Below are positions 1-64,000 of a stretch of 64,000 bases of DNA, piece by piece. Each line of letters starts with the position of its first letter. The stretch's first letter is position 1. A program made the translations under genes and the position numbers. A model generated the notes under the pieces. That model was not told the origin of the DNA, searched no databases, and worked only from the letters and a program-made list of their open reading frames with translations. Origin of the DNA: Pseudomonas sp. LRP2-20 (GTDB lineage: Bacteria; Pseudomonadota; Gammaproteobacteria; Pseudomonadales; Pseudomonadaceae). Where the stretch lies: NCBI RefSeq assembly GCF_024349685.1, contig NZ_AP025944.1:1990001-2054000 (forward strand), read 5' to 3'.

Positions 1-2019
1 ACCCGGTGTCGAGCGGGCGACGTCCTGCCCGGCATCGTCGTACCCTGGGGTCACGGTCGCTGCGTAGCGCTTGTTGGTCAGGTTGCGCAGGTCGAGCCAG
101 GTTTGCCAGTCCTGTTTCGGCGAGTCCCAGCCAAGGCGTGCGCCGAGCAGGGCATAGGCATCGGCCTGGTAGCTGTTGGCGTAGTCCACCTGCACCTTCG
201 ACGCCATTTGTGTGTTGACCCCGGCGTAGAAACCGCTCGGCCAGTCGTAGCGCAGTTCGGCCTGGTAGTAGTGCATGGGAATGCCGGGCAGGCGGTTGTC
301 ATCGAACTTGTCGTCGTCGCGGTAATGGAAGTCGCTGAAGGTGTAGGCCTGGCGCAGGCTCAGCCTGCCAGTGCCGGGTTGCTCCCAGAGGATGCTGGCC
401 AGGCCGGCCTCGACGCCCTGGTGCACGGTAGGGCTGGCGTTGAACTCCTTGAACGGCAAGCCTTGCACCACTTCCACGTTCAGCAGCTCATGACGCACGT
501 GGGAGTAGTACCAGGCCAGGTCCCAATGCCCCAGCGCCGAATCGCCGCGGGCGCCCAGCTCCAGGGTGGTGGCGGTCTGGTTCTGCATCTTCATGGGCTG
601 GTTGTTGACCGGCGCACTCCAGACCAGAGACCACGGATGCGGTGGCTCCACTGAACGGCTTAGGTTGCCGAACACCTGCAGGTCCTGGCGAATGTCGTAG
701 CGCAGGCCAACGCGTGGTGCATAGTCCCAGTCATGCTGACTGACCTTGCCACCACTGGCCGGGTAAGTGACCTCGCTTTCACGGCGGGTGTAGATCATCG
801 CAAGGCCCGTGGTCAGCCACAGGTCGGGGATCAGCTCCAGATCGTTGCCCGCATGCAGCACGGTGTCCGAACCCTGGTACGTGAAGTCGCGGGTGCGGGC
901 GCCGACGACATCGTTGACCCGCGAAAACTGCGAGGCGCCACTGTTGGGCAGGTGCTTGGTGGTGCGCCAGCCGACGGTGGTCTTGCTCTCGTGGCCGAAC
1001 AGGGTGTCGCGACGGAAGTAGTTCAGTGTGCCGCTGACATCGGCGTAGGCCACCTTCAGGCGCATGGCGCCCTCGCGCAGGTCCATCGGGTAGTCGTGAT
1101 AGACCAGCCCGGTCTCCAGGCGCGAATCGTCATCGAGGTAGACGGTGGTCTTGTTGCCCACCCAGGTGCTGCCCGGTTGCGGGCGGCTGTCGTTGCGCGA
1201 CAGGTAGCCTGGGTTCGCAGCGCGGGGGTCGTGCTTGATCTGGTGTTTGGTCAGGCGCCCGGCCAGTTCGTTTTCGGTTTCCCGGTAGCGCAGGTAGAAG
1301 CGAGTTTCCAGGTTCGGGTTGAAGCGGTAGCCGACGTTGGCAGCGATACCCTTCGAGCTGCCGCTGCTGTGCGCCTGATAGCCGTCGTACTCCGAGTCTG
1401 TCAGGGCCACGTAGTAGTCGAGGTTGCCAAGCACCTGCCCGGAACTGATCTGCCGGTGCTGGTAGCCGCGGCTGCCGGCTTCATAGCGCACCTGCAGCGG
1501 CGCGGCGTCATAGCCGGTGTGGGTCACGTAGTTGATGGCCCCGCCCAGGGCCAGCGAGCCTTGATCGAAGCCGTTGGCCCCGCGCAGCACTTCGGCACGG
1601 CTCAGCCACAGGGGTTCGAACAGTTCATAGGGCGTGCCGCCCGGGCCGGTCAACGGCAGACCGTCGAACATCGTGTACACCCCGGAGCCATGTGCGCCCG
1701 GCGCACGGTTGATGCCCGAGCCCCGGATCGACAGCTTGATGCCATCGTTGCCTGCCGATTGGGCGAACACGCCGGGCTGATAGGCCAACACATCCTGATT
1801 GCTGGCGACCCGGCCTTGTCCCACCTTTTCCATGTCCACCAGGTTGCTGGCGCCAGGCACTGTCCGCAGGCGTTCGCGGGCGTCGTCCAGTTCGCTTTGC
1901 TCTTCGTCGTTGATCAGCACCTGGCCCAGTTCGACCGCAGGGGCAGCCGTGGTTGGCTGGCTGACGGCGAAGATGGCCAGCAGACCAAGGTATGACGAGA
2001 GGGGTAAAACGGGACGCAT
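1..2019 (-). CDS. TonB-dependent outer-membrane receptor (partial, stop outside window)
   Basis: The first 673 residues of a TonB-dependent receptor are visible; the C-terminal end lies beyond the window edge. ATG at 2019 is followed by a signal peptide (about residues 1-25, ending QPTTA). A plug domain follows at about 50-160, with SIRGSG and a GANGFDQGSLALGGAINYV stretch typical of plugs (VLRGANG... ALGGAINYV). The rest is beta-barrel sequence rich in aromatic and alternating polar residues. There is no N-terminal signalling (STN) domain, so it is unlikely to act in a FecIR-type surface signalling loop. The family imports ferric siderophores, haem, cobalamin or other large ligands with TonB energy; the ligand cannot be read from sequence. 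I found no convincing Fur box in the 148 bases upstream, so iron control is not supported. Family call is firm, substrate unknown. Confidence 0.9.
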   Translation of the reverse strand, partial: MRPVLPLSSYLGLLAIFAVSQPTTAAPAVELGQVLINDEEQSELDDARERLRTVPGASNLVDMEKVGQGRVASNQDVLAYQPGVFAQSAGNDGIKLSIRGSGINRAPGAHGSGVYTMFDGLPLTGPGGTPYELFEPLWLSRAEVLRGANGFDQGSLALGGAINYVTHTGYDAAPLQVRYEAGSRGYQHRQISSGQVLGNLDYYVALTDSEYDGYQAHSSGSSKGIAANVGYRFNPNLETRFYLRYRETENELAGRLTKHQIKHDPRAANPGYLSRNDSRPQPGSTWVGNKTTVYLDDDSRLETGLVYHDYPMDLREGAMRLKVAYADVSGTLNYFRRDTLFGHESKTTVGWRTTKHLPNSGASQFSRVNDVVGARTRDFTYQGSDTVLHAGNDLELIPDLWLTTGLAMIYTRRESEVTYPASGGKVSQHDWDYAPRVGLRYDIRQDLQVFGNLSRSVEPPHPWSLVWSAPVNNQPMKMQNQTATTLELGARGDSALGHWDLAWYYSHVRHELLNVEVVQGLPFKEFNASPTVHQGVEAGLASILWEQPGTGRLSLRQAYTFSDFHYRDDDKFDDNRLPGIPMHYYQAELRYDWPSGFYAGVNTQMASKVQVDYANSYQADAYALLGARLGWDSPKQDWQTWLDLRNLTNKRYAATVTPGYDDAGQDVARSTPG

Positions 2020-2167
2020 CGTACAACTCCAGGCGATAGTCGGATGGACAACGGCGTTGTGACGCACGAAAAGCTGGTCGAAGCACGGCGATAAGAAACT
2101 TTCCTGCGTAGTTCGTGTTGGACGGATGTGTAAGACGGTTCTTTGGCAAGGCGGCTACCAGGCGCAG

Positions 2168-2203
2168 ATAAAAAAACACCCCGCAAGTGCGGGGTGTTTG
2201 TGT
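2168..2203 (-). terminator. Rho-independent terminator of the nuo operon
   Basis: An inverted repeat of CACCCCGC / GCGGGGTG (2177-2196) is followed on the minus strand by a run of T (A run at 2170-2176 on the plus strand). It lies 12 bases beyond the nuoN stop codon. It separates the nuo operon from the downstream receptor gene. Confidence 0.85.
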
Positions 2204-2214
2204 TTCATCTGCAA

Positions 2215-3684
2215 TCAGCCGAGCAGTTGCAGGCCAGCGTGCTGAACCATGTCCAGCAGCGGCTGCGGGTAAACGCCCAGGACGAAGGCGAGAATGGCGA
2301 TGGCCAGCAGCATCACGCCGCCGGTGCGCTGTTCCCACTTCAGCGGGGCGTCGTGGCGACGCAGGTTCGGTTCGACCAGGTACAGGGTGACCATGACGCG
2401 CAGGTAGTAGTACACACCGATGGCGCTACCGATCACCAGCGCACCGACCAGCCACCACAGCTGCGACTCGACGCCGGTGGCAATGATGTAGAACTTGCCG
2501 ATGAAGCCTGCGGTCAGCGGAATACCCGCCAGCGACAGCATCATCACGGTCAGCACCGCAGTCAGGTATGGACGGCGCCAGAACAGGCCGCGGTACTCGT
2601 ACAGTGCGTCGGCGTCACGGCCGGCGTAAGGCGAGGACATCAGGGTGATGACACCGAAGGCACCGAGGCTGGTGATCACGTAGGTGACCAGGTACACGCC
2701 CATGGCCTCCAGGGCCAGGCCCTTGCTGGCGACCAGGGCGATGACCAGGTAGCCGAAGTGGGCGATGGACGAGTAACCGAGCAGGCGCTTGAGGTTGCTC
2801 TGGGTCAGCGCCAGCAGGTTGCCGATGAGGATCGAGGCCACGGCGATCACGCCCAGTACGGTGCTCAGCACACCGCTGCTGGCAGCAGGCGAGAGCATGA
2901 ACAGGCGCACGACCACGGCGAATACCGCAACCTTGCTGGCGGTGGCCAGGAATGCGGCGACTGGCGCCGGAGCACCTTCGTACACGTCCGGGGTCCACAG
3001 GTGGAACGGTACCAGCGACAGCTTGAAGGCCAAACCGACCAGCATCATGCCCAGGCCCAGCTGGGCCAGCAGGCTTGGCATGCTGGTGGCAGCCAGGGCC
3101 TTGCCCAGCTGGTCGAAGGTCAGGCTGCCAGCGTCGGCGTACAGCAGGGCCATGCCGAACAGCAGGAAGGCGGAACCTGCGGCCGACAGCACCATGTACT
3201 TGATGCCGGCTTCCAGCGAGCGCTTGTTGAAGAAGGCATACGCCACCAGGCCATAGACCGGAACCGACAGCAGCTCCAGGCCGATGAACAAGCCGGCCAG
3301 GTGGTTGGCGCTGACCAGCACCAGGCCACCGAGGGCAGACATCAGCAGCAGCAGGTACAGCTCTTCACGGTTGCCCGGGAAGCCCTTGGAGCCTTCGCCG
3401 AGGTAGGCGTGGGCGAGGGTGACGCAGGCCAGCGTGGCGACCAGGATGATCGCCATGTACAGGCAGGCGAACTTGTCGATGGTGATCAGCGAAGTGACCG
3501 CCAGTGGTGCGACCTTCAGCGCCGGCAGGATCGACAGCAGGGCCAGGTTCAGGCCCACGGTGGACAGCAGGAAGGTCTGCGAGTGATTGCGCTTCCAGGC
3601 GATCGCCAGCATCACCACCACCGTGGTGATGGTGGTGATCAGCATCGGCGCCAATGCGATGAAGTGTTGAGTGGTGAATTCCAT
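2215..3684 (-). CDS. nuoN: NADH-quinone oxidoreductase subunit N
   Basis: NuoN is one of the three antiporter-like proton-pumping subunits in the membrane arm of complex I. The 489-residue protein is highly hydrophobic throughout, with the usual polytopic pattern. Conserved charged residues of the channel are visible in [13 protein letters not shown] and in the [14 protein letters not shown] segment (Lys in a membrane helix). I start at ATG 3684 (MEFTTQHF), because a GTG-type extension upstream to 3747 would overlap the nuoM stop and lacks a ribosome site. AAGAG precedes the chosen ATG. It is the last gene of the operon, 7 bases after nuoM, and is followed directly by the terminator. Length fits pseudomonad NuoN. 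Confidence 0.97.
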
Positions 3685-3691
3685 AGCGCTC

Positions 3692-5224
3692 TTACCGGGC
3701 CGAAGCGAGTTGAGTGAAAGCGGAACCGAGCCACTGCTGCACACCACTCATGGTGGCGGCAGAGGTGTCGAGGAACGGCTGTGGATACACGCCCAGCAGG
3801 ATCAGCAGCCCGGCAAGGCCGAGGACCATGATCAGCTCGCGACCGTCCATGCCGGCCAGCACGGTGTCGGCCTTGGCCGGGCCGAAGTAGGCGCGGTGGA
3901 TCATGATCAGCGAGTACACCGAACCGAACACCAGGCCGGTGGTGGCGATCACGGTGATCCACGGTACGTGCACGAAGCTGCCGATCAGGATCAGGAACTC
4001 GCCGACGAAGTTGCCGGTGCCTGGCAGGCCCAGCGACGCGGCGGCGAAGAACAGGCTGATGGCCGGCAGGTAGGCGATGCGGTGCCACAGGCCGCCCATC
4101 TGGCGCATGTCACGGGTGTGCAGGCGCTCGTACAGCTGGCCGGACAGGATGAACAGCGCGGCAGCCGACAGGCCGTGGGCCAGCATCTGGATCACCGCGC
4201 CTTGCAGGGCCTGCTGGCTGCCGGAGTAGATACCGATCAGCACGAAGCCCATGTGCGAGACGCTGGAGAAGGCGATCAGGCGCTTGATGTCGGTCTGGGC
4301 GAAGGCCAGGAAGGCACCGTAGAAGATACCGATCAGGCCCAGGGTCATGGCGATCGGCGCGAACTCGGCCGAGGCGTTCGGGAACAGCGGCAGGGCGAAG
4401 CGCAGCAGGCCGTAGGCCGCAGTCTTCAGCAAGATACCAGCCAGGTCCACGGAACCTGCGGTCGGTGCCTGGGCGTGAGCATCAGGCAGCCAGGAGTGGA
4501 ACGGCACCACCGGCAGCTTCACTGCGAAGGCGATGAAGAAGCCCAGCATCAGCAGGTACTCGGTACCGGCCGGCAGCTCGGCCTTGAGCAGGTCGCTGTA
4601 GTTGAAGGTGATTACGCCGGTGTTGGAGTAGTTGACCAGCACCAGGCCCAGGATCGCCACCAGCATGATCAGGCCGCTGGCCTGGGTGAAGATGAAGAAC
4701 TTGGTCGCCGCGTAGATCCGGGTCTTCTTGCCATCTGCCGAGCTGTGACCCCAGAGCGCGATGAGGAAGTACATCGGCACCAGCATCATTTCCCAGAAGA
4801 AGAAGAACAGGAACAGGTCCAGGGCCAGGAACACACCGACCACGCCGCCGAGGATCCACATCAGGTTGAGGTGGAAGAAGCCGACGTGGCGCTGGATCTC
4901 TTTCCAGGAGCACAGCACCGACAGCACACCGAGCAGGCCGGTGAGCAGGATCATCAGCAGCGACAGGCCATCGAGGGCCAGGTGGATGCTGATGCCGAAG
5001 CGCTGGATCCACTGGACTTTGTATTCCAGGGCCCAGGCAGGCTCGCCACCCGGAGCGGGGGCCAGGGTGTAGTCGCCATTGGCCCACAGGTAAAGGCCGA
5101 TGCCGAGCAGCAGGGACATGGTCAGCAGCGCGATCCAGCGCGGCAGGGTGGCGCCGAAGCGCTCACCCAGCCAGCACAGCAGGCCGCCGATGAAGGGGAT
5201 CAGGATCAGCCAAGGCAAAATCAT
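3692..5224 (-). CDS. nuoM: NADH-quinone oxidoreductase subunit M
   Basis: The 510-residue NuoM is an antiporter-like subunit of the complex I membrane arm and pumps protons. The sequence shows family hallmarks: [16 protein letters not shown] with the conserved membrane glutamate near residue 145, [19 protein letters not shown] with the conserved lysine and histidines, and [19 protein letters not shown] 5224 begins MILPWLIL, preceded by AAGGA. It lies 49 bases downstream of nuoL, a slightly longer gap than others in the operon, and 7 bases before nuoN. Nothing is missing. Confidence 0.97.
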
Positions 5225-5273
5225 GACGGGTTGGTTTCCTTTCGCAGAGTCGCAAGGTTCGCAAAGTTCATGG

Positions 5274-7127
5274 TCATACCGCTGCCACTACCACAGCGCC
5301 GAGTACCAGCACTGCGCCAACGGCGATCGAAGCGGTGTACCAGCGCAGCTGGCCGGTCTCGGTCTTGCTCATGGCGACGTTGCCGCCGCGAGCCAGGCGA
5401 GGGATGAGGCCGATGCTGCGGTCAACCGGATCCTTGCGCAGGACGTGGCTGATCAGCAGGTAAGGTTTGACGAACAGCTTGTCGTAGATCCAGTCGAAGC
5501 CCCAGGCGGCGAACCACCAGGCCGACAGGACGCGACCGATGCCACTGTTGGCCACGGCGCTGACGAAGCGGCGCTTGCCGAGGAACAGCAGGGCCGACAG
5601 CAGGATACCGGCGATGGCGATGGCACCCGAGGTGATCTCCAGCGCATGCTTGGCTTCGCCACCGGCGTGGCCGGCGCTTTCCGGCAGCACACCTGCCAGC
5701 GGCGGAGTGATCCAGGCGCCGACGAAGGTCGACAGCACGATCAGCACACCCAGCGGCAGCCAGTGGCTGATGCCGTGGCCAGCGTGGGCTTCGGTCTTCG
5801 CTTCGCCGTGGAAGGCGATGAAGATCAGGCGGAAAGTGTACAGCGAGGTCATGAACGCGCCGACCAGGCCGGCGTACAGCAGGCCAGTGTTACCGCTGGC
5901 GAAGGCTTCCCAGAGGATCTCGTCCTTGGAGTAGAAGCCCACGGTCACGATCGGCAGGGCGGCCAGGGCGGCGCCACCGACCACGAAGCTGGCGTAGGCC
6001 AGCGGCAGTTTCTTCCACAGGCCGCCCATCTTGAAGATGTCCTGCTCGTGGTGGCAGGCAACGATCACCGCACCGGAGGCAAGGAACAGCAGGGCCTTGA
6101 AGAAGGCGTGGGTCATCAGGTGGAAGATCGCCGCGTCCCAGGCACCCACACCCAGAGCGAGGAACATGTAGCCGATCTGGCTCATGGTCGAGTAGGCGAG
6201 GATACGCTTGATGTCGGTCTGCACCAGCGCGGCGAAGCCGGCCAGTACCAGGGTCACGCCACCGACCACGCCGACCAGGTGCAGGATATCCGGCGCCAGC
6301 AGGAACAGGCCGTTGGTACGGGCGATCAGGTAAACGCCCGCGGTCACCATGGTTGCCGCGTGGATCAGTGCCGAAACCGGAGTCGGGCCCGCCATCGCGT
6401 CAGCCAGCCAGGTCTGCAGTGGCAGCTGGGCCGATTTACCGACCGCACCACCCAGCAGCATCAGGGTGGCCAGCACCATCCAGGTGTCGCCCGCCTGGAA
6501 CTTCTGTGGCGCCAGCACCAGCAGCTCCTGCACGTTCAGGGTACCCAGCTGGGCGAACAGGATGAACAGGCCGATGGCCATGAACACGTCGCCGATGCGG
6601 GTGACGATGAACGCCTTGAGTGCCGCGTTACCGTTGTTGCGGTTGCTGTAGTAGAAACCGATCAACAGGTACGAGCACAGGCCCACGCCTTCCCAGCCGA
6701 AGTAGATGAACAGCAGGTTATCGCCGAGGATCAGGAACAGCATGCTGGCGATGAACAGGTTGGTGTACGAGAAGAAGCGCGAGTAGCCGGCTTCGCCACG
6801 CATGTACCAGGACGCGAACAGGTGGATCAGGAAGCCGACACCGGTGACCACGCCGAGCATGGTGACCGACAGGCCGTCCAGGTACAGGGTGAAGTTCGGC
6901 GCGAAGCCGTCCACCGACATCCACTGCCACAGCAGCTGGCTGTACGCGCCGCCCTCAGGCGGGGCGACGTTGAATTGCCAGATGACATAGGCGGCGGTGG
7001 CGGCCGAGAGGCCCACCGAGCCAACGCCGATCAGCGCGGACAGGTTCTCCGAGAACCGCCCGCGCGAGAACGACAGCAGCAGGAAGCCGACGAGGGGGAA
7101 GACGAAAGTCAGGAAGAGAAGGTTCAT
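5274..7127 (-). CDS. nuoL: NADH-quinone oxidoreductase subunit L
   Basis: NuoL is the distal antiporter-like subunit of complex I and carries the long lateral helix along the membrane arm. At 617 residues it has the normal length. Visible motifs include [18 protein letters not shown] with the channel glutamate, [31 protein letters not shown] (core: [17 protein letters not shown]) and [18 protein letters not shown]. The C-terminal part contains the hydrophobic lateral helix segments. ATG 7127 overlaps the nuoK stop by 4 bases, which suggests translational coupling. Confidence 0.97.
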
Positions 7128-7432
7128 CCGCGCATCTCACTGGCAGCATCGATGTCGAGAGTGTGGAAGCGGCGATACAGCTGCAGCAGGATCGCCAGGC
7201 CAATACTGGCCTCGGCGGCTGCCAGGCTGATCACCAGAATGAACATCACCTGGCCGTCGGGCTGGACCCAACGGGCACCGGCGACGATGAACGCCAGGGC
7301 AGAGGCGTTCATCATGACTTCCAGGCTCATGAGCACGAAGAGGATGTTGCGGCGGACCATCAGGCCAACCAGACCTAAGCAGAACAGGATGCCGGCGACT
7401 GCCAGACCATGCTCGAGAGGGATAGCACCCAT
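7124..7432 (-). CDS. nuoK: NADH-quinone oxidoreductase subunit K
   Basis: This 102-residue protein with three membrane helices is NuoK of the complex I membrane arm. It contains the conserved membrane glutamates in [17 protein letters not shown] and a following [17 protein letters not shown] helix, which take part in proton transfer. ATG 7432 lies 3 bases after the nuoJ stop, and its own stop overlaps the nuoL start (ATGA). Length and order match other bacterial nuo operons. Confidence 0.97.
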
Positions 7433-7435
7433 GAT

Positions 7436-7936
7436 TTACTCCTTCGCCTCGTTGCGGCCCAGGTGGAAGGCGGTGACGGCTGCAGCCAGCAGCAGCATCG
7501 ACGCCAGTTCGACCACCAGCAGGTACGGGCCGAACAGGCTGATACCCACTGCTTTCGGGCTGACGGTGGTACCGCTGATGGCCGCGCCGCTTGGCGACAC
7601 GAACAGCACGTACAGCAGCTCCAGCAGCAGCAGGGCGGCCAGGATCACTGGCCCGGCCCAGATGCCGGGCTTGAGCCAGCCCCGCTCCTGGGCGACCGAA
7701 GCCGGCCCGAGGTTGAGCATCATCACCACGAACACGAACAGCACCATGATGGCACCGGCGTAGGCGATCACTTCCAGGGCGCCGGCGAACGGCGCACCCA
7801 GGGCGAAGAAGATCATCGCGACGGAAATCAGCGAGATGATCAGGTAAAGCAAGGCGTGCACGGGGTTGGTGCCAGTCACCACCCGAAGGGTGGAGACCAC
7901 GGCGATCCCGGATGCGAAGTAGAAAGCGAATTCCAT
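7436..7936 (-). CDS. nuoJ: NADH-quinone oxidoreductase subunit J
   Basis: NuoJ is a small hydrophobic subunit of complex I that lies next to the quinone channel (the E-channel). The 166-residue sequence shows five hydrophobic segments and the conserved [19 protein letters not shown] stretch. Start ATG 7936 is 10 bases after the nuoI stop. The C-terminus (LGRNEAKE) is short and charged, as usual. Confidence 0.96.
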
Positions 7937-7946
7937 CTTTCTGTCC

Positions 7947-8495
7947 TTATGGGAGCAAGCTCTTCACGTTGATCGGCTCGGCTTCGTTCTGTGCAGCGCC
8001 CTTCGGCTTGCCAGCGATCGCCATACCCGCAACACGGTAGAAGTTGTAGTCAGGGTTCTTGCCGGGGCCGGAGATCAGCAGATCTTCTTTCTCGTACACC
8101 AGGTCCTGACGCTTGAACTCGGCCATTTCGAAATCCGGAGTCAGCTGGATCGCGGTGGTCGGGCACGCCTCTTCACACAGGCCGCAGAAGATGCAGCGCG
8201 AGAAGTTGATGCGGAAGAACTCCGGGTACCAGCGGCCGTCCTCGGTCTCGGCCTTCTGCAGCGAGATGCAGCCGACCGGGCAGGCCACCGCGCAGAGGTT
8301 GCACGCTACGCAGCGCTCCTCGCCATCGGGGTCGCGGGTGAGGACGATGCGGCCGCGGTAGCGCGGCGGCAGGTACACGGGTTCTTCGGGGTATTGCAGG
8401 GTGTCGCGCTTGCGGAACCCGTGGGAGAACACCATGACCAGGCTGCGCAGCTGAGTGCCGGTGCCCTTAACGATGTCGCCGATATACTTGAACAT
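7947..8495 (-). CDS. nuoI: NADH-quinone oxidoreductase subunit I (2x[4Fe-4S])
   Basis: NuoI is the ferredoxin-like subunit that carries electrons between the peripheral arm and cluster N2. Two complete 4Fe-4S motifs are present: [12 protein letters not shown] near residue 60 and [12 protein letters not shown] near residue 100. The N-terminus has an amphipathic segment for membrane association, and length (182) is normal. ATG 8495 is 11 bases after the nuoH stop. All eight ligand cysteines are intact. Confidence 0.97.
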
Positions 8496-8506
8496 GGGTC
8501 AAATCC

Positions 8507-9514
8507 TCACTGGGCCGCGACGGCTGGCGTGTTGTAGAGCACGATCGCAGCGGTCACCAGCAAATTGATCAGGGTCAGCGGCAGGCAGAACTTCCAGCTG
8601 AAGTCCATCACCTGGTCATAGCGCGGGCGCGGGATCGAAGCGCGCAGCAGGATGAACAGCATGATGAAGAACGCGGTCTTCAGTGCGAACCACAGGAACG
8701 ACAGTTGCGGCAGGATGCCGAACGGGCCGTGCCAGCCGCCGAAGAACAGGGTCACCAGCAGCGCCGAGATGAGGATGATGCCGATGTACTCACCGACGAA
8801 GAACATGCCCCATTTCATGCCGGCATACTCGATGTGGTAGCCGTCGGCCAGTTCCTGTTCCGCTTCTGGCTGGTCGAACGGGTGACGGTGAGTCACGGCG
8901 ACGCCAGCGATGAAGAAGGTGCAGAAGCCGAAGAACTGCGGAATGATGAACCACAGGTTCTGCGCCTGGTATTCAACGATGTCGCGCATGTTGAACGAAC
9001 CCACCTGCACCACCACGCCCATCAGCGCCAGGCCCAGGAACACTTCGTACGACACGGTCTGTGCCGAGGCACGCAAGCTGCCCAGCAGGGCGTACTTGTT
9101 GTTCGACGACCAGCCGGCGAACAGCACCGCGTAGACCGACAGGCCGGCCATGGCGAAGAAGAACAGCAGGCCGATGTTCAGGTCGGCGACGCCCCACAGC
9201 GGGGTGATCGGGATCACGCAGAAGGCGATCAGCAGGGCGCTCATGGCCACTACCGGCGCCAGGGTGAAGATCATGCGATCGACGAAGGGCGGGTTCCAGT
9301 CTTCCTTGAAGAACATCTTCAGCATGTCGGCAGCGATCTGGAACATGCCGAACGGGCCGACGCGGTTCGGACCGTAACGGTCCTGCCACCAGCCCAGCAG
9401 GCGCCGCTCGACGAAGCTGAGCAGTGCGCCGCAGACCACCACGGCGAGCAGGACCACGACAGCCCGGACCACGGTGAGGATCACATCGATCACTTCGGGG
9501 GTGAACCAGCTCAT
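8507..9514 (-). CDS. nuoH: NADH-quinone oxidoreductase subunit H
   Basis: NuoH forms most of the quinone chamber of complex I. The 335-residue polytopic protein shows the conserved loop [22 protein letters not shown] and the [18 protein letters not shown] motif with its acidic cluster. Both are hallmarks of the family. ATG 9514 overlaps the nuoG stop by 4 bases, so the two are likely translationally coupled. Confidence 0.97.
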
Positions 9515-12225
9515 TGTGCTGCCTCCTGCAGACCTTCGACGGATGCACCGAAGATGGCAGGCGGAATGCCGGCCAGGCCTTTCGGCAGAGCAACCAGGCC
9601 AGCGCCCAGTTCTTCATTGATGCGCAGCGGCAGGCGCAGGGCCACACCGCCCACGTTCAGGCTCAGCAGGGCGCCGTCGTTGACACCCAGGCGGTCGGCT
9701 TCGGACTTGGCCAGGCCGACGTAGGCGGCCGGGATGCGCTCCTGCACCGGGGCGGCGCGCGAGGAACTCTCTTCGCTGCCGAACAGGTGGAAGAACGGTA
9801 CTGCAGTCCAGGTGCCACGGGCCGGGTTGAAGGCGCCCGGGATGGCGTTGAACCAGTTCAGGCGATCGCCTTGCGATTCGATCAGGCGCACGCCCGGGTC
9901 ACCGGCACGCAGGTGGCCACCGACCTCGTCCTGAAACTTGTTCCAGGCTTGCGGCGAGTTCCAGCCCGGCGACCAGGCGAACGGCACCTGCTGGCGCGGT
10001 TCGGTCGAACCCGAGTAGCCTTCCATCGAGAAGGCGAACGCGGTGTCCTTGTCTTGCGGGGTACGCGGCTCGTGCACGCTGATGTTGGCGCGCATGGCGG
10101 TACGGCCGGAGTAGCGCAGCGGCTCACGGGCCAGCTTCATGCCCTTGATGCGGAACGCGGCGCTTGGTGCGGCGTTGACGATGCCGGCCAGTTGCGGGGC
10201 GGCTTCGGCACAGGCGCTGGTGACGTGGTCCAGCTGGGTCCAGTCGACCGGTTTGTTGAGCAGGGTGGCACGCAGGGCGTGCATCCAGCGCCAGCCTTCG
10301 TGAACCAGGATGCTGCTGTCCAGATACTGCGGGTCGAACACCTGGAAGAAGCGCTGGGCACGGCCTTCCTGGCTGACCAGGGTGCCGTCGCCTTCGGCGA
10401 ACGAAGCAGCCGGCAGCACCAGGTGGGCGCGGTCGACAGTCGCGGTCTTGGAGTGGTCGGCAACGATCACCACCTTGGCCGCAGCCAGGGCTGCGTCGAC
10501 CTTGGCAGCCGGTACGCGGGTGTACAGGTCGTTTTCCAGCACGACGATGGCGTCGGCCTTGCCGCTGATGACGGCGTCCAGTGCGGCATCTACCGACTCG
10601 CCACCCAGCATGGCCATGCCGAGGCTGTTGGCCTCAGGCACCACCAGGCTCAGCGAGCCATTTTTCTCGCGCAGCTTCAGGGCCTTGGCGATGTTGGCGG
10701 CGGCTTCGATCAGCGCCGCGTCGGCCAGCGAGGTACCGGCGATCACCAGTGGGCGCTTGGCTGCGACCAGGGCGTCGGCGATGCGCTGGGCCAGGGCCTT
10801 GGCTTCGGCGTCCAGGCCTTCGACGGCCGGGGCGCTTGGGTCGATGGCGTGGGCCACGGCGAAGCCGATGCGGGCCAGGTCGGCCGGGGCGGCGTGCACG
10901 CATTCTTCGGCAACGTCGTCCAGCTTGGTTTCAGCCAGCGAAGCGATGAACAGCGGGTACAGCGCGTGCTGGCCGATGTTCTTCACTGCCGCGTCGAGCC
11001 ACGGTTGAACCTTCATGGCTTCGGCCATGGCCTCGGCCTTGCCTTTGGTGGACTGGCGCACGGCCAGGGCAACGCGGGCAGCGGTCTGGGTCAGATCTTC
11101 ACCGAGCACGAACACGGCGTCGTGGTCTTCGATGTCGCGCAGGGTCGGCACCGGCAGCGGGCTGTTGTTCAGCACGTCCAGGGCCAGGCGTACGCGGGCC
11201 AGCTCGCCGGCTTCCATACCCGAGTAGAAGTAGTCGGCGCCGACCAGCTCACGCAGGCCGTAGTTGCTTTCGAGGCTGGCGCGTGGCGAGCCGATGCCGA
11301 CGATGGTGCGGCCGCGCAGCAGGTCGGCGGCTTTGTCCAGGGCGGCGTCCAGGCCCAGCTTGGTGCCGTCGGCCAGGTGTGGCTGGCGTGGGCGGTCCTT
11401 GCGGTTGACGTAGCCGTAGCCGAAGCGGCCGCGGTCGCACAGGAAGTACTGGTTGACCGAACCGTTGAAGCGGTTCTCGACCCGGCGCAGTTCGCCGTAG
11501 CGCTCGCCCGGGCTGATGTTGCAGCCGCTGGAGCAGCCGTGGCAGATGCTCGGGGCGAACTGCATGTCCCACTTGCGGTTGTAGCGCTCGGAGTGGGTCT
11601 TGTCGGTGAACACGCCGGTCGGGCAGACCTCGGTCAGGTTGCCGGAGAACTCGCTTTCCAGCACGCCGTCTTCGACGCGGCCGAAGTACACGTTGTCGTG
11701 GGCGCCGTAGACGCCCAGGTCGGTACCACCGGCATAGTCCTTGTAGTAGCGCACGCAGCGGTAGCAGGCGATGCAGCGGTTCATCTCATGGGCGATGAAC
11801 GGGCCGAGGTCCTGGTTCTGGTGGGTACGCTTGGTGAAACGGTAGCGGCGCTCATTGTGGCCGGTCATTACCGTCATGTCCTGCAGGTGGCAGTGACCAC
11901 CTTCCTCGCACACCGGGCAGTCGTGCGGGTGGTTGGTCATCAGCCATTCGACGACGCTGGCGCGGAACGCCTTGGACTCGTCATCGTCGATGGAGATCCA
12001 GGTGCCGTCGGAGGCAGGGGTCATGCAGGACATGACGATACGACCACGGGTGTCGTTCTCGTCGGTGTACTGCTTGACCGCACACTGCCGGCAGGCGCCG
12101 ACGCTACCGAGCGCCGGGTGCCAGCAGAAGTAGGGGATATCGAGGCCGAGCGACAGACACGCCTGTAACAGGTTGTCTGCACCGTTGACTTCGAGCGCTT
12201 TGCCGTCTACGTGGATAGTGGCCAT
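9511..12225 (-). CDS. nuoG: NADH-quinone oxidoreductase subunit G (Fe-S, molybdopterin-like fold)
   Basis: NuoG is the largest peripheral-arm subunit and holds several iron-sulfur clusters. The 904-residue protein has an N-terminal [2Fe-2S] domain ([15 protein letters not shown]), the His/Cys3 cluster motif ([12 protein letters not shown]), a [17 protein letters not shown] pair for two 4Fe-4S clusters, and [14 protein letters not shown] for the extra N7-type cluster. The remainder is a molybdopterin-oxidoreductase fold without cofactor function. ATG 12225 (MATIHVDGK) is 132 bases after nuoF, the longest gap within this operon. Length fits pseudomonad NuoG. Confidence 0.97.
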
Positions 12226-12357
12226 TGTTCAAAGTTCTTCGTTGGCCCGCGTGAGCGGGCGTGGCTAATGGAAATCTGTATGCCTGCGGCCCGCCACGAG
12301 TCGTTCGGGCCGGCCTGCAGGCTGGCGGGTGGCACGGACCACCCGCGTTTCATCTTG
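12226..12357. other. 132-base spacer inside the nuo operon between nuoF and nuoG
   Basis: The spacer carries short GC-rich inverted segments (for example CGGGCCGGCCTGCAGG and a CCACCCGC/GCGGGTGG pair around 12325-12350). No coding frame is credible. There is no T-run, so it is unlikely to be a terminator. It could form a hairpin that sets mRNA processing or relative expression of the peripheral-arm subunits; that is inference. Confidence 0.4.
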
Positions 12358-13734
12358 TTATGCGCCGACCACAATCGGCCCGCTCCGGTTGACGGAAAGG
12401 TTCGGGCGCAGGGTGTCACCCGCGTTAGCGGGTGCAACACCGGCCTCGAACTCCGAGCGGAAGTATTTGATGGCACTGCCCAATGGCTCGACGGCACCCG
12501 GTGCGTGAGCACAGAAGGTACGGCCTGGGCCGAGGAAGTTGACCAGCCCCAGCAGTGTCTCGATGTCTTCGGCGCGGCCCTGGCCTTTTTCCAGTGCGCG
12601 CAGCATCTTCACGCTCCACGGCAGGCCGTCACGGCAGGGGGTGCACCAGCCGCACGACTCGCGGGCGAAGAACTCTTCCATGTTGCGCAGCAGCGAGACC
12701 ATGTTGATGCTGTCGTCGACCGCCATGGCCAAGCCGGTACCCATACGGGTGCCGACCTTGGCGATGCCACCGGCGTACATCTGCGCATCGAGGTGCTCGG
12801 GCAGCAGGAAGCCGGTACCGGCGCCGCCTGGCTGCCAGCACTTGAGCTTGAAGCCGTCGCGCATGCCACCGGCGTAGTCTTCGAACAGCTCGCGGGCGGT
12901 GACGCCGAACGGCAGCTCCCACAGGCCAGGGTTCTTTACCTTGCCGGAGAAGCCCATCAGCTTGGTGCCGTGGTCTTCGCTGCCTTCACGGGCCAGCGAC
13001 TTGTACCAGTCGTTGCCGTTGGCGACGATGGCGGGCACGTTGCACAGGGTTTCGACGTTGTTCACGCAGGTCGGCTTGCCCCACACGCCAACGGCGGCAG
13101 GGAAGGGCGGCTTGGAACGCGGGTTGGCGCGGCGGCCTTCCAGCGAGTTGATCAGTGCGGTTTCTTCGCCGCAGATGTAGCGGCCGGCACCGGTGTGCAC
13201 GAACAGCTCGAAGTCGAAACCGCTGCCCAGGATGTTCTTGCCCAGGAGGCCGGCGGCCTTGGCTTCATCGATGGCGCGGTTGAGGTTCTTCGCTGCGGTG
13301 GTGTATTCGCCACGCAGGAAGATGTAACCACGGTAGGCCTTCAGGGCGCGGGCACTGATCAGCATGCCCTCGACCAGCAGATGGGGCTGTTGCTCCATCA
13401 ACATGCGGTCCTTCCAGGTGTTCGGCTCCATTTCGTCCGCGTTGCACAGCAGGTAGCGGATGTTCATGGATTCGTCTTTGGGCATCAGGCCCCACTTCAC
13501 GCCAGTGGGGAAGCCTGCACCGCCACGGCCCTTGAGGCCGGAGTCCTTGACGCTTTGCACGATATCGTCGGCGGACATCTGCGCCAGTGCCTTGCGGGCA
13601 GCGGCGTAGCCGTTCTTCGACTCGTACTCGGCCAGCCAGACCGGCTCGCCGTCATCACGCAGGCGCCAGGTCAGCGGGTGGGTTTCGGCCGAACGCGCGA
13701 TGCGGTTGGCCGGGCCGAAGGAAGTAATGGTCAT
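12358..13734 (-). CDS. nuoF: NADH-quinone oxidoreductase subunit F (NADH/FMN binding)
   Basis: NuoF binds NADH and FMN and starts electron flow in complex I. The sequence contains the NADH/FMN glycine-rich motif [15 protein letters not shown] (about residue 65), the FMN-loop [14 protein letters not shown], and the [4Fe-4S] motif [12 protein letters not shown] near residue 350. At 458 residues the length is typical. ATG 13734 overlaps the nuoE stop by 4 bases. Confidence 0.97.
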
Positions 13735-14228
13735 ACGTAACCCTCCAGCAGTTTGGAAACGCCAGCCGGCTGCACGTCACCGAAGGTGTCGTCGTCGATC
13801 ATCAGCGCCGGTGCCTTGTCGCAGTTGCCCAGGCAGCACACCGGCAGCAGGGTGAAGCGGCCGTCGGCGGTGGTCTGGCCAAGGCCGATGCCCAGCTCGC
13901 TCTGGATCTGACTGACCACCGATTCGTGGCCGCCGATGTAGCAGACCATGCTGTCGCACACGCGGATGATGTGGCGGCCAACAGGCTGACGGAAGATCTG
14001 GCTGTAGAAGGTGGCCACACCCTCGACGTCGCTGGCCGGGATGCCCAGGACTTCGCCGATGGCGTGGATGGCGCCGTCCGGCACCCAGCCACGTTCCTTC
14101 TGGACGATCTTCAGGGCTTCGATGGACGCCGCGCGCGGGTCCTCGTAGTGATGCATTTCGTGCTCGATGGCCGAGCGCTCGGTTTCGCTCAGGGCGAAAC
14201 GGTCTGTCTGGATAAGCGTGCTGTTCAT
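13731..14228 (-). CDS. nuoE: NADH-quinone oxidoreductase subunit E ([2Fe-2S])
   Basis: NuoE is a thioredoxin-fold subunit with a [2Fe-2S] cluster next to the FMN. The four-cysteine pattern is visible as RVCDSMVC near residue 90 and [16 protein letters not shown] near residue 130. The 165-residue length is normal. ATG 14228 follows the nuoCD stop by 2 bases and its stop overlaps nuoF. Confidence 0.97.
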
Positions 14229-14230
14229 GC

Positions 14231-16030
<1,800 letters not shown>

Positions 16031-16091
16031 TCAGCGTTAAGAATGAAGCCAGGCCGCCGGCTCGTTCGGGAGCGGGCGGCAGGTCGCTGGA

Positions 16092-16769
16092 TCAGACTTC
16101 GTCGGGGCTGCGCAGGTTGGTTACCGCAATGCGCTGTTCGCGACGCAGGTCTTTCTGGGCGGGCATCTCGGCACGGTAGATGCCTTGATCACCAACTACC
16201 CAGGAAAGCGGGCGTCGTTCTTGGCCGATCGACTCCTGCAGCAGCATCAAGCCTTGCAGGAAAGCCTCAGGGCGCGGCGGGCAGCCAGGCACGTAGACGT
16301 CCACGGGGAGGAACTTGTCGACCCCCTGAACGACCGAGTAGATGTCGTACATGCCACCGGAGTTGGCGCACGAACCCATGGAGATGACCCACTTCGGTTC
16401 GAGCATCTGCTCGTACAGGCGCTGGATGATCGGCGCCATTTTGACGAAGCAGGTACCGGCGATGACCATGAAGTCGGCCTGACGCGGCGAGGCCCGGATG
16501 ACTTCGGCGCCGAAGCGGGCGATGTCGTGGGGCGCCGTGAAGGCCGTGGTCATTTCCACGTAGCAGCAGGACAGGCCGAAGTTGTACGGCCAGAGGGAGT
16601 TCTTGCGACCCCAATTGACCGCGCCACGCATCACATCTTCAAGCTTGCCCATGAAGATGTTCTTGTGGACCTGGTCCTCGAGCAGCTGGTCGGTGACGGT
16701 TTCCCGATCACCTACCGGGTACTGCTCGTTGGGCGCATCCGGATCGATTCTGGTGAGATTGTATTGCAT
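16092..16769 (-). CDS. nuoB: NADH-quinone oxidoreductase subunit B (cluster N2)
   Basis: NuoB binds cluster N2, the last iron-sulfur cluster before quinone. Ligand cysteines are visible in LSCCYVEMT (adjacent pair), [11 protein letters not shown] and [12 protein letters not shown] choose ATG 16769 ([11 protein letters not shown]) because GAGG lies nine bases upstream; the in-frame TTG at 16775 is too close to that site. This gives 225 residues. It begins 10 bases after nuoA. Confidence 0.97.
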
Positions 16770-16779
16770 TGCCAAAGCC

Positions 16780-17193
16780 TCATTGTTTCAGCTTCGCTTG
16801 CCGCTTGCGGCGACCTTCGGGAGCCCAATCAAGTGCCCCGACGCGCCATAGGTAGACAAGACCAGCCAACAGAATTGCTATGAAAACGAGTGCTTCGACG
16901 AATCCGGTCCAGCCGCTTTCGCGGACGGACACAGACCATGCATACAGGAAGAGGGCTTCGATATCGAAGATCACGAACAGCATCGCGACCAGATAGAATT
17001 TGGCGGACAGGCGCAGGCGGGCGCTGCCGACGGGCAGCATGCCGGATTCGAAGGGTTCGTTCTTGGCGCGGCCCCATGCCTTGCTACCGAGCAGGCTGGA
17101 GAGACCGAGCATGAAGGCACACAGGCCGACGACACCCAGAAGGAAGATGGCAAAGCCCCAGTTGTGGGCGATGAGTCCTGCCGAATCGGACAT
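16780..17193 (-). CDS. nuoA: NADH-quinone oxidoreductase subunit A
   Basis: NuoA is a three-helix membrane subunit of complex I at the junction of the arms. The 137-residue sequence has the conserved [19 protein letters not shown] loop and the [14 protein letters not shown] helix with its Asp-Glu pair. ATG 17193 is preceded by AAGGA. It is the first gene of the 13-gene operon A-B-CD-E-F-G-H-I-J-K-L-M-N, so the promoter must lie in the AT-rich region upstream. Confidence 0.97.
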
Positions 17194-17574
17194 GCTAGAG
17201 ATCCTTATACAGAGACCCAGCTCTGCAGTCTGAAATAAGTAGAGCGGCGACGTGGTGTCGCAGGTGCAGTGACCAAATGTCGCAGCTGAATCAATCGCGC
17301 TGATTTTATGGGTAAACCCGGTGCAAGTAAAATTTCCGTTGCAAATTTATTCGTAGGATTTAGAACAAAACCCGCTGCTAACTGGCTGAAAGCCTTGAGA
17401 TTCGGGCATTGCATGCGCTTTTGTTAATTATGTTTCTTGCGGCTGGTAACGAATTACAAGTCCAGTAATGATAATTGATATCATTTGGCCTGATACCTTC
17501 TAATTCGGCTGTTCTGCACCTTGTAAAGTTCATCTGCAGTTTTCCCCCGCTTGCAAATGCGAAATAATCGTGTT
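17194..17574. promoter_or_regulatory. nuo operon leader and promoter region
   Basis: This 381-base gap lies between nuoA and the stop of the YhhN-family gene, both on the minus strand. It is markedly richer in A and T than its surroundings, especially 17270-17575. It must hold the nuo promoter. I see no single confident -35/-10 pair, but a Fur-like sequence occurs at 17464-17482. No credible gene is visible. Confidence 0.6.
17464..17482. promoter_or_regulatory. Fur-like box upstream of nuoA
   Basis: The 19-mer AGTAATGATAATTGATATC matches 14 of 19 positions of the classic Fur consensus GATAATGATAATCATTATC, counted by eye. The core also forms a perfect repeat AATGATA-N5-TATCATT at 17467-17485. 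It lies about 270 bases upstream of nuoA. It could make complex I expression iron-responsive or control an unseen small RNA; both are inference. Confidence 0.4.
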
Positions 17575-18237
17575 CTAGCAGCTTCCGACACCGCGCGCAC
17601 CGCTCTGGGTCAATACTTTGTCGGTTGAGCCCTGGCGCGCCGATGAAGCGATCGCCCACTGGCCGAGCCAGTAAGCGAGGATGATCAGGTAGGGCGCGGC
17701 AGCGAACGGGCTGACAAAGCGGTCGATGCCGATCAGGCTGTCGGAGAACACGAACAGGCAGGCGCCCAATGCAGCGGCACCGCCGCAGGCCAGCGAGCGC
17801 CAAAGCATGGCGCTGATGGCCAGAGCGTAGACCGCGACCGGGGCCAGCAGTGGGCCGAGGCCATGGCTGGCGAGCACGCCGAACAGGGTGATGCCGGTGA
17901 TGGCGCTCAACAGCAGTGCGGGCAGGGCGGGGCGCAGGGTCTTCCCGCAATAGGCGCGCAGGTAGGCCAGGTGCGCGCAGAGGAAGGCGGCCAGGCCGAA
18001 TACGAACAGGTCGGCAGGGATGGCCAGGAGGAGGTCGCCGAGTACCGAGAAGGCTAGGCCGATGCTGATCCAGCGGCGATAGGGGGTGGCGGGAGCGGTG
18101 TATAGCCAGGCTATCAATGCCATGACGGGCATCGGCTTGGCCAGCAGGCCGAGCAAGGGGTTGTCGCTGGCCAGTGCATATATATAGAGGGCAGCGGCGG
18201 CCAGGGCGAGCATCATCAGGTGGCTTGGACGGGGCAT
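17575..18237 (-). CDS. YhhN-family membrane protein (lysoplasmalogenase-like)
   Basis: This 220-residue protein is hydrophobic along its length, with about seven to eight membrane segments and the YhhN-family pattern: SIGLAFSVLGDLLLAIP near the first third and FVFSDSLIGIDRF near the end, both with conserved acidic residues. Family members include lysoplasmalogenase (TMEM86B), which hydrolyses the vinyl ether of lysoplasmalogens. Bacterial substrates are mostly unproven. I start at ATG 18237 (MPRPSHLMM), preceded by AAGGA. A longer reading frame upstream runs into the REP sequences and is not credible. It stands alone between REP elements and the nuo leader. Confidence 0.8.
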   Translation of the reverse strand: MPRPSHLMMLALAAAALYIYALASDNPLLGLLAKPMPVMALIAWLYTAPATPYRRWISIGLAFSVLGDLLLAIPADLFVFGLAAFLCAHLAYLRAYCGKTLRPALPALLLSAITGITLFGVLASHGLGPLLAPVAVYALAISAMLWRSLACGGAAALGACLFVFSDSLIGIDRFVSPFAAAPYLIILAYWLGQWAIASSARQGSTDKVLTQSGARGVGSC

Positions 18238-18300
18238 GGGCGGTCCTTGCTGCTGGGCTGCCACAAGCATAGCCCTGATTCTGGTTTCTGCTTCGGCCTG

Positions 18301-18407
18301 TACCGGCCCTTTCGCGGGCAAGCCCGCTCCCACAGGTACTGTGCACAGTTCGAGGGCTGCAGTAATCCTGTGGGAGCGGGCTTGCCCGCGAAAGGGCCGG
18401 TACAGGA
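18301..18407. repeat. Inverted REP pair
   Basis: Two facing copies of the P. putida-type REP core (GCGGGCAAGCCCGCTCCCAC and its complement) lie at about 18302-18336 and 18367-18407, separated by about 30 bases. They are between the YhhN-family gene start and the aceA terminator. Pairs like this can form large hairpins that affect mRNA decay. Confidence 0.85.
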
Positions 18408-18443
18408 AAAAGAAAGGCCCGGGGCTTTCGCAAGCCCCGGGCC
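18402..18443 (-). terminator. Rho-independent terminator of aceA
   Basis: A strong hairpin with arms GGCCCGGGGCT / AGCCCCGGGCC (18416-18443) sits just after the aceA stop and is followed on the minus strand by CTTTCTTTTTCC. Confidence 0.85.
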
Positions 18444-18461
18444 TCAGTCAGCAACCCACTA

Positions 18462-19787
18462 TCAGTGGAACTGCTCTTCCTCGGTCGAACCGGTCAGCGC
18501 GGTTACCGACGAAGCGCCACCCTGGATCACGGTAGTCATGTCATCGAAGTAGCCGGTGCCGACTTCCTGCTGGTGCGCCACGAAGGTGTAGCCCTTGCTG
18601 GCGTCGGCGAATTCCTGCTCCTGCAGCTTCACGTAGGCGGTCATGTCGTTGCGGGCGTAGTCGTGCGCCAGGTTGAACATGCCGTGCCACATGTTGTGGA
18701 TACCGGCCAGGGTGATGAACTGGTGCTTGTAGCCCATGGCCGACAGCTCGCGCTGGAACTTGGCGATGGTCGCGTCGTCCAGGTTCTTCTTCCAGTTGAA
18801 GGAAGGCGAGCAGTTGTACGACAGGATCTGGTCCGGGTACTCCTTCTTGATCGCTTCGGCGAAGCGGCGGGCTTCGTCCAGGTCCGGCTTGGCGGTCTCG
18901 CACCAGATCAGGTCGGCGTACGGGGCGTAGGCCAGGCCACGGGCGATGGCCTGGTCGAGGCCGGCGCGCACCTTGTAGAAGCCTTCACGGGTACGCTCGC
19001 CGATCACGAACGGCTGGTCGTACGGGTCGCAGTCGCTGGTCAGCAAGTCGGCGGCGTTGGCATCGGTACGGGCCAGGATGATCGTCGGCACGCCGGCAAC
19101 GTCCGCAGCCAGGCGGGCTGCCACCAGTTTCTGCACGGCCTCCTGAGTAGGTACCAGTACCTTGCCACCCATGTGGCCGCATTTTTTCACCGAAGCCAGC
19201 TGGTCTTCGAAGTGCACGCCGGCAGCGCCCGCTTCGATCATGTTCTTCATCAGTTCGTAGGCGTTCAGTACGCCGCCGAAACCGGCTTCGGCGTCGGCCA
19301 CGATCGGTGCGAAGTAATCGATGTAGCCGTCATCGCCTGGGTTCTTGCCGGCTTTCCACTGGATCTGATCGGCGCGGCGGAACGCGTTGTTGATGCGCTT
19401 GACCACGGTCGGTACCGAGTCGACCGGGTACAGCGACTGGTCTGGGTACATGGACTCGGCCGAGTTGTTGTCAGCGGCCACCTGCCAGCCCGACAGGTAG
19501 ATGGCCTGGATGCCGGCTTTTACCTGCTGCACCGCCTGGCCGCCGGTCAGGGCGCCCATGCAGTTGACGAAATCTTTTTCTGGGCGGAAGGACGGGTGGG
19601 CACCCTGGGTGACCAGCTTCCACAGTTTTTCTGCGCCTTGGCGAGCAAAAGTGTGCTCAGGCTGCAGGGAGCCACGCAGGCGAACGACATCGGCGGCGGT
19701 GTAGGTACGGGTCACGCCTTTCCAGCGCGGGTTCTCGGCCCAGTCTTTCTCGAGGGCTGCAATTTGCTGTTCGCGTGTCAGTGCCAT
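18462..19787 (-). CDS. aceA: Isocitrate lyase
   Basis: Isocitrate lyase splits isocitrate into glyoxylate and succinate, the first step of the glyoxylate shunt used on acetate and fatty acids. The 441-residue protein carries the catalytic signature KKCGHMGGK near residue 205, and the YCSPSFNW-type motif is present as [14 protein letters not shown] 19787 (MALTREQQ) begins the usual N-terminus. It is a single-gene unit with its own terminator and a 490-base upstream region. Malate synthase is not adjacent, as is common in pseudomonads. Confidence 0.97.
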
Positions 19788-20277
19788 GGAAATAAACCTC
19801 GTCGCATCGATCTTGGGTTAATTGTGCTGATGCTCGGGGCTGATCAGGGACCTGGCGGCTGTCCTGTCCGGGGGAGTGCGGCGGCGAACGCGAAGGCTCG
19901 AAGGGGAAGGGTGTGCAGCCCAGGCGCACGTGTGCTCCGGCAGGTCGGCTCGTGGTTGCCTTGCTGCGGTGCTACGCGATTGCCAGTACTGCGGTGATGC
20001 GCTTCCGTCCCTCGGGACAACTTCTTCGTTGCAGTCGCAATCCCGTCGAACCGCCTTGTGAGCCGTATAGACACGAGGTGCCTCCAGGGGTGGGAGGAGT
20101 ACGCCTCGAAGGCCCTTGCCAGGGCCCCTGATTAGCGGGAGCGAGGCCATCATGCCCTTGGGAAAAAGACCCTGTCAAATGTTTTGTAGTGCTTTTTTCT
20201 ACTTACTACATCTTTGGTCTAATGCGACTTGCTGGTCAGTTTCAAGGCCTTTGGTCGAGGCCTTGATTTGCCTGGGA
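19788..20277. promoter_or_regulatory. aceA upstream region
   Basis: This 490-base gap separates aceA from the secretin-domain gene; both are on the minus strand. The part next to aceA is GC-rich and without credible frames. An AT-rich patch at about 20160-20215 contains TTGACA on the minus strand (20172-20177) and a repeat TGTAGT-N14-ACTACA (20185-20210), a plausible operator. At 20242-20266 a perfect 9-base inverted repeat TCAAGGCCT / AGGCCTTGA with a 7-base loop lies just beyond the secretin-domain gene stop; it lacks a T-run but may act as a terminator or stabiliser. Confidence 0.5.
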
Positions 20278-21012
20278 TCAGTCCAGAAGGTCGACTTTGA
20301 CACGCAAAGTCATGTTTTCACCCCGTTGCGTGCTGTAAGTACGGCTTGACGGGTTGCGATCGGCTTGGCTCTGCTGGTTGTGTCCGGCCAGGGTGATCCA
20401 TTCGCCGAGCCTTCCGCTGATGGTCGTGTCGGTACTTTGCACTTTCACTACATCGGCACGTTCCTGGCTCATTCGGTCATTATTGGTGCTGATTTGCAGA
20501 CGAACCGTATCTCCGCTCAGGCTTGGCGTGACATAGAAACCCTGGGTCACGTTGCGGTATTCGGTATTGCTCTGGATGCGCCCGTAGCCGTCGGTGCTGG
20601 TGCTGGTGATCGGAATGCTCTGGCCGACCTGGATCAATGCCGGTTGGCCCTCGCTGGCCTGGATCTGCTGCAGGCCGCCGTCGCGGTTGCTGGTGCCGTA
20701 GCGGATGACCTGGCCGTTGCCACGGTTGTCCTGGTAGTTGCTGTCGGTGTTATCGACGCTGATCAACAGGCGCTTGGGTGCGGTGTCCAGCTGTTGCAGC
20801 AGGGTGCGCAGGTCGTCGATGCGTTCGGGGCTGGCGTTGACGATCAGCTTGTTCTCGAAGGCGCTGACGGTGCCGTCGCGGCCGATGAAGGCCTGGGCGG
20901 CGGGCAGCAGTTCGGCGCTGCTGCGATGCTGCAGGGGCACCACCTCGGTGGCGGCCTGGGCGGTGAGGCTGGCGGCCAGCAGCAGCGAGGCGAAAAGGGG
21001 GCGTAGCGGCAT
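20278..21012 (-). CDS. Secretin N-terminal-type domain protein, exported
   Basis: The product (about 244 residues) begins with a signal peptide (MPLRPLFASLLLAASLTAQA) and continues with VVPLQHRSSAELLPAAQAFI and NKLIVNASPERIDDLRTLLQQLD. This is the alternating fold seen in N-domains of secretins (NolW/secretin short domain). The C-terminal half resembles the beginning of a secretin domain but lacks the full pore-forming part and ends at VDLLD. It therefore cannot form a normal secretin channel alone. ATG 21012 lies nine bases after GGAG; ATG 21018 is an alternative two codons upstream. No secretion genes are adjacent. Function is unknown; it may be a periplasmic scaffold. Confidence 0.65.
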   Translation of the reverse strand: MPLRPLFASLLLAASLTAQAATEVVPLQHRSSAELLPAAQAFIGRDGTVSAFENKLIVNASPERIDDLRTLLQQLDTAPKRLLISVDNTDSNYQDNRGNGQVIRYGTSNRDGGLQQIQASEGQPALIQVGQSIPITSTSTDGYGRIQSNTEYRNVTQGFYVTPSLSGDTVRLQISTNNDRMSQERADVVKVQSTDTTISGRLGEWITLAGHNQQSQADRNPSSRTYSTQRGENMTLRVKVDLLD

Positions 21013-21209
21013 GCTCATGTTCTCCGCAAGTGGAATCAACATGATGGCAAATTTGTCAGGAGTTTGCCGGGCATGGATCACAGCTGCTTGTCTGCAGGTT
21101 TGCCACAGGCTGATGAAACGCCTTGCGGTGGCCGCTGCCAGACAAATTCCGTAACATCGCGCCCCTTGATTTTTCGTACCGTCCGCCTGGACAGCACCAC
21201 AGGATGCCC

Positions 21210-22652
21210 ATGAAACCCGCCCGACTACGCGCCGACCTGCTCGCCGGCCTGACCACTTCGTTTGCCTTGGTGCCCGAATGCATCGCCTTTGCCCTGGTGG
21301 CCCATCTCAACCCATTGATGGGCCTGTATGGCGCCTTCATCATCTGCACCCTCACGGCGTTGTTCGGCGGCCGCCCGGGGATGATTTCCGGCGCCGCAGG
21401 TTCGATGGCGGTGGTGATCGTCGCCCTGGTGGTGCAACACGGTGTGCAATACCTGCTGGCCACGGTGCTGCTGGGCGGGGTGGTGATGATCCTGTTCGGC
21501 CTGTTGCGACTGGGCAAGCTGGTGCGCCTGGTGCCGTACCCGGTGATGCTCGGCTTCGTCAACGGCCTGGCGATCGTCATCGCCATGGCTCAGCTCGAAC
21601 ACTTCAAGGACGGTGAGCACTGGCTAGCCGGCGCGCCGCTGTACCTGATGATCGGCCTGGTGGCACTGACCATGCTGGTGGTCTACGTGCTGCCGAAGTT
21701 GACCCGCGCGGTGCCACCGGCGCTGGTGGCGATTCTCGGGGTTGGCATGCTGGTGTACCTGCTCGACCTGCCGACACGCACCCTCGGCGACATGGCGCAC
21801 ATCGCTGGCGGCCTGCCGCAGCTGGCCTTGCCGCAGGTGCCGTGGAACCTGGAAACCCTGAAGATCGTCGCCCCCTACGCGGTGCTGATGGCCATGGTCG
21901 GCTTGCTGGAAACCCTGCTGACGCTCAACCTGACCGATGAAATCACCGAGAGCCGCGGCTACCCGGACCGCGAATGCGTGGCCCTGGGGGCGGCCAACAT
22001 GCTCTCTGGCCTGTGCGGTGGCATGGGCGGCTGCGCGATGATCGGCCAGACCGTGATCAACCTCAGCTCCAATGGCCGTGGTCGGCTGTCGGGGGTGGTG
22101 GCCGGGGTGATGATCCTGCTGTTCGTGCTGTTCCTGTCGCCGCTGATCGAGCGCATCCCGCTGGCGGCGCTGGTCGGGGTTATGTTCGTGGTGGCCCAGC
22201 AGACCTTTGCCTGGGCCTCGCTGCGCGTGCTGCACAAGGTGCCGGTGAGCGATGTGCTGGCGATCATCGCAGTCACGGTGGTGACGGTGTTCACCGACCT
22301 GGCCATGGCGGTGTTGTTCGGTATCGTCATCGCGGCGGTGAACTTTGCCTGGCAGCATGCCCGCGAGCTGTATGCCGACAGCCACGAGGACGGGGAAGGG
22401 GGCAAGCACTACCAGGTGCATGGCACACTGTTCTTTGCCTCGACCGCGCCATTTCTCAACCAGTTCGACCCGGCCAATGACCCGGACAAGGTCACCCTTG
22501 ATTGCCAGCATTTGAGCTTTGTCGATTATTCGGCGATTGCCGCGCTGAAGACCTTGCGTGAGCGCTATGCCAAGGCGGGCAAGCATTTGCGTGTGGTGCA
22601 CCTTTCCGAGCGCTGCAAGAAGCTGCTGAAGCGGGCTGGCGAGCAGCACTGA
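21210..22652 (+). CDS. SulP-family inorganic anion transporter with STAS domain
   Basis: This 480-residue membrane protein has the SulP architecture. About eleven to thirteen hydrophobic segments lie in residues 10-385, starting with ADLLAGLTTSFALVPECIAF, and a C-terminal STAS domain covers about 390-478. The STAS part reads DPDKVTLDCQHLSFVDYSAIAALKTL. The family carries sulfate, bicarbonate, dicarboxylates and other anions; the substrate here is not evident. I use ATG 21210, with AGG six bases upstream; ATG 21204 is an alternative. It is divergent from the secretin-domain gene and followed by a REP pair. No carbonic anhydrase gene is adjacent. Confidence 0.88.
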   Translation: MKPARLRADLLAGLTTSFALVPECIAFALVAHLNPLMGLYGAFIICTLTALFGGRPGMISGAAGSMAVVIVALVVQHGVQYLLATVLLGGVVMILFGLLRLGKLVRLVPYPVMLGFVNGLAIVIAMAQLEHFKDGEHWLAGAPLYLMIGLVALTMLVVYVLPKLTRAVPPALVAILGVGMLVYLLDLPTRTLGDMAHIAGGLPQLALPQVPWNLETLKIVAPYAVLMAMVGLLETLLTLNLTDEITESRGYPDRECVALGAANMLSGLCGGMGGCAMIGQTVINLSSNGRGRLSGVVAGVMILLFVLFLSPLIERIPLAALVGVMFVVAQQTFAWASLRVLHKVPVSDVLAIIAVTVVTVFTDLAMAVLFGIVIAAVNFAWQHARELYADSHEDGEGGKHYQVHGTLFFASTAPFLNQFDPANDPDKVTLDCQHLSFVDYSAIAALKTLRERYAKAGKHLRVVHLSERCKKLLKRAGEQH

Positions 22653-22661
22653 GCATCGTTG

Positions 22662-22757
22662 TGGCCTGCACTGGCCTCTTCGCGGGCAAGCCCGCTCCCA
22701 TAGGGGTTACGCGATCCCTGTGGGAGCGGGCTTGCCCGCGAAGAGGCCGGTGCAGGT
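22662..22757. repeat. Inverted REP pair
   Basis: Two facing REP copies at about 22663-22704 and 22716-22756 occupy the space between the convergent SulP and EF-G2 genes. The outer ends also pair (GCCTGCACTGGCCTCTT against AAGAGGCCGGTGCAGG). This long hairpin may act as a bidirectional 3' boundary. Confidence 0.85.
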
Positions 22758-22764
22758 GAAAGGC

Positions 22765-24876
22765 TTACTCCCCGCGGTTCTTTTTAACGATGGCATCGGC
22801 AATGCTCGCCGGTGCCTCGGCATACCGAGTGAACTCCATCGAAAAGCTCGCCCGCCCCTGGGTCATCGAGCGCATCGAGGTGGCATAGCCGAACATCTCG
22901 CCCAACGGCACCTCGGCGCGGATCACCTTGCCGGCCGGCGTCTCGTCGCCATCCTGGATCATGCCCCGGCGCCGGCTCAAGTCGCCGAGAATATCGCCCT
23001 GATACTCTTCCGGTGTCACTACCTCGACCTTCATCACCGGCTCCAGCAACACCGCGCCGCCCTTTTGCGACAGCTGCTTGGTGGCCATGGAGGCGGCAAT
23101 CTTGTAGGCCATCTCGTTGGAGTCGACGTCGTGGTAGGAGCCGTCGAATACTGCCGCTTTCAGGTTGATCAGCGGATAACCTGCCAGCACGCCGTTCTTC
23201 ATCTGCTCCTCGATGCCTTTCTGGATCGCCGGGATGTACTCGCGCGGCACCACGCCACCGACGATCTCGTTGATGAACTCCAGGCCTTCCTTGCCCTCAT
23301 CGCCGGGCGCGAAGCGGATCCAGCAGTGGCCATACTGGCCGCGCCCGCCGGACTGGCGAACGAAGCGGCCTTCGATCTCGCAGGTGTTGCGGATCTTCTC
23401 GCGGTAGGCCACCTGCGGCTTGCCGATATTGGCGTCGACGTTGAACTCGCGTTTCATGCGGTCGACGATGATGTCCAGGTGCAGTTCGCCCATGCCGGAG
23501 ATGATGGTCTGGCCGGTTTCTTCGTCAGTGCGCACGCGGAACGACGGGTCTTCCTGGGCCAGCTTGCCCAGGGCGATGCCCATCTTTTCCTGGTCGCCCT
23601 TGGTCTTGGGCTCCACCGCCACCGAGATCACCGGGTCGGGGAAGTCCATGCGTTCGAGGATGATCGGCTTGTCGATGTCGCACAGGGTATCGCCGGTGGT
23701 GACATCCTTCATGCCGATCAGCGCGGCGATGTCACCGGCGCATACGTCCTTGATCTCGGCGCGCTGGTTGGCGTGCATCTGCACCATGCGGCCGATACGT
23801 TCCTTCTTGCCTTTCACCGAATTGAGCACGGCGTTGCCTGAGCTGAGCACGCCGGAATACACCCGGGCGAAGGTCAGGGTGCCGACGAAGGGGTCGGTGG
23901 CGATCTTGAAGGCCAGGGCGGAGAACGGCTCTTTGTCGTCGGCGTGACGTTCCAGGTGTTTTTCTTCGTCGTCCGGGTCGGTGCCCTTGATCGCCGGGAT
24001 CTCCGAGGGGGCGGGCAGGTAGTCGATGACCGCGTCGAGCATCAGCGGCACGCCCTTGTTCTTGAACGACGAGCCGAGGATGGTCGGGACGATTTCATTG
24101 GCGATGGTGCGCTGGCGCAGGGCGGCCTTGATTTCATCGACGCTCAGTTCCTCGCCTTCGAGAAACTTCATGGTCAGCTCATCATTGGCTTCGGCGGCGG
24201 CCTCGATCATGTGCGCGCGCCATTCGTCGGCCAACGCCTGCAGTTCGGCGGGAATGTCTTCTTCGCGGTAGCTGGTGCCCTGGTCGTTGTCGTTCCAGTA
24301 GATCGCCTTCATCTTCACCAGGTCGATCTGGCCGATGAAGTTCTCCTCGCTGCCGATGGCCAGCTGGATCGGCACCGGGTGGTGGCCCAGGCGCTGGTCG
24401 ATCTGCTTGACCACCCGCAGGAAGTCAGCCCCCTGGCGGTCCATCTTGTTGATGTAGGCCAGGCGCGGCACGTGGTACTTGTTGGCCTGGCGCCAGACCG
24501 TTTCGGATTGCGGCTCGACGCCGTCGGCGCCGCTGAACACCACCACCGCGCCATCGAGCACGCGCAGCGAGCGCTCCACCTCGATGGTGAAGTCGACGTG
24601 GCCTGGGGTGTCGATGATGTTGAAGCGGTACTTGTCGGCGAACTGCTTGGTCGAGCCTTGCCAGAAGGCCGTGGTCGCCGCCGAGGTGATGGTGATGCCG
24701 CGCTCCTGCTCCTGGGCCATCCAGTCCATGGTCGCGGCGCCATCGTGCACCTCGCCCATCTTGTGGTTGACCCCGGTGTAGAACAGGATGCGCTCGGTGG
24801 TGGTGGTCTTGCCAGCATCCACGTGGGCGACGATGCCGATATTGCGGTACAGCTCGATGGGCGTTGTACGGGCCAT
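22765..24876 (-). CDS. fusB: Elongation factor G, second paralogue
   Basis: The 703-residue protein has all EF-G domains. The GTPase domain has [14 protein letters not shown] (P-loop), DTPGHVDF and NKMD, and domains II-V follow to residue 703. EF-G moves tRNA and mRNA on the ribosome and, with RRF, recycles it. It stands alone, not in the rpsL-rpsG-fusA-tuf operon, so it is the second EF-G known in P. putida and other pseudomonads. ATG 24876 begins [16 protein letters not shown]. Division of labour between the two copies cannot be read here. Confidence 0.93.
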
Positions 24877-24949
24877 GACGGACTACCTGCGGCGATGCGG
24901 ATTCTCCCACGGTAGCAGAGCGGGGGAATCCTGCCTGACCGCCGGGCCG

Positions 24950-25375
24950 TCAGTCAGCCTGGGCTTGCAGCATCCATTGGCCGTCGATTTCGCGGGCCAG
25001 GCCGCTGGCCGGCAGCAGGGCCAGCAGGCGCTCGTGCAGGGCCGTTTCGGTGAAGGTCTTGAGGGTGGCGAGGTCCAGCGCACCGATCAGGCTGAGGTCG
25101 GCCTTGGTGTACGACAGCCAGGCCTTTTTCAGCACCTGGGCGACGTCGCTGCCGGCGGTGCTGGCGAAGCGGCGGTGCCACGGGCGGCCTTCGAAGGTGA
25201 AATTGTGGGCGTGGCTGTAGCTGCTTTCATCGCTGCCTTCGGCGCAGCGGTAACAGCTGCACGGGCCTTCGCCGAAGGCGTTGCGCAGGTAGCTGTTGAA
25301 GTCCACGACGGGCTTGAGGGTCAGGCGTTTGTCGACCTCGAACAGGTCGGCGATCAGGGGTTCTTCGGCGCTCAC
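24950..25375 (-). CDS. Conserved hypothetical protein with CSCYRC motif
   Basis: A 141-residue soluble protein of unknown function. GTG 25375 is the likely start, as GAGG lies eight bases upstream and no better start exists. Residues 30-45 hold GEGPCSCYRCAEGSDES, three closely spaced cysteines that could bind a metal, followed by HAHNFTFEGRPWHRRF, rich in histidine and arginine. The C-terminal half is helical. It has no signal peptide or membrane segment. It lies 73 bases upstream of the EF-G2 gene on the same strand and could be cotranscribed. Confidence 0.7.
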   Translation of the reverse strand: MSAEEPLIADLFEVDKRLTLKPVVDFNSYLRNAFGEGPCSCYRCAEGSDESSYSHAHNFTFEGRPWHRRFASTAGSDVAQVLKKAWLSYTKADLSLIGALDLATLKTFTETALHERLLALLPASGLAREIDGQWMLQAQAD

Positions 25376-25457
25376 TCAGGTGTCCTCGTGTGGTGTGGCG
25401 TGCATCGGCGGGCACCCTAACAGATCAGGCCTTTCAGATCACCTGTTGCAGGTCTGA

Positions 25458-25570
25458 CCCTTTCGCGGATGAATCGTGGCGCCGAACCGCCGCTCCCACA
25501 GATACTGTGCACATCGTGAGCAATGAGAAATTCCTGTGGGAGCGGGCTTGCCCGCGAAGAGTCCGCTAGA
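25458..25570. repeat. REP pair, one copy degenerate
   Basis: A full REP copy occupies about 25530-25566. The facing partner at about 25460-25504 keeps only TTCGCGG and CCGCTCCCACAG. It lies between the divergent CSCYRC-motif gene and the next small gene. Confidence 0.7.
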
Positions 25571-25638
25571 GACAACAGCGATCACCTGCCGTACTCTACG
25601 CGCCTTCACGCTTATACATCCCTTTGAGGTAACCCCGC

Positions 25639-25941
25639 TTGAGCACCAAGTACCCGTACACCGCCACCGTGACTGTCAGCGCCGAAGACCGCGGCGGCGA
25701 CACCGAGGCCTCGGAAAACCCCAACATGCGCGTGGGCCTGGAAGCGGTGACCGAAACCCTGAAGAAGGTGCATTTCGTCGGTACGCTCGCGGCCCCCGAG
25801 AAATCCGCCACGCACATCTGCGTGACCCTGGAGAACGGTCTGACCTACTACGGCCCGATCGTCAACGGCCACGCTGAACTCGAAGGCGGCTGGATCGCCT
25901 TCGAGTCCGACATGCTCACCCCTGAAGAACTGGGCCTGTAA
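25639..25941 (+). CDS. Conserved small hypothetical protein
   Basis: A 100-residue acidic soluble protein of unknown function. The start is TTG 25639, with GAGG ten bases upstream; the first in-frame ATG would remove 29 well-formed residues. The sequence begins STKYPYTATVTVSAEDRGG and ends DMLTPEELGL, with alternating beta-like segments (HICVTLENGLTYYGPIVNG). No known motif was recognised. It converges with the transaminase gene, leaving 8 bases between stops. Confidence 0.65.
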   Translation: MSTKYPYTATVTVSAEDRGGDTEASENPNMRVGLEAVTETLKKVHFVGTLAAPEKSATHICVTLENGLTYYGPIVNGHAELEGGWIAFESDMLTPEELGL

Positions 25942-25949
25942 GCCCCGAT

Positions 25950-27200
25950 TCAGTTCAGCTCGGCCAGGCACTGCTCGAGGATATCCAGCCCTTCCTCGAG
26001 CACCTCGGCCTCGATGGTCAGCGGTGCCAGCAGGCGAATGATGTGCCGCGCCTTGCCGCTGGGCATCAGCAGCAGCCCCTTGGCTCGCGCCGCCTCCATC
26101 ACCTTGGCCAGCTGGGCGGGCGCCGGGCTGCCATCGGCATTGACCAATTCGATGCCGCGCATGGCGCCGGTACCGGTCAGGCGGCCGATGTACGGGCTCA
26201 GGTTCGAGGCCTTCCAGCGGGCATGGCGGCCAACGATCGCCTGCTCCTGGCGCTCACCCCAGGTGGCGACGTTCTCGTCGGTCATCTGTGCCAGGCTCGC
26301 CAGCGCCGCCGCGCAGGCGATCGGGTTGCCCGAATAGGTGCCGCCCAGGCCGCCTTTGGGCAGCGCTGCCATCAGTTCCTGCCGCCCGACCACCGCACCC
26401 AGTGGCATGCCACCGGCGATGCTTTTCGCCAGCAACAGCAGGTCTGGTTCGATACCCAGACGCGGGAAGGCGAAGCGTTGGCCGGTGCGGCCGAAGCCGG
26501 ACTGGATCTCGTCGATGATGATCAGGATCCCGCGCTCGTCGCAGAAGCGCCGCAGCGCCTGGGCAAACGCCGGGTCGAGGGCGAGGAACCCACCTTCGCC
26601 TTGCACCGGCTCGAAGATGAACGCCGCCACGTCTTCTACCGCCAGCTCGACGCTGAACAGGCGATCCATGGCCTTGAGCGCCTGCTCGCAGGTGACGCCG
26701 GTATCGGCGCTGGGGTAGGGCAGGTGGTACACCGGCCCCGGCAGCTCACCGACCCGTTGCTTGTAAGGCGCGACCTTGCCGTTGAGGTTCAGGGTGGCCA
26801 GGGTGCGGCCGTGAAAGCCTCCGTCGAAGGCGATGATGGCGCGTTTACCGGTGGCGCCGCGGGCGACCTTCAGGGCGTTTTCCGCCGCTTCCGCGCCACT
26901 GTTGGTGAGCATGCCGGCCAGCGGGTAGTTGACCGGCACGAACTGGCGCAGGCGCTTCATCAATTCCAGGTACGGGCCATGGGGGGCGGCATTGAAGGCG
27001 TAGTGGGTGAGGCGGCTGGCCTGGGTCTGGATCGCTTCGACCACGGCCGGGTTGCAATGGCCCAGGTTGAGCACGCCGATGCCGCCGACAAAGTCGATGT
27101 AACGTTTGCCGTCGGTATCCCAGACTTCGGCATTACGCCCATGGGAAAGTGTGATCGGATGAACGATGGCGATGGATTGACTGATACTTTCCAGATTCAT
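25950..27200 (-). CDS. Class III PLP aminotransferase, GABA transaminase-like
   Basis: This enzyme belongs to the class III pyridoxal-phosphate aminotransferases, which include 4-aminobutyrate transaminase. Visible features are the NSGAEAAENALKVAR cofactor-binding segment near residue 110, IIIDEIQSGFGRTG with the PLP-contacting aspartate, and the Schiff-base lysine in LLLLAKSIAGGMPLGAV. Length (416) fits. ATG 27200 is used; GTG 27206 is a real alternative because AAGG sits five bases upstream of it. Downstream on the same side are a LysR regulator and a GABA-permease-like gene, so a role in uptake and breakdown of GABA or a related omega-amino acid is likely. No succinate-semialdehyde dehydrogenase is adjacent. 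Confidence 0.85.
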   Translation of the reverse strand: MNLESISQSIAIVHPITLSHGRNAEVWDTDGKRYIDFVGGIGVLNLGHCNPAVVEAIQTQASRLTHYAFNAAPHGPYLELMKRLRQFVPVNYPLAGMLTNSGAEAAENALKVARGATGKRAIIAFDGGFHGRTLATLNLNGKVAPYKQRVGELPGPVYHLPYPSADTGVTCEQALKAMDRLFSVELAVEDVAAFIFEPVQGEGGFLALDPAFAQALRRFCDERGILIIIDEIQSGFGRTGQRFAFPRLGIEPDLLLLAKSIAGGMPLGAVVGRQELMAALPKGGLGGTYSGNPIACAAALASLAQMTDENVATWGERQEQAIVGRHARWKASNLSPYIGRLTGTGAMRGIELVNADGSPAPAQLAKVMEAARAKGLLLMPSGKARHIIRLLAPLTIEAEVLEEGLDILEQCLAELN

Positions 27201-27299
27201 GGGCACGCGGACCTTGTTCGAGTTTCTTAATATCCAAGCGCGCCGCGGTATTATAGCGCAAACGAATTATTCGATTGCGGTCATTCCCCAGATTCATGA

Positions 27300-27405
27300 A
27301 CTGGCCCCTTCGCGGGCAAGCCCGCACCCACAGGGTCAGCGCAAGATTCAAGTCTTGTGTAGTACCTGTGGGAGCGGGCTTGCCCGCGAAGAGGCCAGTC
27401 CAGGC
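27300..27405. repeat. Inverted REP pair
   Basis: Two facing REP copies at about 27302-27337 and 27367-27402 lie between the transaminase gene start and the LysR regulator stop. The pair is well conserved apart from one CGCACCCAC variant in the left copy. Confidence 0.85.
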
Positions 27406-27409
27406 CATA

Positions 27410-28306
27410 TCAATCTCCCTTAGCCACCCGCTCGCGAATCCACTGCACGAACGCCTTGACCTTGGGCACTTCGGCGGCATGTTCGGCATGGGCAATGAAA
27501 TGCCGGCCATTGCTCGCCACCGGGTGGTCCCAGGCCACCACCAGCTTGCCTTCGCTCAGTTCCTCGGCCACCAGGTAGCGCGGAATCAGGGCGATGCCGC
27601 AGCCGGCGATGGCCGCCCGGATGCACAGGTAGAACGTGTCGAAGCGCGGCCCGTGGTAGCTGTTCTGGCTATGCAGGCCCAGCCCCAGGAACCATTCGTG
27701 CCAGGCCTCCGGCCGTGAGGCGCACTGCAGCAGCCGGTGTTCGGTGAGTGCCTGGGCGCTGTCGAAACGGTGCCGGGCCAGCACCTCGGGCGAGCACACC
27801 GGTACCACCTCCTCGCTGAACAGCTCGATGCAGGTGGCCCCCGGCCAGGTGCCCTGGCCGAAGAAGAAGGCGATATCGGCCTTGGCCTGCACCAGGTCGA
27901 ACGGCTCCAGCTCGTTGCGGATGTCCAGGTGGATGCGCGGGTGGCGGTCACCGAAGCCCTTGAGCCTGGGCACCAGCCAGCGCGCGCCGAAGGTCGGCTG
28001 GGTGGCGATGCGCAGCACCTCGGTCTCGTCGCCGTAGCTGAGGATGTAGCGGCTGGAGATGTCGATCTGGGTGAGGATCTTGTTCACCTCGGTGAGGTAC
28101 AGCGCGCCAGCCGGGGTCAGGTGCAGACGCCGGCGAATACGCTGGAACAGCGAATGCGACAGCATGTCCTCGAGCTGCGCAACCTGCTTGCTGACGGCGC
28201 TCTGGGTCAGGTGCAGCTCCTGTGCCGCACGGGTGAAGCTCAGGTGCCGGGCGGCGGCTTCGAAGCACTGCAGGGCGGTGGTCGAGGGCATCAGGCGTTT
28301 GGACAT
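27410..28306 (-). CDS. LysR-family transcriptional regulator (GcvA-like)
   Basis: The 298-residue protein has the N-terminal winged helix-turn-helix of LysR regulators (residues about 5-65, AARHLSFTRAAQELHLTQSAVSKQV) and a substrate-binding-like effector domain from about 90 to 295. ATG 28306 begins MSKRLMPSTTALQCFEAA, the GcvA-type N-terminus. It lies upstream of the transaminase on the same strand and divergent from the permease, with a 267-base gap that probably holds its operator. The likely targets are these two neighbours. Confidence 0.9.
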   Translation of the reverse strand: MSKRLMPSTTALQCFEAAARHLSFTRAAQELHLTQSAVSKQVAQLEDMLSHSLFQRIRRRLHLTPAGALYLTEVNKILTQIDISSRYILSYGDETEVLRIATQPTFGARWLVPRLKGFGDRHPRIHLDIRNELEPFDLVQAKADIAFFFGQGTWPGATCIELFSEEVVPVCSPEVLARHRFDSAQALTEHRLLQCASRPEAWHEWFLGLGLHSQNSYHGPRFDTFYLCIRAAIAGCGIALIPRYLVAEELSEGKLVVAWDHPVASNGRHFIAHAEHAAEVPKVKAFVQWIRERVAKGD

Positions 28307-28573
28307 GGCAGGCGCGTACCGAGCAAAAAAGGAAGAAGTTCATTCCGTACTGGAATCATGTGCTTCGAAAAGGTCGTTTGTTGACCTCGCCCTATAGATT
28401 AATACTGACCTCGAACAACGATTACAACCGGTACGGCGAAGAGGAGGCAAGTACGGCACCGGCGACATAAAACAACAACAACGAGCAATACGACCTGCAC
28501 GAATTCTGCTCCAACTTTTCAGCCGTCGACGGCAGCACAGCCGCACGCCGGCCGACCCATTCGAGGGTTCTCC

Positions 28574-29956
28574 ATGGCTTCGCTACACAACAACAAACAG
28601 CGTTCCTTGCAGCACGGCCTGACTTCGCGTCAGGTGTCCATGATTTCCATAGCCGGCATCATCGGTGCCGGCCTGTTCATCGGCTCTTCCAACGCCATTG
28701 CCACGGCTGGCCCGGCCATTCTCATCTCCTACGCCATGACCGGCCTGCTGGTGCTGCTGGTGATGCGCATGCTGGGCGAAATGGCCATCGCCAACCCCAA
28801 CAGCGGTTCGTTCTCCACCTACGCCTCCGAGGCCATCGGCCCGTGGGCCGGCTTCACCATCGGCTGGCTGTACTGGTGGTTCTGGGTACTGATCATTCCG
28901 GTCGAGGCCATCGCCGGCGCAGACATCCTGCATGCCTACTTCCCGGGCGTGCCGTCCTGGCTGTTCGCCTTCCTGATCATGGTGGTGCTGTCGGGCAGCA
29001 ACCTGGTCAGCGTGAAGAACTTCGGTGCGTTCGAGTACTGGTTCGCACTGGTCAAGGTGATCGCGATCATCGCCTTCATCGTGGTCTGCAGCCTGGCGGT
29101 GTTTGGCTTCTGGCCGCTGGCCGAGGTATCCGGCATCAGCCGCCTGTGGGACCACGGCGGGTTCATGCCCAACGGCTTCGGCACTGTGCTCGGTGGCGTG
29201 CTGATCACCATCTTCTCGTTCTTCGGCGCCGAGATCGTCACCATTGCCGCCGACGAAACCGCCAACCCGAAAGACAAGATCCGCCGCGCCACCAACCTGG
29301 TGGTGTACCGCATCGCGATCTTCTACCTGGCGTCGATCTTCCTGGTGGTGTCGCTGGTGGCCTGGAACGACCCAGGCCTGAAAGCTGTGGGCTCGTTCCA
29401 GCGCGTGCTGGAAGTGCTGAACGTGCCGGGCGCCAAGTTGCTGGTCGACCTGGTGGTGCTGGTGGCCGTGACCAGCTGCATGAACTCCGGCCTGTACACG
29501 GCGTCGCGGATGCTCTATTCGCTGGGTGCCCGTGGCCAGGCGCTGAGCATGACCAAGCGTATTTCCGGTGCTGGCGTGCCGACCGTGGCGGTAATCCTCT
29601 CGACCCTGGCAGGTTTCGTCGGTTGCTTCGTCAACTACGTGCTGCCGGGCAAGGTGTTCGGGTTCCTGCTGTCCACCACCGGTGCCATCGCCTTGCTGGT
29701 GTACCTGGTGATTGCCGTGTCGCAACTGCGCATGCGCGCCCGCGCCGAACGTGAAGGGCGGCCGCTGGAGCTGAAGATGTGGTTGTTCCCATGGCTGACG
29801 TGGCTGGTGATCGGCACCATCGTCATGGTCCTGGGCTACATGCTGTTGAGCGATGCCTACCGCTACGAGACGCTGATGACCGCTGGGGTGACCGCATTCA
29901 TCCTGCTGGTGTCGCTGACCCAGAAGGGCAGCAAGGTGGTTGCCCAGCCGGCTTGA
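28574..29956 (+). CDS. APC-family amino-acid permease, GABA permease-like
   Basis: A 460-residue permease of the amino acid-polyamine-organocation family with twelve membrane segments. The N-terminal helix 1 motif ISIAGIIGAGLFIGSSNAIATAGPA is the substrate-binding signature of the AAT/GabP subgroup, and FFGAEIVTIAADETANP is the family's helix 6 region. It imports an amino acid by proton symport. With the nearby GABA-type transaminase the substrate is probably GABA or a similar omega-amino acid, but this is inference. ATG 28574 has GAGGGT upstream. A hairpin AATGGGGGCG / CGCCCCCATT (29969-29993) follows the gene. Confidence 0.9.
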   Translation: MASLHNNKQRSLQHGLTSRQVSMISIAGIIGAGLFIGSSNAIATAGPAILISYAMTGLLVLLVMRMLGEMAIANPNSGSFSTYASEAIGPWAGFTIGWLYWWFWVLIIPVEAIAGADILHAYFPGVPSWLFAFLIMVVLSGSNLVSVKNFGAFEYWFALVKVIAIIAFIVVCSLAVFGFWPLAEVSGISRLWDHGGFMPNGFGTVLGGVLITIFSFFGAEIVTIAADETANPKDKIRRATNLVVYRIAIFYLASIFLVVSLVAWNDPGLKAVGSFQRVLEVLNVPGAKLLVDLVVLVAVTSCMNSGLYTASRMLYSLGARGQALSMTKRISGAGVPTVAVILSTLAGFVGCFVNYVLPGKVFGFLLSTTGAIALLVYLVIAVSQLRMRARAEREGRPLELKMWLFPWLTWLVIGTIVMVLGYMLLSDAYRYETLMTAGVTAFILLVSLTQKGSKVVAQPA

Positions 29957-29968
29957 GCTTTCTGCTTT

Positions 29969-29993
29969 AATGGGGGCGTTTCGCGCCCCCATT
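29969..29993. terminator. Hairpin after the permease gene
   Basis: Perfect 10-base arms AATGGGGGCG / CGCCCCCATT enclose a 5-base loop, 12 bases after the permease stop. A T-run is lacking on the plus strand, so termination may be partial. Confidence 0.5.
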
Positions 29994-30013
29994 CCAACAA
30001 GTACAGGCAGCGT

Positions 30014-30511
30014 ATGAACGACCCGATTGTTTCCCTCCAGGCCCTGGCCGCCCCCGAAGGCACTTGCTTCGGTTGTGGCTGTTCCCACCCTTGCGGCCTG
30101 CACCTGCAAAGCCACTGGGATGCCGACGGCATCCACCTGCTGTGCCGGCACTCACCCGACAGCACCTTCATCGGTTGGCCCGGCCTGGTCTACGGCGGCC
30201 TGCTGGCCATGCTGGTCGACTGCCATTCCAACTGGACCGCGATGGCGTACCACTACCGGGCCGAAGGCCGCGAAGCGGGCAGCCTGCCACGTATCGACTG
30301 CGTGACCGGCAGCCTCGGGCTGAATTACCTCAAACCCACGCCGATGGGGGTGGAGCTGCTGCTCAAGGCGCGCGTGGAAGGTGAAGTCGGGCGCAAGACC
30401 CGGGTCCTCTGCGAAGTCTGGGCCGGTGATGTGCTGACCGTCAGCGCCGACTCGGTGTTCGTGCGGGTGGACACCGAAAAGCTCAAGCTCAAGGCCCACG
30501 GTCAGGCCTAG
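30014..30511 (+). CDS. Hotdog-fold thioesterase-like protein (PaaI family)
   Basis: A 165-residue soluble protein with the hotdog thioesterase pattern: LVYGGLLAMLVDCHSNWTA is the core helix with an acidic residue, followed by the strands YLKPTPMGVELLLKARVE. The N-terminus has a FGCGCSHPCGLHL cluster of cysteines found in many PaaI-like members with an FxCGxxNPxGL-type motif. The family hydrolyses acyl-CoA thioesters; the actual acyl group is unknown. It stands alone after the permease. Confidence 0.8.
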   Translation: MNDPIVSLQALAAPEGTCFGCGCSHPCGLHLQSHWDADGIHLLCRHSPDSTFIGWPGLVYGGLLAMLVDCHSNWTAMAYHYRAEGREAGSLPRIDCVTGSLGLNYLKPTPMGVELLLKARVEGEVGRKTRVLCEVWAGDVLTVSADSVFVRVDTEKLKLKAHGQA

Positions 30512-30715
30512 ATACCGGCTCTTGAGCGATGGCGCCGCTGCGAACGCGTTTGCTGAATAAACTGATTGGGCGCTTAGGAAAAGTCCTATTTGGTTGCCAA
30601 CTGCGTGGCAATAGTCTTGCGTCGTTTCCAGATCAGGCTGTTTGTTTTTCAACTGCCTGTGGTTACCGACGTCAGTAGCCACTGAATTCGAGAGCGCATC
30701 AAAGGAGCCTATTCC

Positions 30716-31105
30716 ATGCGTTTTAATTGCAAGACATTGCCGCTTGCCGGCCTGCTCATGATCGTCGGCGGCTGCGCCGGCGTAACCGTGCCCAATGAGC
30801 AGATCGAACTGGCCCGCAACGCGGTCAGCCGTGCCGTTACCGCTGATGCTACCCAGTATGCTCCGGTGGAAATGCGTGCCGCCCACGAGAAGATGAGCGC
30901 AATGGACCGCGCCATGGGCGAGAAGAAGTTTGACCAGGCGCGCACCTTGGCCGAAGGAGCGACGGCCGATGCCCGCCTGGCCGAACGCACCGCCCAGGCC
31001 CTCAAGGCCAAGGAGCAGCTGGCGAGTGCCCGAGAGGGGATAGAGGTGCTCAGGCAGGAAATCCTGAATGCGCCTAGCAGCCCGACCGCCAACTCCGCTC
31101 ATTGA
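30716..31105 (+). CDS. DUF4398-type lipoprotein
   Basis: A 129-residue secreted lipoprotein. The lipobox is IVGGC, with the cysteine near residue 19 after a short hydrophobic stretch. The rest is predicted alpha-helical with heptad-like spacing (RNAVSRAV, AHEKMSAMDRAMGEKK, ARTLAEGATADARLAER), as in DUF4398 proteins. AAAGGAGCC precedes the ATG. Eleven bases separate it from the OmpA-like lipoprotein gene, and the two are commonly paired in pseudomonads, probably as an envelope-peptidoglycan link. Confidence 0.82.
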   Translation: MRFNCKTLPLAGLLMIVGGCAGVTVPNEQIELARNAVSRAVTADATQYAPVEMRAAHEKMSAMDRAMGEKKFDQARTLAEGATADARLAERTAQALKAKEQLASAREGIEVLRQEILNAPSSPTANSAH

Positions 31106-31116
31106 AGGAAGTGACC

Positions 31117-31860
31117 ATGTCCAAAGTCTACTTACTGCCCGCTGTGTCGCTTCTAGGGTTGATGTTGGCCGGTTGCGGCACTACACCGGAAAACGCCACA
31201 TTGCTTGAAGCCCGAGAAGCCTATTCGGTGTTGCAGGGCAACCCTGAAGCAAGCCGCCTCGCCGCGCTGGAAACCCAGGATGCCTATACCGCCCTGGGCA
31301 AGGCCGAGGCCGCCTCCCTGAAGGACCGCAAGTCCGCCGAGGTCGAGCGTTTGGCCACCCTGGCTGGCCGGCAGATCGCGTTTGCCGAACAGACCATCGA
31401 CTGGCGCAAGAGCGATGCCCAGCTCAAGCGTGTAGAGCTCGAGCGTACCCAGGCTCAGCTGGATGCGCGCACCGCGCAGCTCAAGGCGCTGCAGACCAGG
31501 CCCAGTGCCCGCGGCGACGTAGTCACTTTTGCTGACGTGCTGTTCCAGACCGGCAAGGCCGAACTGAATAGCGGCAGCCATCACAAGATCCAGCAATTGG
31601 CGGCCTACTTGCAGGGCAACCCCGGGCTCACCATCGAAGTGGCAGGTCATACCGACTCCACCGGCAGCGACAGCCTCAACCGGCGACTGTCCGAGGATCG
31701 AGCCGCCTCGGTAGCCCATGCGTTGCGGCGCCAAGGCGTGGCACCTGAGCGTATCAGCACGGTGGGCTATGGCAAGGACCAACCGGTGGCGAGCAATGCC
31801 ACGGCACATTCGCGCCAACTCAATCGGCGCGTCGAAGTGGTGCTCCTCAAGCGCACCTGA
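31117..31860 (+). CDS. OmpA-family lipoprotein with DUF4398-like N-terminus
   Basis: A 247-residue lipoprotein with lipobox MLAGC (cysteine near residue 20). A helical DUF4398-like region covers about 25-115. A C-terminal OmpA peptidoglycan-binding domain covers about 125-245, with NPGLTIEVAGHTDSTGS, the NRRLSEDRAASVAHAL helix and the final SRQLNRRVEV motif. These residues bind diaminopimelate-containing peptidoglycan. ATG 31117 has AAGGAA upstream. It forms a pair with the preceding lipoprotein gene. Confidence 0.88.
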   Translation: MSKVYLLPAVSLLGLMLAGCGTTPENATLLEAREAYSVLQGNPEASRLAALETQDAYTALGKAEAASLKDRKSAEVERLATLAGRQIAFAEQTIDWRKSDAQLKRVELERTQAQLDARTAQLKALQTRPSARGDVVTFADVLFQTGKAELNSGSHHKIQQLAAYLQGNPGLTIEVAGHTDSTGSDSLNRRLSEDRAASVAHALRRQGVAPERISTVGYGKDQPVASNATAHSRQLNRRVEVVLLKRT

Positions 31861-31965
31861 CCCTTCGCCAGGCGCAGTCCCGGGCTGCGCCATCCTGCAC
31901 GTTGCGATGGTCAAATCACAACGCTGTCCCTAAAGTAATCGTCTCCACGATTGCAGGGACCGAGC

Positions 31966-32661
31966 ATGACCGATCTGAGCGCATTCCCCATCACCCGCAA
32001 ATGGCCGGCGCAGCACCCCGAGCGCCTGCAGCTGTATTCGCTGCCCACGCCCAACGGCGTCAAGGTATCGATCATGCTGGAGGAAATCGGCCTGCCCTAT
32101 GAGCCGCACAAGGTCAGTTTCGACAACGATGACCAGCTGAGCCGCGAGTTCATCTCGCTCAGTGCCAACAACAAGATCCCGGCGATCCTCGACCCCAACG
32201 GCCCGGGCGGCCAGCCGCTGCCGTTGTTCGAGTCGGGAGCGATATTGCAGTACCTGGCGGAAAAGACCGGGCAGCTGCTGAGCCAGGATCCGGCCCAGCG
32301 TTATCAGACGCTGCAGTGGCTGATGTTCCAGATGGGCGGTATCGGGCCGATGTTCGGCCAGGTCGGTTTCTTCCATTTCTTTGCTGGCAAAGAGTATGAA
32401 GACAAGCGCCCGCGCGACCGTTACGTCAACGAGTCCAAGCGCCTGCTGGGGGTATTGGACCGGCACCTGCAAGGGCGTGAGTGGATGGTCGATGAATACA
32501 GCATCGCCGACATCGCCATCTTCCCCTGGGTGCGCAACCTGGTGGAACGCTACAACGCGCGCGAGCTGGTGGGCTTTGACCAATTCAAGGAAGTGCAGCG
32601 GGTGCTGGCCAAGTTCCTTGAGCGGCCCGCCGTGCAGCGTGGTCTGAAAATCCCTTCCTGA
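31966..32661 (+). CDS. Glutathione S-transferase family protein (YghU/YfcG-like)
   Basis: The 231-residue protein has an N-terminal thioredoxin-like domain with QLYSLPTPNGVKVSIMLEEIGLPYE, the TPNG signature of the Nu-class (YfcG/YghU) bacterial enzymes. The glutathione-binding LFESGAILQYLAEK follows. A helical C-terminal domain begins near residue 105. Nu-class members have disulfide-bond reductase activity with glutathione. ATG 31966 (MTDLSAFP) has AGGGA upstream. It is a single gene. Confidence 0.88.
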   Translation: MTDLSAFPITRKWPAQHPERLQLYSLPTPNGVKVSIMLEEIGLPYEPHKVSFDNDDQLSREFISLSANNKIPAILDPNGPGGQPLPLFESGAILQYLAEKTGQLLSQDPAQRYQTLQWLMFQMGGIGPMFGQVGFFHFFAGKEYEDKRPRDRYVNESKRLLGVLDRHLQGREWMVDEYSIADIAIFPWVRNLVERYNARELVGFDQFKEVQRVLAKFLERPAVQRGLKIPS

Positions 32662-32678
32662 TAAACAGCTGAGGACAC

Positions 32679-32794
32679 TGTGGGAGCAGCGCTTGCCGGC
32701 GATGGGCCGCGAAGCGGCCCCGGCGATTCATGCGAGAACCTTGAAATCGTGGGGCCGCTTCGCGGCCCATCGCCGGCAAGCGCGGCTCCCACAC
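32679..32794. repeat. Inverted REP-like pair, distinct family
   Basis: A 116-base near-palindrome with arms of the form TGGGAGC...GCTTGCCGGCGATGGGCCGCGAAGCGGCC and its complement. The core TTGCCGGCGATGGGCCGCG differs from the other REPs in the window, so it is a second REP subfamily. It lies between the glutathione transferase and Pit genes, which converge. Confidence 0.8.
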
Positions 32795-32830
32795 GTGACC
32801 GCGTACACCTGGAAGCTGTTCGGTGTTGGT

Positions 32831-34447
32831 TCAGATGATCTGATTGAGCAGCCAGTACAGGCTACCGGCCAACAGCATCGCCGCTGGCAAGGTCAGCACC
32901 CAGGCCATCAGCAGGTTGATCAGCGTGCGCTGCTGAATGCCCGAGCCGTTGGCAACCATGGTCCCGGCCACCCCCGAACTCAGCACGTGTGTTGTCGATA
33001 CCGGCAGTCCGAACATGTCCGCCGCACCAATGGTGCACATGGCAACCACTTCCGCCGAAGCCCCTTGGGCATAGCTCAGGTGGGTCTTGCCGATCTTCTC
33101 GCCCACCGTCACCACGATACGCCTCCAGCCGACCATGGTACCCAGGCCCAATGCGATGGCCACGGCCACCTTGACCCAGAGCGGAATGTAGCGGGTGGCA
33201 TCGTCCAGCTGGGTCTTGAACAGCTGCACGTGGCTACGGGTATCGGCGTCGAATGCCACCAGCTGTTTCTTCTCGATCAGGCGGATGGCTTCGCTGGTCA
33301 GGTACATGTCGTTGCGCACGTTGGCCATGGCTTCGGCCGGCACGCGCTGCAGCGAACCATAGCCTTTGACCTGGTCACCGATCATGCCGGTGAGCGCGGC
33401 GAGTGCTGGTACCAGCTGCGCGCTGGCCTTGGGCTCGGCGATGAACGCGGTCAGCGCCTGACGCGGGTCGGCGGGGGCCGGCCCGGGGGCGGTGCGCACC
33501 AGGACCTGGCGGGTCACTTCGGCGACGGCGGAAAACTGCAGCGCCTGCTCGCTGGGCATGGTCTTGTTCAGGGCGTAGGCCATCGGCAGGGTGCCGACCA
33601 GGATCAGCATGATCAGGCCCATGCCTTTCTGCCCGTCGTTGGAGCCGTGGGCGAACGACACGCCGGTGCAGGTCAGGATCAGGATGCCGCGGATCCACCA
33701 CGGTGGTGGCGTGCGCTCCTTCGGCGCCTGGTACAGTTCCTTGCGCTTGACCAGCGCGCGCAGGGCCAGCAGCAACAAGGCAGCACAGGCAAAGCCGATC
33801 AGCGGCGAGAACAGCAGGGCATAGCCGACCTTGCTGGCCTGGGCCCAGTCGACGCCGCTGGTACCGTCGCGCCCGTGCATCAGTGCGTTGGCCACGCCCA
33901 CGCCGATGATCGAGCCGATCAGTGTGTGCGAAGAGGACGCAGGCAGGCCCAGCCACCAGGTGCCAAGGTTCCAGATGATCGCCGCCAGCAGCAAGGCGAA
34001 GACCATGGCGAAGCCTGCGGAGGAGCCGACTTGTAGAATCAGCTCCACCGGTAGCAGGGCGATGATGCCGAACGCCACCGCGCCGCTGGAAAGCAGCACG
34101 CCCAGGAAGTTGCACAACCCGGACCAGACCACTGCCACCGGTGCCGGCAGCGAGTGGGTGTAGATCACCGTGGCCACCGCGTTGGCGGTGTCATGGAAGC
34201 CGTTGACGAACTCGAAGCCCAGGGCGATCAGCAGTGCCAGGCCCAGTAGCAGAAAGGGCGTAACGGTGGTGATCACCGTGCCGCTGGCGGTCACGTCCTG
34301 CTTGAGGCTCCAGGCGGTATAGGCGATACCGGCCAGCAGCAGGCCGAAGAACAGCACGAGGGTGGCGCGCCCGGGTCTGTGCGCAAGTTGCGGGCGAGAA
34401 TCGCTATGGGCCAGTGGCAGCTGGCTGGCCAGGGACGGGGTTGCCAT
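32831..34447 (-). CDS. pit: Pit-family inorganic phosphate transporter
   Basis: The 538-residue membrane protein belongs to the PiT family of low-affinity phosphate symporters. Both family signatures are visible: GFEFVNGFHDTANAVATVIYT near residue 75 and FAHGSNDGQKGMGL near residue 265, with a third copy-like part near SSGVAGTMVANGSG. A large cytoplasmic loop (about 290-420) separates the halves. ATG 34447 (MATPSLASQ) has GGAG five bases upstream. No phosphate-regulator gene is adjacent. Confidence 0.92.
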   Translation of the reverse strand: MATPSLASQLPLAHSDSRPQLAHRPGRATLVLFFGLLLAGIAYTAWSLKQDVTASGTVITTVTPFLLLGLALLIALGFEFVNGFHDTANAVATVIYTHSLPAPVAVVWSGLCNFLGVLLSSGAVAFGIIALLPVELILQVGSSAGFAMVFALLLAAIIWNLGTWWLGLPASSSHTLIGSIIGVGVANALMHGRDGTSGVDWAQASKVGYALLFSPLIGFACAALLLLALRALVKRKELYQAPKERTPPPWWIRGILILTCTGVSFAHGSNDGQKGMGLIMLILVGTLPMAYALNKTMPSEQALQFSAVAEVTRQVLVRTAPGPAPADPRQALTAFIAEPKASAQLVPALAALTGMIGDQVKGYGSLQRVPAEAMANVRNDMYLTSEAIRLIEKKQLVAFDADTRSHVQLFKTQLDDATRYIPLWVKVAVAIALGLGTMVGWRRIVVTVGEKIGKTHLSYAQGASAEVVAMCTIGAADMFGLPVSTTHVLSSGVAGTMVANGSGIQQRTLINLLMAWVLTLPAAMLLAGSLYWLLNQII

Positions 34448-34568
34448 GGGGGCTCCGGTCGGCGTCGGCGAGGGTGGCTCTGAGCATAGAAACAATTCCT
34501 CGGCTGGACGTGACCTCGGTCAATGAATTACCTAGGCTCAAGACAGACGGTAAAGGCAGGAGAACCCC

Positions 34569-34955
34569 ATGATTCGCTGCAAGCGCGTCTACGACGCGCC
34601 AGAGAAGGAGGATGGCCAGCGTGTGCTGGTCGACCGCCTGTGGCCGCGCAACAAACGCAAGGAGCAACTGCAGGGCGAGTGGTTTCGCGACGTGGCGCCA
34701 TCCACCGGTTTGCGCAAGGCGTTGCACCAGGGCGAGGTGGATTTCGCCGGGTTCACCCAACGCTATCAGCAAGAACTGGCGGCGCACCCTGAACACTGGT
34801 ACCCGCTGCTGGACCTTGCGGCCAACGGCAACCTGACCCTGCTGTACGCCGGCAAGGACACCGAGCACAACAACGCCCAAGTGCTGGCGGCCTGGCTGGA
34901 AGACGAACTGGAGCGGCGCGGCCCGGGCAGCTCGCCGGTGTGCTATGCCCGTTGA
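34569..34955 (+). CDS. DUF488 family protein
   Basis: A 128-residue soluble protein of the DUF488 family, recognised by KRVYDAPEKEDGQRVLVDRLWPRN at the start and LTLLYAGKDTEHNNAQVLAAWLE near the end. The biochemical role of the family is not established. Its stop overlaps the start of the GNAT gene by 11 bases, so the two are probably cotranslated. Confidence 0.85.
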   Translation: MIRCKRVYDAPEKEDGQRVLVDRLWPRNKRKEQLQGEWFRDVAPSTGLRKALHQGEVDFAGFTQRYQQELAAHPEHWYPLLDLAANGNLTLLYAGKDTEHNNAQVLAAWLEDELERRGPGSSPVCYAR

Positions 34956-35376
34956 GCTGGTCGCCGCGAGCGACGCCTGGTGCACCTTTGCCCGCGACCT
35001 GACGCGGCGGGCGATGCTGCCCTATTACCGCGAGTTCGACCTGTTATGGATCGAAGAAGCATTCGACCAGGCCTGGGGCTGGCGCGAGCAGTGGCTGGTG
35101 ATGGAAGGTGAGGTCGTGCTGGGTTTCTGCAGCCTCAGCCAGGACCGGCAGGCATTGTTCATTCGCGAGTTGCACCTGGTGCCGGAGCAGCGTGGGCGAG
35201 GGGTGGGCAGCCAGGTGCTGGAGACCCTGGCCGAATGGGCGGCGCAGCGGCGCCTGCCGCTGTTGAGGTTGATGGTGTTCAAGAGCAACCCGGCGCGGCA
35301 GCTGTACCGGCGCCATGGGTTTGTCGAGATGGGGGAGGATGACTGCTTTGTGAGGATGCAACGGGCTATCGGTTGA
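34945..35376 (+). CDS. GNAT-family N-acetyltransferase
   Basis: A 143-residue protein with the GNAT fold. The acetyl-CoA loop is LVPEQRGRGVGSQVLETLAEWA (Q/RxxGxG/A pattern), followed by LMVFKSNPARQLYRRHGFVE, the typical beta5-alpha4 end. Substrate is unknown. It overlaps the DUF488 gene by 11 bases and is followed by a REP pair. Confidence 0.87.
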   Translation: MPVELVAASDAWCTFARDLTRRAMLPYYREFDLLWIEEAFDQAWGWREQWLVMEGEVVLGFCSLSQDRQALFIRELHLVPEQRGRGVGSQVLETLAEWAAQRRLPLLRLMVFKSNPARQLYRRHGFVEMGEDDCFVRMQRAIG

Positions 35377-35377
35377 C

Positions 35378-35484
35378 CTGTGCCGGCCTCTCGCGGGTAA
35401 ACCCGCTCCCACAGGAACATCACAGCATTCAAGTCAGTGGTAAATCTGTGGGAGCGGGTTTACCCGCGAAGAGGCCGGTGCAGT
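35378..35484. repeat. Inverted REP pair
   Basis: Two facing copies with a TTTACCCGCG/CGCGGGTAAA core variant (about 35381-35416 and 35447-35483). They lie between the convergent GNAT gene and the end of the alginate-like operon and probably stabilise its 3' end. Confidence 0.85.
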
Positions 35485-35500
35485 CACAGCAGATGGTGGA

Positions 35501-36955
35501 TCATTGCTGCCTCACCCTCACAGTCTCACCCTGGCGCACAGTGGCTTCCAGCAACTGCCCCTGCAATGGCAGCAAGTCGCCGATCAACAGGTTCTGCAAC
35601 AACGGCTTGCCATCGAAGCTGTTGCCCCCCAGCAGCACATCCCGCACACCCTCCACCCGCACCAGTGCCTTGCCGACCTGGCCCAGGCGGTTGCCGCTGA
35701 GCACCAGCGGCCCGGCCAGTGGCGTGGCATTGCGCAGGCTGATGGCATATTCCGCTGTGTTGCCGATACGGTTGTCGAGCAGCGCCACGGCGCCCACCTC
35801 GCTGGCATCCACCGCGCTACCCTGGCTGCTGGCCAGCAAGTTGTCGTCGATCACCAGCGGCGCCGCCGGTGTGGGTGCCAGGCTGCGCAGCTGGATGCCA
35901 TTGCCGCGGCTGTCACCGATGCGGTTGCCGGCCAGCAGCACCGCGCCCTGTTGCTCGCTGACTTCGATGGCGGCCTTGGTTGCGCCAAGGATCAGGTTGC
36001 CTTCGACCAGGGCGCGGGTCTGGCCACGCAGGCGCACGCCGCTGTTGTTGTCGATGCCGCGCAGCTGGTTGCCCAGCAGTTTGACCTGGCTGTTCTGCAC
36101 ATCGATGGCGTATTGCTGCGACTGCTCGAACTGGCTGCCGGTGATGGTCGCCTGACTGTGCTGCAGCTCCACCGCGCTGGACATCTCGCTGAACTGGCTG
36201 TCGCGGATGATCACCGTAGCCGGGCGCGTGCTGGCCGCCTGCTGGGTGCTCAACGCCGTGGTCAGGCCCCGGGACAGGTTGGCGTTGTAGCCCAGGCGCT
36301 TGAGCGTCGAGCCGATCACCTGGGTGTGGCTGCCGGCCCAGGCCACCACGAACGGCCGCCAGGCACGGTCGGTGCTGCCCGGTCGGTCGCCGGCCATGCT
36401 CTGCAGGCTGGACTGGTTCAGCCCGAGCCAGCCCTGGTTGATCAGCGCCGTGCCGGAGAGGCTCGACAGGTACAGGCTGGTGCCTTCGAGCAGCAACCCG
36501 GCGTCGCTGCCGATCATCAACGGGTAGCTGAGCAGGTAGCCATCCTTGTAGCGCTTGAGGATGCGTGGGTCGTTCAGCGCGTCGTGCAACTGCGCCAGGG
36601 TGATGCTGCCGTCGCGCAGCATCACCACCTGCGGGTGGTGGGCCTGGTAACCGGCGATGGCGCGGAACAGGCCGTTGTTGACGAACGGCTCGAACGGCCA
36701 GCTGCCGGCCTGGGACGAGAACATTGGTTGCAGGCTGACGCTGGCGCGCCCGGCCGGGCGTTGCCGTTCGGCTTGCTGGAACGCCACGGCCTGGCGCACC
36801 TTCAGGCGCAACTGGTCGGCCTGCAGCTGGCGTTGCTCCCGGGGCAGGGTGTCCACGGTCTGGTTGACTGGCAGCGTTTGGCTGGCTGCCTGGGCGGTGC
36901 CTGCCAGGCACAGGGCGGCCAGGCAGGTGAGGGAAAAGCGGGCGAGGGCAGCCAT
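35501..36955 (-). CDS. algG: AlgG-like beta-helix protein with degenerate epimerase motif
   Basis: This 484-residue exported protein resembles AlgG, the periplasmic mannuronan C5-epimerase. It has a signal peptide (1-23, ending GTAQA) and a right-handed beta-helix from about 240 to 450 with repeated N/D-x-I/L-x-G turns. Known AlgG proteins carry the catalytic motif DPHDRS, with the His as base. Here the aligned position (after YAI) reads DVQNSQ at residues 285-290 (36086-36103), so the His is lost. It is also shorter than the usual about 540. It probably serves as a periplasmic scaffold for polymer export without epimerase activity; another chemistry is possible. It is the last gene of the operon, 3 bases after the algL-like gene, instead of following algE. 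Confidence 0.8.
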   Translation of the reverse strand: MAALARFSLTCLAALCLAGTAQAASQTLPVNQTVDTLPREQRQLQADQLRLKVRQAVAFQQAERQRPAGRASVSLQPMFSSQAGSWPFEPFVNNGLFRAIAGYQAHHPQVVMLRDGSITLAQLHDALNDPRILKRYKDGYLLSYPLMIGSDAGLLLEGTSLYLSSLSGTALINQGWLGLNQSSLQSMAGDRPGSTDRAWRPFVVAWAGSHTQVIGSTLKRLGYNANLSRGLTTALSTQQAASTRPATVIIRDSQFSEMSSAVELQHSQATITGSQFEQSQQYAIDVQNSQVKLLGNQLRGIDNNSGVRLRGQTRALVEGNLILGATKAAIEVSEQQGAVLLAGNRIGDSRGNGIQLRSLAPTPAAPLVIDDNLLASSQGSAVDASEVGAVALLDNRIGNTAEYAISLRNATPLAGPLVLSGNRLGQVGKALVRVEGVRDVLLGGNSFDGKPLLQNLLIGDLLPLQGQLLEATVRQGETVRVRQQ

Positions 36956-36958
36956 GGG

Positions 36959-38188
36959 TCAGCTCCTTGATCCGGGCAGTGGGGGGTAGAACGCTTTGAT
37001 CGGGCCGCCGAGCTGGCTGTAGTTGTCCACCTCGCCGTCTTCGCTGTCGTACAGCTGGCGGGCCAGGGCATGTCCGGGGTTGCGCTGCAGGAACGGGATC
37101 AGCCAGGCCATCTTGTACGGTGCCACATCCGCCTGGGACTGGCCCTTGAGTTCGGGCAGGTCGCCTGGGGCGAGCACCGTGCGGGCGGCGAAGTTGGCCA
37201 GCAGGTCGAGGGTCTGCTGGTCTTCGCGGCTCCACGGCAGGCCGTTGGCGCGCGCCGACTCGGCCAGCAGCACCAGCGGCACCAGGGCGTACTGGCTGTA
37301 GTTGGCCGCCAGCTTGCTGCGCGCCACTTCCAGCGGCAGGTAGGCATAGTTGCCATTGTTGGCGCGCACGGCCTGGGCCAGGCCACGGCGCAGGTTGCCG
37401 TCGGCCCACTGGATGAAGTCGTCGCGGCCGACCAGCATGCCGGTGGCGGCCACGGCCCAGGCCGCCCAGTAGTCGTGGTTGTTGAAGTACACACCGCTGG
37501 TGCTGCGGCGTGGGTCGTATTCCTGGATCACCAGCTCGCCCAGGCGGGTGAACCAGCGGCGCTGTGCCTCGCTCAACTGCAGCTTGCCGTCACTGGCCGA
37601 CTGGGTCAGCAGCACGGCACCGGCCATGGCCGCCAGCGCCCATTTGCGCGCGGCCATGCCGGTGCCGCTGGCATCCGGGTTGAGCAGGGCGCCGGCTTCG
37701 GCCCAGTGTTGCAGCCACTGGTCCTGGCAGGCCAGGGCCATGTTGGCCTGCTGGGGTTTCTTGGCGCCCTGGAAGCGTTTGCTGGCGTAGATCAGGCCGC
37801 CAACGAACGCTTTGACCTGCTTGCCGATGCGTTCGCTGTCGGCATCGGGGCTGCTGCGCAGGGTCGACTTGCTGGCGTCGCGCTGGTCGTACTTGCTTTC
37901 CAGGTGCAGGCTGCCGGTGTAGGGCGCTGGCGGTTCCTTGCTGCAGACCAGGGTGCGGTAGTCGGCGATCATGGCTGACTGTGGAGTGCTGTGGGGGGGC
38001 CAGATGGATTGCGCTGCCTGAGATTGGGAGCTCAACAGGAACAGGGTGAGCAGGATTGGCGCCGCTCTGCGGCCCTTCGCGGGCAAGCCCGCTCCCACAC
38101 CGACCGCGTCAGCTGTGGGGAACTCTGTGGCAGCGGGCATGCCCGCGAAGGGCCGCAAAGCGGCCCCAATCAGCGGTATCACATGCAT
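36959..38188 (-). CDS. algL: AlgL-like alginate lyase with REP-expanded signal peptide
   Basis: AlgL degrades alginate that strays into the periplasm and is part of the export complex. Key residues match the polysaccharide lyase family 5 pattern: SKYD with a lysine, FNNHDYWAAW with the catalytic His, and an Arg seven residues before a Tyr in ARSKLAANYSQYAL. ATG 38188 lies eight bases after GGAG and overlaps the algX stop by 10 bases. The resulting 409 residues exceed the usual about 370. The excess is residues 8-43, translated from an in-frame inverted REP pair (38060-38167). The hydrophobic core PILLTLFLLSS and SQA cleavage site follow. A GTG start at residue 31 would give a short normal signal peptide and is an alternative. 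Confidence 0.82.
   Translation of the reverse strand: MHVIPLIGAALRPFAGMPAATEFPTADAVGVGAGLPAKGRRAAPILLTLFLLSSQSQAAQSIWPPHSTPQSAMIADYRTLVCSKEPPAPYTGSLHLESKYDQRDASKSTLRSSPDADSERIGKQVKAFVGGLIYASKRFQGAKKPQQANMALACQDQWLQHWAEAGALLNPDASGTGMAARKWALAAMAGAVLLTQSASDGKLQLSEAQRRWFTRLGELVIQEYDPRRSTSGVYFNNHDYWAAWAVAATGMLVGRDDFIQWADGNLRRGLAQAVRANNGNYAYLPLEVARSKLAANYSQYALVPLVLLAESARANGLPWSREDQQTLDLLANFAARTVLAPGDLPELKGQSQADVAPYKMAWLIPFLQRNPGHALARQLYDSEDGEVDNYSQLGGPIKAFYPPLPGSRS
38059..38167. repeat. Inverted REP pair inside the algL-like coding sequence
   Basis: Facing REP copies at about 38059-38100 and 38125-38167 lie within the 5' end of the algL-like frame. About 108 bases, a multiple of three, so the frame stays open through both. 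REP elements normally lie outside genes. Confidence 0.85.
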
Positions 38189-39609
38189 AGCCTGGTCTCC
38201 ACATCGGTCGCCGCAGTCCCGGCCTTGGTCGGCTCCATGAACACCGACAGCAGGTTGGCCCCGGCAAATTCCGGTGCCTTGCTCAGCTCCAGGTAATACT
38301 GCCCACCCGTCACCGCCGCCTCGCGGCGGAACCACACCTTGTCCCGCGCACCGTTGTCGTAATAGACGATGATGTAGAAGTCCTTGACGTTCTTGTCGCT
38401 CAGGCGGATGTCGAGAAACCCCTTCGACAGCGCCTGGCGGCCACTGCCGGCATTGCTCAGCAGCTCGATGCGCTCGCCCACCTTCAACGCCGGCCGTTGC
38501 AGCTTCGCGCCGAGCACCTCCTTGTTTGCCGCACAGCCACCCTGTACCGCCGGCACCAGCTGGCGGTACATCAACGGCGAGTCGAGCCGGTAGTTGGCCG
38601 GCAGCTCCCAGACGATCAGCTTGGGCGGCGCCTTGGCTTTGTAGTCGCTGGACAGCAGGTATTCCAGCAACGAACCCTCTTCACCCACCCCGGGCAAGGC
38701 GTAGTTGAGGATGTCGACGTTCAGGTACTGTTTCAGGTAGCCGTCGAAATTGAACTGTTTGCTCTCGTCTTCACGGGCTGCGGCGTTACTGTCGCCGACC
38801 AGGATCACCTGTGGGTCCGGCGCCTCGTCGAACAGGGCGTCGGCGCCTGACGCCAGCGGAATGGTCTGGTAGCCGCGTACGTACTGGAAACCGTAGTTGT
38901 TGCCGCAGATGCTGCTCATCGCCAGGTTCAGGGTGCCGTCCTTGGGCACCATCACGCCCGGTTCGGTGCGGTATTCCTTCTTGGTCAGCCCGGCATAGAA
39001 CGGTTGGCGGCGGATTTCCTCGGCCATCAGCCTGGCGGTGGCCTCGGCGCCGGAAGGCGTCCAGTGGTGGTCGCGGCGGAAGAAGTACTCGCCCTTCGGC
39101 GGCTGCTGCACTAGCTGCATCATCGGCGCCACCAGCGCGCCGGCCTGGCGCAACTGGCCGAGGTAGGCGGCGAGGTTGTTGCTGGCGCGGGCATAGTCGA
39201 AGCCATGCAACTGGTCGGCGAACAGCTTGTCGCGGTGCATCAGCCCGCGAGTCGGCTGGATCGCCATGGCCACATGAATGCCCTGGCGCTCGAACGCCTG
39301 CATCAGGCGGGCGAACTCTGGGCGCATCGGCGCGGGGATGCCGAAGTCGTTGGTCAGGTCGACCGCCGAGCGGAACAACCAGCGGTCCTTGCCAGGCACG
39401 ATCTCGCGCATCAGTTTCATGCGCCCTTCGGCATAGCGTTGCGGGTCGCTCAAGGCCGGGCAAACCATGCACTGCAGGTTCTCGCAACCCGGCCCGCCCA
39501 CTTGGGCAGGCTGGGCAGGCTGGGCAGGCTGGGCGGGCTGGGCGGCCTGGCCCGGCAGGCTGAGCAAGGCCAGGGCAGCGCTCAGGCCAAAAGGTACAAG
39601 GGTCTTCAT
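38179..39609 (-). CDS. algX: AlgX-like alginate O-acetyltransferase
   Basis: AlgX is a periplasmic SGNH-like O-acetyltransferase that binds alginate through a C-terminal carbohydrate-binding module. The 476-residue protein has a signal peptide (1-22), the Asp-x-His pair in RRDHHWTPSGAEA (D180, H182) and the serine in VILVGDSNAA (S274). Other AlgX proteins have GTSN here; GDSN keeps the serine. A QPA repeat (residues 24-36) follows the signal peptide and is encoded by 9-base tandem repeats (about 39502-39550). Cysteines at 42, 47, 50 and near the C-terminus fit disulfides. ATG 39609 has AAGGA upstream. In the canonical operon algX follows algG; here it precedes algL-G. Confidence 0.88.
   Translation of the reverse strand: MKTLVPFGLSAALALLSLPGQAAQPAQPAQPAQPAQVGGPGCENLQCMVCPALSDPQRYAEGRMKLMREIVPGKDRWLFRSAVDLTNDFGIPAPMRPEFARLMQAFERQGIHVAMAIQPTRGLMHRDKLFADQLHGFDYARASNNLAAYLGQLRQAGALVAPMMQLVQQPPKGEYFFRRDHHWTPSGAEATARLMAEEIRRQPFYAGLTKKEYRTEPGVMVPKDGTLNLAMSSICGNNYGFQYVRGYQTIPLASGADALFDEAPDPQVILVGDSNAAAREDESKQFNFDGYLKQYLNVDILNYALPGVGEEGSLLEYLLSSDYKAKAPPKLIVWELPANYRLDSPLMYRQLVPAVQGGCAANKEVLGAKLQRPALKVGERIELLSNAGSGRQALSKGFLDIRLSDKNVKDFYIIVYYDNGARDKVWFRREAAVTGGQYYLELSKAPEFAGANLLSVFMEPTKAGTAATDVETRLCM
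39502..39550. repeat. 9-base tandem repeat in the algX-like gene
   Basis: About five units of the form CTGGGCAGG occur head to tail and encode the Gln-Pro-Ala repeats just after the signal peptide. Unit length is a multiple of three, so changes in copy number would only alter linker length. Confidence 0.8.
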
Positions 39610-39636
39610 GTGCCATTCATCCTTGCAGGGCAATCA

Positions 39637-40266
39637 TCACTCGGTCGGGTCGATGCTGTTGGCCAGGGTCATGCTGCGGTTGCCGGGCAGCAGCACGTAG
39701 CTGTACGAGCGGCCCTTCTTGAGAAACTGCTCGTCGAAGCTGGCGACCTTGGTGTCCTGCTGGTAGGCGGCGAAGTCGATCTTGATCTCGTTGACCATGC
39801 GCGTGCCGGTTTCACCGTTGCCAAGCGCTTGGATCACCTCGTGCTTGCCATCGGAGGTCTTCAGTGCGGCCTGGTTGGCGGTCAGGTTGTAGAAGGCGAT
39901 CTGCGCCTTCTTTGGCTCGTTGACATACTTGTCGCTGATCAGCTTCAACTGCTTGCCGTCGTAGACCACGGTGCTGGCGGCATTGGCCTTGAGCTGCGGC
40001 TCGATCGACTTGCCGCCGACGGCGATCTTGTGCGGGCCAGCAGGGGTGAAGCGGTAGCCGCTGAGCTGGCCGGCGGCGACCCGCTGTGGGTTGATCTTGC
40101 CGCTGAGGCTGACGTCGATGTTGCTGTCGGACAGGTTCAGCACGCGGACGAATGCCGAGTTGGCCGGCGCCACGGCATCGTACAGGTCGGCGTTGCCTTC
40201 GGCGGCCAAGGCCGCATGGCTGGCAGCGGCGAGGGCGATGGCGGTGAACAGTGGGGTGAGTTTCAT
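39637..40266 (-). CDS. algF: AlgF-like alginate acetylation protein
   Basis: AlgF is a small periplasmic adaptor required for alginate O-acetylation with AlgI, AlgJ and AlgX. The 209-residue protein has a signal peptide (MKLTPLFTAIALAAASHAALA) and begins EGNADLYDAVAPANSAFVRVLNLS as in the family. Two beta-rich domains follow. ATG 40266 has AAGGAGAG five bases upstream. It lies 27 bases before the algX-like gene. Confidence 0.9.
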   Translation of the reverse strand: MKLTPLFTAIALAAASHAALAAEGNADLYDAVAPANSAFVRVLNLSDSNIDVSLSGKINPQRVAAGQLSGYRFTPAGPHKIAVGGKSIEPQLKANAASTVVYDGKQLKLISDKYVNEPKKAQIAFYNLTANQAALKTSDGKHEVIQALGNGETGTRMVNEIKIDFAAYQQDTKVASFDEQFLKKGRSYSYVLLPGNRSMTLANSIDPTE

Positions 40267-40284
40267 CAGGCTCTCCTTGAATCG

Positions 40285-41379
40285 TCAGAAATGCTGGGGC
40301 GCAGCGCTGCGGCTGAGTGAGCCGGGGCGGTGGGCGAGCAGGGTGCGCAGGGGGAACTCCCAGACCACGGTGTTGATCTGTGGGTTGGCCAGCTGGTCGC
40401 TGGCTAGGAACTGGTTCATCGCCTCGAACGGGCCGCGGGCTTCCACGGCGATGCTCAGCAGGTCGCGGTTGAGCGCCTCCTTGAGGAAGCCGATGAAGTT
40501 CCAGTCGTCGATCTTGCTGTAACTGGTGCCGACCAGCAGCAGGCTCTGGTCTTGCTCGGCGAACAGGTCGTCGGCGCCTTGCTCGGCCTTGAGGGTTTCG
40601 TACAGGGTGATCGGATTGGGGCCGAACTGCGGCGCCAGGCGTGAATGGTCGAACTGGATGTAGTTCATCAGGTCGCCCTTGACGCTCTTCTCACCGGCCT
40701 TGTGTGACACGTACACCTGGTCACCCAGCAGTTGCGGGCGCTGGCGCGCCAGCTCGTAGGCCGACAGCCGTGCGCCTTCCGGGCTCCAGTGGGTGTCGGA
40801 CTTGAGGAACAGCTGCGGGCCGTCGAGGTTGGCCAGAAACGCCTGGCGCAGCGGCACCACATCCAGCTGGCGGTCTTGCAGCGCGCCGACAAAACGGTCA
40901 TAGAGGCTGGTCACTCGCGGGTCGAACGCGTGCGCGGCGTGCGCTGCGTACACATCCAGTTTCATCGGCAGTGGCAGGATCACCAGCTGCTTGCCACGCT
41001 CGGCCAACTGCGCACGCACTTTGGCGATCTGCTCCAGCTGGCTCGTCAGGTTGGCGTCGAGGTCATTTGGAACGCGGTATTCCTGGTTGGTGTAGAGCCA
41101 GCCGTCCTTGCCCAGCACCACGCCCTTGGTGCCCTCGCCGAACAGGTGGAACTGGGCGTCGGCCCACAGTTGCACCGACGGCTCACGCAGGAAGAAGCGC
41201 TTGTCGTAGGCCTGCTCGAACTTGCGCAGCAGCTTGCCGTCGACGAACAGGTTCCAGGTATCGGTCGACGTGCGGGCAAAACTGAATACCGGTGGCAGCG
41301 AATAGACGAACATCGCCGCCAGCACCACCACGAACAGAATGCCATTGGCCTTGCTGGCCGAATTCATCACCGGGTACAT
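40285..41379 (-). CDS. algJ: AlgJ-like alginate O-acetyltransferase
   Basis: AlgJ is a membrane-anchored periplasmic acetylesterase/acetyltransferase with an SGNH-like fold. The 364-residue protein has a single N-terminal membrane helix (about 13-30). The catalytic set is present as D195 and H197 in SDTHWSPEGA and S286 in LVGTSYS. ATG 41379 has AGGAGAG upstream; it follows algI by 9 bases. Intact residues mean acetylation is expected. Confidence 0.92.
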   Translation of the reverse strand: MYPVMNSASKANGILFVVVLAAMFVYSLPPVFSFARTSTDTWNLFVDGKLLRKFEQAYDKRFFLREPSVQLWADAQFHLFGEGTKGVVLGKDGWLYTNQEYRVPNDLDANLTSQLEQIAKVRAQLAERGKQLVILPLPMKLDVYAAHAAHAFDPRVTSLYDRFVGALQDRQLDVVPLRQAFLANLDGPQLFLKSDTHWSPEGARLSAYELARQRPQLLGDQVYVSHKAGEKSVKGDLMNYIQFDHSRLAPQFGPNPITLYETLKAEQGADDLFAEQDQSLLLVGTSYSKIDDWNFIGFLKEALNRDLLSIAVEARGPFEAMNQFLASDQLANPQINTVVWEFPLRTLLAHRPGSLSRSAAPQHF

Positions 41380-41388
41380 GGCACTCTC

Positions 41389-42816
41389 CTAGAACTGGAA
41401 ATACAGGAAGGGTGAAAACGAGTTTGCCGCCAGGCTGCTCAGCGCCAGCAGGAAGCCGCCCCACAGCAGCACGCTGTTCAGCGCGCTGACATGGCGCATG
41501 AAATAGCCTTCCTTGTTGCCGGCGTAGAAGCGCAGGTTGTTGATCCCGGCCAGTACCAGCCAGGCCAGCGCCACCAGGGCAAAGGCCATGGCCATCTTCG
41601 AGGCGCCGAGCACGTACAGCTCCAGCGAGCCGAAACCGTTGAAGCCGAACAGCGCCTGGTAGATGTCGATGCTGTGGCGCAGGTCCATGGTGAAGAACAG
41701 CGGCATGCTCAGCACGATCAGCAGGCCCGTGCGCAGGTTGCGGCTCAGGCGGTAGGGCGCACCGACCTTGGTCGCCAGGTTGAACTTGCGTTCGATGACC
41801 ATGCCGACCCCGAAGAACAGCCCCCAGCAGATGAAGGCGAAGCTTGCGCCGTGCCACAGGCCTGACAGCAGCATGGTCCAGACCAGCGCCGGCAGGGCGC
41901 CGGCCACGCGCTTGCGCACCAGGGGCATGTACACGTAGTCGCGCAGGAAATGCGCCAAGGTCATGTGCCAGCGTGCCCAGAACTCGGTGATGCTCTGTGC
42001 CACATAGGGCTGGTTGAAATTCTCCGGGAAGCGGAAGCCCATCATCAGCGCCAGGCCCAGGGCCATGTGGCTGTAGCCGGCGAAGTCGAAGTACAGCTGC
42101 AGGGTCGAGATCACCAGGCCGAACCAGGCATCGCTGAACTGCAACGTGCCTTCACTGACGAACAGCTGGTTGATCGGCGCCAGGCGGTCGGCGATCAGCA
42201 CCTTCATGATGAAACCGAGCATGAAGCGGCACACACCCAGCGAGAACAGCTCCAGCGAGTGGGTGCGTTCGCGCAGCTGCGGCGCCAGCTGGCTGTAGCG
42301 CAGGATCGGCCCGGCCACCAGGTGCGGGAACAGCGCGACAAAGGCGGCGAAGTCGATGAAGTTGCGCGTCGGCGTGGCGTCCTTGCGGTAGATGTCGACG
42401 ATGTAGCTCAGGGCATGGAACACGTAGAACGAAATGCCCAGCGGCAGGAAGATGTTCTCCAGCGTCCAGGTATTGATGCCCAGTGGCGCCAGCAGCATGG
42501 CCAGCACCTCGGCGCCGAAGTTGGCGTACTTGAAGTAGCCCAGGGTCGACAGGTTGCCGGCCACGCCGATCCACAGCAGGCGCAGGGCCATGGGTTTGTC
42601 GCCGGCATCCAGGCGTGCCTTGATCCGCAGGCCGAACCAGTAGTTCCAGTAGGTGATGCCGACGAACAGCAGCAGGAAGTCTGGCCGCCACCAGGCATAG
42701 AAGATGTAGCTGGCGGCCACGATCACCGTGGAGCGCCACTGCGCCTTGGCCAGGAAGTACACGGCCAGGAACAGCGGCAGGTAGAGGAACAGGAACACAT
42801 TGGAGGCGAAGATCAT
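41389..42816 (-). CDS. algI: AlgI-like MBOAT acyltransferase
   Basis: AlgI is a membrane-bound O-acyltransferase that moves acetyl groups across the inner membrane for alginate acetylation. The 475-residue protein has about eleven membrane segments and the MBOAT histidines in FWARWHMTLAHFLRDYVY and LSGLWHGASFAFICWG. It lacks the long polar linker found before the last helices in P. aeruginosa AlgI (about 520 residues), but the C-terminus SPFLYFQF is retained. It lies 14 bases after algE, whereas in canonical operons algG, algX and algL intervene. Confidence 0.92.
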   Translation of the reverse strand: MIFASNVFLFLYLPLFLAVYFLAKAQWRSTVIVAASYIFYAWWRPDFLLLFVGITYWNYWFGLRIKARLDAGDKPMALRLLWIGVAGNLSTLGYFKYANFGAEVLAMLLAPLGINTWTLENIFLPLGISFYVFHALSYIVDIYRKDATPTRNFIDFAAFVALFPHLVAGPILRYSQLAPQLRERTHSLELFSLGVCRFMLGFIMKVLIADRLAPINQLFVSEGTLQFSDAWFGLVISTLQLYFDFAGYSHMALGLALMMGFRFPENFNQPYVAQSITEFWARWHMTLAHFLRDYVYMPLVRKRVAGALPALVWTMLLSGLWHGASFAFICWGLFFGVGMVIERKFNLATKVGAPYRLSRNLRTGLLIVLSMPLFFTMDLRHSIDIYQALFGFNGFGSLELYVLGASKMAMAFALVALAWLVLAGINNLRFYAGNKEGYFMRHVSALNSVLLWGGFLLALSSLAANSFSPFLYFQF

Positions 42817-42830
42817 GGCACGGCCCGTCC

Positions 42831-44285
42831 TTAGTAACTGATCACCACGCCGACGCTCAGCTGGTAGTCATCGCCTGTTGCCAATGCACTGCCGGCATTG
42901 AGGTAACTGGCGCTGACCAGCGCGTTGACGTCCAGGTGCTTGCCATCGATAGCCACCGGAAACATCTTCCAGTAGTAGTTGAGGTCGATCATCTGCCCGA
43001 CATTGCGCCCGTTGCCGTTGCTGCCCTGGTTGATGGCACGGTTGCGCTGCGAACGCTGGTCGCCATTCATGCGGATCGGCAGGGTGCCGTCGGCATCGCG
43101 CAGGTCCAGCTGGGTCACCCGCAGGTCCAGCGCGCTGCGCGGGGTGGGGCGGGTCTCCACGGCAAAGCCGTAGTAGCTCAGGTTGCGCAGGTCGAGGGCG
43201 ACGAACGAACTGGTCAGGCGGGTGCTGTAGGAGCCGGTGCGGGTGATGCGGTCGGACTGGATGGCGTTCAGGCGGAAGCCATCGTTCTCGTCGCCGGGCT
43301 TGTCGGTCAGGCCGCCACGCAGCGCCAGGCGCGGGGTCCACGCCAGGCTGTCGAAGCGCTTGCCGACTTCACCCAGCACCGCCCAGCCCTTGCTGCTGTG
43401 GCCGGTGGTGGTGATGCCGTTGCCGTCGGTGTTGTCCATCTTGCCATCCAGCGCCGCCAGTTCCAGGTGGTAGTCGCTGAGCACCGGGTAGGCGAGGTTG
43501 TCACCCTTGAAGAACAGCCCGTAGCGCATGCCCTTGAAGTCGTAGCGGTCGTCGGCGTCGTGGCCGCTGTGGTCGTTCTCGTGCATCAGGCGCACACCGA
43601 CCTGGTTGTTCGGGCTCCAGCGGTAGGCGTACTGGCCCATCAGGTAGGTGGTGCGCTCCTCGCTGTCGGCCAGGCGGTTGACGTCGGTGTTGTAGTTGTG
43701 GAACTTCTGGCCGACGGCGAAGAACGCCTCGCTGAAGGTGTCCTGGTAGTTGAAACGCAGCGACTCGAGGCTGTCGTCCCACCAGATGCCGTAGTCGTCA
43801 TAGAAGCGCTGGCGGCCGAACGAGGCGGAGAAGCGCGGGTCGTCGCCGATCAGGTTGCGCTTGACGTACAGCTCGCGCAGCTCGGCATACCAGCCTTCGG
43901 GCTGTTCGCGTTGGTTGCTGTTGCTGGCTTCGTTGGTCAGGTTGCTCGACTGGCTGGAGTCGTAGTTCAGCCACAGGCGGCCGTAGACCATCCACTTGGC
44001 CCAGCGCTTTTCCGGCGAGTACCAGGCGAACGACGGTTCGTAGCGCAGGCTGTAGAACATCTCGCGGTCGCTGCCGACCTGGGAGTCCTCAGGGCCGTAG
44101 CCGGTCTGCACGGTGAGCTTGTTGAACACTTCCGAGGTGATCACTGGCTCGCTGCCATCCACGGCGGCGACGCGTACCGGTTCGTTGCTGTCAGCCTCGG
44201 GGCCGGTGATTTCTTCCGCGGCGAAGGCCGCCGGCAAGGGCGCCAGGGCCAGCAGGGCGCCGAACAGGGGGTGGTGCGCTTTCAC
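42831..44285 (-). CDS. algE: AlgE-like outer-membrane alginate porin
   Basis: AlgE is the outer-membrane beta-barrel through which alginate leaves the cell. The 484-residue protein has a signal peptide (1-22, ending AAFA) and a barrel sequence with alternating strands and many Arg and aromatic residues (WAKWMVYGRLWLNY, GRQRFYDDYGIWWDD), ending in VGVVISY. The start is GTG 44285, overlapping the algK stop as GTGA. It belongs to the alginate-export family; residues lining an anion-selective pore could not be aligned by eye. Confidence 0.9.
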   Translation of the reverse strand: MKAHHPLFGALLALAPLPAAFAAEEITGPEADSNEPVRVAAVDGSEPVITSEVFNKLTVQTGYGPEDSQVGSDREMFYSLRYEPSFAWYSPEKRWAKWMVYGRLWLNYDSSQSSNLTNEASNSNQREQPEGWYAELRELYVKRNLIGDDPRFSASFGRQRFYDDYGIWWDDSLESLRFNYQDTFSEAFFAVGQKFHNYNTDVNRLADSEERTTYLMGQYAYRWSPNNQVGVRLMHENDHSGHDADDRYDFKGMRYGLFFKGDNLAYPVLSDYHLELAALDGKMDNTDGNGITTTGHSSKGWAVLGEVGKRFDSLAWTPRLALRGGLTDKPGDENDGFRLNAIQSDRITRTGSYSTRLTSSFVALDLRNLSYYGFAVETRPTPRSALDLRVTQLDLRDADGTLPIRMNGDQRSQRNRAINQGSNGNGRNVGQMIDLNYYWKMFPVAIDGKHLDVNALVSASYLNAGSALATGDDYQLSVGVVISY

Positions 44286-45724
44286 AGGGTGGCCTCCTTG
44301 AACAGCCCGTTGCGAGCGGCCAGGGCACGCTCGATGTCATCCTTTGGCAGTGTCTTTTCCAGGCGCTTGATCAGGCTGCGCGCACTGCGTTCACCCAGGT
44401 CGAGGGCGACGCGGGCATAGGTGTAGGCCTTGACCGGGTCGTGGCACAGGGCACGACCGTAGGCGTGCAGGGTGGCCATGCGGTACCAGGCGGCGGTGTT
44501 GCCCTTGTCGGCTTCGGCCTGGAACAGCGCCAGGGCCTTTTCCTGGTCGGGCTGGTCCTCGACGCCCTTGCTGTAGTACTCGGCCAGCAGCAGGCCGGCG
44601 CCGGGGTAGCCGCTGGCACCCAGCTCCTCGATCAGTGCGCGGGCCTTGTCCGGGTCGAGGGTCAGCCAGTTGTTGACCATGTAGAACTGCGCCTGCAAGG
44701 CCTTGGCCCGGGTTGGCTCGCGCTCGCGTACCTGGTCGATCAGCGCCTGGGTTTCCTCGGCGTTGTGCTCGGTCGGGTTGGAGATCATGTAGTTGGCCTT
44801 GGACACCATGGCCGGCACGAAGCCGCGGGCTACGGCCACATCGCGCCAGCGCTGGACGCGGGCGGTAGCCAGGTTCAGCGCCTGGTCCTGGGCTTTTTCG
44901 CGGGCCAGTTGCGCGGGCGTTGGCGGCAGCTTGTCGGCGCCCGGTGCGCTGGCCTGGCGTTCGTAGCGGTCGGCGTCCAGTTCGGCGCGCTGCACGCTGG
45001 TGATGCTGTCGAGCAGCGCGGCGACGCGGTGGATGATCTCCACCGGCAACTGCTCACGCTCAGGCTCAAGCTGGTCGGCGAAGGGCGGGAACAGGCGGTC
45101 CTGCTGCTCGCCGAGGAAGGCGTAGTAGCGGTCCAGGGCGCGCACGTCCACGCGCACCGCCTGGCGATACCAGCGCTCGGCGCCGGCGCGGTCGCCCTGG
45201 CGCTCGGCGAGCACGGCGTGGTACAGCTCGGGGCGGCAGTTGAGCAGGCAAGCCTGCTCGTAAAGGGCCAGCAGCTGGGCGGTGTCGACCAGCTCCGGGT
45301 AGGTCAGGAACACTTCCAGTGTGGTGCTGGTGTTACGCGGGTCGAGGTTGGCCGGGTAGCGCGTCAGAGCCTGTGCCATCCACGGCCGTTGCGCCTCGCG
45401 CAGGCTCGGCGTGCGGTCGATCAGGCGGGCCAGCGATGCCAGTGCCGGGACCAGGCCATGGCCGTCGGCAAAGGCCTTCTGGTACAGCGCCACCACTTCC
45501 GCGCGGCTGGCGCCTTCGCGCCCGGCCAGCACATCGCCAAGCAGCAGGGTGCTGGCCAGGTCGCCACGGGCAGCCAGCTCGCGCAGGTCGCTGGTGACCT
45601 CGGCCGACGGGTCCTTGTACAGCGCATAGCGGATCTGTTCCAGGCTCTGCCCGGCACTGGCCGTGCTGGCGCAGGCCAGCACCAGGCCGGCCAGCAGCAG
45701 GCGGGGGGGCATGTTCGCGGTCAT
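44282..45724 (-). CDS. algK: AlgK-like TPR/Sel1 periplasmic protein
   Basis: AlgK is a Sel1/TPR scaffold that links the outer-membrane porin to the periplasmic complex. The 480-residue protein is helical, with Sel1-like repeats clearest at the C-terminus (ASGYPGAGLLLAEYYSKGVED, NTAAWYRMATLHAYG). Known AlgK is a lipoprotein; here the leader ends LVLACASTASAG, so the cysteine has a poor lipobox (Leu at -2) and signal peptidase I cleavage after ASA is equally possible. ATG 45724 follows alg44 by 22 bases. Confidence 0.85.
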   Translation of the reverse strand: MTANMPPRLLLAGLVLACASTASAGQSLEQIRYALYKDPSAEVTSDLRELAARGDLASTLLLGDVLAGREGASRAEVVALYQKAFADGHGLVPALASLARLIDRTPSLREAQRPWMAQALTRYPANLDPRNTSTTLEVFLTYPELVDTAQLLALYEQACLLNCRPELYHAVLAERQGDRAGAERWYRQAVRVDVRALDRYYAFLGEQQDRLFPPFADQLEPEREQLPVEIIHRVAALLDSITSVQRAELDADRYERQASAPGADKLPPTPAQLAREKAQDQALNLATARVQRWRDVAVARGFVPAMVSKANYMISNPTEHNAEETQALIDQVREREPTRAKALQAQFYMVNNWLTLDPDKARALIEELGASGYPGAGLLLAEYYSKGVEDQPDQEKALALFQAEADKGNTAAWYRMATLHAYGRALCHDPVKAYTYARVALDLGERSARSLIKRLEKTLPKDDIERALAARNGLFKEATL

Positions 45725-45746
45725 GGCGTCATCGTCCTCGGCGCGC

Positions 45747-46910
45747 TTAGCGCGCTGCGCCGAATGGCAGGCCCAGGAACAGGTCGACCGCCACCGCTTT
45801 CTGGTAGGCCGCGGCCGGTAGCGGGCTGTCGGGCTGGATGGTCAGTGCCAGGTTGCGATTGAGCTCATCCACGCGCGCGTCGACCACCTTGCCGCTGTAG
45901 TGCTGGTCGAGGCCGAACACCTGCATGTCCACCGACTTCACCCGGTCGACATCGGCGAGCTTGTCGAACGGCACGTTGGCGCGCACGAACAGGCCCTGGT
46001 CCTTGGGCAGCAGGTGCATCAGCGGGGCTTCCTTGTAGCCATAGCCATCCAGGCGCTGGCTCGGGTAGTAGACCTGGCAGTCGCACGGGCTGTTGATCAC
46101 CGTCTCGATGGTGGCGCGGCCGAGCAGGGCCTGCAGGTCGCCCGGCGACAGGTCGGCGACCGCCTTCATGTCGGCCGGGCTGGTGAAGCTGGTGGCCAGC
46201 TGCGTGGAGATGCTGGCCAGCGGCTGGCCAGCCTGCACTTCGGTGGCGCCGGCGGGCAGCAGGTACTTCACATAGCCGTTGTCGGGCATGCTGATGACCT
46301 GGGCGTTGGTCGCCACCTGGGCCTGCAGCGCCGGGATGCGGAAGAACAGCAGGTAGCCCTTGTAGCCGACGAAGGCCAGCGCGGCGATGCCGGCGGCGGT
46401 GTACAGCAAGGTGCCGGTCAAGGCCTTGAGGCGGGCGCCTGGGGTGCGGGCGCTGGCGTACTTGTGCTTGCGCTCCTTTATGTAGTTCTCGCGCTGCATG
46501 ACATTGAACAGGCCGTTGATGTCGGCGATCTCGCCGGACATGTAGGCGCTGATCAGGTAGCGCAGGATGTCGCGCTTCTGTGCATCGAGCTCGACGAACT
46601 GTGCGCCCACTTCGTTGCCGCGCTGGGAGACGATGCGGATCTTGCTGTCGATGTTCAGGTCGACCTGGTTCAGGCGCAGGCGGATCGAGGCGTCGTACAG
46701 CGTGCCGACTTTCAGCGGCGCGTCATGGATCAGGCCCAGGCCACCCAGGGAAATGTCCTGCAGGGCCACTTCGAACGGCGCCTGGCCGGCACTGGCCAGG
46801 CGTACCCGTGCGTTCATCCGGGTGCGCACGTACTGGCGCTCGTCGACCGCCTCATGGACGATGTTGGCCGCTGTCTTGCCCGGGGCCGCGGGAATGTTCG
46901 TGGTACTCAT
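45747..46910 (-). CDS. alg44: Alg44-like PilZ c-di-GMP receptor
   Basis: Alg44 is the inner-membrane protein that binds c-di-GMP and activates the polymerase Alg8. The 387-residue protein has an N-terminal PilZ domain with RMNAR (R31-R35) and DISLGG (D52, S54, G57), the RxxxR and DxSxxG ligand motifs, plus an Arg in VSQRGNEVG. One membrane helix lies at about 170-190. A periplasmic HlyD-like domain follows with the conserved SPCDCQV stretch near 275. ATG 46910 lies 16 bases after alg8. The polymer is thus expected to be c-di-GMP controlled. Confidence 0.92.
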   Translation of the reverse strand: MSTTNIPAAPGKTAANIVHEAVDERQYVRTRMNARVRLASAGQAPFEVALQDISLGGLGLIHDAPLKVGTLYDASIRLRLNQVDLNIDSKIRIVSQRGNEVGAQFVELDAQKRDILRYLISAYMSGEIADINGLFNVMQRENYIKERKHKYASARTPGARLKALTGTLLYTAAGIAALAFVGYKGYLLFFRIPALQAQVATNAQVISMPDNGYVKYLLPAGATEVQAGQPLASISTQLATSFTSPADMKAVADLSPGDLQALLGRATIETVINSPCDCQVYYPSQRLDGYGYKEAPLMHLLPKDQGLFVRANVPFDKLADVDRVKSVDMQVFGLDQHYSGKVVDARVDELNRNLALTIQPDSPLPAAAYQKAVAVDLFLGLPFGAAR

Positions 46911-46926
46911 ATGCAGGCGCCTTTCC

Positions 46927-48456
46927 TTAACGTTGCGAGAGTTCTAAGAGAACGGTGATGACCCCGAAGAAGATCGCGATCGACGAGCACAGCATCGCCT
47001 TCGAGGACCAGCGGTTGAGGCTGGCGTCGAAGTCGACGCTGCCAGTGGCCAGGGTGGTCTTCTGCCGCGTCCAGCTTTGCTGGTCCATGTGGAACATCGC
47101 GTAGACCTTCATCAGCGAACCGACGATCTGGTTGTAATAAAGAACGAAGGGGTACATCGGGCTGACCGGGTGGCCGGCGAAGACGAACAGCACGGTCACC
47201 AGGCTGCGCGAGATTAGCACCCAGAACAGGTACACCAGCAGGTACTGGATACCGAACACCAGGCCGGCCACCACCGAGGCAGTCAGGCCCATCAGGCAGG
47301 TCCACATCGACACGCGCTGGTCGAGCAGCACGTACAGGGTGAACAACCCCAGCCGGGCGCGGCCGAGCAGGGCGGTGGCGCGGAAGTTCTGCCGCAGCGA
47401 GTTGCCGTACCAGCGGAACATCAGCTGGCGGGTGGCGATCCAGAAGCTGTCGCTGGGCGGGTGCTCGACGGTCAGGGTGTGGCTGTCGGGCACATAGAAG
47501 GTATTCCAGCCAGCGCGCATCAGGCTCAGCCAGCTCGACTTGTCGTCACCGGTGAGGAACTGGAAGCGGCCCAGGCGCCAGTGTTCGAGGAAGTCGGCTT
47601 CGACGTCGCGGATGAAATCGGGGTCGGTCATCACTTCGGCGCGGAAGAACGACAGCCGCCCGGTCAGGGTCAGCACCCGGTGCGACAGGGCCATCGAGCA
47701 CATGTTGATGTGGCGCTGGACGAAGCGCATCGAGTGCCACTGGCGCATCCAGCGGCTGCCTTCGACTTCGCAGAATTCGTTGGTGGTCAGGCCGCCCACG
47801 TCCGGCAGCACGGCAAACAGCTTGACCGCACGCTCGACGCAGCCGGGCAGCATCATGGTGTCGCCGTCGACCACGCCGACCACCGCGTCACTCAGCGGCA
47901 TCTGCCGCGACAGCGCGCGAAAGGCATGGGCCAGGCCGTCGCGCTTGCCCGTGCCTCGGGCGCGGACGATCACCAGCTTGATGTCGTCGCGGTCCTTGAC
48001 CTCGTTGCGCATGATGTCCTTGATGAAGGTCTCGTCGCCTTTCTCCACGATCGAGGCGATCACCGTGCACGGCACCTTCAGCCGTTGCACTTCCTGGAAT
48101 ACCGACTGGTAGACCTTGAACGTGGTCATGGTGGGGATGCGGAAGCTGGTGACCACCATGAACATGTGCGAGGGCAGTGCTGCATCGCCCAGGCGTTCGA
48201 CCTGCCGACGCAGGCGTGGGAACTTCCAGTGCAGGAAGTACATGCCGCGCAGGTAGTGGACGATGGCGTTGCCATAGCGCCACATGCCCAGTGTGCCGAT
48301 GATGAAGATGAACAGGTGGTGGTTCGGGTCCAGGTACTGCGGTGCGACCATCTCCGACGCCAGCGCGATCAGCCCGGCCAGGCACGCCCAGCCGAAGAAG
48401 CTGGCGCCTGCGCGCAGGTAGCCGGGTGCCACGAAGGGCGGTTGCTGTCGATCCAT
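46927..48456 (-). CDS. alg8: Alg8-like polymannuronate synthase (GT2)
   Basis: Alg8 is the inner-membrane glycosyltransferase that polymerises GDP-mannuronate. The 509-residue protein has membrane segments at about 18-60, a GT2 catalytic domain with GTGKRDGLA, VVDGDT, TTNEFCEVEGS and LTGDDKSSW, the LMFRWYGN motif, and four or five C-terminal helices. I start at ATG 48456 (MDRQQPPF), with AGGAG ten bases upstream; a GTG further upstream is weaker. It resembles Alg8 across its length, including QRHINMCSMALS and FVLYYNQIVGSL, but its N- and C-terminal parts look clearly divergent from P. aeruginosa Alg8. Confidence 0.92.
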   Translation of the reverse strand: MDRQQPPFVAPGYLRAGASFFGWACLAGLIALASEMVAPQYLDPNHHLFIFIIGTLGMWRYGNAIVHYLRGMYFLHWKFPRLRRQVERLGDAALPSHMFMVVTSFRIPTMTTFKVYQSVFQEVQRLKVPCTVIASIVEKGDETFIKDIMRNEVKDRDDIKLVIVRARGTGKRDGLAHAFRALSRQMPLSDAVVGVVDGDTMMLPGCVERAVKLFAVLPDVGGLTTNEFCEVEGSRWMRQWHSMRFVQRHINMCSMALSHRVLTLTGRLSFFRAEVMTDPDFIRDVEADFLEHWRLGRFQFLTGDDKSSWLSLMRAGWNTFYVPDSHTLTVEHPPSDSFWIATRQLMFRWYGNSLRQNFRATALLGRARLGLFTLYVLLDQRVSMWTCLMGLTASVVAGLVFGIQYLLVYLFWVLISRSLVTVLFVFAGHPVSPMYPFVLYYNQIVGSLMKVYAMFHMDQQSWTRQKTTLATGSVDFDASLNRWSSKAMLCSSIAIFFGVITVLLELSQR

Positions 48457-48548
48457 GTCGGCTTGACTCCTGTTTTTTGCGGTGCCCGCGCGCCACGCCA
48501 CCCAGGCGTCAGCCTGCGGTGGGTGGTGCGCGGTGGCTGCCGGGTCGG
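48457..48548. other. 92-base spacer between algD and alg8
   Basis: GC-rich spacer with a possible hairpin formed by GCGCGCCACGCCACC and GGTGGTGCGCGGTGGC (48487-48538). No gene. It is the longest gap in the operon and may tune algD against the rest. Confidence 0.4.
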
Positions 48549-49856
48549 TTACCAGCAGATGCCTTGGCTGCGGCTATCGCTCAGGCCGGGCATGAAGCCG
48601 ACCAGGTCGATCACCTGCTTGCCGTGGTCGGCTTGCAGGGCGCTGGCGAAGCGCGGGTCGTTGTTGCCCAGGACGATCACTTCGGCGTCATCGATCACCT
48701 GCTGCAGGTCGCTGTGCAGCAGCGACGAAACATGCGGGATCCTGGCTTCGATGTAGTCCTTGTTGGCCCCGTGCACGCGGGCGTATTCGACGTTCTCGTC
48801 GAATATGTGCAGCTGGTAACCCTTGCCGATGAGGCGCTCGGCCAGTTCCACCAGCGGGCTTTCCCGCAGGTCGTCGGTGCCGGCCTTGAAGGCCAGGCCG
48901 AGCAGGGCGATCTTGCGTTTGTCCTGGCGCTCGATGAGGTCGAAGGCGTTCTGCACCTGCGAGGCGTTGCTGGCCATCAGCGAGTCGAGCAGCGGCGCCT
49001 TCACATCCAGGCTGGCGGCGCGGTAGGTGAGGGCCCGCACGTCCTTGGGCAGGCACGAGCCGCCAAAGGCGAAGCCCGGGCGCAGGTAGTAGCGCGACAG
49101 GTTGAGCTTGTGGTCCTGGCAGACCACATCCATGACTTCGCGGCCATCGACACCGGCAGCCTTGGCAATGTTGCCGATCTCGTTGGCGAAGGTGACCTTG
49201 GTCGCGTGCCAGACGTTGCAGGTGTACTTGATCATCTCGGCAATTTCGATGGTCCTGCGGATCACCGGTGCGTCGAGCTCCTTGTACAGCGACTCGAGCA
49301 GGTCGCCCGACGCTTTGTCCAGCTCGCCGATCACGGTCATGGCCGGGAAGTCGTAGTCCTGGATCGCCGTGCTCTCGCGCAGGAACTCCGGGTTCACTGC
49401 CACGCCGAAGTCGACGCCGGCCTTCTTGCCCGAGCAGTCTTCGAGAATCGGGATCACCACATTCTTCACCGTGCCTGGCAGCACGGTGCTGCGCACCACC
49501 ACGGTGTGGCGGCTGCCCTTGTCGCGCAGGGCGGTGCCGATTTCCCGGCAGACCGCTTCCATGTACACCAGGTCCAGGTCGCCGTTCTTCTTGCTGGGGG
49601 TGCCGACGCACAGCAGCGACAGGTCGGTGGCGAGGATCGCCGCTTGCACGTCGGTGGTGCCGCTCAGCCGGCCCTTGCTGATGCCGTCCTGCAGCAACTG
49701 TTCCAGGCCCGGCTCGACAATCGGCGACTTGCCCTGGTTGATCAGTTCGATTTTCGCCGGGGAAATGTCCACCCCCAGCACGTGATGGCCGCGGGCCGAC
49801 AGGCAGCCCGCGCAGACCGCGCCAACATAGCCAAGTCCAAAGATACTGATGTTCAT
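48549..49856 (-). CDS. algD: GDP-mannose 6-dehydrogenase
   Basis: AlgD oxidises GDP-mannose to GDP-mannuronate, the committed step of alginate synthesis. The 435-residue protein has the NAD site IFGLGYVGAV at the N-terminus, the catalytic cysteine in FAFGGSCLPKDVRAL near residue 268, and a C-terminal domain ending QGICW, as in P. aeruginosa. It is the operon member that looks most like the canonical protein. ATG 49856 (MNISIFGLG). It is first in the operon and transcribed away from the XRE regulator gene. GDP-mannose must come from an algA or another PMI/GMP gene elsewhere. Confidence 0.96.
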   Translation of the reverse strand: MNISIFGLGYVGAVCAGCLSARGHHVLGVDISPAKIELINQGKSPIVEPGLEQLLQDGISKGRLSGTTDVQAAILATDLSLLCVGTPSKKNGDLDLVYMEAVCREIGTALRDKGSRHTVVVRSTVLPGTVKNVVIPILEDCSGKKAGVDFGVAVNPEFLRESTAIQDYDFPAMTVIGELDKASGDLLESLYKELDAPVIRRTIEIAEMIKYTCNVWHATKVTFANEIGNIAKAAGVDGREVMDVVCQDHKLNLSRYYLRPGFAFGGSCLPKDVRALTYRAASLDVKAPLLDSLMASNASQVQNAFDLIERQDKRKIALLGLAFKAGTDDLRESPLVELAERLIGKGYQLHIFDENVEYARVHGANKDYIEARIPHVSSLLHSDLQQVIDDAEVIVLGNNDPRFASALQADHGKQVIDLVGFMPGLSDSRSQGICW

Positions 49857-50015
49857 AGGTCCCTCTCCCTGGGGCACGGCAAAGCCGGCCGAGATACATC
49901 GTTCATGAAGTTGTCGAAATGGCAGACGCGCAGAATTAAGCCGCGCTCGGAAGTGGCGTTTCAGGCTGTTTCTTAGTGGTCTTTTTACAGCCTAATGTTG
50001 TTCTTATTTTTATTG

Positions 50016-50035
50016 CAAGCGTTGATATTCGCTTG
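50016..50035. promoter_or_regulatory. Inverted repeat upstream of algD
   Basis: CAAGCG and CGCTTG are separated by eight bases, about 160 bases upstream of the algD start, in the AT-rich part of the gap. Possible binding site of the divergent XRE regulator or another regulator. Confidence 0.35.
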
Positions 50036-50277
50036 TTTGAAAATAACTTATATTTTCTCTGTTAAAGTTTAAAAACCCTTATAAATCAATAAGTTAAAGT
50101 TGCTGTTAGTTGGGCGTCAAAAAAATGATTATCCTGTCGGTGGCGATAAAGTGGCGCCAATGGCATGGCGTTCTGCCAATTTTCCTGTGTTTTTTGTGGC
50201 TTGGATTGCACTGCGGGAGCCTATAAAACCCCAATAAATCGGGGCCCCGCCGGGTGCGCTAGTGGCGCAATACTGGC

Positions 50278-50306
50278 TTGCGACGCTGGCCGGTGATGGG
50301 CATAGT
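50278..50306 (+). promoter_or_regulatory. Candidate promoter of the xre gene
   Basis: TTGCGA and CATAGT, each four of six matches to the sigma-70 elements, are spaced by 17 bases. The predicted start would be near 50313, about 70 bases upstream of the xre ATG. Confidence 0.4.
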
Positions 50307-50324
50307 GACCACACAGTCTGCAAC

Positions 50325-50344
50325 TGCTTACAGGATTGTGAGCA
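50325..50344. promoter_or_regulatory. Candidate operator in the xre leader
   Basis: TGCTTACA-GGAT-TGTGAGCA is an inverted repeat with one mismatch, lying just downstream of the candidate xre promoter. Position fits autorepression by the encoded HTH protein. Confidence 0.4.
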
Positions 50345-50381
50345 GCACCCATGACGGCAAAGGAACAAGGAGAAACGTCAT

Positions 50382-50771
50382 ATGAAAGGACTCGGTCCAC
50401 GTCTGCGGGAAGAGCGTGAACGGCTGGGCATGACCCAGCGGGTATTTGGTGACATCGGCGGCGTCGAGCCCAATGCCCAGGGCAAGTACGAAAGTGGCGA
50501 GCGCACCCCACGGGCGGATTACCTGGCGGCGCTGGCGAACCGGGGCGTGGATGCGCTGTACGTGCTCAGTGGTGAGCGCACGCCGGCACCGCTGGAAAGC
50601 CTGACGGCGGATGAAACCGGTCTGCTGGGCGCGTTTCGGCGTTTGCCGGCAGCCGACAAGGCGGCGTTGTGGCATCTGCTGGGGCGCCTGGTGGGTGAGG
50701 GCAGTGGCGGTGAGTTGGCGCGGCTGCCGCGTCCTGAGCGTCCGGCGTATCTGAAGGAAGTTTTACGCTAG
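50382..50771 (+). CDS. XRE-family helix-turn-helix regulator
   Basis: A 129-residue protein with an N-terminal Cro/CI-type helix-turn-helix (residues about 5-62, LREERERLGMTQRVFGDIGGVEPNAQGKYESGER). The C-terminal tail of about 60 residues is not recognised as a known effector domain. ATG 50382 is preceded by AAGGAG. It is divergent from the alginate-like operon and upstream of gacA on the same strand. A Cro/CI-type gene next to gacA is usual in P. putida, so a link to the alginate-like operon is possible but not proven. Confidence 0.88.
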   Translation: MKGLGPRLREERERLGMTQRVFGDIGGVEPNAQGKYESGERTPRADYLAALANRGVDALYVLSGERTPAPLESLTADETGLLGAFRRLPAADKAALWHLLGRLVGEGSGGELARLPRPERPAYLKEVLR

Positions 50772-50834
50772 GTCCGCCATGAAAAATTTTGTTAAGGTGG
50801 CGGGATCCAATCGCCCTGTTGACGAGGTGTCTGC

Positions 50835-51473
50835 TTGATTAGGGTCCTAGTGGTCGACGATCACGATCTGGTTCGAACCGGTATTACTCGCATGCTCGCC
50901 GATATCGATGGCCTGCAGGTGGTGGGTGAGGCGGATTCGGGCGAATCGGCGCTGAAGCTCGCCCGGGAACTGAAGCCTGACGTCGTGCTGATGGACGTGA
51001 AGATGCCTGGGATCGGCGGCCTGGAAGCCACCCGCAAACTGCTGCGCAGCCACCCCGACATCAAGGTGGTGGCTGTTACCGTGTGTGAAGAAGACCCGTT
51101 CCCCACCCGCCTGATGCAGGCCGGTGCCGCCGGTTACCTGACCAAGGGCGCAGGCTTGGACGAAATGGTCCAGGCCATTCGCCTGGCATTTGCCGGGCAA
51201 CGCTATATCAGCCCGCAGATTGCCCAGCAGCTGGCGCTGAAGTCGTTCCAGCCCCAGGGTTCGCCGTTCGACGCGCTGTCGGAGCGGGAAATCCAGATTG
51301 CCCTGATGATCGTCGGCTGCCAGAAAGTGCAGATCATCTCCGACAAGTTGTGCCTGTCGCCCAAGACCGTCAATACTTACCGTTATCGGATCTTCGAAAA
51401 ACTCTCGGTCACCAGCGACGTCGAACTGACCTTGCTGGCCGTTCGCCACGGTATGGTTGACGCAAGCCTGTAA
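50835..51473 (+). CDS. gacA: Response regulator GacA
   Basis: GacA is the response regulator of the GacS/GacA system, which activates small RNAs RsmY/RsmZ and thus secondary metabolism, biofilm and motility choice. The 212-residue protein has a receiver domain with phosphorylation site D54 (VLMDVKMPG) and acidic VVDDHD, and a C-terminal LuxR-type HTH (about 148-205, LSEREIQIALMI and SPKTVNTYRYRI). The start codon is TTG at 50835 with GAGG seven bases upstream. It is followed by uvrC after 6 bases, the conserved gacA-uvrC order. Confidence 0.97.
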   Translation: MIRVLVVDDHDLVRTGITRMLADIDGLQVVGEADSGESALKLARELKPDVVLMDVKMPGIGGLEATRKLLRSHPDIKVVAVTVCEEDPFPTRLMQAGAAGYLTKGAGLDEMVQAIRLAFAGQRYISPQIAQQLALKSFQPQGSPFDALSEREIQIALMIVGCQKVQIISDKLCLSPKTVNTYRYRIFEKLSVTSDVELTLLAVRHGMVDASL

Positions 51474-51479
51474 ACCCTC

Positions 51480-53303
51480 ATGTCAGAAGCCTTTGATGCC
51501 AGCGCGTTCCTGGCGACCTGCAGCGGTCGCCCGGGTGTATACCGGATGTTCGACGCCGAGGCGCGGCTGCTTTACGTCGGCAAGGCCAAGAACCTCAAGA
51601 AGCGCCTGGCCAGCTATTTCCGCAAGACCGGCCTGGCGCCGAAAACCGCCGCGCTGGTGGGGCGCATCGCCCAGGTCGAAACCACCATCACCGCCAACGA
51701 GACCGAGGCACTGCTGCTCGAACAGAACCTGATCAAGCAGTGGCGTCCGCCGTACAACATTCTGTTGCGCGACGATAAATCCTATCCGTACGTGTTCCTG
51801 TCGGATGGCGAATTCCCCCGCCTGGGGATTCACCGTGGGGCGAAGAAGGCCAAGGGGCGTTATTTCGGGCCATACCCCAGTGCTGGCGCCATTCGCGAGA
51901 GCCTCAGTCTGCTGCAGAAGGCTTTTTCCGTGCGCCAGTGCGAAGACAGTTACTTCGCCAACCGTACCCGCCCCTGCCTGCAGTACCAGATCAAGCGCTG
52001 CAAAGGCCCGTGCACCCGGCTGGTCACGGCCGAGGAGTATGCCGAGGACGTGCGCCATTCGGTGATGTTCCTCGAAGGGCGCAGCCAGCAGTTGGGCAAT
52101 GAGCTCAACGAGGCCATGGAAAAGGCCGCCATGGCCCTCAATTTCGAGAAGGCTGCCGAACTGCGCGACCAGATAGCCCTGTTGCGCCGGGTGCAGGACC
52201 AGCAGTACATCGAAGGTGGCTCCGGCGACGTCGATGTGGTGGCCGCCTTCGTCAACCCGGGCGGTGCCTGCGTGCACCTGATCAGCGTGCGTGGCGGGCG
52301 GGTGCTGGGCAGCAAGAACTTCTTCCCGCAGGTGGGCATCGAGGAGGAGGTGGCCGAAGTCATGGCCGCATTCCTGTCGCAGTACTACCTGGGCAATGCC
52401 GAGCGCGAACTGCCCGGCGAGCTGATCGTCAACGTGGTGCATGAGGACTTCGAGGCCATCACCGAAGCCGTGCAGAGCCTGCGCGGTCGCGAGCTGACCA
52501 TCAGCCACCGCGTACGCGGCACCCGCGCGCGCTGGCAGCAACTGGCGGTGACCAATGCCGAGCAGGCCCTCAATGCCCGCCTGGCCAACCGCCAGCACAT
52601 GGCTGCGCGCTTCGAGGCGCTGGCCGAAGTGCTCGGCCTGGATGAAGTGCCACAGCGCCTGGAGTGCTATGACATCAGCCACTCCAGCGGCGAAGCCACG
52701 GTAGCCAGCTGCGTGGTGTTCGGCCCGGAGGGGCCGATCAAGTCGGATTACCGGCGCTTCAACATCGAAGGTGTCACTGCCGGCGACGACTATGCCGCCA
52801 TGCACCAGGCCCTGACCCGCCGTTATGGGCGGATCAAGGACGGCGAGGGCAAGCTGCCCGACGTGCTGCTGGTCGACGGTGGCAAGGGCCAGCTGAACAT
52901 GGCCCGCGAAGTGATGCAGGAGCTGGCCTTCACCGACCTGACCCTGCTTGGCGTGGCCAAGGGCGTGACCCGCAAGGCCGGCTTCGAGACCCTGTACCTC
53001 AACGACGTGGCCCACGAGTTCACCCTCAAGGGCGACAACCCGGCGCTGCACCTGATTCAGCAGATCCGCGACGAAGCCCACCGGTTTGCCATCACCGGCC
53101 ACCGTGCCCGGCGCGGCAAGGCCCGCCGTACCTCAAGCCTGGAAGACGTCGCCGGGGTAGGACCCAAGCGCCGCCGCGACCTGCTCAAGCACTTCGGCGG
53201 CCTGCAGGAGCTCAACCGCGCCAGCATCGATGAGATCGCCAAAGCCCCCGGCATCAGTAAAAAGCTTGCCGAGTCGATTTATGCCAGCCTGCATAGCGAG
53301 TAG
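51480..53303 (+). CDS. uvrC: Excinuclease ABC subunit C
   Basis: UvrC makes both incisions in nucleotide excision repair. The 607-residue protein has the GIY-YIG nuclease domain at the start ([25 protein letters not shown]), a UVR domain near residue 205, the RNase H-like C-terminal nuclease ([26 protein letters not shown]) and two helix-hairpin-helix motifs at the end. It lies 6 bases after gacA in the same operon. Length is normal. Confidence 0.97.
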
Positions 53304-53336
53304 AATGCCGGGCTCAACCCGCAGCCAGTCGTACCG

Positions 53337-53897
53337 ATGAATATTCCAAACCTGCTCACCGTTCTACGCGTCCTGCTCATCCCGATCTTCATCCTGCTGT
53401 TCTATGTGCCCTATCACTGGAGCTACATGGCCGCCAGCACGGTGTTCGCCATCGCCGCCGCCACCGACTGGCTGGATGGCTACCTGGCGCGTCGCCTGCA
53501 GCAGAGCACCCCGTTCGGCGCCTTCCTCGACCCGGTGGCCGACAAGCTGATGGTGGCGGTGGCCCTGGTGCTGCTGGTGCAGGTGCACGCCAACTTCTGG
53601 CTGACCCTGCCGGCGGCGGTGATCATCGGCCGCGAAATCGTCGTGTCGGCGTTGCGCGAGTGGATGGCCGAGCTGGGTGCACGGGCCCACGTGGCGGTAT
53701 CCAGCCTTGGCAAGTGGAAAACGGCGGCACAGATGCTGGCGCTGGTGATCCTGCTGGCCAACCCGCCGGTGGTGAGCTTTTGGGTGGTGCTAGGCTACGG
53801 CCTGTTGCTGGTGGCGGCGGCCCTGACCTTGTGGTCGATGGTGCACTACCTGCTGGCCGCCTGGCCGCACCTGCGCGAAGGCTCCGAACAAAAATAA
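53337..53897 (+). CDS. pgsA: CDP-diacylglycerol--glycerol-3-phosphate 3-phosphatidyltransferase
   Basis: PgsA makes phosphatidylglycerol phosphate from CDP-diacylglycerol. The 186-residue membrane protein has the CDP-alcohol phosphatidyltransferase signature [12 protein letters not shown] plus [11 protein letters not shown], with all four aspartates. It begins [12 protein letters not shown] and has about five membrane segments. It is 33 bases after uvrC, completing gacA-uvrC-pgsA. Confidence 0.97.
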
Positions 53898-53960
53898 AAC
53901 TTTTTTGAATCAAGGGGTTGACGCCGTTTCAGATATCGCTAGAATGGCACCCATCACGAC

Positions 53961-54036
<76 letters not shown>

Positions 54037-54075
54037 AATAAAGACCTGCAGATTTCGCTTGAAGTCTGCATGTCG

Positions 54076-54104
54076 TGAAAAAAGGCCCTTCGGGGCCTTT
54101 TTTC
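54076..54104 (+). terminator. Rho-independent terminator after tRNA-Gly
   Basis: Hairpin AAAAAAGGCCC-TTCG-GGGCCTTTTTT followed by CG. The A and T runs make it bidirectional. Confidence 0.88.
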
Positions 54105-54287
54105 GTTTCAGCGCAAATCAGCGAAGAACGCGAGTAGCCGGGCATTCACAGGCCAGGTTCAAAGCCAGAGTGCGATAGTCCCACTCCCTCCGGCTTTCAG
54201 TGGGGCAGGGGCGCGCCCGAGAAGTGCAAGGGTGCTAGACCTGGCCCGAGTAGCCTGCCAGGTCCATTCGACGACCCTGCAACCTGA

Positions 54288-55547
54288 TCACGCCGAGAGT
54301 GCCAGTACCCACAGCGCTGCCGCCAGCGCGGGCGGCATCACCAGCAAGCCAAGGCGCAGGAAGCGCCATGCACTGACATGCTCGCCCTCCCGGCGGATGG
54401 CCACCAACCACAACAGCGTTGCCAGGGAGCCGGTAATCGACAGGTTCGGGCCCAGGTCCACGCCAATCAGCAGCGCCGCCGTGGTTTGGCCTGGCAACTC
54501 GGCGAGGTGCCCCATGGCCCCGGCGATCAGCCCGGTTGGCAAATTGTTCATCAGGTTGCTGGCGATGGCGACGCCCGTGCCCGCTACCCAGCTGGCCTGG
54601 GTGGGCGAGGTCTGAGCCAGTGCGGCCAGGGCATGGGCCAGTTGTTCGATGATCCCGGTCTGTGCCACCGCTTCGACAAGCACGAACAAGCCTGCCACCA
54701 GCGGCAAGACTCCCCAAGCCACATGCCTGAGCACAGGCATCGGGCTGCGCCGCTGGCGCAGGTGGATCAGCCCGGTGGTGGCGACGCCAGCACAAAAGGT
54801 GGGTAGGCCCAGTGGCGTGTCCAGCGCCGAGGCCGTCAGCAGCAGTGCGCCGGTCAGCACAAGGCCCATCGCGCACAGGCGGGCGCCATGGGGCAACGGT
54901 TGCGGATCGATGTCCAGGGCCAGGGGTTGACGAATTTGCCGGCGCTGGGTGATGCGCAGTGCCAGGTAGGTCAGGCCGATGGCTGCCAGCGATGGCAAGG
55001 TGAACTGCCTGAGCCAGTCCAGCAGCGGCGGCATCTGGCTGCCGAACACTACCAGGTTGGCGGGGTTGGAGATCGGCAGCACGAAACTGGCGGCGTTGGC
55101 GATGAAGGCGCAAATGAACAGGTAGGGCAGAGGTTCTGCCTTGGCCGCCCTGCAGGCCGCGTATACCGCAGGTGTGAGAACCACAGCGGTCGCGTCGTTG
55201 GACAAGAACACGGTGACCAGCGTGCCCACTGCGAACACCAGGTCGAACAGCCGCTGCCCGGAGCCCCGGGCATGGCGTACCGCGTACCTGGCCAGCCAGT
55301 CGAACAACCCCTCCTGGCGTGCCAGCTCGGCCAGCACCATCATGCCGATCAGGAACAGGTACACATCGCCGCCTTCGGCAATGGCCGCCAGGGCGGAGCG
55401 CAGCGGAATCAGCCCCAGCCCGGTCAGCAGCAGTGCGCCACCCATGGCCCAGACGTATTCAGGGATGCGCCAGGGGCGCAGGATGACGCCACAGGTGGCC
55501 AGGGCGGCCACGGCCCAGATGGTGAGTGCGGTGTTGGAGATAAGCAT
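54288..55547 (-). CDS. ArsB/NhaD-type permease (arsenite-efflux-like)
   Basis: A 419-residue membrane protein with about eleven to twelve hydrophobic segments of the ion-transporter superfamily that includes ArsB. Family-like parts are FLSNDATAVVLTPAVYAAC and SFVLPISNPANLVVFG near the middle of the first half, and IASNLMNNLPTGLIAGAM with LIGVDLGPNLSITGSLATLLW in the second half. ArsB exports arsenite or antimonite; related members transport other ions. No arsR or arsC is adjacent, so the arsenic role is not confirmed. It follows the MFS gene by 7 bases. Confidence 0.85.
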   Translation of the reverse strand: MLISNTALTIWAVAALATCGVILRPWRIPEYVWAMGGALLLTGLGLIPLRSALAAIAEGGDVYLFLIGMMVLAELARQEGLFDWLARYAVRHARGSGQRLFDLVFAVGTLVTVFLSNDATAVVLTPAVYAACRAAKAEPLPYLFICAFIANAASFVLPISNPANLVVFGSQMPPLLDWLRQFTLPSLAAIGLTYLALRITQRRQIRQPLALDIDPQPLPHGARLCAMGLVLTGALLLTASALDTPLGLPTFCAGVATTGLIHLRQRRSPMPVLRHVAWGVLPLVAGLFVLVEAVAQTGIIEQLAHALAALAQTSPTQASWVAGTGVAIASNLMNNLPTGLIAGAMGHLAELPGQTTAALLIGVDLGPNLSITGSLATLLWLVAIRREGEHVSAWRFLRLGLLVMPPALAAALWVLALSA

Positions 55548-55554
55548 TGTACGT

Positions 55555-56844
55555 TCAGTGTCCAGCGGATGTGGGTAAGCCAGTCGGCGTGTCGTTCAAG
55601 CGGGGTTGGGTTTCCGGGAGGCTGATCAGCACCAGAAGGAACGCTGCTGCGGCGATGGCGGCCAGTGTCAGGAACGCCGCATCGTAGCCGGCCTCCTGTA
55701 CCACCAGGCCGGCAATGCCTGGGCTCAATGCGGCGCCCAGGCCGAAAACTGCCGTCAGCGCCCCCAGGCTGACGTTGAATCGCCCGGTGCCCTCGGTCAG
55801 GTCCTTGACCACGATGGGGAATAGCGCACCGAAGATCCCCGCACCAATGCCGTCGAGCAGTTGCACGCTGACCAGCCAGAATGGGTTGTCGGATACCACG
55901 TAGAGCGCGCCGCGTAGCGGCAGGATGAGAAAGCCTGCCAGCAGAAACGGCTTGCGCCCCCATTGCTCGGCCTTGGCGCCGGTCAGTAACGCCATGGGCA
56001 CCATGACCAGTTGCGCCGCGATGATACAGGCGGAGGTCAGCGGCGTCGCCAGGCTCAGGTTGACTTGCGACAGCTTCTGGCTCACCAGCGGCAGCATTGC
56101 CGCATTGGCCAAGTGGAAGAGGGCGCAGCAAACCGCGAACAGCAGTAGCGTGCGGTTGTGCAGCAGCAGGCGCAGATCTGTCGGGTGAACCTCACCCGAT
56201 TGCGCATGGACCAGGCCGCGTGCGACTTCATGATCGATGGCCGCCGCAGGAATGCGACTGACCGCGATGATGCTGGCCACGGTCATGATGGCCATCAGGT
56301 AGAACACCACTACCGGGCCGTAGAGGTAAGCCAGGCCTCCGGCCAGCAGCGCTGAGCAGGCGTTGCCGGCGTGATTGAAGGTCTCGTTGCGCCCCACACG
56401 CTGTGTGAAGGCCTTGGGGCCGGTAATGCCAAGGGAAATGGCGGCAATCGCCGGGGCAAACACTGAGCCTGCAAGTGCACTGATGCTCTGGGTCGCGGCC
56501 ACCAGCCCGAATGTCGAGATCAGTGGTAGCAACAGGCAGCTGCCGGTAACCAGCAAAGCGGCGATCACCACGACCGCTCGCTTGGCCGGTGTCGTGTCGA
56601 TCAGGGCGCCAGCCAGGGTCTGCGCAAGCAGCGCAGTGATGCCCGCCAGCGTCATCACCAGGCCGATGCTCGCCGGTTGCCAGTGGTGCACGGCCAGCAG
56701 GTAGATCGCCAGATAAGGCCCCAGACCATCGCGCACGTCGGCAAGGAAGAAGTTCAGCCAATCGAGTGCGCGTTGATGCGATTGATTTGACCGGGAGTTA
56801 TCCAAAGAACGATCTCGGTGAGCCAGAAGAGTGGAGCACGTCAA
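55555..56844 (-). CDS. MFS transporter
   Basis: A major facilitator protein (429 residues from TTG 56844) with twelve membrane segments. The loop 2-3 region reads LAGALIDTTPAKRAVV and the start of the first helix is NFFLADVRDGLGPYLAIYL, a subgroup often found next to ArsB-like genes. The start is uncertain: no ATG lies near the N-terminus; TTG 56805 is an alternative. It probably forms an operon with the ArsB-like gene. Substrate unknown. Confidence 0.82.
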   Translation of the reverse strand: MTCSTLLAHRDRSLDNSRSNQSHQRALDWLNFFLADVRDGLGPYLAIYLLAVHHWQPASIGLVMTLAGITALLAQTLAGALIDTTPAKRAVVVIAALLVTGSCLLLPLISTFGLVAATQSISALAGSVFAPAIAAISLGITGPKAFTQRVGRNETFNHAGNACSALLAGGLAYLYGPVVVFYLMAIMTVASIIAVSRIPAAAIDHEVARGLVHAQSGEVHPTDLRLLLHNRTLLLFAVCCALFHLANAAMLPLVSQKLSQVNLSLATPLTSACIIAAQLVMVPMALLTGAKAEQWGRKPFLLAGFLILPLRGALYVVSDNPFWLVSVQLLDGIGAGIFGALFPIVVKDLTEGTGRFNVSLGALTAVFGLGAALSPGIAGLVVQEAGYDAAFLTLAAIAAAAFLLVLISLPETQPRLNDTPTGLPTSAGH

Positions 56845-56856
56845 CGCAAGCTTCGC

Positions 56857-58356
56857 TCAGTCGACATGCAGGCGATTGCGGCCCGCTTCCTTGGCGATAT
56901 AGAGCGCCTGGTCGGCGCGTTCAAGCAGCGATAGCCAGCCTTCAGCGCTGGTTCCGGCAGCGCTGGCGATGCCGATACTGGCGGTCACATATCCAAAAGG
57001 ACTGTCTTGGTGAGCGATAGGTTCCAGGGCCAGGCGCTCGATAATCAGCCGCGCAACGGCCGCCGCACCGTCGCTGCTGGTATCGGGCAGAATGATCGCC
57101 ATTTCCTCACCCCCATACCTTGCCAGCAGGTCGCCAGGGCGTCGGATACAGGTCGAGAGCAGGCCAGCCACCTGTTGCAGGCAGGCGTCGCCAGCGGGGT
57201 GCCCGTAGGTGTCGTTGTAGCGCTTGAAATGATCGATATCGATCATCAGCAAAGACAGAGTTGTGCCATTTCGCCGGGCTCTTTGAATCTCCTCGGTCAA
57301 CACCTCGTCGAAGCAGCGCCGGTTTGCCAGCCCGGTCAGCGCATCGTGCATCGCTTGGCGCTCGAGCTGCTGATTGCTGTCAAGCAACTGCTGTTGGGTC
57401 GCTCTCAGTTCACCTTCAACCGCAGCGCGGCGGCTCATGGCGCGGATCAGCAGAGCGCCAATGGCGCCGGTAAGCGCGAGCAGCCCGGAAACCACCAGCA
57501 ACGACAGCATTGCCTCGAACTGCCAGGCCGCCAGCGCCTCGCGCTTGCCTAGCGCGACGGTCGTCACCAGGGGCAGCTTGTCACTCTTGCGAAACGCATA
57601 CAGGCGCTCGACGCCGTCCAGGCTTGAAGTGAACGAAGCAGTGCCCACTGACCGGTCGACCAGATACTTGGCGTATATGGGCGACTTCGAGAAGTTGCGC
57701 CCCATGTCCTGCTCGCGAAACGGGTAACGCACCAGCATCGCGCCGTCGGTGTAGGACAGGCCGATGGCGCCGTCATGGCCCACGTCGATCTGGCCGAACA
57801 GGCGCAGGAAGTTCTCCACGCCAAGGGTCACGGCCACGACACCGGCAAACTCACCTTGGGCGTCGTTGAAGCGCCGGCTGATGGTGATCACCCATTCCTG
57901 GTTGGCACGGCTGCGGATGGGCAGGCCGATAAAGGGCTCCCGGGAGGGGTCGTCGCGGTGGTGGATGAAGTAGGCCCGGTCACTGCTGTTGGCGTTGAGC
58001 GGGATCGGGCGGTTCGACGACATCAGCCAGCTCCCGTCCTTGGCGTAGATGGTGATGCCGCTCATTTGTGGCATCAGGGGCTGCTGACGGCTGACCAGTT
58101 GGTTCAGGCGTTCGATCTGCGCAGGCCCGCTGCCCTCGGTTTCCAGGCGCTCGACGAGGCCGAGCAACAGCAGTGAACTCTGCCGCACGATGCCTTCTGA
58201 ATAAGTGGATAGCGCCTGGGCCAGGTTCAGGCCGTGGATGTTGACTTCTTCGAGTGCTTGCTCGCGGGAGGCCATGACCTTCCATAGCGTCAGCGATGCG
58301 AGGGAACAACCAATGACCAACAGCAGGAGAACAACGAGGTGGATATCACGCTTCAC
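56857..58356 (-). CDS. Membrane diguanylate cyclase with periplasmic Cache-like sensor
   Basis: The 499-residue protein has a membrane helix at about 7-28, a periplasmic sensor of Cache type (about 35-280, with ISGITIYAKDGSW and DRAYFIHHRDDP), a second helix near 285-310, and a GGDEF domain from 335 to 499. The active site reads GGEEM, a functional GG[DE]E-type motif, and the inhibitory site RPGD lies five residues upstream. It is therefore expected to make c-di-GMP from GTP in response to an extracytoplasmic ligand and to be feedback-inhibited. It has a candidate promoter in the 58457-58487 region. Confidence 0.92.
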   Translation of the reverse strand: MKRDIHLVVLLLLVIGCSLASLTLWKVMASREQALEEVNIHGLNLAQALSTYSEGIVRQSSLLLLGLVERLETEGSGPAQIERLNQLVSRQQPLMPQMSGITIYAKDGSWLMSSNRPIPLNANSSDRAYFIHHRDDPSREPFIGLPIRSRANQEWVITISRRFNDAQGEFAGVVAVTLGVENFLRLFGQIDVGHDGAIGLSYTDGAMLVRYPFREQDMGRNFSKSPIYAKYLVDRSVGTASFTSSLDGVERLYAFRKSDKLPLVTTVALGKREALAAWQFEAMLSLLVVSGLLALTGAIGALLIRAMSRRAAVEGELRATQQQLLDSNQQLERQAMHDALTGLANRRCFDEVLTEEIQRARRNGTTLSLLMIDIDHFKRYNDTYGHPAGDACLQQVAGLLSTCIRRPGDLLARYGGEEMAIILPDTSSDGAAAVARLIIERLALEPIAHQDSPFGYVTASIGIASAAGTSAEGWLSLLERADQALYIAKEAGRNRLHVD

Positions 58357-58695
58357 GTCAGTACCTGATGAGATTCCGGTTTCTCTTGCTCGCTTTCCTT
58401 GCGACTAGTTAACCAGGCGGTCAGGAAGTAACTGGCTAGTACAATGCCAGAAATATAGCATTATACAGCGTTGGAATGTCTGACAAAAAATCTGGCGCAA
58501 TCGTGTGCGTGGACACATTTGCTGGCTAGTGGAAGAACCCTGCAGGCAGGCTCGTTTATCAGACGCCAGCCTTGGCAAAGCCAATTCAGGGCGGTTTCTC
58601 ACTGATCGCAGACCACACCCAATACCCGCTGGCGCAATAGCAACATGGCAGATTGAGACTATAGTAACTTCTTAAAAACCGGATCAGTGGGTGCC
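58357..58695. promoter_or_regulatory. Divergent region between diguanylate cyclase and flippase genes
   Basis: About 340 bases without a credible gene. On the minus strand TTGTCA (58481-58486) and TATAAT (58460-58465) are spaced by only 15 bases and could drive the cyclase gene. The part nearest the flippase is AT-rich with no clear promoter. No sigma-54 motif was found. Confidence 0.45.
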
Positions 58696-60066
58696 ATGTC
58701 TACGATCGATCTGTCGTCCTCGCAAAGTCTTCGCAAACGCGTGTTGTTGGCCGGGGCACTGAATATCGGGTCCATCGTGGCCTCCCAGGTCATCCGATTG
58801 GGCGGCAACCTGATCATCACCCGCTTGCTCCTGCCAGAGATGTTCGGCCTCATGGCCATCGCCACCACGGTGTCGGTGCTGCTGCTGTTGCTGTCCGATG
58901 TGGGGCTGCGGCAGAACATCATTCAAAGCCCGCGCGGCGATGAGCCGTTGTTCCTCAACACCATCTGGTCGCTGCAGATCATTCGCGGCTTTGGCCTGTT
59001 CGTGGTGATGGAGCTGGTGGCACTGGCCTCATGGGTATCCCAACATTTCGACATGTGGCCGGCGCATTCCACCTACGCCGCCCCGGAGTTGCCCGCAGTG
59101 CTGGCCGTCACCGGCTTTTTCGCGATCATCTTCGCCTTCCAGTCGACCAAGATCGATCTGGCCATCCGTAATTTCCAGCAGAAGAAAGTGGTGCTGGTCG
59201 AACTGGTTTCGCAAATCGCCGGCCTGGTGGTGATGTTGCTGATTGGTTACCTCACCCGTTCCATCTGGGCGCTGGTGGCCGCCGGGCTGGTCTCGACCCT
59301 GGTCACCACAGTGCTCAGCCACATGATCTTCCCGGGGCATAAGGACCGCCCGCAGTGGGACCCGGCAGCGCTGCGCGAAATCGTCAACTACGGCCGTTGG
59401 GTGTTCCTGTCCTCCGCCGTGGGTGTGCTGGCCATGCAGGGCGACCGCATCTGGTTCGGCGGCAGCATGACGGTGGCGCAACTGGGGGTGTATTCGATTG
59501 CCGTGGGCATTCTGGCGGCCTTCCAGCTCAGCCTGCAGCGGCTGGCCGGGGCTGTGGCCTTGCCGGCCTTCAGCGAGGCGGCCAGGACGGGTGACATGGG
59601 GCGCCTGCGCCAACTGTATTTCCGCTTCAGGCTGATCTTCGATGTGCTCACCCTGTTCACCTGTGGCTTCCTGTTCACCGCCAGCCCGCTGATCATCCAC
59701 TGGCTGTATGACGACCGCTATCAGGACGCCGGGCAGATGATGGCGATCCTTTCGTTGTCGCTGTTCACCTTGCGCTACGGCCTGACGCAACAGATCTGGA
59801 TGGCCCTGGGGCTGACCAAGTACATGGCCATGGACAACATCATCCGGGTGGTGGCGCTGTTCACTTTGATGCCGCTGCTGCTGGCCATCGGTGGGGTGAC
59901 CTACGCGCTATGGGGGGTGGCACTGCATACCTTCTTCACCTTGATCCTGATCTTCAAGGTCAGTCACCAACTGGGCATGCTGAGCATCAAGCGCGAGCTG
60001 CTGGTGTTGCCAGTCATGGTGTTCGGTGCTCTGTGTGGCCAGTTCATCAGCCATCTGTTTGCCTGA
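58696..60066 (+). CDS. Wzx-type polysaccharide flippase
   Basis: A 456-residue membrane protein of the oligosaccharide flippase family in the MOP superfamily. It has about twelve to fourteen hydrophobic segments with QVIRLGGNLIITRLLLPEMFGLMAIA in the N-terminal region and paired helices throughout. Wzx flippases move lipid-linked oligosaccharides across the inner membrane. ATG 58696 (MSTIDLSS) is used; a GTG at 58687 is an alternative. The next gene encodes a GT25 glycosyltransferase, 58 bases away, so the pair probably modifies LPS or a capsule-like polysaccharide. No wzy polymerase is nearby. Confidence 0.87.
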   Translation: MSTIDLSSSQSLRKRVLLAGALNIGSIVASQVIRLGGNLIITRLLLPEMFGLMAIATTVSVLLLLLSDVGLRQNIIQSPRGDEPLFLNTIWSLQIIRGFGLFVVMELVALASWVSQHFDMWPAHSTYAAPELPAVLAVTGFFAIIFAFQSTKIDLAIRNFQQKKVVLVELVSQIAGLVVMLLIGYLTRSIWALVAAGLVSTLVTTVLSHMIFPGHKDRPQWDPAALREIVNYGRWVFLSSAVGVLAMQGDRIWFGGSMTVAQLGVYSIAVGILAAFQLSLQRLAGAVALPAFSEAARTGDMGRLRQLYFRFRLIFDVLTLFTCGFLFTASPLIIHWLYDDRYQDAGQMMAILSLSLFTLRYGLTQQIWMALGLTKYMAMDNIIRVVALFTLMPLLLAIGGVTYALWGVALHTFFTLILIFKVSHQLGMLSIKRELLVLPVMVFGALCGQFISHLFA

Positions 60067-60124
60067 GCATGCTGTGCGCGTGCCAGCACCGTCGTTCTGA
60101 TCAGCTGCACCAAGGACCTGACAG

Positions 60125-60841
60125 ATGAATGTGATCGACTTTTTTGATCGGACCCGAATCATCAATATCCCGTCCAGAACGGACCGCCGCCAGGAAACCG
60201 AAGCCGAGTTCGCCCGCAATGGCTTCCATATCGATGACGAAAAAATCGGCTTTTTCCCGGCGGTTACGCCCACCGATCAGCAGGGTTTCCCCAGCATCGG
60301 CGCCCGGGGCTGCTTCATGAGCCACATGCAGATACTGGAAGAAGCCGTGCGCCTGAAGGTCGACAACATCCTCATCATGGAAGACGACATCCAGTTTTCC
60401 CGGCGCATTGGCCCGTTTGGCAAACAGGCCATCGAGTCCCTGCAAGGCATGGACTGGGACATTGCCTACCTTGGCCATTCCTGCGAGGGCAATTCGAATA
60501 CGCCTGGCTGGGTGCTGGTCGACCGCCCCATCCACCTGTCGCACTTCTACGCGGTAAACGGCAAGAGCGTGGGCAAGCTGCGCGACTTTCTCGCACAAAT
60601 TCTGCAACGCCCCCCGGGGCACCCGGACGGCGGCCCGATGCACTATGACGCCGCCCTCAATACCCTCATTCACAGCGACAAGAACATCCAGGCCTACTAC
60701 TTCACCTGGAACCTGGGCTACCAGAGGCCTTCGCGCACCGACCTGCATGCATTGTCGATCTTTGACCGGCTGGCCATGCTGCGGCCGGTGATGGCCTTGT
60801 ATCGGCGCTTCAAGGCAGAAAAACTCAGGCGGACCCGATAG
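60125..60841 (+). CDS. Glycosyltransferase family 25 protein
   Basis: A 238-residue GT25 protein, a family that adds galactose or glucose to LPS core in several bacteria. It has RIINIPSRTDRRQE at the N-terminus, GCFMSHMQILEEA near residue 62, and the acidic EDDIQFSRR motif near residue 85. It follows the flippase gene on the same strand. The sugar and acceptor are unknown. Confidence 0.87.
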   Translation: MNVIDFFDRTRIINIPSRTDRRQETEAEFARNGFHIDDEKIGFFPAVTPTDQQGFPSIGARGCFMSHMQILEEAVRLKVDNILIMEDDIQFSRRIGPFGKQAIESLQGMDWDIAYLGHSCEGNSNTPGWVLVDRPIHLSHFYAVNGKSVGKLRDFLAQILQRPPGHPDGGPMHYDAALNTLIHSDKNIQAYYFTWNLGYQRPSRTDLHALSIFDRLAMLRPVMALYRRFKAEKLRRTR

Positions 60842-60992
60842 CACGCAAGGTGTGCCGCCTGTTGGTGCTGGGCACTGATCGGGCTTGGACCGGGCGTCAC
60901 GTGCCTGTCATGCGTGGCTGATAGTGTGCCAGTCCCCTCAATGGCACAAGGTGTGCGGCACGGTGTATCCCGGCACGACCCGCAAGCAGTTC

Positions 60993-61931
60993 ATGCTGCG
61001 TTCCAGCGACATGCGCAGCGACGAGTTCGCCGCCTTGTTCACGCAACTGTACGGCAACCTGTATGCCGACATGCCGCCGCTGGGCGAGGGCATCGCCATC
61101 GCTGGCGTCTACGGCCGCTTCGACGGCATGAGCGTGCGGCGCATGCAGTACCAGGGCGACTTCACCATCGTCCTGCCGGCGCCGCAGGACGAAATCACCT
61201 TTGTGCTACCCACTGCAGGCAAGATCATCTTCGATCACCGCGGCGAGTCGATCGGCGCTGCCCAGGTCGGCCTGGCGGTGGACAAGCTCGACATTCGCTC
61301 GGTGCGCATCACCGAGGGCCACGCCCAGTGCGGCATGTCGATCCGCCGTGGGGCGTTTACCGAGCGCCTTTCGGCCTTGCTGGAGCAGCCGTTGTCGGCG
61401 CCGATCCGCTTTGCGTCGCGGGTCGACCTGAACATCCCGGCGTTCCAGGGGATCCGGGCTTTGCTCGAGCTGGCAACCGGTACCGAGTTCGACCAATTGA
61501 TCAACACCGGCCTGCTGATGCCTGTGCGCTTGCAGGAGATGCTGGTCGATGCGCTGCTCGAAACCTGGCCGCACAATTACAGCGAGGCGTTGCGCAACCC
61601 GGCCCCGGCGATTGCGCCACGGCACGTGAAACTGGCCATGGCTTATCTGCGCGAGCATCCCGCCAGGCCGGTCAGCGGCAGCGAGCTGGCGGGGTTGGCC
61701 AATGTCAGTTTGCGGGCGTTGCAGGATGGCTTCCGGCGTTTTGCCGGGACGTCGATCGTCGGCTATCAGCGTCAGGTACGGCTGGAGCAGGCGCGTGAAG
61801 TGCTGGAACGCGGGGAGGGCGGGTCGGTGGCAGAGGTTGCCTTGCGCCATGGCTTCAGCAATGCCGGGCGGTTTGCCCAGTACTTCCAGCAGGCTTTTGG
61901 TGTCAGCCCGGCTTTGGTTCGGCGTCGCTAG
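60993..61931 (+). CDS. AraC-family transcriptional regulator
   Basis: The regulator has an N-terminal cupin-like ligand domain (about residues 5-170) and a C-terminal double HTH domain of about 100 residues with the AraC signature (EVALRHGFSNAGRFAQYFQQAFGVSP). I choose ATG 60993 (MLRSSDMRSDEFAALF), giving 312 residues; ribosome-site support is weak, and GTG starts further upstream are possible. A perfect hairpin follows. The next gene is the autotransporter phosphatase, convergently transcribed, so a link is not evident. Confidence 0.83.
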   Translation: MLRSSDMRSDEFAALFTQLYGNLYADMPPLGEGIAIAGVYGRFDGMSVRRMQYQGDFTIVLPAPQDEITFVLPTAGKIIFDHRGESIGAAQVGLAVDKLDIRSVRITEGHAQCGMSIRRGAFTERLSALLEQPLSAPIRFASRVDLNIPAFQGIRALLELATGTEFDQLINTGLLMPVRLQEMLVDALLETWPHNYSEALRNPAPAIAPRHVKLAMAYLREHPARPVSGSELAGLANVSLRALQDGFRRFAGTSIVGYQRQVRLEQAREVLERGEGGSVAEVALRHGFSNAGRFAQYFQQAFGVSPALVRRR

Positions 61932-61948
61932 CCGGGGGCTGCTGTGCA

Positions 61949-61992
61949 GCCCATCGACGCGCTTGTCGTGGCGACGAACCGCGTCGATGGGC
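61949..61992. terminator. Hairpin between convergent genes
   Basis: Perfect 13-base arms GCCCATCGACGCG / CGCGTCGATGGGC enclose an 18-base loop, 17 bases after the AraC-family stop. There is no T-run. It likely marks the 3' end of one or both convergent transcripts. Confidence 0.55.
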
Positions 61993-62015
61993 CACACAGT
62001 GGCCCCCTTCAGGCA

Positions 62016-63929
62016 TCAGAAGGCATAGCTGGCCTTGAGGCTGCCGCTGACCCCGTGGCTGTCCCCGCCGCCCATGGCGGCCACCTCGGCCCCGACACTC
62101 AGCGCCCCGAGGTTGGCCATCAGGTTGACACCGCCAATGAACTGGTCGCGGTTGTCGAAGGCCGCCCGCTGCTCGATATCCAGCCCCAGCAAGTGACCTT
62201 GGCTGTCGACCTGGTGATCGCCCAGGGCATGCTCGTAACCCACCTCGACCCCTGGCACCAGCTGCCAGCTGCCCATGGCGACCGGCGCGAAGGAGGCCTT
62301 GAGGTTGGCCACGGCGGCGCGTCGGGTTTGTTTCAGGTCATCTACCTGCAAGGCCAGCTCGCTGCCTTTCTCGGTGAAACCGTTGAGGTCCACGCGGCTG
62401 ACCCGCAGCCCCAGGCTCGGCTCCAGCACCATGGCCCCGGTGGGCAGGCGATAACCCAGCGCCAGGCTGCCGCCGGCCAGGGTGCCGTGGCTGTCGCCCT
62501 TGGCCGTGCCCAGGCCGCCGCCAAGTTCACGCTTGCTCGAATAATCGAGCCAGCCGGCGCTGGCATCGGCGTCGATGAACAGGCCTTGTTCCAGGCCATT
62601 CGGCGCGAAGCGCGCACCCAGGCTGAGGAAGGTCAGGTCGCTGTCCGCTTCGCCACCGGCACCGCCGACATTGCCATTGCTGTAGCCGAAGCCGCCGTGG
62701 GCGCTGAGCTGCTCGGAGAAGCGCTGGGTCATGCCGACCATCAGGCCCTGGCTGTGCTCGTTGCTGCTGGCCGCGTGTGACGAGCCATCGGTGCCCAGGT
62801 AGCCGGCCAGCGCGGTGCTCCACAGGCGCGACTGGCCAACCTTGAGGTCACTGCCATCGGCAAAGGGGGCGGCCGCACGGTCGATCATCGCCGCCTGGCG
62901 CAGCAAGTAGCTGGCGGCGTCGGCATGCACCTGACCACCCACGGTCGACTCGACGCCGCCCAGCGTGCCGGCATCGATGGCCGACTGCAGGTAATAGTTG
63001 TAGGCGGTATAGCGGCCCGACAGCGAGGTGTCCTGCAACTGGCGCAGCAGCTGCGCACCGGCAGCGGCGTTGCCCAGCAGGCCGGCTTCGCCTGGCAGTG
63101 TGCCGTAGCGCACCATCTTGCCGCGCAACACGTAGAGCGTTTCCTGCGACAGCCCCAGGCCCTGTTTGAGGTAGTTGTCCATGCTCCCGTATTTGGCGGA
63201 GACTTCATCCAGGCCGGCCTGCAGATAGCTGGCTTCGACACCGAGCAGCGGTGCGTAGATCTCGGCCATGCTCGCCGGCATGGCGGCCAGCGTTGCTGCG
63301 ACGCGGGTGGCGGTGTAGTCGTTGGTGGCCAGGTAGTTGCTCATGATGGTCGCGTCATCGACCCCGGCGATGCTCAGCAGCACGGCTGCGGTCCAGCCTG
63401 TGCGGTCCTTGCCGGCGGTGCAGTGGAACAGCGCCGCACCGTCGGCGTTGGCCAGTTCGTTGAACAGCACACTGAACTGCCCGCGCATGCCGGCATCGCT
63501 GACGAAGGCGCGGTTGGTTTCCTGCATCATCGCCCGCGCCTGGGCAGCGCTGGTGAATGAGATGTTGGTGATGTTCGAGCCTGAAGTGGTGCTGCCGATG
63601 ATGTCGATGTTGGTGTAGCGGACACCGGCCGGCAGGGTGTCGGGTGTGCTGGCGATTTCGCTGGGGGTGCGCAGGTCGTAGACATCGCTGATGCCCAGGC
63701 CGTTGAGGACGGCGAGATCGGCCGCTGTCGGGGTCAGGGCATTGGAACGGTAGAACACGCCGGCGCGCATCACGCCATCATGGCGGGTGCTGTAGGCGCT
63801 GGTGGTGCCGGCGATGTCGTGGAAGTTGTCCATGCCGGCCAGGCGCGGCGTGTCGAGCGCGTCGGCGGCATGGGCAGCGGAAATGGCCAGGGTAAGCAGG
63901 GACACGGAGCAGAACAGACGTTGCAACAC
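62016..63929 (-). CDS. Autotransporter with tyrosine-phosphatase-like passenger
   Basis: The 637-residue protein has a signal peptide (1-22, ending SAAHA). A dual-specificity/tyrosine phosphatase domain covers about 30-260 with the P-loop HCTAGKDRTGW (C170, R176, the CX5R signature) and the upstream DVYDLRTPSE motif. A helical linker follows, then a C-terminal autotransporter beta-barrel covers about 375-637, ending in the outer-membrane signature YAF. The active-site residues are intact, so the phosphatase would be displayed on or released from the cell surface. The substrate is unknown; host or bacterial phosphotyrosine proteins, or phosphoinositides, are possible. It is transcribed alone. 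Confidence 0.9.
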   Translation of the reverse strand: MLQRLFCSVSLLTLAISAAHAADALDTPRLAGMDNFHDIAGTTSAYSTRHDGVMRAGVFYRSNALTPTAADLAVLNGLGISDVYDLRTPSEIASTPDTLPAGVRYTNIDIIGSTTSGSNITNISFTSAAQARAMMQETNRAFVSDAGMRGQFSVLFNELANADGAALFHCTAGKDRTGWTAAVLLSIAGVDDATIMSNYLATNDYTATRVAATLAAMPASMAEIYAPLLGVEASYLQAGLDEVSAKYGSMDNYLKQGLGLSQETLYVLRGKMVRYGTLPGEAGLLGNAAAGAQLLRQLQDTSLSGRYTAYNYYLQSAIDAGTLGGVESTVGGQVHADAASYLLRQAAMIDRAAAPFADGSDLKVGQSRLWSTALAGYLGTDGSSHAASSNEHSQGLMVGMTQRFSEQLSAHGGFGYSNGNVGGAGGEADSDLTFLSLGARFAPNGLEQGLFIDADASAGWLDYSSKRELGGGLGTAKGDSHGTLAGGSLALGYRLPTGAMVLEPSLGLRVSRVDLNGFTEKGSELALQVDDLKQTRRAAVANLKASFAPVAMGSWQLVPGVEVGYEHALGDHQVDSQGHLLGLDIEQRAAFDNRDQFIGGVNLMANLGALSVGAEVAAMGGGDSHGVSGSLKASYAF

Positions 63930-64000
63930 GGAAGTAGCCTCGATCGGATGCGTTGAGCTGGCTACTGTCGGTGGGCTAGATGAAACTGAATGTTACGAGT
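63930..64000. other. Upstream region of the autotransporter gene
   Basis: The 71 bases to the window edge hold the ribosome site and part of the promoter region of the autotransporter gene. No other feature is seen. Confidence 0.3.

Follow-up and report, generated by a model that had tools for sequence, protein, structure and literature searches.

A probable second, epm-type exopolysaccharide operon of alginate ancestry in Pseudomonas sp. LRP2-20

The question raised by this locus is whether a set of alginate-type genes standing in an unfamiliar order is a reshuffled alginate operon or a second system in its own right, possibly making a distinct polymer. The window analysed is a stretch of 64,000 nucleotides of Pseudomonas sp. 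LRP2-20 (contig NZ_AP025944.1, positions 1,990,001 to 2,054,000), and within it the genes run in the order D-8-44-K-E-I-J-F-X-L-G, all eleven reading frames (11/11 in the window listing) being open on the minus strand (Table 1). The reading that we consider well supported overall, and probable, is that of an epm-type second exopolysaccharide operon with alginate ancestry, which would direct synthesis of a c-di-GMP-gated, O-acetylated poly-mannuronate and contain a non-epimerising AlgG.

Gene content and conserved residues

The eleven-gene, one-strand layout agrees with the original prediction, as does its claim that algA is absent, no algA being seen among the reading frames listed for the block and for the genes next to it. 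The flanks are also as predicted (DUF488/GNAT on one side, xre-gacA-uvrC-pgsA on the other): with names given by eye from the translations, PitA, DUF488 and GNAT lie on one flank and xre, gacA, uvrC and pgsA on the opposite one.

Table 1. Features of the alginate-type block (window positions)
Feature	Position	Strand	Evidence
algD-like, GDP-mannose 6-dehydrogenase, giving GDP-mannuronate	48549..49856	-	PDB 1MFZ AlgD E=9e-229; 81% to canonical AlgD
alg8-like, family 2 glycosyltransferase, polymerase	46927..48456	-	54% to canonical; separate clade
alg44-like, PilZ c-di-GMP receptor / copolymerase	45747..46910	-	PilZ E=1.1e-13; PDB 4XRN E=5.1e-11
algK-like periplasmic repeat scaffold	44282..45724	-	27% to canonical; NCBIfam AlgK 47.5 bits
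algE-like outer-membrane exporter	42831..44285	-	Pfam Alginate_exp E=1.1e-11; PDB AlgE 4AFK E=4.8e-17
algI-like MBOAT O-acetyltransferase	41389..42816	-	MBOAT E=1.1e-27
algJ-like SGNH acetyltransferase	40285..41379	-	PDB AlgJ 4O8V E=6.8e-38
algF-like acetylation adaptor	39637..40266	-	Pfam AlgF E=5.6e-39
algX-like terminal acetyltransferase, C-terminal carbohydrate-binding module	38179..39609	-	PDB AlgX 4KNC E=1.1e-75; ALGX, CBM_26
algL-like PL5 lyase	36959..38140, start uncertain	-	Pfam Alginate_lyase E=2.3e-37
algG-like right-handed beta-helix protein without DPHD epimerase motif	35501..36955	-	family profile against PDB AlgG epimerases
algD upstream region, AT-rich block kept in relatives	49857..50381	-	without AlgU-type promoter (at most 1 mismatch)

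Across relatives the key residues of most of the predicted enzymes are retained. Cys268 of AlgD is kept in 29/29 rows, and the DGD, GDDK and RW motifs of Alg8 are invariant in 33/33, as are the RxxxR and DxSxxG elements of the Alg44 PilZ domain, the combination of GT2 and PilZ motifs that marks a synthase-dependent, c-di-GMP-gated system. His322 of the MBOAT protein AlgI and the D/H/S triads of the SGNH proteins AlgJ and AlgX are likewise present in every one of 33 rows, as befits alginate-type O-acetylation, and AlgL keeps K, N, H, R and Y (33/33), which we take to be the catalytic residues of PL5 lyases, and so has the features of an AlgL-type PL5 enzyme. The start of algL is uncertain in that the nearest ATG lies at 38140 and likeness to relatives begins at about 38065, with a REP-like sequence in the frame between the two. 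Its product passes the NCBIfam model NF001469 'polysaccharide lyase' (424 bits, cut-off 366) and is below the cut-off of all four alginate lyase NCBIfam models listed. The algK product has no Pfam match, its NCBIfam AlgK score (Table 1) compares with a cut-off of 700 (the control having been run on canonical AlgG only), and its N terminus has a Cys at a lipobox-like place in the window that is absent in 3 of 4 relatives compared. In PHROGs the matches were a tail-spike for AlgG (E=1.7e-7) and a family of unknown function for AlgK (E=1.3e-13), with nothing beyond these two, and Rfam gave no match at gathering score from 35000 to 51000.

A parallel lineage beside the canonical alginate locus

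The genome, a single contig, also holds a canonical operon with the full set D-8-44-K-E-G-X-L-I-J-F-A at a distance of about 3 Mb, and the genome search for a second, canonical locus that the original prediction had proposed was thus successful. The two operons have in common homologues of the structural proteins, a PilZ copolymerase, an acetylation set and a periplasmic lyase; they differ in that the canonical one has algA and continues after E as G-X-L-I-J-F-A, an order that the window operon does not match. Identities between the paralogues of this genome are 81% for AlgD, 54% for Alg8, 48% for AlgI, 35% for AlgJ, 34% for AlgX, 33% for AlgL, 30% for Alg44 and AlgF and 27% for AlgE, AlgG and AlgK, which accords with the expectation of a near-canonical AlgD and divergent Alg8, Alg44, AlgI and AlgG. 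AlgK and AlgE, which the prediction had not named, diverge as much as AlgG.

Trees of Alg8 and Alg44, built from 33 epm-type sequences and the best 30 of 47 canonical-type Alg8 matches (mostly of the putida group, and on the canonical side using tblastn-aligned stretches), place the epm-type and canonical proteins in separate clades, each with SH-aLRT support of 100. For AlgD the split between the two systems has a support of 11 of 100, and so the separate clade with a shared gene order, for which the original prediction had proposed trees, is found for Alg8 and Alg44, and the AlgD tree does not part the two systems with support. That the set is an ordinary operon, rearranged and kept as a redundant copy making standard alginate, could draw on this AlgD tree and on the high AlgD identity, and on the fact that each alginate structural protein has a homologue here. 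However the other proteins share only 27-54% identity with their canonical counterparts in the genome, Alg8 and Alg44 form clades apart, the gene order is fixed and its visible part recurs in other genera, and the scores fall far below the NCBIfam cut-offs for AlgG and AlgK, of which the AlgG one is passed by canonical AlgG as control. This explanation is largely refuted and we regard it as very improbable. A rearranged standard operon is ruled out by trees, identity and fixed order together, and in this the word 'rearranged' in the original prediction did not survive, in contrast to its suggestion of a second, alternative system beside the standard locus, which is upheld. On these comparisons the window set is a parallel lineage with an order of its own and no shuffled canonical copy.

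Distribution and identity with the epm cluster

Among the matches listed, a window-type AlgG homologue at 45% identity or more occurs in 47 of 398 sampled Pseudomonas genomes, LRP2-20 included, and the remaining AlgG matches, canonical ones among them, reach at most 33% identity, remnants in one genome (G357) apart. An epm-type alg8 is present in all 47 and a canonical alg8 also in 43; in 4/47 the epm-type protein is the sole Alg8-type synthase found. The D-8-44-K-E-I-J-F-X-L-G order is constant in all 32 relatives mapped, out of 46 genomes other than LRP2-20 (G385 being included and G133 left out), and because it recurs in this way it is not a matter of chance. A homologue of algA stands between algD and alg8 in 11 of the 32, and algA is therefore not foreign to the epm-type system. 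Two genomes (G118 and G333) are without canonical alg8 and without algD in the cluster, and have an algD-algA pair located elsewhere. In putida-group stretches the flanking genes that gave no match were DUF488 and PitA (L078), xre (L080), PitA (L081) and DUF488 (L122). Decay of an ancient operon into a silent relic would fit the genome with remnants, which has broken pieces of window-type AlgG and no epm-type alg8, and another locus (L168) in which algG is present as fragments only. Against it stand the open frames and invariant key residues of the window operon, the order kept in every mapped relative and the genomes for which this is the only Alg8-type synthase found, and we hold a relic to be scarcely credible.

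Outside Pseudomonas, a non-exhaustive scan with two peptide patterns, whose yield is a lower bound, found loci titled Marinobacterium, Gilvimarinus, Marinobacter and Shewanella, and the visible part of the epm-type order recurs in other genera too. The AlgG profile run on 369 sampled Gammaproteobacteria at E<=1e-20 returned only the genome of LRP2-20; given the loci from the pattern scan, the system is rare in that class rather than absent. Alg8 homologues occur in 14 plasmid records, 9 of them Rhizobium, all below 60% identity, and so no near plasmid source is seen.

The nearest counterpart is in P. alkylphenolica PSB00016, which has the identical eleven-gene order at a site between xre-gacA-uvrC and GNAT-DUF488, a separate canonical-type alg8, and proteins 73-90% identical to those of the window. 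Lee et al. reportedly described in 2014, in P. alkylphenolia (alkylphenolica), an epm cluster for an 'alginate-like EPS', said to consist of eleven alginate-like genes in one orientation apart from canonical alg. The cluster is reportedly needed for aerial structures or pellicles, its polymer being, by the same account, a substituted polymannuronic acid. Since this eleven-gene set occupies one and the same place in PSB00016 and in the window, we identify the window block with the epm cluster, on the grounds of the species, the reported gene count and the 'alginate-like' designation; orthology, order, site, a single strand and a canonical locus elsewhere all agree, with PSB00016 as the strain compared. 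An epm-type system is already known through P. alkylphenolia, where its function was studied, whereas the window cluster is known from its genes alone. Lim et al. (2014), going by the title, are said to present P. alkylphenolia as a platform for poly-beta-D-mannuronates. We discount this as evidence on the epm polymer: the methods of another paper give the name 'P. alkylphenolia E1 (pAlgG)' to an alginate over-producer (PMC4890793), and so the mannuronate product may stem from the canonical locus. The Pseudomonas acidic polysaccharide, Pap, likewise a predicted uronic-acid polymer of pseudomonads, was ruled out, since its description predicts a Wzy-type, lipid-carrier system with no c-di-GMP receptor, in contrast to the synthase-type, PilZ-containing system of the window (PMC7716237).

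The AlgG homologue, the predicted product and its control

The epm-type AlgG belongs to the beta-helix family of AlgG, its profile matching in the PDB at E<=0.01 only AlgG mannuronan C5-epimerases (4 sequences, with 4NK6 and 4OZY; best E=1.8e-22), and it retains the beta-helix, the active-site Tyr and the first Asp. It differs from those enzymes in that the DPHD motif is found in 0/104 rows of an alignment of which 89 are distinct, two genome collections overlapping, and from which the 170-aa fragment of L168 was left out. The window AlgG reads Y-A-I-D-V-Q-N, and scores 45.3 bits on NCBIfam AlgG NF038177 against a cut-off of 700 and 1035.7 for canonical AlgG. A histidine stands at the catalytic-base column in 8/104 rows; according to a review, it is probably this histidine that takes the proton in AlgG and AlgE epimerases (PMC4444821). 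With DPHD and its catalytic histidine lost, the AlgG homologue is most likely a non-epimerising scaffold. When the alginate complex is deprived of AlgG, uronate oligomers are reported to appear in the medium.

Some features point instead to a remodelled active site with epimerase or lyase activity, and so to a differently patterned M/G polymer or another uronan. Besides the family fold and the conserved Tyr and Asp, the column of the presumed charge-neutralising arginine holds Arg in 72/104 rows (24/33 in a smaller set), and the clade has almost without exception Glu263, Arg308, Lys327 and Glu331, where canonical AlgG differs. These arginines and the few histidines weaken a strict claim of a 'dead' AlgG, and at 27% identity the alignment at the active site is unsure. 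Yet histidine is not kept at the column of the base, and since the key residues are retained in lyase, transferases and synthase the change is specific to AlgG. A rebuilt site is thus in our judgement unlikely. For the lineage as a whole, from Pseudomonas to Shewanella, we lean slightly towards a conversion of AlgG from epimerase to structural component of a machine that secretes mannuronan only, the other catalytic sites being kept, by which scaffold role and catalysis would have been separated; the lineage-wide loss of DPHD is the most testable point of the system.

Activities, polymer, regulation and role of the window operon we infer as follows. Since the operon is without algA, GDP-mannose would come in trans, with the AlgA encoded at the canonical locus as its probable source. 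AlgD would oxidise it to GDP-mannuronate, which Alg8 would polymerise once the PilZ domain of Alg44 has bound c-di-GMP. The chain would pass a periplasmic AlgK-AlgX-AlgG assembly, be O-acetylated by AlgI, AlgJ, AlgF and AlgX, and leave via AlgE, with misdirected chains cleared by AlgL and AlgG acting as scaffold without epimerisation. A distinct polymer is likely, and would be an acetylated poly-beta-D-mannuronate without guluronate, serving as a matrix polymer under control other than that of alginate. Genome surveys for 'alginate' by homology may lump two different systems often found in one genome. Should the AlgG homologue prove a pseudo-epimerase, its family would be a natural test of the roles that AlgG has apart from epimerisation, and would supply acetylated mannuronan free of guluronate.

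As to control, scans for sigma-70 promoters and for terminators did not rise clearly above the level of shuffled sequence. A scan with the AlgU consensus, GAACTT-N16/17-TCNNA, found no match at up to one mismatch in the 526 bp upstream of the window algD, whereas canonical algD is preceded, at 469 bp, by a perfect match. One-mismatch matches do occur in 4 of 25 upstream stretches, the window being among the 25 and outside those 4, and so AlgU control may operate somewhere in the epm-type lineage.

Two alginate-type operons in one genome

The divergent block of the window (G000:C1:1990001-2054000; genome 6.03 Mb, one contig) consists of eleven open ORFs, which bear out the one-strand order D-8-44-K-E-I-J-F-X-L-G of the original prediction, as well as its lack of algA, none being seen inside or adjoining the block in the window ORF listing. 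Alginate-type roles fit the family search results for the eleven proteins; Alg8 is matched as a family 2 glycosyltransferase only, AlgI as an MBOAT, AlgG in Pfam as a beta-helix only and AlgK by a sole, weak NCBIfam match. PDB searches covered eight of the eleven (G, X, L, 44, J, D, I and E). The second REP-like pair blurs the start of algL.

Coordinates of the block and of neighbouring repeats in the window
Feature	Position	Strand	Placement
Eleven-gene alginate-type block	49856 -> 35501	minus	
REP-like inverted repeats, GGGAGCGGGTTTACCCGCG type	35385-35480		downstream of algG
Second REP-like pair	about 38066-38165		between algX and algL

A search of the genome for a second, canonical alg operon, as had been proposed, found one that is complete (D-8-44-K-E-G-X-L-I-J-F-A) at about 5.10 Mb. 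Global identity between the two sets is 81% for AlgD, 54% for Alg8, 48% for AlgI, 35% for AlgJ, 34% for AlgX, 33% for AlgL, 30% for Alg44 and AlgF and 27% for AlgE, AlgG and AlgK, and so the near-canonical AlgD and the divergent Alg8, Alg44, AlgI and AlgG noticed by eye hold up. Judged by these comparisons the proteins of the block apart from AlgD are a distant paralogous set, and AlgD similarity alone would mislead. Trees of Alg8 and of Alg44 (33 epm-type and 30 canonical proteins in each) place the two systems cleanly apart, with SH-aLRT 100. The AlgD tree (29 and 30) does not separate them (support 11), the putida-group epm AlgD forming its own branch and other epm AlgD lying closer to canonical. 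All are quick LG+G4 searches, and their canonical rows, largely from the putida group, are the 30 that scored best among 47 matches.

The epm cluster of P. alkylphenolia (alkylphenolica) is reportedly formed by 11 ORFs in one orientation, is said to be needed for aerial structures and pellicles, and reportedly has homologues in Pseudomonas, Alcanivorax and Marinobacter; a substituted polymannuronic acid is said to have been a preliminary finding. Because P. alkylphenolica PSB00016 has the eleven genes of the window block at the matching site, together with one separate canonical-type alg8, we identify the block with epm. PMC5890197, citing Lee et al. 2014, has the cluster making an alginate-like EPS.

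Distribution, gene order and chromosomal site

Matches to the window AlgG occur in 361 of 398 sampled Pseudomonas genomes and their scores form two groups. The upper group covers 47 of the 398 (our own counted), at 45% identity or more across most of the protein and E <=2.6e-111; the remaining matches, canonical AlgG included and G357 apart, have E >=9.3e-18 and, among the matches listed, at most 33% identity. A further genome, G357, carries broken pieces of epm-type algG (65-68% identity). When these 48 genomes were queried with canonical Alg8, epm-type Alg8 was found in 47 (54-58% identity), 43 of which also have canonical Alg8 (at least 76%), the exceptions being G001, G394, G333 and G118. 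G357 has no epm-type alg8 and two canonical-like alg8, and Pseudomonas sp. BBP2017 (L168) has epm-type algG in broken pieces only. Among 369 sampled Gammaproteobacteria there was no AlgG match at E<=1e-20 beyond our own genome. Scanning the GTDB representatives with two patterns yielded 72 loci. Most bear Pseudomonas titles, among them P. alkylphenolica, P. mosselii, P. soli, P. donghuensis, P. otitidis, P. citronellolis and P. alcaligenes; Marinobacterium, Gilvimarinus, Marinobacter and Shewanella titles occur once each. A record titled Pantoea sp. Cy-639 (L119) holds a Pseudomonas-type cluster and is probably misnamed. Large plasmids carry Alg8 homologues of about 42% identity, nine from Rhizobium and one from Loktanella among the ten matches listed (H1-H10).

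The order D-(A)-8-44-K-E-I-J-F-X-L-G is kept in all 32 mapped loci (from 32 of the 46 non-own genomes), which together with the Alg8 and Alg44 trees upholds the proposed separate clade of common gene order. Seventeen have D without A, in eleven D and 8 are separated by an algA homologue, and four lack both D and A. In the GTDB set 71 of 72 loci, every one with intact algG, show the matching order for genes inside the 10-kb flank, some being visible only as far as X, J or I owing to contig ends. L133 has an additional L after G and L160 a further D-A-8-44-K directly after J-F-X-L-G; L160 and L164 (Pseudomonas mangrovi TC11) show an apparent tandem second epm-type cluster, spread across contigs. 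Where the cluster has no algD, an algD-algA pair lies at another site (G118, G333) or canonical algD adjoins canonical alg8 (G148, G378). Each of the 32 mapped genomes therefore has an AlgD to draw on, whether from the cluster itself or from another locus, and this argues for mannuronate as the monomer of the epm-type polymer. Two genomes (G060:C4, L223; G381:C1:2079937) have a third, canonical-like alginate-type locus (alg8 77%) beside the canonical and epm-type ones; that of G060 reads D-8-44-K-E-G-X-L-A with no I-J-F match between L and A, and in G381 alg8 and algD matches alone were seen.

In putida-group relatives the cluster occupies the matching site, with xre-gacA-uvrC upstream and GNAT-DUF488-PitA downstream, as far as the sequence stretch extends and with single flank genes unmatched in four loci. 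The 15 other mapped loci show none of these flank genes, and neither do seven additional loci that were examined (L124, L127, L143, L148, L165-L167). One genome lacking epm-type AlgG (G009) has about 140 bp from GNAT to xre, an empty site. Given this empty site and the differing locations elsewhere, the cluster looks accessory, acquired or lost as a unit.

The AlgG homologue, proposed function and regulation

Compared with the canonical proteins, key residues are conserved in AlgD (Cys268, 29/29) and in all 33 proteins each of Alg8 (DGD, GDDK, RW), Alg44 (RxxxR, DxSxxG), AlgL (K, N, H, R, Y), AlgX and AlgJ (D, H, S) and AlgI (His322). In these alignments AlgG is the exception. DPHD is present in none of 104 epm-type AlgG rows (89 distinct); the first Asp is conserved in all and the Tyr in 101, the base column is His in eight, and 72 retain Arg at the position of the canonical Arg, which counts against full loss. 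PMC4444821, a review, has the DPHD histidine of AlgG and AlgE epimerases probably abstracting the proton, Tyr314 coordinating a water, and AlgG shielding charge with arginine. A PDB search with the epm-type AlgG family profile matched AlgG epimerases only, and the window AlgG scores 45 bits on the NCBIfam AlgG model (cut-off 700) against 1036 for canonical AlgG. The window AlgL passes a separate NCBI lyase model, NF001469, which canonical AlgL fails. Among the top-listed papers of a literature search, largely without subscription papers, none indicated by title, opening of the abstract or term counts a missing DPHD in this lineage, which does not prove that such a description is lacking.

Most likely the cluster would encode a mannuronan synthase and exporter gated by c-di-GMP, the polymer being acetylated by the operon's own acetylation set and the lyase having a clearing function, with AlgG acting as a periplasmic scaffold rather than as an epimerase. 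Such a non-catalytic AlgG could still be retained, since mutants without AlgK, AlgX or AlgG yield unsaturated oligomers instead of alginate, according to PMC4444821.

The PilZ motif in Alg44 suggests c-di-GMP control of the epm-type system. With up to one mismatch allowed, the 526 bp preceding the window algD contain no match to the AlgU-type promoter consensus, while a perfect one is present at -469 of canonical algD. When the spacing is relaxed, four of 25 upstream stretches (each about 420 bp; the window and 24 relatives) hold a one-mismatch match, and all four belong to relatives. An AT-rich block with AACTTTAA-like words upstream of the cluster is common to putida-group relatives.
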